This document shows, in pieces, positions 1 through 37,565 of a DNA stretch of 37,565 bases. Made by a program: the position numbers and the translations under genes. The DNA is from Oscillochloris sp. ZM17-4. Lineage in GTDB: Bacteria; Chloroflexota; Chloroflexia; Chloroflexales; Chloroflexaceae. The notes under the pieces were generated by a model. That model was not told where the DNA came from and searched no databases. It saw only the letters and a program-made list of their open reading frames with translations. The stretch is taken from contig NZ_JAIEWN010000004.1 in assembly GCF_019599295.1 (NCBI RefSeq), positions 34,796-72,360 of the forward strand, read 5' to 3'. Position 1 is the stretch's first letter, and every line of letters begins with the position of its first letter.

Positions 1-2
1 AG

Positions 3-164
3 CGCGGCCTCATCCCGCCCACGATCAACCTGGAGGAGCCCGACCCCGAGTGCGACCTGGACTATGTGCCCAACGTCGCCCGCCCCGCCGACCTCCAGGT
101 GGCGATCTCGAACTCCTTCGGCTTCGGCGGCGTCAACTCCGTCCTCGCCTTTCGGAAGATCTAG
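3..164 (+). CDS. fabF: 3-oxoacyl-ACP synthase II (FabF), C-terminal end only
   Basis: Only the last 53 codons are in the window; the gene begins upstream and the frame is read from base 3 to TAG at 162-164. The peptide contains the closing KAS II pattern: a segment like [20 protein letters not shown], then [15 protein letters not shown], the glycine-rich loop near the end of condensing enzymes. The enzyme extends acyl-ACP with malonyl-ACP in cytoplasmic fatty acid synthesis. The catalytic Cys and both His residues lie outside the window, so activity cannot be judged. A perfect hairpin follows nine bases after the stop. Confidence 0.88.
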
Positions 165-173
165 CGAGGCGCT

Positions 174-210
174 GTAAGGGCGCAGCAGCGCGGCGCTGCT
201 GCGCCCTTAC
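174..210. repeat. Perfect 17-bp-stem hairpin between fabF and holB
   Basis: Bases 174-190 are exactly complementary to 194-210, with loop CGG at 191-193. No T-run follows, so it is not a classic intrinsic terminator. It matches the general form of several other hairpins in this window: a long perfect stem, a 2-3 nt loop and an apex of type AGC-N-GCT or GCG-N-CGC. The holB GTG start lies 20 bases downstream. Confidence 0.85.
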
Positions 211-230
211 CCCCTCAGCAGGTATCTACA

Positions 231-1247
231 GTGAGCTGGAACATCATCGGCCACGAGTGGGCGGTCGAGCAGCTGCGGCGCAGCATCCTGGCCGGCAGCG
301 ACGCCCACGCCTACCTGCTCAGCGGGCCGCCAGGCCTCGGCAAGGCCGCCATCGCCATGCAGATGGCCCTGGCCCTCAACTGCGAGCGCAGCCCCGGCGA
401 CCCCTGCCAGGAGTGCCGGGCCTGCCGGCGGATCGCGCGCGGCAACCACCCCGACGTGCGGGTCGCCGGCATGGCCAGCCAGGGCGCCGCCCTCAAGGCC
501 GACGAGGCCGCCCGCCAGAAGGAGCTGAAGATCGCCACCGTCCGCGAGTGGCAGCGCGACATCAGCCTGCGCCCCTACGAGGGCCGCCGCCGCGTGCTCA
601 TCCTCCACGACGCCGAGCGCCTCAACGAGGAGTCGTCCAACGCGATGCTCAAGACGCTGGAGGAGCCGCCCGACTACGCCACGATCATCCTGGTGGCCAA
701 CAGCTCCGAGCTGCTGCCCACGATCGTCTCGCGCTGCCGGGTGATCCGCCTGCGCCCGCTGCCTCGCCGCCAGGTGGCCGAGGCCCTGCTGGCCCGCAAC
801 ATCGTCGCCGAGGACGCCGAGCTGCTGGCGGCCTGGAGCGGCGGCCGGGTCGGCTGGGCCATCCAGGCCACCGCCCAGCCCGAGACGATCGCCGCCCGCC
901 AGGAGCACCTCGACGCACTGATGCAGCTCGGCGGCCAGGGCCGCGGGGCGATCTTCCGCTGGGCCGAGCAGCGCTCCAAAGAGTACCGCGGCGGCGAGCA
1001 GGAGGCCGTCTTCACCTGGCTTGAGCTCTGGCAGGGCTGGTGGCGCGACGTGCTGCTGGTGGCCGCCGGCTGCCCCGACAGCGTCGTCAACATCGACCGG
1101 CGCGAGGATCTGGCCCGCATGGCCGCCCGCCACCCCATCCCCGCCATCCACGCCTTCGTCGGCCGCATCGGCGCCGCCGCCCAGCAGCTCCGCGAGAACG
1201 GCAACCCCCAGCTCGTCCTCGAGAACATGCTTATGCACATGCCGTGA
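231..1247 (+). CDS. holB: DNA polymerase III delta-prime subunit (clamp loader)
   Basis: This 338-residue protein has the size of clamp-loader delta-prime. It shows the AAA+ Walker A segment GPPGLGK at residues 32-38, a four-cysteine zinc module (Cys51, 59, 62, 65) right after it, and the SRC sensor motif in VSRCRVIRLRPL. Delta-prime is the stator of the complex that opens the beta clamp and loads it on primed DNA. After the Walker lysine come two alanines rather than Thr/Ser, which suggests weak or no ATP hydrolysis, as is common for delta-prime. The GTG start at 231 places the canonical N-terminus (WNIIGHEWAVEQL) correctly. The convergent GIDE gene lies beyond a heptamer hairpin. Confidence 0.92.
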   Translation: MSWNIIGHEWAVEQLRRSILAGSDAHAYLLSGPPGLGKAAIAMQMALALNCERSPGDPCQECRACRRIARGNHPDVRVAGMASQGAALKADEAARQKELKIATVREWQRDISLRPYEGRRRVLILHDAERLNEESSNAMLKTLEEPPDYATIILVANSSELLPTIVSRCRVIRLRPLPRRQVAEALLARNIVAEDAELLAAWSGGRVGWAIQATAQPETIAARQEHLDALMQLGGQGRGAIFRWAEQRSKEYRGGEQEAVFTWLELWQGWWRDVLLVAAGCPDSVVNIDRREDLARMAARHPIPAIHAFVGRIGAAAQQLRENGNPQLVLENMLMHMP

Positions 1248-1250
1248 TGA

Positions 1251-1306
1251 GAGTGTTGAGTGTTGAGTGTTGAGTGAGCGAACTCAACACTCAACACTCA
1301 ACACTC
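1251..1306. repeat. Inverted pair of heptamer arrays (GTGTTGA unit)
   Basis: Bases 1251-1275 hold more than three copies of a 7-base unit (GAGTGTT). Bases 1282-1306 are their exact reverse complement, giving a 25-bp perfect stem with a 6-nt loop. It sits between the ends of two convergent genes, where it may act as a bidirectional terminator. Confidence 0.85.
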
Positions 1307-1314
1307 AGCGCTTG

Positions 1315-2067
1315 CTACCCCATCAGCAGCCCGAGCACAAGCACGATCAGCCCGAGCGCGCCGCTGCCCGCCGCCGCGTAGTACATGTTGCGCGACCAGG
1401 TCGCCGCCGAGCCCGCCAGCTCGCGCTCGCTCTTGCGGCTCACCAGGAAGCGCTGCTTGGCGTTGGCGGGGTGGCGGGTGATCGCCGGCTGCCCCTGGTG
1501 GTCCACCGCCGTGCCCAGCACATACACCCGCGTGCCGGGGGCCAGGCTGCTCTCGCTGTGGCGCTGGCCCAGCGTGCGGGTCGCCCCCGTCCAGGGCTGC
1601 TCGGCCGCGTCGAAGCGCGACCCGCTCTCCGCCAGGTCGAGCTCGGCATCCTCGGGCAGCACCAGCGTGCGCCCGGTGGCGTCGCGCACATAGAAGCTCA
1701 CCTGCCGGTCTTCGCTCTTGAGCGACTCGCTGCGCCGCTCCACCGTCGTCTCGCGCTTGCTGTTCGCGTCGGTCTTGGTCACCCGCTCCTCGTACTCGCG
1801 GGTCTGGCTGTAGCTGTAGGCCACGCAGGGCTGCTTGGAGACCGGGCCGTGCAGGGGCTTTTCACACTCGATGGTGCCCTCGACCTCGCAGACCTGGGCC
1901 AGCGCATCCGCGCCGAGGCTGGATGTGATCTTGCGGTGTACCTCGGCCAGTAGCTGGGCTGTGTAGGTCTCCGCCGCGTTCATGGCGGTTAAGGAGCTGG
2001 CGTTGGAGCGGGCGACGAAGAAGCAGATCACCGCGATGATGATGAGGATGAATCCGCCGAAAACCAT
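1315..2067 (-). CDS. GIDE-domain (MUL1/BAM-like) membrane protein
   Basis: The 250-residue protein has a membrane segment at about residues 2-19 and another near the C-terminus (about 228-248). The middle domain has the GIDE pattern: CEVEGTIECEKPLHGPVS followed by PCVAYSYS, a charged stretch, then VSFYVRDATGRTLVLPEDAEL. In eukaryotes this fold is the BAM/GIDE domain of the mitochondrial E3 ligase MUL1. No RING domain is present here, so no ligase activity is implied; the bacterial function is unknown. ATG at 2067 follows a GGAG at good spacing. It lies downstream of the small gene at 2141-2362 on the same strand, with a hairpin between them. Confidence 0.72.
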   Translation of the reverse strand: MVFGGFILIIIAVICFFVARSNASSLTAMNAAETYTAQLLAEVHRKITSSLGADALAQVCEVEGTIECEKPLHGPVSKQPCVAYSYSQTREYEERVTKTDANSKRETTVERRSESLKSEDRQVSFYVRDATGRTLVLPEDAELDLAESGSRFDAAEQPWTGATRTLGQRHSESSLAPGTRVYVLGTAVDHQGQPAITRHPANAKQRFLVSRKSERELAGSAATWSRNMYYAAAGSGALGLIVLVLGLLMG

Positions 2068-2093
2068 AGAAGTGCTCCACGATAATCATCGGC

Positions 2094-2132
2094 CTGGGGC
2101 TGTGTGCCAGCGCCGCTGGCACACAGCCCCAG
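2094..2132. repeat. Perfect 18-bp-stem hairpin
   Basis: Bases 2094-2111 pair perfectly with 2115-2132 across loop GCC, with apex CCAGC-GCC-GCTGG. It lies between two same-strand genes (2141-2362 and 1315-2067). No T-run is adjacent. It has the same architecture as the hairpins at 18921-18961 and 25830-25862. Confidence 0.85.
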
Positions 2133-2140
2133 ACGACACA

Positions 2141-2362
2141 CTACTCCTTCTTGCCAAAGAGCCCGCCCAGGCCGGCGGTCAGGCTGCTGATCTGGTCAGC
2201 GACGCCGCTCACATCCCCGCTCACCAGTCCGTCGATCTGCCCGGCGATCGGCTCGGGCAGCTTCTCTTTCAGGAACCCAACCACCGTATTCAAGGCGCCC
2301 TGGGCCTGCTCCTCGCTGATCCCGGTCTTCTCCTGGATCAGCTGGACGAGTGTCTTGCTCAT
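2141..2362 (-). CDS. Small helical protein of unknown function
   Basis: The 73-residue protein begins MSKTLVQLIQEKTGISEEQA and ends with the glycine-rich LTAGLGGLFGKKE. It is predicted to be mostly helical and soluble. A strong ribosome site (AAGGAG, then ACCCCA before ATG) supports it as real. The layout (helix, ISEEQAQGAL helix-turn, Gly/Lys tail) recalls small DUF2267/DUF2780-like proteins, but I cannot assign a family with confidence. It may share a transcript with the GIDE gene downstream. Confidence 0.7.
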   Translation of the reverse strand: MSKTLVQLIQEKTGISEEQAQGALNTVVGFLKEKLPEPIAGQIDGLVSGDVSGVADQISSLTAGLGGLFGKKE

Positions 2363-2433
2363 TGGGGTCTCCTTCTGTCAGCTCAGTCCTCACATGTCAG
2401 CTTCAGTATAGCAGACCTTCGCCCCAGTTCTCC

Positions 2434-2463
2434 TTGTGCGCGGGCCTCCGGATGGGGTATAAT
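2434..2463 (+). promoter_or_regulatory. Candidate sigma-70 promoter for the uracil-DNA glycosylase
   Basis: A perfect TATAAT lies at 2458-2463, with TTGTGC at 2434-2439 (18-bp spacer). Transcription would begin near 2469-2471, essentially on the first possible start codon (2468). The mRNA would therefore be leaderless, or translation begins at ATG 2483 or GTG 2486. Confidence 0.5.
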
Positions 2464-2467
2464 AGAT

Positions 2468-3148
2468 ATGGTAAAGCTACTCATGGTGAAAGTGAGCGCG
2501 CGCCGCTTGTCTGCCGAGATAATCCAGCTTATCGCCCAGGAGGTTCGTGGCTGCACGCGGTGCGGCCTCGCGTCCGGGCGAACGCGCGCTGTCCCCGGCG
2601 AGGGCCCCGCCGACGCGAGGATCATGCTGATCGGCGAGGGGCCGGGCTACCACGAGGATCGCCAGGGCCGCCCCTTCGTCGGCCAGTCCGGGCAGTTCCT
2701 CGACGACCTCCTCGCCATGGCCGGCCTCGCCCGCGCCGATGTCTTTATCGCCAACGTGGTGAAGTGTCGCCCCCCGCAGAACCGCGACCCGCAGCCCGAT
2801 GAGGTCGCCACCTGCACCGAGCACTACCTCTACCGCCAGATCGAGGCGATCGACCCGCCGGTGATCGTCACCCTCGGGCGATTCTCGATGTCCCTGTTCC
2901 TTCCCGGCGAGCGGATCACGCGCATCCACGGCCAGCCCCGCAAGGCGGGCGGCCGCCTGATCGTGCCCATGCTCCACCCGGCCGCCGCGCTGCACCAGCC
3001 GCAGAACCGCCCGCTGATCGAGGCCGACTTCCGCGGCCTGCCTGCGATCCTCGCCCGCGCCGAGGCCGAGCAGGCCGCCGCCCGCCCCGGCCCCGCGAGC
3101 GCCAGACCTGATGATGACCGGCCCCTTGAGCAGCTGAGCCTGTTTTAA
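2468..3148 (+). CDS. Family 4 (Fe-S) uracil-DNA glycosylase
   Basis: From ATG 2468 this is 226 residues; ATG 2483 would remove five. Family-4 marks are present: GEGPG around residues 56-60 followed by GRPFVGQSGQFLD, four cysteines placed for a 4Fe-4S cluster (Cys29, 32, 100, 116), and the HPAA motif near 175. It removes uracil from DNA to begin base excision repair. The extreme C-terminus reads EQLSLF, the consensus of the beta sliding-clamp binding motif, after a disordered Pro/Ala/Asp linker. I rejected the long upstream extension because it would cross the promoter and two minus-strand features. Confidence 0.9.
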   Translation: MVKLLMVKVSARRLSAEIIQLIAQEVRGCTRCGLASGRTRAVPGEGPADARIMLIGEGPGYHEDRQGRPFVGQSGQFLDDLLAMAGLARADVFIANVVKCRPPQNRDPQPDEVATCTEHYLYRQIEAIDPPVIVTLGRFSMSLFLPGERITRIHGQPRKAGGRLIVPMLHPAAALHQPQNRPLIEADFRGLPAILARAEAEQAAARPGPASARPDDDRPLEQLSLF

Positions 3149-3160
3149 AGGGGTGGGCTT

Positions 3161-3182
3161 CAGGGAGGGCGCGCCCTCCCTG
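3161..3182. repeat. 22-bp perfect palindrome
   Basis: Bases 3161-3182 are fully self-complementary with no loop, just after the glycosylase stop (3148) and before the next ATG (3208). No T-run follows. It could be a transcript-end hairpin or one more member of the palindrome class. Confidence 0.7.
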
Positions 3183-3207
3183 GCCCTCCCCCACCGGATA
3201 TGTTCGT

Positions 3208-3762
3208 ATGAAGACCTATAGACTCTCGCCCGCCGGGCGCCGCACGTCGATCGTGCTGCTGGTAGGCGCGCTCCTGATCTGGGCCTTCGCCCTCTGGAGC
3301 TTCGTGAGCACCCTGGGGCTCAGCCTCAGCGTATCGCAGTTCGTGCCATCGCTCCAGGCCAGCCTCGCCTCTGGACTCGGGGTCGGCCAGGTTGTGCCCG
3401 CCCTGCTTATGCTCGCCATGATCGTGGCCACCCCGCTGCTGATCTGGAACATCCTTGAGGAGTGGTCCGCCGCCTACGCCGCCGGCGAGGACGGGCTGCG
3501 CTTCGAGTCGATCGGGATCACGATCGCCCTGCCCTGGTCGGCTGTCGCCGGCCTGCGGCCCGCCGACGATGACGGCGACGAACCTCTGGACGAGATCATG
3601 CTCCGCCAGGACGCCGCCGCCCAGATCGCCAACCCGCTGCTGCGCTTCCTCCACCGCCAGGCCTACGGCGCGCGCCGCCTGCCTGTCTACGCCGGCCTTG
3701 AGGATCGCGCCGAGCTGCTGAACGAGATCCGCCGCAACATCACTGAGCCGCTGAATGGGTGA
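3208..3762 (+). CDS. Membrane protein of unknown function, two helices plus soluble domain
   Basis: The 184-residue protein has two membrane helices, about residues 13-35 and 62-84. A C-terminal soluble part follows (ITIALPWSAVAGLRPADDD), with a beta-rich pattern like bacterial PH-type domains. The segment LPVYAGLEDRAELLNEIRRNI near the end looks helical. No catalytic motif is visible. It starts 59 bases after the glycosylase gene on the same strand and may share its transcript. The PH-like suggestion rests on layout alone. Confidence 0.65.
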   Translation: MKTYRLSPAGRRTSIVLLVGALLIWAFALWSFVSTLGLSLSVSQFVPSLQASLASGLGVGQVVPALLMLAMIVATPLLIWNILEEWSAAYAAGEDGLRFESIGITIALPWSAVAGLRPADDDGDEPLDEIMLRQDAAAQIANPLLRFLHRQAYGARRLPVYAGLEDRAELLNEIRRNITEPLNG

Positions 3763-4164
3763 GGCACTGACCTGGCTTTCATCCGAGAATGTGTGTGGCG
3801 GCCACAAGAGACCTGATGTGTGACAAACGGCGCGCGCGCCGTCTATTCTTCTAGAGCAAGGAGCCGAATGATCGAGCCTCAGTGTTTCAGTGGCTCAATG
3901 ATCTGGCTCAGTGATCTAATGATGGAGCTTGGAGCTGCCTGTCGTGAGGGCGCTCTGTCTATAAGCCAGCTGGTGCAAGATCGGCTGCGTCTCGCGCCCC
4001 TCGGGCGGCGGCGCAGCCCCAATGAGCGTTGTGCTCAAACCCGAAAGGAGACGAAGCCCCGCTTAGATTGCAGATTGTAGATTGCAGATTGCAGATTGTC
4101 GATTTCAATCTGCAATCTGCAATCTGCAATCTGCAATGAAGAACTGCGGCTTCAGACGAAGACT
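3763..4164. other. 402-bp gap upstream of RNase J, no convincing gene
   Basis: An open frame exists at 3820-4080, but it has poor codon bias, no clear ribosome site and runs into a heptamer array, so I do not call it. Visible structure: a palindrome GGCGCGCGCGCC near 3824; an imperfect inverted repeat of GATCGAGCC with GGCTCAATGATC around 3869-3903; short hairpins at about 3992-4013 and GAGC/GCTC at about 4024-4036; and a heptamer array at 4063-4138. It may be the 5' leader of the RNase J mRNA. Confidence 0.5.
4063..4138. repeat. Inverted heptamer arrays (ATTGCAG / CAATCTG)
   Basis: About four copies of AGATTGC-type 7-mers run from 4063 to 4099. Four to five copies of the reverse complement (CAATCTG) run from 4107 to 4136, so the RNA would fold into a long hairpin. 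The same heptamer recurs near 9471-9500, 19435-19586 and 21809-21838. The RNase J start lies only 27 bases further on. Confidence 0.85.
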
Positions 4165-5841
4165 ATGGCAAAACAGCGAATCCGTGTCCTGCCCCTCGGG
4201 GGCGTCGGCGAGGTCGGACGGAACATGTGGGTGCTCGAGTACGGGGAGGAGATCCTCATCCTCGACTGCGGCGTCATGTTCCCCGACTCCGATATGCTCG
4301 GCGTCGACCTGGTACTGCCCGATATCACCTACCTGCGCGAGAAGACCGACAAGATCAAGGCCATCCTGCTCACCCACGGCCACGAGGACCATATCGGCGC
4401 CGTGCCCCACCTCAGCGCCGACCTCGGCTTCCCGCCGGTCTACGCCACCCGGCTCACCCACGGCATCCTTGGCAATAAGCTCAAGGAGCACCGCCTGCTC
4501 GATAAGGTCAAGCAGATCACGATCAACGATAAGGACTCCTTCCAGGTCGGCGGGTTCACCATCGAGCCCTTCCACATCGCTCACTCCATCCCCGACGCGG
4601 TCGGCTTCGCGATCACCTGCGCCGGCGGCCTCGTGGTCTACCTCACCGACTGGAAGCTCGACCACACCCCGGTCGATGGCAAGCCGACCGACCTGGTCAA
4701 GCTCGCCGAGCTGGGCCAGCGCAAGCCCCTGGCCCTGATCACCGACTGCGTCAACGTCGAGCGGCGGGGCTACACGCCCAGCGAGACGAGCGTCGGCGAG
4801 TCCTTCGACAACATCTTCGCCGTGGCCCCCGGCCGCGTGATCGTCGCCACCTTCGCCTCGAACATCAGCCGCGTCCAGCAGGTGATCGAGTCGGCCGAGG
4901 CCTACGGCCGCAAGGTGCTGCTCCTCGGCCGCAGCATGGAGAACAACACCCGCATCGCCCTGGAGATGGGCTACCTCCACGCCAGCGAGGGCTCGATCAT
5001 CCGGCCCCACGAGATGAACGCCTACCCCGACGACCAGATCGCCGTCGTCTGCACCGGCAGCCAGGGCGAGCCCATGGCCGCGCTCAACCGCATGGCCAAC
5101 CGCGACTACCCGAACGTCAAGATCAAGCAGGGCGACACGGTCGTCGTCTCGGCCACGCCCATCCCCGGCAACGAGGTCTCGGTCAGCCGCGTGATCAACA
5201 ACCTGTTCCGCCTGGGCGCCGATGTGATCTACGGCGCGCAGGCCCAGGTCCACGTCTCCGGCCACGCCTCCCAGGAGGAGCTGAAGCTCGTGCTGTCCCT
5301 GCTCCGCCCCGACTATGTGGTGCCCTTCCACGGCGACTACCGCCACATGATGATCTACCGCAAGCTGGCCACCAGCCTCAACGATATGTACACCGAGGAT
5401 AAGGTGCTGATCACCGAGGGCGGCTCGATCATGGAGTTCGGCCCCGGCTTCGGCAAGATCACCGGCAAGGCCCCCGTCGGCTACATCTATGTGGACGGCA
5501 CGACGGTGGGCGATGTCGGCAATGTGGTGGTGCGCGACCGCCAGATGCTCGCCAAGGACGGCATGCTGATCGTGGTCGTCAGCATCGACGGCACCACCGG
5601 CGACCTGGTCGCCGGCCCCGATGTGGTCTCGCGCGGCTTCGTCTACATGCGCCAGAGCCAGGACCTGATCGAGTCCACCAAGGACACGGTGCGCACCGCC
5701 CTGACCAACAAGAACGGCGGCAACGCCATCCAGGGCGACAGCCAGTACATCAGCCGCAAGATCAAGGACGTGGTCGGCGAGTACCTCTACCGCGAGACGA
5801 AGCGCCGGCCCATGGTGCTGCCCGTGGTGATGGAGGTGTAG
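4165..5841 (+). CDS. rnj: Ribonuclease J
   Basis: The 558-residue protein starts MAKQRIRVLPLGGVGEVGRN, typical of RNase J. The metallo-beta-lactamase signature HGHEDHIG is at residues 71-78, followed by the beta-CASP region (ATFASNISRVQQ, LLGRSMENNT) and the C-terminal domain. RNase J combines 5'-3' exonuclease and endonuclease activity in mRNA decay and rRNA maturation. ATG 4165 is chosen over the in-frame ATG 4096 because the 23 extra codons would be read from the heptamer array. No good ribosome site is visible. Length is normal for the family. Confidence 0.95.
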   Translation: MAKQRIRVLPLGGVGEVGRNMWVLEYGEEILILDCGVMFPDSDMLGVDLVLPDITYLREKTDKIKAILLTHGHEDHIGAVPHLSADLGFPPVYATRLTHGILGNKLKEHRLLDKVKQITINDKDSFQVGGFTIEPFHIAHSIPDAVGFAITCAGGLVVYLTDWKLDHTPVDGKPTDLVKLAELGQRKPLALITDCVNVERRGYTPSETSVGESFDNIFAVAPGRVIVATFASNISRVQQVIESAEAYGRKVLLLGRSMENNTRIALEMGYLHASEGSIIRPHEMNAYPDDQIAVVCTGSQGEPMAALNRMANRDYPNVKIKQGDTVVVSATPIPGNEVSVSRVINNLFRLGADVIYGAQAQVHVSGHASQEELKLVLSLLRPDYVVPFHGDYRHMMIYRKLATSLNDMYTEDKVLITEGGSIMEFGPGFGKITGKAPVGYIYVDGTTVGDVGNVVVRDRQMLAKDGMLIVVVSIDGTTGDLVAGPDVVSRGFVYMRQSQDLIESTKDTVRTALTNKNGGNAIQGDSQYISRKIKDVVGEYLYRETKRRPMVLPVVMEV

Positions 5842-5844
5842 GTC

Positions 5845-5879
5845 TTGGGGGTTGGGAGTTGGGGGTTGGGGGTTGGGGG
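5845..5879. repeat. Heptamer array (TTGGGGG unit)
   Basis: Five tandem near-copies of TTGGGGG lie immediately after the RNase J stop; one copy reads TTGGGAG. The same unit is found at 22491-22512. G-runs of five every seven bases could also support a G-quadruplex on the plus strand. Confidence 0.8.
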
Positions 5880-5912
5880 CGGCGGGGCGCATCATATACC
5901 GATGCGCCCCGC

Positions 5913-7349
5913 GTGGGCGTCTGCCTGCTCTGGACGCCGCAGGAGCGCGTGCTGCCCGCCCTCGACCCGGCCGACTACGCGGTGGCCGGCAACCTCTACT
6001 CGCGCGATGGGGTCAGCTTCCTGCTGCGCACCGTCCTGGCCCGCCCGAGCATCCGCGCCATCCTGCTCTGCGGGAAGGACGCCACCGGCAGCGGCGCGGC
6101 GCTGGTCGCCCTCATGCGCGACGGGCTGGACGCCGAGGGCCGCATCGTCGGCGACGGCACCCGCCTGCACCCCGAGATCTCCCGCGAGGCCGTGGAGCTC
6201 TTTCGCCGCAGCGTGGCCCTGCACGACGCGCGCGACGCCGTGCGGCCCGAGCAGATCGCCGCCCTGCTGCGCGAGCTGCGCCGCCCCGCCGAGCCCTTCG
6301 CCCCCGCGCCGATCACCTTCCCTTACAGCGAGCCGGCCGCCGCCGCACTGCCCGCCGCCGCCACTGGCCTGCTGGTCAGGGCCGGCACGGTGCGCCAGGC
6401 CTACCTCCGGCTGATCTGGCACGTGCTCAGCTTCGGCGTGCGCGGCGGCACCCAGCACAGCTCCGACCAGCGCGAGATCCTGGACGTGCTCACCGTGGTG
6501 GGCGACGAGCCGGCCGGCCCGGCGGCCTTCTCGCACGCCGACTGGATGCCCTTCACCCGCGAGAGCCTGGGCGGGCGGGGGGCCGACGGCGGCTACAGCG
6601 GCTACCTCGGCCAGTTCCTGGAGGGCGGGATGCCCGAGGGCGTCAGCTACACCTACGGCTCGCGCCTGCGCAGCTTCGCCGGCGCTATCGACCAGGTCGC
6701 CGCGATCGTGGCCGACCTGCGGGCCTCCGGCGAGAGCCGCCGCGCCGTGGCCGCCCTCTGGAGCCCGGCTCAGGATATCGGCAGCCCCAGCCCGCCCTGC
6801 CTCAACCTGGTGCAGGCCCGCCTGCGCGCTGGGCCCGGCGACGCGACGCCCCGGCTCTTCCTGACCGCCTACTTCCGCTCGCACGACATCTTCCGGGCCT
6901 GGGCCTCCAACGCCTACGGCCTGCGCGCCCTCCAGGCCCTGATCGCCGAGCGGCTGGGCGACCTGCCCCTGGGCGACCTGGCCATCCTCTCGCACTCGGC
7001 CCACATCTACGCCCACGACTGGGAGCGCGCCGGGGAGCTGCTGGCCCACCACTACCGCGCCGCCGACCCGCGCCTGGCCCGCGACGCCCGCGGCTCCTTT
7101 GTGATCGCCATCGAGCCGCCCGCGATCCTGGTGCGCCACTACACCCCCTCCGGCGAGCACCTGCAGACCTTTCGCGGCGAAAGCGCCCGCGAGCTGGGCC
7201 GCCAGATCACCCCCTACGTCGGCGAGGCCAGCCACGCGATCTACCTCGGACAGGAGCTCCAGAAGGCCGAGTTGGCGATAGCCCTCGGCCGGCCCGAGGC
7301 CTATCGCCAGGATCTGCCGCTCGCCCTTGACAGACCTGATTTCGTGTAG
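5913..7349 (+). CDS. MtrA-like (DUF4346-type) / thymidylate synthase fusion protein
   Basis: From GTG 5913 the protein has 478 residues. Residues about 20-107 resemble MtrA/DUF4346 domains: VAGNLYSRDGVSFLLR, IRAILLCGKDATGSG, then a GRIVGDG-like step. The second half is a ThyA-type thymidylate synthase: YGSRLR, SRRAVAALWSP, the catalytic cysteine in SPPCLNLVQ (about residue 296), the RSHDIFRAWASNAYGL segment and the SAHIYAHDWE end motif. ThyA makes dTMP from dUMP with methylene-tetrahydrofolate. The next gene, dcd, feeds dUMP supply. A TTG at 5859 is in frame but lies in the heptamer array. The role of the N-terminal domain is not known to me. Confidence 0.78.
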   Translation: MGVCLLWTPQERVLPALDPADYAVAGNLYSRDGVSFLLRTVLARPSIRAILLCGKDATGSGAALVALMRDGLDAEGRIVGDGTRLHPEISREAVELFRRSVALHDARDAVRPEQIAALLRELRRPAEPFAPAPITFPYSEPAAAALPAAATGLLVRAGTVRQAYLRLIWHVLSFGVRGGTQHSSDQREILDVLTVVGDEPAGPAAFSHADWMPFTRESLGGRGADGGYSGYLGQFLEGGMPEGVSYTYGSRLRSFAGAIDQVAAIVADLRASGESRRAVAALWSPAQDIGSPSPPCLNLVQARLRAGPGDATPRLFLTAYFRSHDIFRAWASNAYGLRALQALIAERLGDLPLGDLAILSHSAHIYAHDWERAGELLAHHYRAADPRLARDARGSFVIAIEPPAILVRHYTPSGEHLQTFRGESARELGRQITPYVGEASHAIYLGQELQKAELAIALGRPEAYRQDLPLALDRPDFV

Positions 7350-7388
7350 CACACCTGTGTGTATAACTTGCTACTGTAGGAGACCCTG

Positions 7389-7955
7389 ATGAGCATCAAG
7401 GCCGACCGCTGGATCAGGAAGATGGCCCTTGAGCACGGCATGATCGAGCCATTTGTGGATGGGCAGATCCGCGAGGGCGTGATCTCATACGGGCTCACGT
7501 CATATGGCTACGATATGCGGGTGGCCGACGAATTCAAGGTTTTCACAAACGTCTGGAACGTCATCGTCGACCCGAAGCACCTCGACCCGCGATCTTTTGT
7601 TGATATGAAGGTCGATCATATCGATATCCCGCCGAACTCATTTGCCCTGGCCCGATCGGTCGAGCGATTTCGCATACCGCGCACGGTATCATGTATTGTG
7701 ATCGGAAAATCAACGTACGCACGCTGCGGAATTTTGATCAACATAACGCCCTTAGAGCCAGAGTGGGAGGGTTACGTCACGCTGGAGATCAGCAACACCA
7801 CGCCGCTGCCGGCGCGGATCTACGCCAACGAGGGCATCGGCCAAGTGCTGTTCTTCGAGGGCGACGAGGAGTGCGAGACATCCTACGCCGACAAGAAGGG
7901 CAAGTACCAGGGCCAGGTAGGGATCGTCCTGCCGAAGATCGACCATGAGGGGTAG
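7389..7955 (+). CDS. dcd: dCTP deaminase
   Basis: The 188-residue protein contains Dcd landmarks: [13 protein letters not shown] near the N-terminus, [31 protein letters not shown] in the centre (described here in pieces, with the catalytic Glu in the EGYVTLE part), and the GIGQVLFF segment. The enzyme deaminates dCTP to dUTP for dTMP synthesis, which suits its position behind the thymidylate synthase gene (39-bp gap). AGGAG precedes ATG 7389. The first 370 bases are visibly less GC-rich than the neighbours. The TAG stop lies in the left arm of the next hairpin. Confidence 0.94.
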
Positions 7956-7984
7956 GGGACGCAGCGTGCTGCGTCCCCTACCCC
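7949..7984. repeat. Perfect hairpin carrying both stop codons of dcd and the Nudix gene
   Basis: Bases 7949-7965 pair perfectly with 7968-7984 (17 bp, loop GT). The left arm contains the dcd stop TAG (7953-7955). The right arm, read on the minus strand, contains the Nudix stop TAG (7978-7980). It probably ends transcription from both sides. Confidence 0.85.
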
Positions 7985-8406
7985 TCCCGGCCGACCCGCG
8001 CCAGCGCCCGGCGCACCACATCGCGCACCTGGGCGTAGCTCAGGCGGGCGAGCGCCTCCTTGGGCGGCAGCCAGCAGGCCTCGACGATGCCCTCGTCAAG
8101 GCGCGGGGTGGGCGTGGCGTGGTCAGCGCGGGCCAGAAAGTAGGCCACCTGCTTATCGCGCCAGGCCCCGCGCTTGAACACCGGGTAGACCATGCGGTGC
8201 AGCAGGTCGCCCAGATCGCAGTCGATGCCCGTCTCCTCGGCGATCTCGCGCACGGCCGCATCCTGCTCGTCCTCGCCGGCCTCCAGGTGCCCCTTGGGCA
8301 GCGTCCAGACGCCGTACTTGTCGCGGATCAGCAGCAGCAGCTGATCGCCGTCCGGGCCGTCGCAGAAGACGACGCCGCCGGCGGCGCGGATGAGCCCGCC
8401 GCTCAC
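7978..8406 (-). CDS. Nudix hydrolase
   Basis: The 142-residue protein is a single Nudix domain. The Nudix box runs through GHLEAGEDEQDAAVREI then AEETGI, matching GX5EX7REUXEEXGU with the metal-binding glutamates present. An aromatic KYGVWTLPKG precedes the box, as in diadenosine polyphosphate or nucleotide hydrolases; the substrate cannot be read from sequence. It starts with GTG and overlaps the ccdA stop by four bases (GTGA), so the two are translationally coupled on one minus-strand transcript. Confidence 0.9.
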   Translation of the reverse strand: MSGGLIRAAGGVVFCDGPDGDQLLLLIRDKYGVWTLPKGHLEAGEDEQDAAVREIAEETGIDCDLGDLLHRMVYPVFKRGAWRDKQVAYFLARADHATPTPRLDEGIVEACWLPPKEALARLSYAQVRDVVRRALARVGREG

Positions 8407-9341
8407 TGGAGGCCAAACAGGCGGCCGACGCCGCTCTCAAGCTGCACCCACCACTGGGCGAAGTCGCTGCTGTTCGTCACCCGCGAGATCGCCTCAAGCT
8501 GGCCGCTGGCCAGCAGCACGCCCATGGCCACCATCAGCATGCCGCTCATCAGGCTGGTGCTGTGCAGGAACAGGCTCCGCCCAAGGATGTTGACCTCGAA
8601 GCCCTTGCCGCGGATCACCTTCCAGAAGGACGAGCCGTTGCCCAGCCGGTTGAAGAAGGTCGAGAGCAGGATCAGCGGGGTGCCCAGGCCGAGGGCGTAG
8701 ATGAAGGCCAGCACCGCGCCTTGGAGGATCGCCACGCCGCTCGTGGTGGCCAGCAGGGTCAGCAGCGCCCCCAGGATCGGCCCGACGCAGGCCGTCCAGC
8801 CCAGGGCGAAGGTGGCCCCGTAGACATAGGATCCGAGCACCGTCGCCGCCGGTCGCTCCTGGATCTGCGGGCCGGCGAAGCCCTTGCCGAACATGCCCAT
8901 CAGCCCGAAGGCGATGATCACGATCCCGCCCCAGAAGGTCAGCGCCTGACGGTTGTCGAAGATCAGCCCGCTCAGGGCCGTCGCGCTGGCGCCCAGCAGG
9001 GTGATGGTGGTGGCCAGACCAAAGAAGAAGGCCACGCTCATCATGAAGACGCCGCGCTTGCCGGCCTGGAAGGTGAAGGCGAAGTAGGCCGGCAGGATGG
9101 GCAGGGTGCAGGGCGAGAGGAAGCTCAGCACGCCGGCCAGGAAGGCCGGCACCGCCAGCACCAGCACGCTGGAGCCGCCGGTCAGGTAGCTCACATCCTG
9201 GCCGCTGTTGAGCGAAAGCATGATCAGGGCCGCCAGCACCGCGATCGCGCCGACCGCGAACAGCATCCGGCGGTACCCCCAGCGATCCTTTGGGGGCTGA
9301 GCCTCAGCGGCGGGCTGGGCATCAACGGGCTGAGACGACAT
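8403..9341 (-). CDS. ccdA: CcdA/DsbD-type transmembrane thiol reductant carrier
   Basis: The 312-residue integral membrane protein carries the two conserved cysteine sites of the CcdA core: LSPCTLPILPAYF and WTACVGPILGALL. These sit in symmetric helices, as in proteins that move electrons from cytoplasmic thioredoxin to extracytoplasmic thioredoxin-like proteins. An N-terminal extension of about 25 residues precedes an extra helix (about 27-45). ATG 9341 is chosen because AGGAGAGGAG lies just upstream; a longer in-frame start at 9479 runs into a heptamer array. CcdA is the expected electron donor for the CcmG-like protein at 14468-14890. Confidence 0.88.
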   Translation of the reverse strand: MSSQPVDAQPAAEAQPPKDRWGYRRMLFAVGAIAVLAALIMLSLNSGQDVSYLTGGSSVLVLAVPAFLAGVLSFLSPCTLPILPAYFAFTFQAGKRGVFMMSVAFFFGLATTITLLGASATALSGLIFDNRQALTFWGGIVIIAFGLMGMFGKGFAGPQIQERPAATVLGSYVYGATFALGWTACVGPILGALLTLLATTSGVAILQGAVLAFIYALGLGTPLILLSTFFNRLGNGSSFWKVIRGKGFEVNILGRSLFLHSTSLMSGMLMVAMGVLLASGQLEAISRVTNSSDFAQWWVQLESGVGRLFGLQ

Positions 9342-9470
9342 CGAGTGCTCCTCTCCTCTGGGAAGGCCGGCCGCCACATCCGCAGCGGAACCCGCTCTCG
9401 CGGCGGGCAGAACGATTGAGCAACCTGCATAGGTGTTGCCCCTAGAACGCGTTGGAACGCCATGCACGGT

Positions 9471-9500
9471 AATCTGCAATCCAAAATCTGCAATCTGAAA
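9471..9500. repeat. Short heptamer array (AATCTGC)
   Basis: Three imperfect copies of the CAATCTG-type heptamer lie between two minus-strand genes. They are the same unit as at 4063-4138, 19435-19586 and 21809-21838. Confidence 0.7.
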
Positions 9501-9505
9501 TGGTA

Positions 9506-9796
9506 TTAGATCCGCCGCCCGCTCTGGCGCGCGGCGGCCAGATCGCCCTCGCCGGCGGGCGTCGCCCCGGCGAAGTGTAGCGTCCCGCTCGGGATATCAT
9601 AGTGGTAGCGCCGGCGCGACCAGCCGCCCCGCTCGCCGGGGCACAGCAGGGTCACGCGCCAGGTCGGGCCGTTCTCCTCATACGCCGCCTCGGTGATCCA
9701 CACCGGCTCGCCGGGCTCAAAGAGGACGCGCAGGGCGCGCGTGCATACGGCCATGCTCTCCTGCGCATCGTCGACGGTGGGCTGCGGGCTGCTCAT
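9506..9796 (-). CDS. Small hypothetical protein
   Basis: The 96-residue protein has strong codon bias in this frame. It has a helical N-terminus (DAQESMAVCTRALRVLF) and a beta-rich middle with two conserved-looking aromatic strands (PVWITEAAYEENGPTWRVTLL and SRRRYHYDIPSGTLHF, stated in parts). No membrane segment, catalytic motif or known family is apparent. An AGGAG-like site lies before ATG 9796. It is the first gene on this minus-strand run, ahead of ccdA. Confidence 0.6.
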   Translation of the reverse strand: MSSPQPTVDDAQESMAVCTRALRVLFEPGEPVWITEAAYEENGPTWRVTLLCPGERGGWSRRRYHYDIPSGTLHFAGATPAGEGDLAAARQSGRRI

Positions 9797-9970
9797 GCTG
9801 CTCCTACTATGCCATAGCCGATAGCGTGGCGTGGCGACTCGCTCGGCGCGGCGGCGCTCCTCAAACTATTATAGCACTGTCGGATCGGGGTGTTCCAGGC
9901 GGCGCCAGATCGGTTAGGCTACAGTATTGTCACGCGGCGGAGGCCCTTCCCACACCAGACACAACCCGGC

Positions 9971-10025
9971 GTTAGCCCAGCGTTAAACCGCCCATAACCT
10001 GGCCCTAACAGGCCCCCGCTACACT
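9971..10025 (+). promoter_or_regulatory. Pho-box-like array and -10 element
   Basis: Four 8-mers occur at exact 11-bp steps: GTTAGCCC (9971), GTTAAACC (9982), CATAACCT (9993) and CCTAACAG (10004). Consensus is nnTAACCn. Nine bases after the last repeat comes TACACT (10020-10025), a good -10, while no -35 box is present. This is the geometry of a PhoB-type activated promoter, where direct repeats at helical spacing replace the -35. It faces the glycosyltransferase gene whose ATG is at 10061. Confidence 0.6.
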
Positions 10026-10060
10026 GCGCAGAGAATAGCTCACGTGTAGCGAGGGCCACC

Positions 10061-11179
10061 ATGCGTATCGCCCTGATCTGCGAGACCTTCCTGCCCGACG
10101 TGAATGGCGTGACGACCACCCTCTGCCGCCTGCTGGAGCACCTGCGCCGCGAGGGCCACGAGGCGCTGCTGTTCGCGCCGCAGGGCGCGCCCGAGGAGTA
10201 CGCCGGCACGCCGGTGGTGCCGCTCGGCGGCATGCCGCTGCCGATGTACCCCGAGGTTAAGCTGACCCCGCCCCAGCCCGGGCTCACGGCCCGCCTGCGG
10301 GCCTTCAAGCCCGACCTGGTACACCTGGCCGGCCCGGCGGTGATGGGCGCTGCGGTGCCCTTCATCGCCCGCAGCCTGCGCCTGCCGGTGGTCGCCTCCT
10401 ACCACACTGACTTCGGCGCCTACAGCCGGCACTACGGACTGGGCTTCATGCAGAGCGCGGTGAACGGCTGGCTGCGCTGGATCCACAACCGCTGCCTGCT
10501 CAACCTCTGCCCCTCCACCTACACCCTCAGCTCGCTGCGATCCTTCGGCTTCCGCCGCCTGCGTATCTGGGGCCGCGGCGTGGACACCGAGCGCTTCCAC
10601 CCGCGCAACTACAGCCACGCCTGGCGCGAGTCGGTCGGCCTGCGGCCCGGCGAGCGCGCCCTGCTCTACGTGGGCCGCCTGGCCGCCGAGAAGCGCGTCG
10701 ACCTGCTGCCCGAGGCGATCCGCGGCCTGCCAAACACCCGGCTGGTGCTCGTGGGCGACGGCCCCTACCGCGCCGAGCTCCAGCGCCGCTGCCAGGGACT
10801 TCCCGTCCACTTCACCGGCTACCTCAAGGGCCAGGATCTGGCCGCCGCCTACGCCAGCTCCGACGCCTTCGTCTTCCCCTCGGACACCGACACCTTCGGC
10901 CAGGTCGTCCAGGAGGCGATGGCCTCGGGCCTGCCGGTGGTGGGCGCCCGCAGCGGCGGCACCCTCGACCTGGTGCGCGAGGGGCGGACGGGCCACCTCT
11001 TCGCCCCCGGCGTCGCCAGCGATCTGCGCAGCCGCCTGCACGATCTGGTGCGCGACGACGCCGGGCGGGCCACCCTCGGCCGGGCCGGCCGGGCCGCCGC
11101 CGAGGGCCGCTCATGGCCCACCGTCATGTCCGAGCTCATGGGCCACTACCGGCACGTGCAGCGCCGCCGCGCCGCGTGA
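10061..11179 (+). CDS. GT4 glycosyltransferase, SqdX/MgtA-like
   Basis: The 372-residue GT-B enzyme starts MRIALICETFLPDVNGVTTT, with the donor-independent N-domain containing YPEVKL, SYHTDFGAYSRHYGLGF and LCPSTYT. RGVDTERFHP and the family-4 EX7E region (DTFGQVVQEAMASGLPVVG) follow. These blocks line up with cyanobacterial SqdX, the sulfoquinovosyl-diacylglycerol synthase, and with related glycolipid mannosyl/glucosyl transferases. It acts at the inner membrane face on a lipid acceptor. The exact sugar is not decided by sequence here, and no sqdB is in the window. The Pho-like promoter supports a role in replacing phospholipids during phosphate limitation. Confidence 0.83.
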   Translation: MRIALICETFLPDVNGVTTTLCRLLEHLRREGHEALLFAPQGAPEEYAGTPVVPLGGMPLPMYPEVKLTPPQPGLTARLRAFKPDLVHLAGPAVMGAAVPFIARSLRLPVVASYHTDFGAYSRHYGLGFMQSAVNGWLRWIHNRCLLNLCPSTYTLSSLRSFGFRRLRIWGRGVDTERFHPRNYSHAWRESVGLRPGERALLYVGRLAAEKRVDLLPEAIRGLPNTRLVLVGDGPYRAELQRRCQGLPVHFTGYLKGQDLAAAYASSDAFVFPSDTDTFGQVVQEAMASGLPVVGARSGGTLDLVREGRTGHLFAPGVASDLRSRLHDLVRDDAGRATLGRAGRAAAEGRSWPTVMSELMGHYRHVQRRRAA

Positions 11180-11190
11180 CCATGGCGAGA

Positions 11191-11226
11191 GGCCGGGTGA
11201 GGCATCTGCCTCACCCGGCCTTTTTT
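11191..11226 (+). terminator. Intrinsic terminator after the GT4 gene
   Basis: A 14-bp perfect stem (11191-11204 with 11207-11220, loop TC) is followed directly by six T residues (11221-11226). It starts twelve bases after the glycosyltransferase stop and makes that gene a single-gene transcript with the promoter at 9971-10025. Confidence 0.93.
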
Positions 11227-11366
11227 GTTGCAGGACAAGGTTCGTAGCAGCTTGACAGCTTGGTGGCACGTATCGCTAGGGAAGCGGATCTTTTTCATTG
11301 TCCCATCACGCTCCCATGTCACCGGGATACGTAAAAATTCCCACTTCCCCTAGTTGATGCACTCCA

Positions 11367-11404
11367 CCTGTACCCTGTACCCTGTGCCCTGTACCCTGTA
11401 CCCT
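11367..11404. repeat. Heptamer array (CCCTGTA unit)
   Basis: Five tandem copies of CCCTGTA, one with a single change (CCCTGTG), lie in the 299-bp gap between the GT4 terminator and the response regulator. Nothing else convincing is seen in that gap (11227-11525). It is lower in GC, holds scattered promoter-like words (TTGACA at about 11251) and no open frame. Confidence 0.8.
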
Positions 11405-11525
11405 TATCTATGTGGCGAATCTGTTATGTACTACAGCGAGGCACGTACCTGAATTGTTACAAGCCACGTTCATAATGGTACATACGCACCCCGAACGCAC
11501 GGGACCTATCATCACAGGGTAGAGC

Positions 11526-12485
11526 ATGGCGCCGCTCACACAGGCCCAACCAGCAGCCACGCAGCAGCAGCTTCGCACGTCGCGATCAGACGTGCGCGGC
11601 CCGACCCTGGCGCTGACCTGTGACGCGCCAGCGCCGATCGCGCGCATCCTGATCAGCGAGGACAACCCGGGCATCCAGCGCATCTACAGCCGGCTCCTGC
11701 CCGAACACGGCTTCGAGCTGGTGTGCGTGCCCGGCGGCGATGGCGCGCTGACCCTGGAGCTGGCCCGGCTCGTGCTCCCGCAGCTGATCATCACCGACAT
11801 TAACAAGCCGACGATGGATGGCAACGCCCTCGCGGCGGCCCTGCGCGCCGACCCGCGCACCGCGCGCATCCCGCTGCTGATGGTGACGGCGATGAACCTG
11901 CGGGGCGACTCCCGGCACGCCGGGCTCGCGCCGACAGATGACTACATTGTCAAGCCCTTCCCCTTTGAGGATCTGCTCTACCGCATCACGACAATGATCG
12001 ACCTGGACGGCCCGGCCCGCAGCGAGCTGGTGGAGCGCGCCATCGGCCTGCCCTGCTACGATCCGCACCACCCGGCCACCGGGCTGCCCTGCATGCACAA
12101 GGTCGCCTCCGCGCTGCCCGCGCGCAGCGCGCGGCCCGGCTGGGCGGCCATCGAGCTGTCGTTCGCGAACCATGCCGCGCTCGTCGGAGCCTACGGCCGG
12201 GCGATGGTGGACGGGCTGGCCGGCCAGATGGGCGCGGCCATCCGTCGGGTCGCCGGCCCCAACCTGCTGGTTGGGCACACCGGCTTTGACCTGAGCGTGC
12301 TCATCCTCGGCCGCGCCGACGCGGCCGCTGCGGCCGAGCTGCTCCTCGCGGAGCGGATCGCAGGCCTCTTCCACATCCGCGCCGCCAGCCCCTCTGCCCC
12401 GGCCGTCCGGCTCGCCCTGCGCCGCGCCGATGATCGGGCCGGCCTCTGTCTCAGCCTTCCCGAGCTGCGCGCCGCCCTACGGTAG
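11526..12485 (+). CDS. Response regulator with degenerate GGDEF domain
   Basis: The protein has 319 residues. Residues 40-160 form a receiver: acidic pair in ISEDN, phospho-acceptor Asp91 in IITDINKPTMDG, Thr121 and Lys143 in IVKPFP. The rest has the layout of a diguanylate cyclase (DP...TGLPCMHKV, like the usual DPLTGLPNR). At the active-site position it reads GHTGFDLSVLI (about 250-260) instead of GG(D/E)EF, so synthesis of cyclic-di-GMP is unlikely. It could bind nucleotide or be a pure signalling platform. A disordered Gln/Ala N-terminus of about 38 residues precedes the receiver. No kinase gene is adjacent. Confidence 0.78.
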   Translation: MAPLTQAQPAATQQQLRTSRSDVRGPTLALTCDAPAPIARILISEDNPGIQRIYSRLLPEHGFELVCVPGGDGALTLELARLVLPQLIITDINKPTMDGNALAAALRADPRTARIPLLMVTAMNLRGDSRHAGLAPTDDYIVKPFPFEDLLYRITTMIDLDGPARSELVERAIGLPCYDPHHPATGLPCMHKVASALPARSARPGWAAIELSFANHAALVGAYGRAMVDGLAGQMGAAIRRVAGPNLLVGHTGFDLSVLILGRADAAAAAELLLAERIAGLFHIRAASPSAPAVRLALRRADDRAGLCLSLPELRAALR

Positions 12486-12511
12486 AGGGCGCGGCGCGCT
12501 GCGCCCCCTAC
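12482..12511. repeat. Hairpin carrying both stop codons of convergent genes
   Basis: GTAGAGGGCGC (12482-12492) pairs with GCGCCCCCTAC-type sequence (12501-12511) with one mismatch, and the inner bases extend the stem. The left arm supplies TAG for the response regulator (12483-12485). The right arm supplies TAG for the minus-strand hydrolase (12508-12510). This is the same arrangement as at 7949-7984. Confidence 0.8.
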
Positions 12512-13281
12512 ACTGCGGCCCCGGCGCGGGCGGCGATGAACGCCAGCACTTTCTCCCACGCGTCCGCCGAGGCCTCGGCGAAGTCGGTGGCCCGTCGGTC
12601 GAAGAAGCTGTGCGGCGCCCCTGGGTAGGTGATCACCGTGTGATCAACCCCGGCCACGCCCAGAGCCGCGTCGAAGGCCGCGATCTGGTCGGCCGGGATC
12701 CCTGGGTCGTCCCCGCCGAAGAGGCCGAGAGACGGCACCTTGATGTCTTTCGCCCGCTCAAGCATCGTCCCGCCGCCGCCGAAATCCCGCGAGAGCCCGG
12801 CGTAGAAGCCGATCGCGCCGGTAAGGGCGAGCTGCTCCTGTGTGGCGCAGTGGAATGACATCGTCCCACCCATGCAGAAGCCCATCGTGAAGCTGCTCAT
12901 CACAGACGAGCCCTGCTCGCGCATGTGGGTCAGCGAGGCCTGCGCGTCGGCGAAGATCCCGGGCAGAGTCACCTGCATCACGTGGGGCCAGAACTCGAAC
13001 GAGTCGTCGCGCGGGGTGAGCCCGGCGGTGCGGCCGAAGTAGTCCATGGCGATGGCGGCCACGCCGACCTCGGCGAAGCGCAGGGCCAGATCCTTGTAGA
13101 ACTGGTGCAGGCCGCGCACGTCGGGCAGGACGAGCACCAGGGCGCTGGGCGGAGCCTCGGGGGTTGCCAGATAGGCGGCGAAGCGGTTACCGTCGGCGGC
13201 GGTGAGCACCACGTCCATGCCTTTTGCGCTGCCGGTGGCTCCGGGGGGCAGCGGCGGTCGGGCGTTATCGTCATAGCACAT
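12508..13281 (-). CDS. Dienelactone hydrolase family protein
   Basis: The 257-residue alpha/beta hydrolase begins MCYDDNARPPLPPGATGS, the usual start of this subfamily. The nucleophile elbow GFCMGG gives Cys136. The acid lies in GGDDPGIP and the catalytic His in YPGAPHSFFDR. Dienelactone hydrolases open lactone rings in chloroaromatic degradation, but many members outside such clusters act on unknown esters, and no aromatic pathway genes are nearby. ATG 13281 with AAGGAT upstream is preferred to the longer frame starting at 13341. Confidence 0.88.
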   Translation of the reverse strand: MCYDDNARPPLPPGATGSAKGMDVVLTAADGNRFAAYLATPEAPPSALVLVLPDVRGLHQFYKDLALRFAEVGVAAIAMDYFGRTAGLTPRDDSFEFWPHVMQVTLPGIFADAQASLTHMREQGSSVMSSFTMGFCMGGTMSFHCATQEQLALTGAIGFYAGLSRDFGGGGTMLERAKDIKVPSLGLFGGDDPGIPADQIAAFDAALGVAGVDHTVITYPGAPHSFFDRRATDFAEASADAWEKVLAFIAARAGAAV

Positions 13282-13664
13282 AGGGGTATCCTTCCACGGC
13301 GGGCAGCCGTGATAGGCCGGCGATTCACGTCGGCGCAGCAAATCTGGGAGAGCTGATGGGTAGTGAGTCTATTCTATCACTGATTGTGGCGAGGGGGAGG
13401 TAAAAAAATGTAGGGCGACCGACCCGCCCGGTGGGTGAAGCCGTGGGGATACGGCGAAGCCGCCCTGCGGCGGCGCATGCAGGCCGCGCAGGCGGCCTTC
13501 GCAAACCAGAGCCGAGGGCTTCCGCCCCACGGCGATTCGCTAGCCCGAAAGGGTACGCCACACCCTCACCTAAACACCTAAAATGAATCCCATGCCGTAG
13601 GGGCGGATCAAGGTGTACGCCCGCAACGCCGATCATTGGCCCACTGGGGGGGGCGGGGCTGCCG
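13282..13664. other. 383-bp gap with imperfect palindromes, no gene called
   Basis: An open frame on the minus strand (13325-13636) lacks a ribosome site and recognisable content. A long imperfect hairpin spans 13454-13502, centred on GCATGC, with GCGAAG/CTTCGC ends and about 25-base arms. It is enclosed by GCCGTGGGG (about 13440-13448) and CCCCACGGC (about 13534-13542). This nested symmetry looks like a repeat element or a structured transcript between two minus-strand genes. Confidence 0.5.
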
Positions 13665-14345
13665 CTACGGCACCAGACGATACCCCACGCCCCACTCGGT
13701 GAGCAGCAGGATGGGGTTGCGCGGGTCCTGCTCGATCTTGCGGCGCAGGTGCCAGATATACACCTTGAGGTAATCGTTATCGCGGGTGTACTCCTGCCCC
13801 CACACGGCGCGCAGCAGCGTCTCGTGCGCCACCACCTTGCCGGCGTTCTCCGTAAGGATGAGCAGCAGGTGGTACTCGGTGGGGGTCAGATCCACCACCT
13901 CGTTGCGCACGCGCACCTCGCGCTTCTGCTGGTCGATCTGGATCTGCCCATCGCCGGCGGCGAGCGGGCGGTAGGCCGGGGGCACGCGGCGCAGCAGGGC
14001 GCGGATGCGGGCCGACAGCTCGTCCATGTTGAAGGGCTTGATCAGGTAGTCGTCGGCGCCGCGGTCGAGGCCAGTGATCACATCCTCGCTCTGCACCTTT
14101 GCGGTGAGCATCAGGATCGGGATCTGCGAGAACTCGCGCACCTTGCCTGCGGCCTCCACGCCATCCATCTCAGGCATCATCACATCGAGAATCACCATAT
14201 CGGGGCGCTGCTCGCGCACCGACTGGACGCACTGCACCCCATTTGCGGCCTGGATGACGGCATAGCCTTCGTGCTCCAAGTTGATGCGGATCAGCTCACG
14301 CAGGCCGTTGTCGTCGTCGACCACCAGGATGGTACGCTGCTCCAT
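13665..14345 (-). CDS. OmpR/PhoB-family response regulator
   Basis: The 226-residue protein has a receiver domain (residues 4-118): acidic cluster VVDDDN, phospho-acceptor Asp54 in ILDVMMPEMDG, Thr around 82, Lys104 in LIKPF. A winged-helix DNA-binding domain follows (about 130-226) with VDLTPTEYHLLLIL, the recognition helix region DNDYLKVYIWHLRRKIE and the WGVGYRLV wing. It regulates transcription after phosphorylation by an unidentified histidine kinase. ATG 14345 (AAGG seven bases upstream) is chosen over a TTG two codons earlier. It lies 122 bp downstream of the thioredoxin gene on the same strand. Confidence 0.93.
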   Translation of the reverse strand: MEQRTILVVDDDNGLRELIRINLEHEGYAVIQAANGVQCVQSVREQRPDMVILDVMMPEMDGVEAAGKVREFSQIPILMLTAKVQSEDVITGLDRGADDYLIKPFNMDELSARIRALLRRVPPAYRPLAAGDGQIQIDQQKREVRVRNEVVDLTPTEYHLLLILTENAGKVVAHETLLRAVWGQEYTRDNDYLKVYIWHLRRKIEQDPRNPILLLTEWGVGYRLVP

Positions 14346-14467
14346 GTGCAATCCTTGCGCTAAAAGCTAAAGAGCAGAGCGATTGAGCCTACGTCACCAA
14401 CATATACGTTCGCGACAGGCATGGGCTCCAGAGGCTCAGCGGCTCAATCATCCTATCACTCAGTGCT

Positions 14468-14890
14468 CTATGGTGCGCTGCGGGCCAGCCCTTCTCGCTG
14501 TAGCTCAGTAAACCGTGCGGCTACGTCATCGAGCGTAAGTTCACCGACATGGACATAGCGGATCTGGCCTTGCGCATCGATAAAGAAACTCGTGGGGAGC
14601 GGGAACACCCGAAATGCATCCGTCACGCTGCCGTCACGGTCGAGGGCGATCGGGTAGGTCAGGTTATACTGCTCGGCAAACGTGCGGATACCATCCTCGC
14701 TGACGCCTTGGCTCTGCTCATCATCGGTCAGGTTCACGCCGATGATCGTCAGCCCCTTATCCCCGTAGCGCTCGTTCGCCGCCTGAAGCGCCGGAAGCTC
14801 ACGCTTGCACGGCTCGCACCATGTGCCCCAGAAGTTTACCAGCACCACCTGTCCGCGGTATGCTGTCAGGTTGACCGTATCGCCGCTCAA
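14468..14890 (-). CDS. TlpA/ResA/CcmG-like thioredoxin protein, N-terminus missing
   Basis: The 140-residue thioredoxin fold has the active site WGTWCEPCK (Cys25 and Cys28) and the cis-proline in FPLPTSFFID, followed by GQIRYVHVGELT. CcmG/ResA proteins reduce apocytochrome thiols outside the membrane and need a signal anchor; none is present here. Its TTG start overlaps the stop of the J-like gene by four bases (TTGA). The residues read in frame before the TTG (HSLQ) continue the expected TlpA strand. The anchor may have been lost by deletion, or the two genes may form one frameshifted protein. Its position after ccmF suggests a role in cytochrome c maturation. Confidence 0.75.
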   Translation of the reverse strand: MSGDTVNLTAYRGQVVLVNFWGTWCEPCKRELPALQAANERYGDKGLTIIGVNLTDDEQSQGVSEDGIRTFAEQYNLTYPIALDRDGSVTDAFRVFPLPTSFFIDAQGQIRYVHVGELTLDDVAARFTELQREGLARSAP

Positions 14891-15192
14891 GGTCTGCAGG
14901 CTGTGCGCTCGCGCGGGGTGATCGTACGGCGGGCGCTGGCGCTGACAGAGGCGATCTTGGCCGGGGCGGCGCCGATGCTGCTATCATACTGATGTCGCCG
15001 CGCGGGGTCTGAGAGGATAGCGTAGGCCCGCTCGATCGCGGCGGTGCGCTCCTCTGCGACCCGCCGCATATCATCGTCAAGATCAGCGACGCGCTCGGGG
15101 TTGTAGCGCTCCCGCTGCAGCTGATAGGCGGCCGCTATCTCCTCTGGGCCGGCCTGCTGCCCCAAGCCCAGCAGCGCATAATGTGTGTTCAT
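14887..15192 (-). CDS. J-like domain protein with NPE in place of HPD
   Basis: The 101-residue protein is a J-domain by layout: THYALLGLGQQAGPEEIAAAYQ (helices I-II, in parts), then RERYNPERV where DnaJ has YHPDR, then VAEERTAAIERAYAILSDPARRHQYD (helices III-IV). The HPD triad that stimulates DnaK is replaced by NPE, so classic co-chaperone activity is doubtful. After residue 74 comes a short unrelated tail (KIASVSASARRTITPRER) with no membrane segment. The stop overlaps the thioredoxin start. ATG 15192 is chosen to match the usual J-domain start, seven codons into the open frame. Confidence 0.75.
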   Translation of the reverse strand: MNTHYALLGLGQQAGPEEIAAAYQLQRERYNPERVADLDDDMRRVAEERTAAIERAYAILSDPARRHQYDSSIGAAPAKIASVSASARRTITPRERTACRP

Positions 15193-15208
15193 GCCTCGTA
15201 AACGCCTT

Positions 15209-15234
15209 AGCACCTGTATTTTAACACAGGTGCT
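15209..15234. repeat. 9-bp-stem hairpin between the two J-like genes
   Basis: AGCACCTGT (15209-15217) pairs with ACAGGTGCT (15226-15234) over an 8-nt AT-rich loop. T-rich sequence follows only on the plus strand, so its role for the minus-strand genes is unclear. It may attenuate or process the transcript between 15272-16390 and 14887-15192. Confidence 0.5.
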
Positions 15235-15271
15235 TTAACTTTTGTCGAACGGCTTCGCGCAAAAGGGACAA

Positions 15272-16390
15272 TTAGCGGCTATGCTCAGCGATCAGCTGGC
15301 GGGCCTGCTGGGCCACCCCTGGCTCAACATTCGGCATGACAATGGCCTTCTGCCACTGCTCAAGGGCCTGCGCCGTCTGCGGCGGGTCAGAGTAGACCAG
15401 GCAGAGCCCCTTGCTCAGCAGGGCCCGCCCCTCCTCCGGGGAGTCGCTGATCGCCTGGTCGGCCTCCGCAAGCCCCCGCGCTATATAGCTCTGGTCGTTC
15501 ACGCCCTGGCCGTAGTAGCAGAGGGCGGTGGCCATGTCGGCGCGAACCACCGGGTTGGCGGGGGTGATCGCCAGGGCTTTCGCATAGGCGTCGTGCGCCT
15601 CAAGCCAGCGCGGCAGGCGCTCGATATAGACTCCCTGAAAGCGCTGGTCGCCGCCGTCGATCCGCTCGCGCACCACCACCACGCTATCATAGAGGGCGTT
15701 GCCAAGCTCGATCCAGGCATTTGCGTTGTCGGGGACCTGCTGCGCCACCTGGCGCGCGGCGGTGATCTGGGCCTCGAACTGGTTAGCGATATCATCGACC
15801 GAGGGCGTCGGGGCGGATGCCGTGGGCTGGCCGAGCGCGCTTGGCCCGCTCGCGCTGCCCGCCGCCTGCTGCGGCGCGTTCCAGACCGTTGTGACGAGCG
15901 TGATCAGCACGATCGCGAAGGTGGCCACCGCGACGATCAGGATCGGCAGGACCCAGGTTGGAAGCCGCTGGGATCGCTCGATGCGACGGCCGCTGCGCCG
16001 GGGGGCGGCCTGCGCGGGTCGGATGCGGGGCTGGGTATCGAACCCCTTGGGCCGCTCCTGTCGCCGCGCCGGGGGCAGCGGGCGATAGTCGATCAGGTCA
16101 TCATCATCCAGGCCTGAATCGTCGCCCGCCGCCGCCGCCTCCACTGTCGCGGGGGCGGCGACCTGGGCGCTGAGATCGCTGTCGAATGTAGCGCGCCGCT
16201 TCGGGTCCGAAAGAACCGTGTAGGCCCGCTCGATCTCATCGCGGCGGCGGCGGGCGAGCTCGACCAGCTCATCGGCGGCGCCCTCTAGCAGCGATGAGTC
16301 ATAGCGCTGGCGCAGCCGCTCGTACGATGCGCGAATAGCCTCAAGATCGGCCTTCGGGTGGACTTGGAGTGTCTCGTAGTAGTCTTGCAT
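15272..16390 (-). CDS. J-like domain, one membrane helix and CcmI/NrfG-like TPR domain
   Basis: The protein has 372 residues. Residues 3-70 form a J-like domain (YYETLQVHPKADLEAIRASY ... LSDPKRRATFDSD) with QRYDSS where YHPD is expected, so HPD is lost. An acidic then Pro/Arg-rich linker leads to a basic patch (RRSGRRIERSQR) and one membrane helix, about 145-170, consistent with N-in topology. Residues 205-360 form TPR-like helices: DNANAWIELGNALYD, AHDAYAKALAITPANPVVRAD, ALEQWQKAI. The WQKAI pattern is typical of CcmI/NrfG, which hold apocytochrome c. Placed directly after ccmF, it may replace CcmI. The assignment is by pattern and context. Confidence 0.78.
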   Translation of the reverse strand: MQDYYETLQVHPKADLEAIRASYERLRQRYDSSLLEGAADELVELARRRRDEIERAYTVLSDPKRRATFDSDLSAQVAAPATVEAAAAGDDSGLDDDDLIDYRPLPPARRQERPKGFDTQPRIRPAQAAPRRSGRRIERSQRLPTWVLPILIVAVATFAIVLITLVTTVWNAPQQAAGSASGPSALGQPTASAPTPSVDDIANQFEAQITAARQVAQQVPDNANAWIELGNALYDSVVVVRERIDGGDQRFQGVYIERLPRWLEAHDAYAKALAITPANPVVRADMATALCYYGQGVNDQSYIARGLAEADQAISDSPEEGRALLSKGLCLVYSDPPQTAQALEQWQKAIVMPNVEPGVAQQARQLIAEHSR

Positions 16391-16420
16391 ATCCCAGCTA
16401 TTGCAGAGGGGAGGGACTCA

Positions 16421-16439
16421 CGGGAGGGCTACCCTCCCG
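16421..16439. repeat. Short hairpin between ccmF and the J/TPR gene
   Basis: CGGGAGGG (16421-16428) pairs with CCCTCCCG (16432-16439) over loop CTA, with weaker outer pairing of GAGGGA and CCTC. It lies in the 67-bp space between the two minus-strand genes. Confidence 0.6.
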
Positions 16440-16457
16440 CGAGCCTCCTGTGGTATG

Positions 16458-18875
16458 TCAGTCGCCGCTGGTAGGACGGGGGCTCTGTAGCCCACGTCGC
16501 CTCGCCAGACCACCGAACAGGCCCTTCGGCAGGCGCACGCGCTCGCCGGCGAGCGCGGCCTGGCCCTCAAGGTAGCGCCGGAGCAGCGCGATCACGCCGC
16601 CAATAACGCCGATCACCACGCCGGTCCAGACAAAGATCACCAGCGGCTTGACGCTCACCGTGATCACGCCCTTGGCCGGCACCGCCGGCAGGCTGTCGAT
16701 ACCATCGCCCTTGCCCTCAAGCAGCACCATGCGGTTGGTCGGGTCTACCTCAACGAGGGTCAGAGTCTGGCCGCCGGGCAGGGTTGCCGCAAGATGCTCC
16801 AGCTTCTGCTCGCCGGTGGCGGGGTCGGTGGCCACCTGGATCACCGGCTCAACCTCGCTCGTCTCCCCGTTATAGAGCACCGTTATCTTCGCGCCGACCT
16901 TGATCTGGCCGCCGCCGGTCATCGCCGCCGTGTCGAGGTTAAAGTCCACGAAGGTGAGCTCGTATGGTCCCATCGTGGTCGTGCTGCCGGCGCCGAGGAT
17001 CGGCCGGGCCGGGTTGACCTCCGGGTCGTAGCCGGCCGGCGAGATATAGACATCCTGGTAGAGCAGGCTGTGGATCGACGGGGTCTGCATCGTCGCGCCC
17101 ATGCGATCGTTGTAGTAGAGGTAGGGGCGCGCGCTGAAGGTGTCGTTCCTCCCGTCGGTCACGGTGAAGTCGAGCACCCCGCGCTGCTGATCGTCGAGCT
17201 GGTAGCCGTTGAAGGTGAAGTCGTAGCCATAGATCTTCGTCGTCTCGCCGGGGGCCATCACCAGGCGCTGCTCGGGGGTGGCGTAGGCGCTAGAGCCGAC
17301 CATGCCGATCATGGTCAGGCTAAAGCCGAGGTGCGCGAGGTAGCCGCCGATCCGCATCCAGCCGCCGCGCAGCGTGCGGATGATCATCACCAGGTTCGTG
17401 CCGATGGCGAAGGTGCCGCCGGCCACATAGGCCAGCGCGAGCACATCGCGCACATTGATCAGCATGGCGATGATCGCGGCGATCACCGCAGCGATGGCCG
17501 GCCAGCGCAGGGCGCGCAGCAGGTGCCGCATGTTCGCATCGCGCCAGCCGAGCAGCGGGCCGACGATCATCAGCATGATGATCACGGCGCCGAGCGGCGG
17601 GACGGTGCGCTTGTAGAAGCTCGCCGCCAGGCTGAAGCGGCCGTCGGTGAACGGCTGGGCCTGCGGGTTCATCAGGGTGCCGTCGTCCACCTCGAAGGCG
17701 CTACTCATCCAGCTCTGGAGCGTGTGGCCGAGGCCGGGGATGGCCGAGATCACCGGCATCGAGGTGCCAACGCCGACCACCAGGGCGGTCACGACAAACG
17801 AGATCATCATCAGGACGAAGAAGCTATCGCGCGAGAAGAACTTATCGCTGAGCGGGCGGGCCGGGATGTCGCGCCAGCGCATGACAAAGAGCGTCATGGC
17901 CACGGCGATCAGGAAGACCAGGAAGCCGACCAGCGAGTTGAAGATGCCCTCGGCCACAAAGGAGTGGACCGAGAAGTTTGCGTAGACGCCGCTGCGGGTG
18001 AGGAAGGTCGCGTAGAAGACCAGGATGTAGCCGAGGAGCGCGAGGAACAGATTCGCCTTGCGCATCCCGCCGTGCGAGCGCTGGAGCACCATGCCGTGGA
18101 TGAGGGCGGTGAGGATCAGCCAGGGCACCAGCGACGAGTTCTCCACCGGGTCCCAGCCCCAGTAGCCGCCCCAGCCGAGCGTCTCGTAGGCCCAGTAGCC
18201 GCCGAGCAGCAGGGCGAAGCCGAGGAAGGCCCATGCGGCGATCGTCCAGGGCAGCGCGCGGGCCACCCAGGTGTCGTAGTCGCGGCGCACGAGGGCGCTG
18301 ATCGCAAAGGCGAAGGGCACTGTGGTCAGGGCGTAGCCGACGAAGAGGATCGGCGGGTGGATGATCATCCAGAAGTTGTGCAGCAGCGGGTTGAGCCCCT
18401 TGCCGTCGGCGGGCAGCGCGGCCGGCAGCCCGGTGGCCGCATCGAGCAGCGGCTTAAAGGGGTTCAGGCTGAGCACAAACAGCAGCAGCGCCGTCTGGAC
18501 AAGCATCATGACCAGGAGCACATAGGGCTCGAAGTGCTTCGTCCGGCGCACCAGCAGGGCGGCGGCGATACCCCCCCAGATCGTCCAGATCAGAAAGCTG
18601 CCCGGCTGCCCGGCCCAGCTCGCCGCGACCACAAAGAAGAACTCCAGGTCGCGCGAGCTGTAGTTATAGACATAATCTATGTCGAAGCGATGGGCCAGAA
18701 ACAGCGTGAGCAGCAGCGTCCAGGCCATCAGCAGTGCGCCGAGGCTGCCGAAGACGCCGAAGCGGGCGTAGAGCAGCGCCAGGCGGTTGCCGCGAACCAC
18801 CAGCACATAGCTGACGATCGCGAGCAGGGCCATGGCGATCGAGGTGACGATTAGGAAGGTGCCGAGAGGGTACAT
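16458..18875 (-). CDS. ccmF: Cytochrome c heme lyase subunit CcmF
   Basis: The 805-residue polytopic membrane protein is the synthetase that joins heme from CcmE to apocytochrome c. The tryptophan-rich WWD domain GWGGYWGWDPVENSSLVPWL is at about residues 234-253. Conserved His-containing loops are seen in HNFWMIIHPPILFVGYA (about 166-182) and in FLTRSGVYANFSVHSF further on. It is longer than the usual 630-680 residues. The extra length is in a large beta-rich extracytoplasmic region near the C-terminus (residues about 540-750, including YGYDFTFNGYQLDDQQRG), then a final helix. ATG 18875 gives the standard start MYPLGTFLI. It follows ccmE on the same strand. Confidence 0.95.
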   Translation of the reverse strand: MYPLGTFLIVTSIAMALLAIVSYVLVVRGNRLALLYARFGVFGSLGALLMAWTLLLTLFLAHRFDIDYVYNYSSRDLEFFFVVAASWAGQPGSFLIWTIWGGIAAALLVRRTKHFEPYVLLVMMLVQTALLLFVLSLNPFKPLLDAATGLPAALPADGKGLNPLLHNFWMIIHPPILFVGYALTTVPFAFAISALVRRDYDTWVARALPWTIAAWAFLGFALLLGGYWAYETLGWGGYWGWDPVENSSLVPWLILTALIHGMVLQRSHGGMRKANLFLALLGYILVFYATFLTRSGVYANFSVHSFVAEGIFNSLVGFLVFLIAVAMTLFVMRWRDIPARPLSDKFFSRDSFFVLMMISFVVTALVVGVGTSMPVISAIPGLGHTLQSWMSSAFEVDDGTLMNPQAQPFTDGRFSLAASFYKRTVPPLGAVIIMLMIVGPLLGWRDANMRHLLRALRWPAIAAVIAAIIAMLINVRDVLALAYVAGGTFAIGTNLVMIIRTLRGGWMRIGGYLAHLGFSLTMIGMVGSSAYATPEQRLVMAPGETTKIYGYDFTFNGYQLDDQQRGVLDFTVTDGRNDTFSARPYLYYNDRMGATMQTPSIHSLLYQDVYISPAGYDPEVNPARPILGAGSTTTMGPYELTFVDFNLDTAAMTGGGQIKVGAKITVLYNGETSEVEPVIQVATDPATGEQKLEHLAATLPGGQTLTLVEVDPTNRMVLLEGKGDGIDSLPAVPAKGVITVSVKPLVIFVWTGVVIGVIGGVIALLRRYLEGQAALAGERVRLPKGLFGGLARRRGLQSPRPTSGD

Positions 18876-18920
18876 ACGTGAGCCTTCTAGGGTTTGGGCT
18901 GCCGCCTTATCAATGATATA

Positions 18921-18961
18921 TCTGGGTGAATGTTCCAGCGGAGCTGGAACATTCACCCAGA
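18921..18961. repeat. Perfect 19-bp-stem hairpin between ccmE and ccmF
   Basis: Bases 18921-18939 pair exactly with 18943-18961 across loop GGA; apex CCAGC-GGA-GCTGG. Its ends read TATATCTGGG and CCCAGATGATAT, resembling the ends of the palindrome at 29238-29288. It sits inside the ccm cluster and may set relative expression or mRNA stability of ccmE and ccmF. Confidence 0.85.
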
Positions 18962-18989
18962 TGATATGTCTGTTGCGCCCGTGGCGCAG

Positions 18990-19412
18990 CTACTTACTCG
19001 CGCTCGCCTGGAGCTCCTGGTACTTCGAGGGGCACTTCACGAGCAGGTCGTCGGCCATGAAGGCCTGCTGGGCGCTGTCGTAGTGGCCGATCGCGACGAT
19101 GCTGATCGCCTGCTCGAAGTTGGCGGGGCGCGGGTCGTCAGAGATCACCTTGACCATCTTCTTGTCCGAGTCCTGGAGCATAAAGGTGAAGCGGCCGGTG
19201 TCGTCCATCTCGCCCTTTGAGCCGAGGAAGCCGGCCAGTTGGATGCTGCGCGAGCTGCTGATCGCCTCGTCCACGCTGGTGGTGTAGGCGCGGAAGGCGT
19301 CTTTAAAGCCGAAGAGGCCGTAGATGATCGCCAGCAGGATGATGCCGACGCCGGCGATGTGGAGCGGCTTAATCTCGAAGCCGCGGCGGGCTGGTGCTGG
19401 TATAGTCGCCAT
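18990..19412 (-). CDS. ccmE: Heme chaperone CcmE, CXXXY type
   Basis: The 140-residue protein has a cytoplasmic start (PAPARRGFEIKP), one membrane helix at about 18-35 and an OB-fold domain (SIQLAGFLGSKGEM, GRFTFMLQDSD, QAFMADDLLVKCPSKYQ). CcmE binds heme covalently and carries it to CcmF. Most bacteria use a histidine in HXXXY. Here the site is Cys127-PSK-Tyr131, the variant known from archaea and some bacteria such as Desulfovibrio. No CcmH is found in the window, which fits that variant system. ATG 19412 is the only sensible start. Confidence 0.93.
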   Translation of the reverse strand: MATIPAPARRGFEIKPLHIAGVGIILLAIIYGLFGFKDAFRAYTTSVDEAISSSRSIQLAGFLGSKGEMDDTGRFTFMLQDSDKKMVKVISDDPRPANFEQAISIVAIGHYDSAQQAFMADDLLVKCPSKYQELQASASK

Positions 19413-19434
19413 TGCTCCCCTCGTGTTATACCAT

Positions 19435-19586
19435 TTCAGATTGCAGATTTTGGATTGCAGATTGCCGGATACTGCGTTCCACTACGCTATGTCCGTAATA
19501 CCTATGCAGGTGGCAGGTGGCAGGTGGCAGATTTGCCGCAACAGAGCGTTACCCAATCTGCAATCTGCAATCTGCAATCTGCAATC
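19435..19586. repeat. Three heptamer arrays between ccmE and ccmD
   Basis: GATTGCA-type units occupy about 19435-19466, GGCAGGT units 19506-19529 (three to four copies), and CAATCTG units about 19554-19586 (four and a half copies). The first and last are inverted relative to each other, so the intervening 100 bases could form a looped stem. The 172-bp space between ccmD and ccmE is almost entirely this material. Confidence 0.85.
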
Positions 19587-19797
19587 ACTTCTTCGCCGGC
19601 TCGGCCTCGCTCACCCTGGTGACCGTGGCGCGTGTGGGGGCGGGCTGCTCGCGCGGCTGCTCGCGCTCCATCTCGCGCTTGAGTGCGCGGGCCTGGGCGT
19701 CGATCCGCCAGAGGTAGACAAAGATACCGATCCAGACAGACAGCGTGACAGCCATGGCGACATAGGTCGCCGCGCCTGCCTCAAGCGCCACATTCAT
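19585..19797 (-). CDS. ccmD: CcmD-like small heme exporter subunit
   Basis: The 70-residue protein has one helix, VAMAVTLSVWIGIFVYLWRI (about residues 12-31), followed by a basic, charged tail (DAQARALKREMEREQPRE). CcmD proteins are poorly conserved but always small, with a single helix and basic cytoplasmic tail. They help release holo-CcmE from CcmABC. ATG 19797 overlaps the ccmC stop by four bases (ATGA), so coupling with ccmC is clear. I shortened the frame from 19830, since that would overlap ccmC further. Confidence 0.75.
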   Translation of the reverse strand: MNVALEAGAATYVAMAVTLSVWIGIFVYLWRIDAQARALKREMEREQPREQPAPTRATVTRVSEAEPAKK

Positions 19798-20759
19798 GAG
19801 CGCGCCCCCTCTCTGCGGGCCAGCGCCCACTGCACGCCTAGCAGCGTCGCTCGCACGTTGAGCATCCAGAAGAACAGTGCGGTAAATCCGAAGATCGAGG
19901 CCAGGAAGGTGAAGAGTGTGCGCCCGTTATCAAGCAGGCCTGTGCCGGGGGCCTCGATATTCAGCCGCACGCTATTTGTCGTCATATCGACGCCCTCGAC
20001 CACGAGGCTGAAGCGCAGCCCCGGGAAGTTGGGCCGATCGACCGCATTGTCGAGCGCCACATCGTAGGTTGGGCTCAGGGTCGCGCTGCCATTCAGCCCC
20101 GGCTCCGTCACCTGCACCTGCGCCGTCACCACATCGCCGGCACGGTCGAGGCTTAGCAGCTCGACCTTGCGGTCTCCCAGCAGCCCGAGCTTGCCGACCT
20201 CCAGCGCGATCCCATCGCACGTGCTGCCCTGGATGAAGGCGCAGTTGGGGTGGAGCGTGCTGTCGCTGATGCGGGGGGCGATGAAGATCAGGAAGGGGAC
20301 GGTGATGAAGGCGAAGATCGAGTAGACCGCGCTGAGCTGGCGGCGGCGGGCGACATCGTCGATGGATGAGCGGAGGGCGAAGAGCGCGGCGTAGATCAGC
20401 AGCAGCACAAAGATCGATGTCTGACGCGGGTCCCAGTTCCAGTAGACGCCCCAGACCACCTGCGAGAAGATCGCCCCGGTGACGGTGGCGAGAACCGTGA
20501 AGAGAAATCCGCTCTCGGCGGCGGCGAGGGCGTAGTCGTCGTGCTCGGGGCGCCCGCGCCAGAGGTAGAGCCCGCTGAACAGCGCCGATATCGCAAACGC
20601 CATCACGCTCACCCAGGCTGTGGGCACGTGCATAATGATGATGCGCCCGGCATTGCCCAGGCCCTCGTACTGCGGTACCACGAGGAACATCGCCACCGCA
20701 ACACCTGCGATCCACACCCCAACCAGCAGCTTGGCAGTCTGGGCCATGCGCTGTGCCAT
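19794..20759 (-). CDS. ccmC: Heme exporter subunit CcmC with an extracytoplasmic insert
   Basis: The 321-residue integral membrane protein has the WWD heme-handling motif in VVWGVYWNWDPRQTS (about residues 101-115) and helices before and after it. CcmC presents heme to CcmE. The usual length is 220-250 residues. Here about 90 extra residues lie between the fifth and sixth helices (about 164-270), beginning SDSTLHPNCAFIQGSTCDG. The insert contains beta-strand-like text such as VTAQVQVTEPGLNG. The His of TLHP is retained as in normal CcmC. It is followed by ccmD with a 4-base overlap. Confidence 0.92.
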   Translation of the reverse strand: MAQRMAQTAKLLVGVWIAGVAVAMFLVVPQYEGLGNAGRIIIMHVPTAWVSVMAFAISALFSGLYLWRGRPEHDDYALAAAESGFLFTVLATVTGAIFSQVVWGVYWNWDPRQTSIFVLLLIYAALFALRSSIDDVARRRQLSAVYSIFAFITVPFLIFIAPRISDSTLHPNCAFIQGSTCDGIALEVGKLGLLGDRKVELLSLDRAGDVVTAQVQVTEPGLNGSATLSPTYDVALDNAVDRPNFPGLRFSLVVEGVDMTTNSVRLNIEAPGTGLLDNGRTLFTFLASIFGFTALFFWMLNVRATLLGVQWALARREGARS

Positions 20760-20954
20760 CGGCCTACGCCTTTCCAGTCCCTTATAGGAAAATACCTGTT
20801 TGACGTATCATACTACGCCGGTGCGTCACGGACAACAGCAATTTGCTACCTTGTCATGATGTAACCTGCGTGCCAGGGGTTTCATGTGCATTTCATCACG
20901 CAGCATGTTTATCGCATGGGCAATATATCACATGTCGCGCGATCCGCTTCGGGG

Positions 20955-21710
20955 CTACGCCTCCCAGACGAAGCGGAAGAGCATGAGCGAGGCGACGAAC
21001 ATGGCCACCGCGTAGGCCAAAAGCGTGCGGATCGCCGGCAGGGCCAGGGTCATCCCGGCGCTATCGAGGGTGAGCGCGGTGCCCTGGATGGCGACGATCA
21101 GCGGGGGCACGAGCAGGGGGAAGGCGAGGACGGCGAAGAGGGCGCTCTTGAAGCTGGCCCTGGCGATGATCGCGGCCAGGATGGTGGTCGCCGTAGCCAG
21201 GCAGAGCCCGCCGGCCGCCAGCACCAGCACGAAGGCGAGCGGGCTGCCAACCTCGACCCGCACCAGGACGATGAAGAGCAGGCTGGTGACCGTATCGAGG
21301 AGCAGGAGCAGGGCCAGGTTGAAGAGCAGCTTCCCGAGGTAGACCGAGATCGCCGGCGCGGCCAGGCGCAGGGCGGCCATGGTGCGCGTCTCCTCCTCGT
21401 ACACGAAGCCTCGCGAGAGGCCGTTCAGCGCGGCGAAGAGCAGGGCGATCCAGAGCAGGGCCGACTGGATGAGCAGATACTCATCAGTGCGGCGCATGCC
21501 GATAAAGCCCACGCCCAGGCTCACCGCCACCGCCGCGCTGGCGGCGAAGAGCACCAGCGCGTTCAGCGCGTAGCGCGTGCGCAGCTCGCTGCGCAGATCC
21601 TTCACGAAGATCGCCCAGGCTGCCGCCAGCAGATCGCGGACACCAATCGAGCGGATGGCCTGGCCTGGCTCGATCTCTTGCTGCTCTTGCTGCTCTGGCT
21701 GGGCTTGCAT
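20955..21710 (-). CDS. ccmB: Heme exporter subunit CcmB
   Basis: The 251-residue protein has six hydrophobic helices and the CcmB start (AAWAIFVKDLRSELRTRYALN). The conserved LNGLSRGFVYEEETRTMAALRL segment (given in parts: LNGLSRGF, EEETRTM) contacts the ATPase, and FPLLVPPLIVAI is the typical late motif. With CcmA it forms the ABC transporter that drives release of holo-CcmE from CcmC. A Gln/Glu-rich stretch (residues 5-16) precedes the core. It is separated from ccmC by 195 bp without a gene and from ccmA by repeats. Confidence 0.93.
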   Translation of the reverse strand: MQAQPEQQEQQEIEPGQAIRSIGVRDLLAAAWAIFVKDLRSELRTRYALNALVLFAASAAVAVSLGVGFIGMRRTDEYLLIQSALLWIALLFAALNGLSRGFVYEEETRTMAALRLAAPAISVYLGKLLFNLALLLLLDTVTSLLFIVLVRVEVGSPLAFVLVLAAGGLCLATATTILAAIIARASFKSALFAVLAFPLLVPPLIVAIQGTALTLDSAGMTLALPAIRTLLAYAVAMFVASLMLFRFVWEA

Positions 21711-21742
21711 AGAGGTACTATTACATCTGGCTTGATAGTGTT

Positions 21743-21838
21743 CACCTTGTCACCGGAACTGACAAGGTGACAAGGTGACAAGGTGACGGCCTGGTGTCCT
21801 ACTGCGTCAAATCTGCAATCTGCAATCTACAATCTGAA
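21743..21838. repeat. Tandem arrays between ccmA and ccmB
   Basis: Three and a half copies of the 8-mer GTGACAAG lie at 21760-21787, preceded by an inverted copy (CACCTTGTCAC, 21743-21753). Then CAATCTG heptamers run at about 21809-21838, one changed to CAATCTA. Confidence 0.8.
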
Positions 21839-21846
21839 ATCTTATC

Positions 21847-22470
21847 TTACGGGCTGCCGAGCTGCAGCAGCAGATCGGCATAGCGCAGCTCGCGCGGGTC
21901 GTTCGTCGCGACCACGACGATGCCCTCCCGCCGCTGGCGGGCGATCACCTGATCGACCACCTCGGCCCCGCGGGTGTCCAGCGTCACGGTCGGCTCGTCG
22001 AGCAGCAGCACCGGGGGGCGGTGGATGAGCGCGTAGGCGTAGCGCAGGCGGTATGCCATCCCTGAGGAGTAGGCGGACAGCCGATCATTGCCGCGGCCGC
22101 CCAGCCCAACCTGCACGAGAAGATCGTCGATCTCGGTGTCGCCCAGGCTCAGGCGACGCACATCGGCGAAGAAGCGCAGGTTCTCGCGGGCGGTCAGCTC
22201 GCGGTAGAGGGCCAGATCCGGGGCGACCCAGCCGATAATTGGGCCAGCCTCGCGCGGAGCCCATGCCCTCCCCGCGCACGCATACACGGCGATGCCCGCC
22301 GAGGGCTGCTGCAGTCCGGCAAGCAGCCGCAGGAAGGTGCTCTTGCCGCTGCCGTTTGAGCCGCTCACCACCAGCACCTCGCCCCGCCGCACCTGGAGGC
22401 TCACGCCGGCGAAGACGGTGCGCGCGCCGTAGCTCGCGGCGAGCTCTTCTACTGTCAGGCTGATCTCCAT
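21847..22470 (-). CDS. ccmA: Heme exporter ATPase CcmA
   Basis: The 207-residue ABC ATPase has Walker A GSNGSGKST (about residues 36-44), a signature region LSAYSSGMAYRLRYA in place of LSGGQ (CcmA proteins vary here), and Walker B with VLLLDEPTVTLD. The final AT-ND switch corresponds to VVVATNDPREL. It drives the CcmABCD complex. ATG 22470 yields the normal CcmA start (MEISLTVEELAASYG); the longer open frame to 22650 would translate intergenic repeats. First gene of the ccm run, 190 bp behind the alpha/beta hydrolase. Confidence 0.93.
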   Translation of the reverse strand: MEISLTVEELAASYGARTVFAGVSLQVRRGEVLVVSGSNGSGKSTFLRLLAGLQQPSAGIAVYACAGRAWAPREAGPIIGWVAPDLALYRELTARENLRFFADVRRLSLGDTEIDDLLVQVGLGGRGNDRLSAYSSGMAYRLRYAYALIHRPPVLLLDEPTVTLDTRGAEVVDQVIARQRREGIVVVATNDPRELRYADLLLQLGSP

Positions 22471-22490
22471 CGCCGGGGATTGTACCACAG

Positions 22491-22660
22491 TGGGGGGTTG
22501 GGGGTTGGGGGCGGTTTGGAACACGAAGGACGCGAAAGGGGGCGGAAGACACGGACGCGAAGGCGCGAAGGCGCGAAGGCGCGGAGCCGGGGGCCGAACA
22601 CAAACACAAAACCGGGGTTGCCCCCGGCCTGTCCCCTGTCCCCTGCCCACTGTCCCCTGC
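22491..22660. repeat. Repeat-filled spacer upstream of ccmA
   Basis: Three array types are packed here: TTGGGGG heptamers (22491-22512, same unit as 5845-5879), GAAGGCGC octamers (about 22555-22583), and CTGTCCC heptamers (22629-22660, four copies with variants). No promoter can be told apart within this material. Confidence 0.75.
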
Positions 22661-23494
22661 CTACGGCACCGGCTGGCGCTCGCGGGTGATCAGGCTCGGC
22701 ATGACGCCGCCGTTAGAGGACTGGGCCTTGAGGAAGCGCAGCAGCACATCGTTGAAGAGCGTCGCCTCATCGAGGAAGGGGAAGTGCCGGCTGCGCGGCA
22801 TCATCACAACCTCAGAGGATGGCACATTGTCGAAGAGGTCGGCCTGGTTCGGGTTCACGATATCATCGCGGCCGCCGTGGACGATGAGGGCTGGCACCTT
22901 GAGCCGGCTGAGCTCGGGGCGCAGGTCGGTGCGCCACATCGAGCTGACGGCCCGGCGGAGCGAGAGGGCGCTCGACTTGACGCTGTCGTCGATCATCTCG
23001 CCGATGGCGGGGTCGCTCGTCTCGCCGAGGAAGAAGCGGAAGAGCCGGCGGCGCACCCAGGGCAGGCGGGCGAAGGCGTCGGCGAAGATGGGCCGGTCGG
23101 TGAGCTTGAGCAGCCAGGAGAGCGAGTCGCCGTCGATCGGGGCGCCGACGGTGGCCACGCGCTGGATGCGGTCGGGGTAGGTGATGGCCGTCTTGAGGGC
23201 GACCATGCCGCCCATCGAGTGGCCGACGAGCTGCACGCGGTCGATCCCGAGGGCGTCGAGGAAGCGGATCACCTGATCCGAGTAGTTCTGGATGCTCTCC
23301 TGGGTCAGCTTGCGTCGCGAGTCGCCGAAGCCCCAGAAGTCGAAGGAGTAGGTGCGGAAATGCTCGGCCACAACCTCCATCGTCGGGAACCAGTACCTCC
23401 AGCTGCCGAGCCAGCCGTGCAAGAAGAGCACCGGCCGCCCGCGCCCGAGGACCTCATAGTGAACAGCCTGGTTGTCGATAACGACGATGCTCAT
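22661..23494 (-). CDS. Alpha/beta hydrolase
   Basis: The 277-residue protein shows the complete alpha/beta hydrolase set: the oxyanion HGWLGSW loop, nucleophile Ser93 in GHSMGG, Asp in HGGRDDIVNP (about 219) and His in PRSRHFPFLDE (about 246). A lid region rich in Arg and Phe (WVRRRLFRFFLGE) sits between. Its substrate is unknown; related proteins are esterases, haloperoxidase-like enzymes or lactonases. It lies upstream of ccmA on the same strand, but 190 bp of repeats separates them, so co-transcription is uncertain. Confidence 0.88.
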   Translation of the reverse strand: MSIVVIDNQAVHYEVLGRGRPVLFLHGWLGSWRYWFPTMEVVAEHFRTYSFDFWGFGDSRRKLTQESIQNYSDQVIRFLDALGIDRVQLVGHSMGGMVALKTAITYPDRIQRVATVGAPIDGDSLSWLLKLTDRPIFADAFARLPWVRRRLFRFFLGETSDPAIGEMIDDSVKSSALSLRRAVSSMWRTDLRPELSRLKVPALIVHGGRDDIVNPNQADLFDNVPSSEVVMMPRSRHFPFLDEATLFNDVLLRFLKAQSSNGGVMPSLITRERQPVP

Positions 23495-23572
23495 AGGGGT
23501 GCGCCAAAGCTTAAGAGGAGAGAGGCATTACGCCTTCCTACATCCCATGATAACGCAAGTATATAACGATTT

Positions 23573-23602
23573 TGTATATGAGGGGCGTCGCGCAGCAATC
23601 AA
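23573..23602 (-). promoter_or_regulatory. Candidate promoter upstream of the alpha/beta hydrolase
   Basis: On the minus strand TTGATT (23602-23597) is followed after 18 bp by TATACA (23578-23573). It lies in an AT-richer stretch about 80 bases before the hydrolase ATG (23494). It could also drive ccmABCDEF if transcription passes the repeats. Confidence 0.45.
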
Positions 23603-23633
23603 TCTTGTCATCAGCTGGCGCCGACTGGGGGGG

Positions 23634-24287
23634 CTAGTCGGCGCCGCCGCTGGCGCGGGCGCGCAGCGATGAGATGTTCGACTCGCGCTCGTGGAGCGAT
23701 CGCCGCAGCCGCCACTGGAGGGTGGCGATATCCTCGGAGATCCCGCGCAGGTGGCCCATCTCCTGCTCAAGCTCATCGAGCAGGGCGCGGGCGTGCATGC
23801 CGACCTGGGCGCTGCCGCGGTCGACCGAGATATGGCCGATGCGGTCCTGGATGGCCGAGAGCAGGCTCATCAGGTAGGCCCACGACTCGTTGTCCTGGGC
23901 GCTGGTGGCGCGCTGGGCCTTGCCGCGGGTATCGAGCCAGACCTGGATCTGCGACTGCATCGCGCTAATGCGGTCCTCAAGCTGGCGCAGGGCGGCCTCC
24001 TCGGCCGGGGTGCGGGCCGCGGGATCGCCGCGATCCCCGGCCCGCTGGGCGTGCTCAGCGATCTGCTCAAGCTGCTCCTGGAGGTAGGCGATCGACGTGC
24101 CCAGCTGCGACTGGCGCATCGTGACGGCCTCCTGCTCATTGAGCATGTCGAGCAGCATATCCCGCAGCCTGGCCGACTCATCGGCGTTGTGGAGCGCCTG
24201 CTGGTGGAGCAGGTGCGGCACAAACCAGAGCAGCAGGGCGAGCAGGGTGATTACGGCGATGCCGAGGGCGACGAAGAGTGCTGTCAT
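23634..24287 (-). CDS. Membrane-anchored coiled-coil protein
   Basis: The 217-residue protein has one N-terminal helix (ALFVALGIAVITLLALLLWFV, residues 3-23, in parts) and then long charged helices with heptad spacing. These include LRDMLLDMLNEQEAVTMRQSQ, LQEQLEQIAEH, ALRQLEDRISAMQSQIQVWL and LLDELEQEMGHLRGISEDI (each given in part). It probably forms a coiled coil on one face of the membrane. No enzyme motif is present. TAGGAGG precedes ATG 24287. The function is unknown; a structural or signalling role would be a guess. Confidence 0.75.
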   Translation of the reverse strand: MTALFVALGIAVITLLALLLWFVPHLLHQQALHNADESARLRDMLLDMLNEQEAVTMRQSQLGTSIAYLQEQLEQIAEHAQRAGDRGDPAARTPAEEAALRQLEDRISAMQSQIQVWLDTRGKAQRATSAQDNESWAYLMSLLSAIQDRIGHISVDRGSAQVGMHARALLDELEQEMGHLRGISEDIATLQWRLRRSLHERESNISSLRARASGGAD

Positions 24288-24360
24288 AGTGTTCCTCCTA
24301 CCTACAAACTAGTATAGGAAGGAGGAGCCCGCGCGGCTATGCCTACGGATGACAGCTGGA

Positions 24361-25230
24361 TTACGTTGCGGCAGCGACGCTCACGACGCGGTCGTGGCCG
24401 GCGAGGTCGCGGGCGACGCGCACCTCGCCGGCGGGGAAGGCGGCGCGGGCCATGTCGGCCACCAGCGCGCCCTGCCACGCGCCGATCTCGCAGAGCAGCG
24501 CGCCGCCGGGCCGCAGGCGCTCGGTCGCGCTGGCGAAGATCTGGCGGTAGATGTCGGCACCGGCGGGGCCGCCCCCCGCCAGCGCCAGGTGCGGCTCGTG
24601 GGCGTACACGTTCGGCTCCACCTCGGCCAGGATCGTGTAGGGCGGGTTGCTGACGATCAGGTCGTAGCGCCCCTCCAGCGGGGCCAGCAGGTCGCCCCGC
24701 AGCAGCCGCACCCGCTCGGCGAGCCCGTGGCGCGCGACGTTCGCGCGCGCCACCTCCAGGGCCTCGGCCGAGATGTCGACGGCGTCGATCTGGGACTCGG
24801 GCAGGCTCACGCCGAGCGCGACGGCGATCGCCCCGCTGCCGGTGCCGATGTCGGCGATGCGCAGGGGATCCGCCCGCCCGGCGGCCATCCGCCCGGCCGC
24901 CGCCAGGGCCAGCTCGACGAGCAGCTCGGTCTCGGGTCGCGGCACCAGCACGCGCCGGTCCACGGCCAGCTCAAGCCCGTAGAACTCCTTGTGGCCGACG
25001 ATGTAGGCCACCGGCTCGCCGCCGGCGCGGCGGGCGACCAGCCCGCTGAAGGTGTCGGCCAGCTCAGATGCGACAGGATACTCGCGCTCGGCCAGCATCC
25101 TGGCCCGCGGCCAGGCCAGCAGGTGGGCCAGGAGCAGCTCGGCGTCGAGGCGCGGGGTGGCTGAGGCGGACTCAAGGCGGGAGCGTCCGCCACTTAGCAG
25201 GTCAGAGATCGTAGGGGACATATCACGCAT
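24361..25230 (-). CDS. prmC: Release factor glutamine methyltransferase
   Basis: The 289-residue protein has the helical N-domain (TPRLDAELLLAHLL), the linker LVPRPETELLVE, the SAM-binding GTGSG (129-133) and the catalytic NPPY (195-198). PrmC methylates the Gln of the GGQ motif in RF1 and RF2, which improves termination. Its ATG shares a base with the stop of the preceding gene (TGATG), so translation is coupled. The later Gly-rich text (HEPHLALAGGGPAGADIYRQI) also matches PrmC. Confidence 0.94.
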   Translation of the reverse strand: MRDMSPTISDLLSGGRSRLESASATPRLDAELLLAHLLAWPRARMLAEREYPVASELADTFSGLVARRAGGEPVAYIVGHKEFYGLELAVDRRVLVPRPETELLVELALAAAGRMAAGRADPLRIADIGTGSGAIAVALGVSLPESQIDAVDISAEALEVARANVARHGLAERVRLLRGDLLAPLEGRYDLIVSNPPYTILAEVEPNVYAHEPHLALAGGGPAGADIYRQIFASATERLRPGGALLCEIGAWQGALVADMARAAFPAGEVRVARDLAGHDRVVSVAAAT

Positions 25231-25775
25231 CAGATATCAAGCGCGGCGACGAGCGAGTCGGCGATGCGGGCGACGAGGGCGTAGGTGGCCGGGTAGGGCA
25301 GGGGCTGGCGCTCGGGCAGGCCGGGCTCCCAGCAGTAGCGGGCGATGCTGGCGCTGGGCCGCGCGCCCGAGGTGAGGGCCACATCCCAGTAGCTCAGCAG
25401 CTCGTCCTCGCGCAGGGGCGGGTGCGAGCGGATCTGGGCCTGGGCGTCGGCGGCGTCGCGCTCGACCACGGCCAGGGGCTCCTCCAGGTAGGAGAGCCCG
25501 GCGATCACGCCGGAGGCCAGGGCGGCGAGGCGCGCGTCGGCGGCGCCTGGCTCATCGCCGGGGGGCGGGAGCTCGCGCCCGGCCACGGTGAGCATGCGCA
25601 GGCTCACGCTGTAGCGGTCGGCGTCGAAGAAGGTCACGCGGGCCGAGGGAGTACCATCGGCGCCGCCGAGCTCGACGGTGCGCAGTCCGGCCTCGTCGGC
25701 GGGGATGGCCGCCAGGGCGGCTGCGTCGGCGCCCAGGCGGCGCAGCTCGGCGGTGATCAGCTTCGCGAGTGACAT
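25230..25775 (-). CDS. Hypothetical protein coupled to prmC
   Basis: The 181-residue soluble protein starts MSLAKLITAELRRLGADAAA at ATG 25775, preceded by AGGAGGAGATCCTT. It is alpha/beta, with no cysteine cluster and no membrane helix. Recognisable pieces are VTFFDADRYSVSLRMLTVAG and ELLSYWDVALTSGARPSASI (each in part). I cannot assign a family. The start codon of prmC overlaps its stop, which points to co-expression. The longer frame to 25862 would translate the hairpin and is not used. Confidence 0.7.
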   Translation of the reverse strand: MSLAKLITAELRRLGADAAALAAIPADEAGLRTVELGGADGTPSARVTFFDADRYSVSLRMLTVAGRELPPPGDEPGAADARLAALASGVIAGLSYLEEPLAVVERDAADAQAQIRSHPPLREDELLSYWDVALTSGARPSASIARYCWEPGLPERQPLPYPATYALVARIADSLVAALDI

Positions 25776-25829
25776 AAGGATCTCCTCCTGGTATGGCTGG
25801 GCGGCGAGCCGCCCGCAGAACCGCTGCTC

Positions 25830-25862
25830 GTGTTGCGGCGCAGCGAAGCTGCGCCGCAACAC
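25830..25862. repeat. Perfect 15-bp-stem hairpin after spoVR
   Basis: Bases 25830-25844 pair exactly with 25848-25862 across loop GAA; apex GCAGC-GAA-GCTGC. It begins at the spoVR stop (fwd 25862-25864) and lies before the next minus-strand gene. It could act as an mRNA 3'-end stabiliser. Confidence 0.85.
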
Positions 25863-28564
25863 TAATCAATCCGCCGCTCGGTGAAGTCGCTGCCATCGAA
25901 GGAGAGCAGCCGCTTCTTGTCGTCGATCAGGGTCTCCAGGTGGATGGGCCGGGTCCAGATCTTATGCAGGTTGCGCATCGTGTCGCGGGCGTAGTCCATC
26001 TTCAGATCGACGCCCTCGTGGCGGTGGCGCAGGTACATCTCGCCGCGGTTGTTGTAGTTGCCGTCCTCGACGTAGATGAAGGGCTGGCCGAAGTTGGTGA
26101 GCCGGAAGAGCAGCTTCTCCTTGATCTCCTTGAACTCGCGCGAGGCGATCTCGTAGAGGTCGGTGTCGCGGTTGTAGCGGAAGGAGAAGAGCTTGTTCTC
26201 GATCACGAACTCGGGGGTCAGGAACTCGTCGATGAAGGTGACATCGTTGTAGAGCTTGCGCACCTCGAAGAGCTTCTGGCGGCCCAGGCCGAGCTGCTTG
26301 TCCCAGGTGCGCTTGGCGGCGATGTCGTCGCACTCGTCGTACTCCTTGCCGAAGCGGCCCTTGTCCCAGCGCTCCTCCACGTCGCGCAGCAGCTCAAGCC
26401 CCAGCTTGTAGGGGTTCAGCCGGCCGCCGCCGGTGGCCACCACGCCCGAGTGCAGGTCGGCGAAGGAGACGATCTCGGAGGCCGTGGCCACCTTCTGGGT
26501 CATGATCGTGCTGTGCCAGTAGCTGTTGTGGTTGATGAAGCCCTGGGCCGCGTAGCGGTGCGTCTCCGTCACCGAGATGTCGTACACATCGGCGCGCCCG
26601 CGCTCGATGCTCACAACCTCGTCGTCCCATGCCTCGGCCTTGTACCAGCGGCGGTTCTCAAGGTATTCCCCCAGGGCGGCCTGCTTGCGCTCCAGGCCGA
26701 AGCCGACCCGCATGTAGAAGTCGACCGCCGAGCGGCCCGCCGTGTGGATGTGCCAGCAGCCATCCTGCTGTGGGCGGCGGGTCGAGAGGATGCCGAAGTT
26801 CAGCAGGAGCAGCTGCACCAGCTTGCCCATCTCCTCGCTTGACGAGGAGAGGATGATACCCTGCTTTCCGGCGTAGCCGTCGCAGTCGTAGAGGGCGCGC
26901 AGGAAGCTGGCGACGACCCGCTCAGGCGAGCGCAGGATCACGTCGGGCACCGTCTTCTGACGCGCGGAGACGCCGGTTGTCAGGCCGAGGTGCTTGAGGA
27001 AGTCCTGCACATCGAGCGATGAGAAGCTGATCCGCCAGCGGTTGCCGTCCTGGCGCCAGCGGGCCTCGATGCCGAAGAGCGAGCTGACCAGGTTGGCGAA
27101 GACCTGGGCCTGATCCTCGTCGCCGGTGGTCAGGCCGATGGTGCGCTTGACCACGCTGATATGCCCGTCGCCGCAGAGGTAGCCGAGGAAGGCGGCCAGG
27201 CGCTCGTCGACGATCTCGGGCACGCGGATGGGCTTGCGCGAGTTGCAGGGCGGGCCGAGGACTGCGGTCGCGGCCTCATATTCAGTGACAAGCGGGGCGA
27301 GCGCGGCATCAGCGCGGGTCTTACGGCCCTGGCGATAGCGCAAGACCGTATCGATCGATACGCCCGCCTGCTGGGCGACGCTGTTCAATGTCGCACGCGC
27401 GGTCGGCTTCCAGCTCAGGCGCACCTGCTCGGTGGCCCAGAGCCGCTGGCCGCCACTGATCTTCACCCGGTCGCCGAGCTGCATCTCATCGAGGCGTCGC
27501 CAGCTCTCGTCGGGCAGCATCAGCCGGTGGTTGAACGAGCCCTCCAGCTCCAGGCCGCGACGGGTGCGGATCTTCACCGTCTCGTAGTCTTCGAACTTCG
27601 CCCAGTCGTAGATCTGCTGGCGCTCTTCGCCGTCGCTGACCAGAGCTGTCGAGGCAGTGTCAACGATCTCTTTTATACGTAGAATTCCACTCTGAGTATA
27701 CACTAGAGAATTGATCTGGAGGCAGGCCCATCCTTCGTTGATGACCTTGGTCATCCCCTGGGGCGCGAAGTAGTAGGCCTCGTCGCGGATGATCTCCAGG
27801 ACGGTGTGCTGCCAGCGGTCGAGGGGCGCGTAGTTCATCAGGAAGAGCAGGATGTCGCGCTGGGGGTTCTCGGGGAAGCGGCGCAGCTTCTCGCGCTCGT
27901 CCTCGATCTTCTTGCGCTGGGCGGCCATGTACTCGGGCGGGTTGATGTAGTCGCGCATGTAGCCGCGGTCAACCCTGAGCCCCTGGGCCGTCTCCTCCTC
28001 GGCCTCGGCCGCGCCCGCCGCCGGCGGCTGGGACTGGGCCTCGGCGCGCTTGATATAGGGCGAGTGGTAGTCGATCAGGTTCTCCAGCGAGAGGCAGGTG
28101 TCGATAAAGTCCTCGACGACATCGTAGCCGATGCGGTCGATGATCCGCTGGATGCGGGTGGCGTGGTTCGCCATCGCGTCGAGCATCTTGCGGTTGGTGT
28201 GGGCGAACCACATATTATTCTTGAAGAAGTCGACGTGGCCGGTGACGTGGGCCATCACCATCTTCTGGGTCACGTCCTCGTTGCCCTCCAGCAGGTAGGC
28301 GTAGGACGGGTTGGTGTTGATCACCATCTCGTAGATCGTCGAGCCCTGCCAGATATGGCCCTTCATCAGCTGGTCGAAGTCCATGCCGAAGCGCCAGTGC
28401 GGGTAGCGCGTGGGGAAGCCGCCCATGGCCGCCGTCTCATAGAGGGTGCGGTAGTCGAGCACCTCGTAGAGGATCGGGAAGAAGTCGAGGCCGTAGGCGC
28501 GGGCGTGGGCCTCGATCTCCTCGCGGGCGGCCTCCAGGTTCGGCGGAATGCGGGTGTTTCTCAT
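25862..28564 (-). CDS. spoVR: SpoVR/YcgB family protein containing an intein
   Basis: The precursor has 900 residues. Extein residues 1-280 and 681-900 together make a 500-residue SpoVR protein (ARAYGLDFFPILYEVLDY, MAHVTGHVDFFKNN, NEGWA|SYWHSTIMT, LGRQKLFEVRKLYNDVTF in parts). SpoVR proteins act in spore cortex formation in Bacillus and in stress responses elsewhere; the chemistry is unknown. Residues 281-680 are an intein inserted in the highly conserved NEGWA-SYWHS motif, so splicing is required for function. GGGGAG lies before ATG 28564. The gene ends a minus-strand run with prkA, yhbH and a glycosyltransferase. Confidence 0.94.
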   Translation of the reverse strand: MRNTRIPPNLEAAREEIEAHARAYGLDFFPILYEVLDYRTLYETAAMGGFPTRYPHWRFGMDFDQLMKGHIWQGSTIYEMVINTNPSYAYLLEGNEDVTQKMVMAHVTGHVDFFKNNMWFAHTNRKMLDAMANHATRIQRIIDRIGYDVVEDFIDTCLSLENLIDYHSPYIKRAEAQSQPPAAGAAEAEEETAQGLRVDRGYMRDYINPPEYMAAQRKKIEDEREKLRRFPENPQRDILLFLMNYAPLDRWQHTVLEIIRDEAYYFAPQGMTKVINEGWACLQINSLVYTQSGILRIKEIVDTASTALVSDGEERQQIYDWAKFEDYETVKIRTRRGLELEGSFNHRLMLPDESWRRLDEMQLGDRVKISGGQRLWATEQVRLSWKPTARATLNSVAQQAGVSIDTVLRYRQGRKTRADAALAPLVTEYEAATAVLGPPCNSRKPIRVPEIVDERLAAFLGYLCGDGHISVVKRTIGLTTGDEDQAQVFANLVSSLFGIEARWRQDGNRWRISFSSLDVQDFLKHLGLTTGVSARQKTVPDVILRSPERVVASFLRALYDCDGYAGKQGIILSSSSEEMGKLVQLLLLNFGILSTRRPQQDGCWHIHTAGRSAVDFYMRVGFGLERKQAALGEYLENRRWYKAEAWDDEVVSIERGRADVYDISVTETHRYAAQGFINHNSYWHSTIMTQKVATASEIVSFADLHSGVVATGGGRLNPYKLGLELLRDVEERWDKGRFGKEYDECDDIAAKRTWDKQLGLGRQKLFEVRKLYNDVTFIDEFLTPEFVIENKLFSFRYNRDTDLYEIASREFKEIKEKLLFRLTNFGQPFIYVEDGNYNNRGEMYLRHRHEGVDLKMDYARDTMRNLHKIWTRPIHLETLIDDKKRLLSFDGSDFTERRID
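26525..27724 (-). mobile_element. Intein with LAGLIDADG homing endonuclease, inserted in spoVR
   Basis: Precursor residues 281-680 (400 aa). Block A begins with Cys281 (CLQINSLVYTQSG). Block B has EGSFNHRLML with its His. Two LAGLIDADG helices are clear: AAFLGYLCGDGHIS (Asp466) and ASFLRALYDCDGYA (Asp562), both with the acidic residue needed for cutting. A helix-turn-helix-like segment (TLNSVAQQAGVSIDTVLRYR, residues 392-411) may aid DNA binding. Block F/G is YDISVTETHRYAAQGFINHN, with His679 and Asn680 before Ser681. All splice residues are present, so the intein looks active. Confidence 0.95.
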
Positions 28565-28576
28565 ACGTCTCCCCTA

Positions 28577-30775
28577 TCACCACGAGACACGTAGGGCGGC
28601 TCGGAAGATCAGGCTGTGGGCGAAGAGCCCGACGAGGATCAGGGCGGCGAGGGCGATCTGGCTGCGGCGGCTCGTCTCTCTCATGATACCATCGGCCAGC
28701 GCTGTCGCAAGGAGAATATGGCTGAAGAGCCAGATCCGCTCGACCTCGCGGTAGAACAGGCCGGAGAGCAGCATGCCGCCGATCAGGGCGGCGGCCCCGG
28801 CCCAGACGGCGTCGGCGGGCCGTGGGCTGCCGGCGACGATCTGGCCGACGCCCCGCCGCGCGCCGACGATCAGCCGGTGCAGCAGCCAGGGGCCGAGGAA
28901 GCAGCCGTAGGCCACGGCGTTCACCGCCAGGAAGAACAGGTAGCTGGACAGGCCGAGCGGCGAGACGCGCTCGCCGACGTCGATCTTGTTGTTGGCCACG
29001 CCCATGAGGAAGGCGGCGAGGCTGCTGTAGCCGCTGAGCAGCCAGACCGCGCCGAGGGCCAGCAGCGCCGCGCCGGCCACGGTCGCCGCCAGCCCCGCCC
29101 AGCGCAGCAGGTCGGCCCGGCCGACGGGGCCGGCGCGCAGCCGCCAGACCGCCAGGGTCAGGGCCACCAGCCCCAGCATCAGCGTGGTGAAGCTGAGCAG
29201 CAGGCCGAGGGCGATCAGCAGGCCGGCGAGGACTGGATATATCTGATGCAGGGCCGAACGCGCAGCGTTCGGCCCTGCATCAGATATAAAAGTAGCGTAC
29301 AGCGCCCAGGTGGCCCAGGCCAGCACTGTGGCCAGCAGGGCGTCCATCGAGGTGGCCGCGTAGATCATATAGGCCGGCAGCAGGGCGTAGATCGCGGCGG
29401 CCAGCGTGCCCGCGCGCCAGCCGCTCAGCCGGCGGGCCAGCAGGTAGGTCGGCCAGACGCCCAGGGCGGCCAGGGCGATCACGGCCCAGGTAGCAGGCTC
29501 AGGCCCGGCCCCCAGCGTGTACTCAACGAGCCAGAGGAAGAGCGTGTTCCCCGGCGGGTGGGTCTTATTGTGCAGGGCCAGGTCGGGCATGGCGGCCACG
29601 TAGCCGCGCAGGAAGCCGATCGGGTCGGCGCCGACCAGGGGCACGTCGCGGATGTAGTCGCCCTCCTGGAGCGCGAAGGTCTGGAAGAGCGAGTCCCAGC
29701 CGCGCAGGGAGGCCTTGAGGGCGACGGGCAGGCCGGCGGCGGCCAGCCAGCTCACGCCAACGACCAGGGCGGCGGGCGGCGGTGCGTCCCGGCGCAGCCA
29801 GAAGATGACGGCGGCGGCGAAGATCGCGAACAGGCCGGCGGGCAGGGCGGCGGCCCAGGAGAGCTCAGTGCCGGCGCGGGCCATCAGCGGGAAGGGCCAG
29901 AAGTAGCCAGGCAGGTGCGCCATCGCGTACCAGCCGACGCCGAGCAGGGCGGCGGTCAGGGCCACGCCGAGCAGCTCGCGCTGCCAGGCGCTCAAGCGCG
30001 GCGCGGCGGACTGGTAGGCGACCACGGCGCCGAGCACGAGGGACAGGGACACGGCCGCGAAGGCGCTCCAGAAGGGCAGGTTGGGGGCGACGCGCAGCGC
30101 GCCGCCGAGCAGCCCCGCGCCGAGCAGGGCCAGCGGCGCGAGGGCCAGCGCGAGGGCCAGCAGCCTCGGCAGGTCGAGCCGGCGCAGCAGCCAGTAGCCG
30201 CCGACGGCGAGCCAGAGGTTCACGGCCAGCTGCCCGTAGGGCGGCGCGGCGGGGCCGAGCTTCCAGAGCTCGGCCGAGCGCAGGCCGACCCCGACCACCC
30301 GGCCCTGGCCGGGGTCTACCGTGGCGCTGATCAGCGTGAGGCAGACCGGGCCGGCCAGGGGCGCGGGCGGGGTGAGCATGCGGTAGCGGCGGCTCTCGGG
30401 CGCGATCTGGAGCGGGATCGTCAGCTCGCCGAGGCGCAGGTCGGCCCGGTCGATGCCGGCGACCGAGCTGCCGAGCAGATCGAGCTGGAGGATGCCGGCC
30501 GGGCGGGTGGCCCCGGCCGCCGGGAGGCAGACCGTGCCCTCGCCCTTCGTCCAGCGGTAGGGGTTCGGCGTGTCGGCCGCCTCAAGCGACTGGAAGCCGG
30601 AGAAGAGGCCGAGGATGCGGTCGTCGGCGCGCACCTGGGTGTGGTAGGCCCCGCCGTAGTAGGCCAGGGTGAGGGCCAGGGCTAGCAGGCCGAGCAGCAG
30701 GGGCGGGGCGACCGCCCAGGGCGCGCGGGCGACGGTACGGGGCGCGCGACGAGTGGCGAAGGACAGGCTGCTCAC
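28577..30775 (-). CDS. Polytopic membrane glycosyltransferase (GT39/ArnT-like)
   Basis: The 732-residue protein has a dozen or more hydrophobic helices. A soluble beta-rich loop of about 130 residues lies after the first helix (about 48-180). [18 protein letters not shown] near residue 410 matches the HPPG loop seen in several PMT/ArnT-type transferases that use polyprenyl-linked sugars. The GTG start overlaps the yhbH stop by four bases, and 12 bp separate its stop from spoVR. A perfect palindrome (29238-29288) encodes about residues 496-513, between two helices. The substrate is unknown. Confidence 0.75.
29238..29288. repeat. In-frame 24-bp-stem palindrome within the glycosyltransferase gene
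   Basis: Bases 29238-29261 pair exactly with 29265-29288 across loop GCA; 51 bases, so 17 codons. It encodes [17 protein letters not shown]-type sequence in an otherwise hydrophobic helix-to-helix loop. Ends (TATATCTG/CAGATATA) resemble the hairpin at 18921-18961. Confidence 0.9.
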
Positions 30776-31881
30776 TTCCCTTTGCCCAGGAAATCCTTGA
30801 TCGTATCGTACACATCATCGCGGTCGGTGATCTCGCTGACCACGATCCGCTCGTCGCCGCCCAGGTACTCCTCAAGGTCGTGGGCGAAGCGGCCCGAGCC
30901 GTAGAGCGAGCGCACCTGCCCGTAGCAGAACTGGTTGACCTTGGGCATCAGCTCATTCTTGAGCAGCTCGACGCACTCGCGGGTGTCGCCGCCGCCCCAG
31001 TTATCGCCGTCGGAGAAGTGGAAGGGGTAGATATTCCACTCCTCGGAGGGGTAGCGCTCATCGATCAGGCGGTTGCAGAGCTTGTAGGCCGAGGAGATCT
31101 TCGTGCCGCCGCCCTCGCGGATATGGTAGAAGGTCTCCTGATCGACCTCCTTCGCCGCCGCGTCGTGGACGATATAGCGAATATCGATCTCCTTATACTG
31201 CGAGCGCAGCCAGGTCTCGATCCAGAAGGCGGTGATGCGGACGAGCTCCTTCTGCTCGGTGCCCATCGAGCCGGAGACATCCATCATATAGATGATCACG
31301 GCGTTGCTCTCGGGGAGCATCGTCTCCTTCCAGGAGCGGTAGCGCATATCATCGCGGATGGGCACGATGATCGGGTCGGCGCTATCGTACTCGCCGGAGG
31401 AGATCTGGCGGCGCAGGGCCTCGCGGTAGGTGCGCTTAAAGTGGCGCAGCGAGTTGGGGCCGGTGCGGCGGATGCCGCTGTACTTATCCTTCTCGCTGAC
31501 CAGGTTCTTGCGGCCCTTGGGCTGGATGTTGGGCAGCTGGAGCTCCTCGCCGAGGATGGCGGCCAGCTCGTCAAGCGTGATGTCCACCTCCAGGGCGTGC
31601 TGTCCGGGGTCTGAGCCGGCCTGGCCCTGGCCGGGCTGCCCATCGCCCTGGCCGACCGGGTCGCCCACATCGCCCTCGCCCTGGCCGACCCCGCCGCCCT
31701 GCTTAGATCCGTAGCGGAACTGGGGCAGGTCGATCGTCGGCACGGGAATGCTGACATAGCGCTTCCCCTGGCGGCCGATCATCTCGCCGTGGGACATATA
31801 CTTGCGGAGATCTTTCTTGATCTTGCCGCGCACGATCTGCTTGAAGCGGTTCAGATCGCGGTCGACGCGTTTCATTGACAT
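30772..31881 (-). CDS. yhbH: YhbH/YeaH family VWA-domain protein (DUF444)
   Basis: The protein has 369 residues. The N-terminus [20 protein letters not shown] and the Gly/Gln-rich stretch (61-95) precede [20 protein letters not shown]. The von Willebrand A metal site is DVSGSM (201-206), with further segments [14 protein letters not shown] and [16 protein letters not shown]. The family is linked with PrkA kinase and SpoVR in many genomes (yeaG-yeaH-ycgB in E. coli), and the same set is present here. The protein probably works with PrkA in stress signalling. ATG 31881 lies after the heptamer array; ATG 31875 is an alternative. Confidence 0.92.
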
Positions 31882-31892
31882 ATGCGTTGTGA

Positions 31893-31959
31893 AAGGATGA
31901 AGGATGAAGGATGAAGGATGAATGTCTACTCTCATCCTTCATCCTTCATCCTTCATCCT

Positions 31960-31962
<3 letters not shown>
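31893..31962. repeat. Inverted heptamer arrays between prkA and yhbH (AGGATGA)
   Basis: Four copies of GATGAAG run from 31893 to 31922, and about four copies of the reverse complement (CATCCTT) from 31932 to 31962. This gives a strong hairpin in the prkA-yhbH mRNA. The array reaches the TGA stop of prkA (fwd TCA 31960-31962). Confidence 0.88.
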
Positions 31963-34044
<2,082 letters not shown>

Positions 34045-34336
34045 GTATTGTCCTCCTGCTGAGGGCACCGCCCATGCGCGAAGACACATATGCGAATGGG
34101 ATAGGGATAGGGAGACACCGCTGCGCTGGGCGCGCCCGAGGTCTGGGGCCATGTGAAGGTTACGCGAGTGGTGTTGCTAACGTGCAGGTGTGCGATCTTG
34201 GGGCTGGATGCATGCCGATTCGGCCGATACCCGAACGCGAACGCAGGCACCTAGATGTGACTGCCGCGCGGCATACTATACAGCTTAGATCTCAGGGAGT
34301 CTGTAAGAGGAGTACCTGGAAGATACAGGCATTGGT

Positions 34337-34365
34337 ATTATAGCAACTGCGATAGGGTGCGTCAA
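34337..34365 (-). promoter_or_regulatory. Sigma-70-type promoter for prkA
   Basis: On the minus strand TTGACG (34365-34360) and TATAAT (34342-34337) are separated by exactly 17 bp, the best consensus match in the window. Transcription would start near 34330 and leave a 5' leader of about 285 nt before the prkA ATG at 34044. That leader could be regulatory. Confidence 0.75.
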
Positions 34366-34556
34366 GGATTTTATGTCGTGTAGAGGCGCACATGTGTACG
34401 CAATGAGCGCGACATGGGGGCGCGCGGGGTAGCCCTCGGAGAGGCTCGACGAGACGAGCAGCTTCGTCTCGTGGGCGAAGACCGCGCCGCCGCCTGCTAC
34501 GCCTCAAGAAAGGAGGTTCTTAGGGCGCACCGGGCCAATTTTTTGCTCCAGGAGAT

Positions 34557-34585
34557 TTGTTCTATGCTAAAGTATAGCCTATTAC
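34557..34585 (+). promoter_or_regulatory. Weak candidate promoter toward the sigma-factor gene
   Basis: TTGTTC (34557-34562), a 17-bp spacer and TATTAC (34580-34585). The spacer contains a small inverted repeat (CTATGC...GTATAG). It lies about 200 bases before the sigma-factor GTG and upstream of the MITE-like element. An ECF-type promoter nearer the gene (GTAACTTT at about 34723, then CGTTTC) is an alternative. Confidence 0.3.
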
Positions 34586-34607
34586 GGATTCAACTTACAA
34601 TAGCTGG

Positions 34608-34679
34608 TTGGAGCGTGGGTGTCACGAATCTTCTTGCGTCCGCCCGCATGCAAGACGTTCCGTCACACCCTTGGAGCGT
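34608..34679. mobile_element. 54-bp MITE-like element with 9-bp target duplication
   Basis: Bases 34617-34670 have inverted ends: GGGTGTCACGAATCTTCTTG-C against GCAAGACGTTCCGTCACACC-C, matching at 17 of 21 positions. They are flanked on both sides by the same 9 bases TTGGAGCGT (34608-34616 and 34671-34679). The 21-bp left end occurs again, identical, at 37521-37541. Confidence 0.75.
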
Positions 34680-34783
34680 AGCCCGTGACGTTAGCTGCAG
34701 TCTCACGACTTCCTCATTAATGCGTAACTTTTTATCATCGCTTGCCGTTTCTTGTTTGAAGCGTCCTAAGTAGGGGAACAGCA

Positions 34784-35374
34784 GTGTCAACCTCGAAGGA
34801 CGATCTCAGCGAGGTAATCAAGCGGGCACAGCAGGGCGACCAGCGCGCCTTTGATGTGATCTATGATCGCTTCGCCGACCCGCTCTTTCGCTATATCTAT
34901 GCGCGATGCGGCGACGCAACAGCAGCCGAGGACATGCTTGGTGATCTGTGGGTGCGCGTGGTCGAGCGGATAGAGGGCTTTCGCCTGCCGCCAAGCGGCG
35001 GTGAGCAAGCCTTCGCCGCGTGGCTCTACCGGATCGCGTACAACCTTGTGATCGACACCTTTCGGCGCAAGGAGTCGGGGAACGTCCCGCTCAATCCATA
35101 TATCTCAGACCGAGACCCATCGCCTGACGATCACGCGATCATCGGCGACGAGCGCCGCGAGCTGCGCGAGGCGATCGAGAAGCTCACCCCCGATCAGCGA
35201 GAGGTTGTGCTGATGCGATTTATCGAGGAGCGCAGCAACGCCGAGGTCGCCGCCCTGACCGGGCGCAGCGAGGGGGCGGTGAAGGTCATGCAGCACAGGG
35301 CGCTGGGCGCTCTAGCCAAGCTGCTTGGTGGCAGCCGCGGGCGACGGCCCGAAAACTATCATCAGGAGGAGTGA
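34784..35374 (+). CDS. ECF-type RNA polymerase sigma factor
   Basis: The 196-residue protein has region 2 (FDVIYDRFADPLFRYIYARC, then AEDMLGDLWVRVVERI) and region 4 (LTPDQREVVLMRFIEERSNAEVAALTGRSEGAVKVMQHRAL, in parts). A short linker, AFAAWLYRIAYNLVIDTFRRK, lies between them. It recruits RNA polymerase to a special promoter set. The GTG start at 34784 follows AGGGGAACAGCA. The DUF5667 membrane protein begins 323 bp downstream on the same strand and is a natural candidate partner or target. Confidence 0.92.
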   Translation: MSTSKDDLSEVIKRAQQGDQRAFDVIYDRFADPLFRYIYARCGDATAAEDMLGDLWVRVVERIEGFRLPPSGGEQAFAAWLYRIAYNLVIDTFRRKESGNVPLNPYISDRDPSPDDHAIIGDERRELREAIEKLTPDQREVVLMRFIEERSNAEVAALTGRSEGAVKVMQHRALGALAKLLGGSRGRRPENYHQEE

Positions 35375-35697
35375 CGTAGCGGTCGCTCAGACAGCGCCCC
35401 CTCATGGTATGCCCAAGAACCGTGTCGCGCTGTCGCATCATCACCACCTAGAAGGTAGGCGGGGAAATAGGTAACGAGGCGCGTGGGGCGATGCTCCGCT
35501 CCACAGGGCTCTCTCGCAGAGGTGCGACGAGGCTCTCCCACCCACCTTCCGTATCATGCGCGCATAGACAAGGTTCCAGAGAGCTGTACAGTTTGGCATA
35601 GCGCAAGGCATCCCAATGCGTAAACCCTGCCACCTGCCACCTGCCACCTGAAACCTTGTCATACTACTTATAGCCCACTATGGGCTGGGCGATCACC
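35375..35697. other. 323-bp gap between sigma factor and DUF5667 gene
   Basis: It contains a small imperfect hairpin GTGGGGCG/CGCTCCAC (about 35482-35502), a copy of the pattern GGCTCTC on both sides of it, and CCACCTG heptamers (35626-35650). Small open frames on the minus strand are not convincing. No clear promoter or terminator is visible. Confidence 0.4.
35626..35650. repeat. Heptamer array (CCACCTG)
   Basis: Three and a half tandem copies of CCACCTG, 48 bases before the DUF5667 start. It is the reverse complement of the GGCAGGT array at 19506-19529. Confidence 0.8.
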
Positions 35698-37113
35698 ATG
35701 ACTGACCATTCCTACAGCGTTGAGGATGCCCTGGACAGCTGCCTGGCACGCATAAGCGCAGGAGAGCCGGCCGAGGTATGCCTGAGCGACTTCCCCGAGC
35801 ACGCTGATGAGCTGAGGCCAATGCTGGCCGCGCTCTTGGAGCTTGGAAGCTGGCAGCCGCCCACGATATCGACAAAGACGCGGACGGCGGTGCGCCGGCG
35901 GGCACACGTCGCGCTGCGCCAGGCCCACCCCCGGCGCGCATCGTGGGGCTGGGGCAGGTGGGCGCTGCGCATGGGCGCCGCCGCGCTGCTCATAGCCGCG
36001 CTCCTCGGCAGCGGCGTCGCCTTTGCGGGCGCGAGTCTGCCAGGCACGCCGCTCTATCCGCTCAAGCGGCTGGGCGAGCATGCGCGGCTCGCCTTGGCGA
36101 TCGGTAGCGCGAGCCAGGTCGATCAGCATCTGGCGCTCGCCCAGCACCGGGTCGATGAGATCACGGCGCTCGCGCGTGCGGGGGCCGTGATCGATCCGGA
36201 GCTGATCGCGGATCTGGACGCACACTATCTCAAAGCGGCTGATGCGATCAAGGCGGCTGAGCCGAGCCTGCGCCCTGATCTGCTGATGGTCTATCACGAT
36301 CAGATCGCCTCCCAGCAGACGATCCTCGGTGCGATCGATCGCGATGGCCTCGATGATGCGGCCCGCCTGGCGATCGATGACGCCAGCAGAGCAGTTGTCG
36401 CCGCCGGCGCGATCGTGCCGAGCAGCGGCCCGGCCGAGATGCCCGCCACGGACCCTGAGCCCACGATGGAGGATACGGCGCGGCCTACCGCCCCGGCGAC
36501 GGCGACCGCGAGCCCGAAGCCCTCGCAGTCGCCGACGGCTCGTCCGTCTATGACGCCGAGGCCGACGGCGAGGCCAACGGATCTCCCAACGGCGAGCCCT
36601 CTGCCGAGCCCGACGGCGAGCCCTCTGCCGGCAGTTGTGCCCACGCCCACGGCCGCGCCGCCCACGGCCGCGCCGCCCACGGCCGCGCCGCCCACGGCCG
36701 CGCCGCCCACGGCCGCGCCGACGGATGAAGGGCCAAGCGGGTCGTTCGTCACACCGACACGCGCGCCGAGCGCAACCACATCGCCCGACCCAGGAGGGGA
36801 TGATCGGCCGGGCGGCGGCGGCCGACGCCCGGCGCCTACGCCGGAGCCGACAAAGCCGCGGGAGACCGAGACGCCTGAGCGCAGGCCAACTGACGAGGCG
36901 AAACCCTCGCAGACGCCTGAGCCGGAGCCGACGGACGACAACCATCACGGCGAGACGGAAACGCCTGAGCCCAGGCATAGTGAGACGCCGCTGCCCGAAG
37001 AGACGACGACCTCGAAGCCGACCGAGACGCCGAGGCCAACCGAGACGCGGGAGCCGACCGAGACGCGGAAGCCGACCGAGACGCGGGAGCCGACTGAGAC
37101 TCCTCACCCATAG
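35698..37113 (+). CDS. Membrane-anchored protein with DUF5667-like domain and Pro/Thr/Glu-rich tail
   Basis: The protein has 471 residues from ATG 35698 (ATG 35680 is also possible). The N-terminus (YSVEDALDSCLARISAGEPAE, in part) resembles the cytoplasmic piece of anti-sigma-like proteins. A helix spans about 86-110. After it comes SLPGTPLYPLKRLGEHARLAL, the DUF5667 signature, and a helical domain to about 240. The remainder is low complexity: five exact 15-bp repeats (PTAAP, 36646-36720), then TPEPEPT and TETREP repeats. It probably projects from the cell. A regulatory link with the sigma gene upstream is inferred. Confidence 0.78.
   Translation: MTDHSYSVEDALDSCLARISAGEPAEVCLSDFPEHADELRPMLAALLELGSWQPPTISTKTRTAVRRRAHVALRQAHPRRASWGWGRWALRMGAAALLIAALLGSGVAFAGASLPGTPLYPLKRLGEHARLALAIGSASQVDQHLALAQHRVDEITALARAGAVIDPELIADLDAHYLKAADAIKAAEPSLRPDLLMVYHDQIASQQTILGAIDRDGLDDAARLAIDDASRAVVAAGAIVPSSGPAEMPATDPEPTMEDTARPTAPATATASPKPSQSPTARPSMTPRPTARPTDLPTASPLPSPTASPLPAVVPTPTAAPPTAAPPTAAPPTAAPPTAAPTDEGPSGSFVTPTRAPSATTSPDPGGDDRPGGGGRRPAPTPEPTKPRETETPERRPTDEAKPSQTPEPEPTDDNHHGETETPEPRHSETPLPEETTTSKPTETPRPTETREPTETRKPTETREPTETPHP
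36646..36720 (+). repeat. Five exact 15-bp tandem repeats in the coding region
   Basis: Unit CCCACGGCCGCGCCG, five exact copies encoding PTAAP. Exact identity suggests recent copy-number change. A second coding repeat, 18 bp long (TETREP-type), covers about 37020-37100. Confidence 0.95.
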
Positions 37114-37180
37114 TGTATATGGGCCATAGCGCAATAGAGCACACGTAATATCAAATCTTGATTGATACCGTGCATTCTGT

Positions 37181-37230
37181 CACCCTAAGCGAAGCGAAGG
37201 GTCTCGACCGGGATTCTTCGCTTCGCTCAG
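37181..37230. repeat. Inverted repeat of the CACCCTAAGCGAAGCGAAGG type
   Basis: AGCGAAGCGAAG (37188-37199) pairs with CTTCGCTTCGCT (37216-37227), enclosing GGGTCTCGACCGGGATT. I know closely similar repeats from many bacterial genomes as dispersed intergenic elements, but cannot check copy number here. Confidence 0.7.
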
Positions 37231-37470
37231 CACTACGCCGTAACTATTTGGCGGCTGACTCGTTTAGATAGGTAGCTGGATCATGAGCACGGCGCGTCCG
37301 CTCGCGCAGCTCCCCAGAACACCATCTCGCCGCTGTATCTGCCCCCAGACGCAGCGGGCTGCGGCTCGCCGCAGCGCTCAGTGGGGTTTGTGCCGGTACA
37401 CGTTCTCGCCTCTCGCCCTCTGTCTCCCCCCCAGAGGGCGATAGGGGAGGCAGACGCCCGGCCACAGCCC

Positions 37471-37520
37471 AGCAGGCGCCCGCATCCTTCCCCCCCTGGA
37501 TGCGGGCGCTGCTCTTTTTT
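37471..37520 (+). terminator. Intrinsic terminator near the window end
   Basis: A 16-bp stem with one bulged G (37471-37487 with 37498-37513) is followed by C and six T residues (37515-37520). It lies 350 bp after the last gene, so it more likely ends a non-coding transcript. The T-run borders the insertion-element end at 37521. Confidence 0.8.
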
Positions 37521-37565
37521 GGGTGTCACGAATCTTCTTGCAACGGTGGCCATGGCGGGCGGCTG
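37521..37565 (+). mobile_element. Probable left end of an insertion element, continuing beyond the window
   Basis: Bases 37521-37541 are identical to the left end of the MITE-like element (34617-37). The following sequence differs (AACGGTGGCCATGGCGGGCG), with an ATG at 37551 that could open a transposase gene. The rest is outside the window. Confidence 0.5.

Follow-up and report, generated by a model that had tools for sequence, protein, structure and literature searches.

Retained HPD-less J-like domains on two cytochrome c maturation proteins of the Chloroflexales: candidate docking modules in a CcmH-less, System I*-like pathway

What do J-like domains that lack the HPD motif do on the membrane proteins of a cytochrome c maturation operon? 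The question is raised by a window of 37,565 nucleotides from Oscillochloris sp. ZM17-4 (contig NZ_JAIEWN010000004.1, positions 34,796 to 72,360), in which ccmA to ccmF run on the minus strand from 22470 to 16458 and are followed on that strand by genes encoding two such domains (Table 1). The order ccmABCDEF then J-TM-TPR, given in a preliminary description made from the letters, is borne out by family searches: each ccmA–F product scores over at least one Pfam or NCBIfam cut-off at the family level, with CcmB, CcmC and CcmF of the window falling well below the cut-offs of their NCBIfam models. For CcmA, whose start we took as the ATG at 22470 (the mechanical ORF starts at 22650), TIGR01189 is the top family at 125.1 bits, slightly below its cut-off of 131.6.

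Table 1. Positions of the maturation genes, and of motifs and domains within them, in the window
Feature	Position	Strand	Evidence
CcdA/DsbD-type membrane protein, outside operon	8403..9479	-	Pfam DsbD_TM E 4e-12
Thioredoxin half, CcmG/ResA-type, WCEPC	14468..14890	-	Pfam AhpC-TSA/Redoxin over cut-off
J-like half of interrupted J-TM-thioredoxin gene	14887..15192	-	ATG at 15192; Pfam DnaJ E 2.6e-11, over cut-off
124-bp deletion junction	14903..14904	-	DNA alignment with sister L039
HPD position, second J-like domain: NPE	15094..15102	-	
J-TM-TPR protein, 372 aa, CcmI-like by position and layout	15272..16390	-	Pfam, AF2 model, relatives
TPR domain, residues 198-371, outside membrane by topology	15278..15799	-	
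Single membrane helix, residues 147-170, basic side facing J domain	15881..15952	-	
Conserved cytoplasmic motif DYRPLPPARRQERP, residues 101-114, TPR protein	16049..16090	-	
J-like domain of TPR protein, residues 3-70	16181..16384	-	Pfam DnaJ E 1.3e-8, over cut-off
HPD position, TPR protein: DSS, residues 31-33	16292..16300	-	
ccmF, 832 aa	16458..18956	-	Pfam Cytochrom_C_asm and CcmF_C over cut-off
ccmE, cysteine type	18990..19412	-	Pfam CcmE E 4e-11, over cut-off
CPSKY of CcmE, residues 127-131	19020..19034	-	translation
ccmD-like small membrane protein	19585..19830	-	TIGR04391 CcmD_alt_fam 31.1 bits, cut-off 24
ccmC	19794..20759	-	Pfam Cytochrom_C_asm E 1e-24, over cut-off; TIGR01191 below cut-off
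ccmB	20955..21710	-	Pfam CcmB E 4e-15, over cut-off
ccmA	21847..22470	-	ABC_tran over cut-off

We find that the N-terminal region of the TPR protein is a J-like domain, as first proposed, with a score of 35.2 bits against a Pfam DnaJ cut-off of 27.8, a confident J fold in the AF2 model (pLDDT 92-98 per ten-residue block through residue 70) and a match of its profile to DnaJ 1bq0 at E 2e-16 in a search of PDB sequences. The structure matches listed cover the TPR part and omit the J part, so the evidence for the J fold comes from the models, from Pfam and from this profile search. All 32 hand-chosen J-TM-TPR proteins of alignment A1 match Pfam DnaJ at E 0.01, and in 31 of the 32 basic residues are more numerous ahead of the helix than behind it. 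The helical TPR region is clear in the AF2 model, and its structure matches tie at Z 15-16 with no single family prevailing, generic TPR and 14-3-3 entries among them and NrfG absent from the 50 matches listed for this part. Every TPR family scores below its cut-off on the window protein (TPR_CcmH_CycH, 20.8 bits versus 42), although TPR_CcmH_CycH matches at E 0.01 in 22/32 rows of A1. We call the protein CcmI-like on the strength of position, topology and this sub-cut-off match; of the CcmI/NrfG-like assignment made earlier, a CcmI-like subunit with a cytoplasmic J fold beside ccmF stands. DYRPLP, the core of the conserved cytoplasmic motif, is present in TPR proteins even where the J domain has been lost, and the DYRPLPPA segment between J and membrane is probably a further, putative contact.

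What were described at the outset as two separate small proteins, one carrying the second J-like domain and the other a CcmG-like thioredoxin, prove to be halves of one gene. J and thioredoxin lie within one ORF in 47 other gene copies; the 27 relatives checked have a membrane helix between them, preceded by more basic residues than follow it in 22 of the 27. The window J half scores 43.9 bits (cut-off 27.8), and a Pfam DnaJ match at E 0.01 is found in 26 of 29 rows of alignment A2, that is, in 25/27 full J-thioredoxin proteins and in the window half. Relative to the sister copy, the window gene has lost 124 bp, which takes out the helix and shifts the frame, leaving a thioredoxin that lacks a membrane anchor and whose ORF opens at an internal TTG; this is either a real lesion or an assembly error. 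The NCBIfam ResA/DsbE matches of the thioredoxin half are below their cut-offs. In the relatives, the protein has a thioredoxin fold, a CXXC motif and one N-terminal helix, the last missing from the window copy, and the thioredoxin of relative L138 superimposes on ResA (2f9s; Z 23.1, rmsd 1.4, 138 aligned) and on E. coli CcmG (2b1k; Z 18.0, rmsd 2.6, 143 aligned). That the split arrangement is new and functional, yielding a soluble J-like protein plus a cytoplasmic thioredoxin, is very improbable: both halves do keep open frames, and the TTG and the stop codon of the J half overlap, but a single deletion, seen in none of the relatives mapped, suffices to explain it, and CcmG-type proteins work outside the membrane.

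J-like domains are encoded on both proteins in most members of the order Chloroflexales. The TPR gene was mapped at 74 loci in relatives; ccmF is also present at 68 of these, and in all 68 the TPR gene follows it on one strand within 700 bp; the six loci that lack ccmF are all at contig ends, and a CcmG/ResA-like thioredoxin gene follows at 63/74. The expected linkage to ccmF thus holds far beyond chance across Chloroflexales relatives. The exceptions are ccmF loci in two fragmented MAGs, G029 (1050 contigs, 6% contamination) and G062 (3840 contigs, 8% contamination), in which the TPR gene was not found and both of which carry a J-thioredoxin; the notion that a thioredoxin-protein J never occurs without a TPR-protein J was dropped for this reason. 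The contig stops at or shortly past ccmF in G060, G019, G061 and G080, and ccmF had no match in G063 and G073. No J match was found in 40 ccmF neighbourhoods sampled elsewhere in the phylum, which was the scope of the survey; beyond the phylum, genome contigs were scanned with one motif, D[YF]RPLPPA-x-[RGH].

Mapped onto a ccmF tree that excluded G029 and G062, the J domain requires one change, a loss, on the TPR protein and about five, all losses, on the thioredoxin protein, so the latter J is dispensable in some lineages. Roseiflexus-type genomes keep J on the TPR protein and have none on the thioredoxin protein, and Herpetosiphon-type genomes carry J on neither. Some states were set by hand: thioredoxin-protein J present in G049, G074, G076 and G081 (divergent J) and in G039 and G040 (gene elsewhere, L137 and L136), both J domains present in G003 and G030 (contig cut), and the TPR-protein state uncertain in G001 and G004. 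Five apparent cases of a J-bearing thioredoxin beside a J-less TPR protein (G001, G004, G018, G021, G048) are cut or frame-split TPR genes.

Both window domains belong to the Pfam DnaJ family by score and lack the HPD that marks DnaK co-chaperones between helices II and III, the DSS and NPE readings of the preliminary description being correct. HPD is found in 0/62 TPR-protein and 0/51 thioredoxin-protein J domains (two gapped); after removal of duplicates (L003 = L223; L135 = L251), a paralogous J protein (L003 type, best matches in the order) keeps it in 30/30 distinct sequences, as do 18/18 other J domains of related genomes. In the paralogue too, a long stretch follows helix II, but HPD is retained; the window genome's copy has no TPR or thioredoxin match and lies on a different contig from ccmF. 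A J search gave matches in 82/82 genomes, a count that includes ordinary DnaJ and is not one of an L003-type protein in each. A chance resemblance to J domains is ruled out by scores over the Pfam cut-off and conservation through the order.

The J-like domains are, as judged by dN/dS, under purifying selection, with medians in three genera of 0.087, 0.033 and 0.118 on the TPR protein and 0.107, 0.063 and 0.133 on the thioredoxin protein, compared with 0.29-0.54 for the J-to-membrane linkers, dS being saturated in many pairs. The thioredoxin-protein J evolves about twofold faster than its thioredoxin part in two of three genera, and the TPR-protein J clearly faster than the TPR in one of three. 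Plain decay after HPD loss is disfavoured by these ratios, despite a badly eroded thioredoxin-protein J in g25 and g34. Absence of HPD in every relative counted, together with purifying selection, favours an adaptor over a DnaK co-chaperone, one of the possibilities raised in the preliminary description. The two domains appear to be each other's nearest kin: they group with support of 99/93 in a careful tree (leaving out T_G049, T_G051, H_L118 and H_L119) and 89 in a quick one, both built on a hand-picked subset of domains, and are closer to each other than either is to the HPD paralogue in 16/20 genomes, although a tree that groups the thioredoxin-protein J with that paralogue is still acceptable by an AU test (p 0.38).

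CcmE has CPSKY in the window and in 64/64 relatives, and a search for CcmH (PF03918) finds none in 82 genomes of the order, nor in the 56 most complete; as a control, the same search gave matches in 4/14 named genomes. CcmH is present in 38/40 ccmF-bearing genomes sampled outside the order in the same phylum, and a cysteine-type CcmE is common outside the order as well (26/29 ccmE ORFs in outside neighbourhoods). A cysteine-type CcmE in the absence of CcmH makes the system resemble System I* (Desulfovibrio, archaea, some Chloroflexi), with which it shares CPSKY CcmE, lack of CcmH and presence of CcmABCDEF, CcmH absence being common but not obligatory there and CcmG absence not clearly defining. 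According to an excerpt of one study, the holders of variant CcmE include Chloroflexi, and CcmH occurs in about one third of these holders (PMC3601427). The Desulfovibrio system lacks CcmG, whereas the Chloroflexales have a CcmG-like thioredoxin; the presence of a J-like domain on this protein and on the CcmI-like one further distinguishes them from System I*.

CcmI/NrfG, the apocytochrome holder of the CcmF complex, likewise has its TPR outside the membrane beside CcmF, but CcmI has two helices and a short cytoplasmic region, with a leucine zipper in an excerpt describing R. capsulatus CcmI (PMC3884852), in place of one helix and a J-like domain. CcmG and ResA share the membrane-anchored thioredoxin fold and WCEPC, the Chloroflexales protein differing in its cytoplasmic N-terminal J-like domain. 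In layout these proteins resemble mitochondrial Pam16/Pam18 (Tim16/Tim14), with one difference: Pam18 keeps HPD, whereas neither Chloroflexales partner has it. Excerpts of two studies describe that pair as a J and a degenerate J domain on neighbouring membrane subunits (PMC3806816, PMC2695266), the latter reporting that the J domains form a complex in which Pam18, which stimulates mtHsp70, is less active on it.

Our preferred reading, held with middling confidence, is that the Chloroflexales have their own form of CcmH-less, System I*-like maturation, in which the HPD-less J-like domains are docking modules and not DnaK co-chaperones; docking is the role that we consider most likely for them. 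The sequences show an architecture in which a single N-in membrane helix anchors each of the two apocytochrome-handling subunits, the CcmI-like TPR protein and the CcmG-like thioredoxin, with the J-like domain of each on the cytoplasmic side. These domains would not stimulate DnaK; they would bind each other and/or the cytoplasmic face of CcmF or another partner, and the TPR arm (apocytochrome holding) and thioredoxin arm (CXXCH reduction) would be kept beside the heme ligase. A narrower claim, which we find doubtful, is a putative J:J clamp, a Pam16/Pam18 counterpart lacking an Hsp70, in which one J-TM module, copied to the apocytochrome holder and to its reductase alike, would stand in for CcmH by linking heme ligation, across the membrane, with apocytochrome reduction and holding; the Roseiflexus-type pattern indicates that J:J pairing cannot be the sole role.

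Three other accounts compete with docking. The domains might be relics of gene fusion, merely a stable N-terminal cap or an aid to membrane insertion, consistent with the repeated losses and the eroded copies on the thioredoxin protein; we consider this unlikely, as J dN/dS is far under that of the linkers and near that of the working domains in three genera, and a single loss suffices on the tree for the TPR protein. Coupling of maturation to export through SecA/SecYEG, the ribosome or another cytoplasmic factor, such that an apocytochrome emerging outside would meet TPR and thioredoxin at once, would suit strongly conserved domains on the cytoplasmic side of an export-dependent pathway and a TPR protein that retains J even where the thioredoxin protein has none, but nothing in the data indicates a particular partner, and this too seems unlikely. 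Recruitment of DnaK, or of an Hsp70 relative, through a surface that does not depend on HPD, with the domains acting as weak or regulatory co-chaperones as Pam16 restrains Pam18, is quite improbable: fold and helix packing are retained, and the excerpted Pam18 result offers a precedent (PMC2695266), but HPD is gone from 113/113 domains (two gapped) while other J domains keep it, and the operon showed no J gene with HPD.

Retention of HPD-less J domains on two cytochrome-assembly proteins suggests an unstudied docking step in assembly, bearing on how reduced apocytochrome is handed to CcmF in a CcmH-less System I-type machine. In this order, which includes cultured phototrophs, the two subunits that keep a cytoplasmic module are precisely those involved. 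If docking is correct, bacteria would offer here an unusual example of J folds retained for that purpose after Hsp70 function was lost; a literature search within open-licence papers found nothing in print on J-tagged Ccm proteins. The natural losses of Herpetosiphon and Roseiflexus type provide built-in controls. Compared with 10 CcmF from other Chloroflexota, and mapped on sister G034, CcmF of the order has about 90 additional residues in its C-terminal region. The CcdA/DsbD-type protein of the window is a possible candidate electron donor for the thioredoxin.

The gene directly after ccmF encodes a 372-residue protein with the layout given in the preliminary description, a J-like domain, one membrane helix and a TPR region, which is borne out by a Pfam DnaJ match to residues 3-70 (35.2 bits; cut-off 27.8) and by AlphaFold2, run with 38 named-locus relatives. 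Structure prediction, proposed there as a check of the N-terminal region, gives J helices at residues 4-7, 16-29, 40-61 and 63-87, modelled with pLDDT 92-98 as far as residue 70; residues 147-170 form one more helix and residues 198-371 the helical TPR region. The protein profile matches DnaJ (1bq0) over positions 2-75 with E 2e-16. In a model of a related J–TM–thioredoxin protein, from L138, the J helices are similar (pLDDT 74-92), residues 93-118 form a helix, and the thioredoxin fold resembles those of ResA (2f9s; Z 23.1, rmsd 1.4, 138 aligned) and of CcmG from E. coli (2b1k; Z 18.0, rmsd 2.6, 143 aligned). Basic residues are more numerous before the helix than after it in 31 of 32 TPR proteins and 22 of 27 thioredoxin proteins, a bias that places the J-like domain inside and the TPR or thioredoxin domain outside.

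Features of the window discussed in the text
Feature	Position	Strand	Basis or content
ccmA, ccmB, ccmC, ccmD, ccmE, ccmF	ccmA ATG 22470, ccmF to 16458	-	Pfam + NCBIfam
ccmF	16458-18956	-	
J–TM–TPR protein, 372 aa	15272-16390	-	N-terminal DnaJ, one hydrophobic helix, C-terminal TPR region
DYRPLPPA-x-RQERP	16049-16090	-	cytoplasmic stretch of TPR protein
SpoVR-family gene	25862-28564	-	in-frame intein
DUF444 gene	30772-31935		
PrkA gene	31960-34152		

In the window the TPR gene is followed by an ORF of 108 residues, which matches DnaJ as well (43.9 bits; Pfam cut-off 27.8), and by a thioredoxin ORF of 140 residues from which the membrane helix is missing. These had been taken for separate proteins, a view that gives way in relatives, where J and thioredoxin form a single ORF (47 gene copies; 246-288 aa from the chosen start) and a membrane helix separates the two domains in 27 of 27 proteins checked. 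DNA alignment with the sister stretch L039 (genome G034, same genus) reveals one 124-bp block missing from the window at 14903/14904; its loss deletes the membrane helix with the flanking sequence and changes the reading frame. A second frameshift is not seen. As the sequences read, the two ORFs are one broken gene, by fault of the strain or of the assembly. Four more thioredoxin-family matches (E 8e-27 to 4e-17) are present in the window genome.

The J–TM–TPR protein is matched in 104 of 158 genomes of the class at a threshold of E 1e-5. Across the 82 genomes of the order, from four families, it is unmatched in six and weakly matched in two (G029 and G062); the best match outside the order in this search has E 3.4e-8, and among the matches listed there the J part alone is covered (residues 1-3 to at most 174). 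The suggested survey of ccmF linkage, run on 80 stretches of the order chosen by TPR-protein matches, finds ccmF in 68 of the 74 that hold the TPR gene, in every case on one strand with it and no more than 700 bp away; the remaining six have the TPR gene at the end of a contig, and ccmF is not in the stretch. The thioredoxin gene shares the strand of the TPR gene in 63 of the 74, at a gap of at most 700 bp in 59 and of 789-1304 bp in four from genus g32, and is not found within the stretch in 11. Among the named hosts are Oscillochloris, Chloroflexus islandicus, Ca. Chloroploca, Ca. Viridilinea, Roseiflexus MAGs and a Herpetosiphonaceae MAG. L163, a contig of 3.1 kb that bears the title 'Cyanobacteria bacterium M5B4', also holds a Chloroflexales-type J–TM–TPR gene and is probably mis-binned. 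In two genomes (L136, L137) the J–TM–thioredoxin gene, its HPD-less J retained, and ccmF lie on different contigs.

Inspection of the eight order genomes without a clear TPR match finds the contig stopping at or just past ccmF in four (G060, G019, G061, G080) and no ccmF match in two (G063, G073). The others are fragmented MAGs: G029 has no TPR gene though its ccmF contig runs on for >7 kb, and G062 has several ccmF pieces with a TPR gene beside none. At L272 (6897-10282) of G062, a J–thioredoxin gene with D-P-A at the HPD position comes straight after a divergent ccmF, the TPR gene being absent from the space between the two.

Read by alignment with canonical DnaJ as ruler, the HPD triad, which is tied to DnaK stimulation, occurs in 0/62 TPR-protein J domains (commonest triads D-P-A and A-P-E) and 0/51 thioredoxin-protein J domains (two gapped; commonest N-P-E and A-P-E). 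The loss noticed earlier in the window, with DSS in the TPR protein and NPE in the J half of the thioredoxin protein, stands and is shared by these relatives. Eight short or cut ORFs were counted separately: seven are without HPD, with the histidine retained in G018, and the eighth, which encodes a different protein, carries the triad. In the same alignment HPD is kept in 30/30 distinct sequences of the L003 type, a paralogous J protein represented by its 30 best matches in the order, and in 18/18 other J domains (from the window genome and hand-picked matches in related genomes). L003 itself (406-1920, minus strand) has a long stretch after helix II, like both J-like domains, and no other Pfam domain is found in the window genome's copy.

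Median dN/dS in three genera, with saturated dS pairs excluded, is low for the J-like domain of both the TPR protein (0.087, 0.033, 0.118; usable pairs 12/15, 14/28, 10/10) and the thioredoxin protein (0.107, 0.063, 0.133; 7/10, 11/28, 10/10). The J-to-membrane linkers give 0.539, 0.324, 0.49 and 0.404, 0.291, 0.351, respectively, and the membrane segments are intermediate (0.33, 0.12, 0.33, second linker included, and 0.332, 0.149, 0.17). With working domains at 0.137, 0.028, 0.077 (TPR) and 0.056, 0.029, 0.132 (thioredoxin), the constraint on J is therefore similar to that on TPR and, in two genera, roughly half that on thioredoxin. These low values indicate that the J-like domains are not relics, at least in these three genera. 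The best conserved cytoplasmic stretch of the TPR protein is DYRPLPPA-x-RQERP; its DYRPLP segment has dN/dS of 0.074, 0 and 0, and this core is retained in Herpetosiphon-type genomes despite J loss.

Mapped on a tree of ccmF from 65 genomes (G029 and G062 left out; some J states set by hand), the TPR-protein J changes once: it is lost from the six genomes of Herpetosiphon type, where a TM–TPR protein that starts close to DYRPLP remains. The thioredoxin-protein J changes five times, best read as losses in genera g20 (Herpetosiphon type), g32 (Roseiflexus type), g11, g17 and g24. In a J-domain tree that also holds HPD domains, 14 of the paralogue and 16 others, the two J-like domains group together (support 99/93), and in 16 of 20 genomes they are nearer to each other than to the HPD paralogue; a grouping of the thioredoxin-protein J with that paralogue is not rejected by the data (p 0.38).

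CcmH (PF03918) is found in 0/82 genomes of the order and in 38/40 ccmF-bearing genomes sampled from the phylum's other families (chosen from the 268 of 400 with a CcmF_C match), whose ccmF neighbourhoods, up to 14 kb each, contain no J match. The cysteine motif CPSKY, read from the translation in the window, is present in CcmE of 64/64 relatives; since 26 of 29 ccmE ORFs in the outside neighbourhoods have a cysteine-type motif, cysteine-type CcmE is not special to the order. Passages of PMC3601427 give this CcmE as a mark of System I*, name Chloroflexi among its holders and put CcmH in about one third of bacteria with it, so the missing CcmH is already of a known kind and the J-like domains are the new element. 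In this order the C-terminal region of CcmF is longer by about 90 residues (within 641-747 of sister G034) that are missing in most of 10 CcmF from other Chloroflexota, and this insertion might compensate for the lack of CcmH.

Because HPD is lost while fold and selection are kept, the sequence evidence points to J-like domains that would serve binding rather than Hsp70 stimulation. The system has no CcmH, and the two subunits that bear these domains are just those expected to handle apocytochrome; for this reason we favor a putative docking in which the TPR and thioredoxin arms would attach to each other and/or to CcmF via these domains. Pam16/Pam18 are described in part of PMC2695266 as J and degenerate J domains able to pair, and a passage of PMC3884852 places a leucine zipper in the cytoplasmic part of R. 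capsulatus CcmI. Persistence of the TPR-protein J in the Roseiflexus type, where the thioredoxin protein is without J, argues for a further partner that this J would have besides the thioredoxin-protein J. A search of the open-licence literature, with subscription papers mostly outside its scope, found no paper on J-domain Ccm proteins.

Elsewhere in the window, the intein of the SpoVR-family gene comprises splicing and LAGLIDADG domains, and the gene adjoins those for DUF444 and PrkA.
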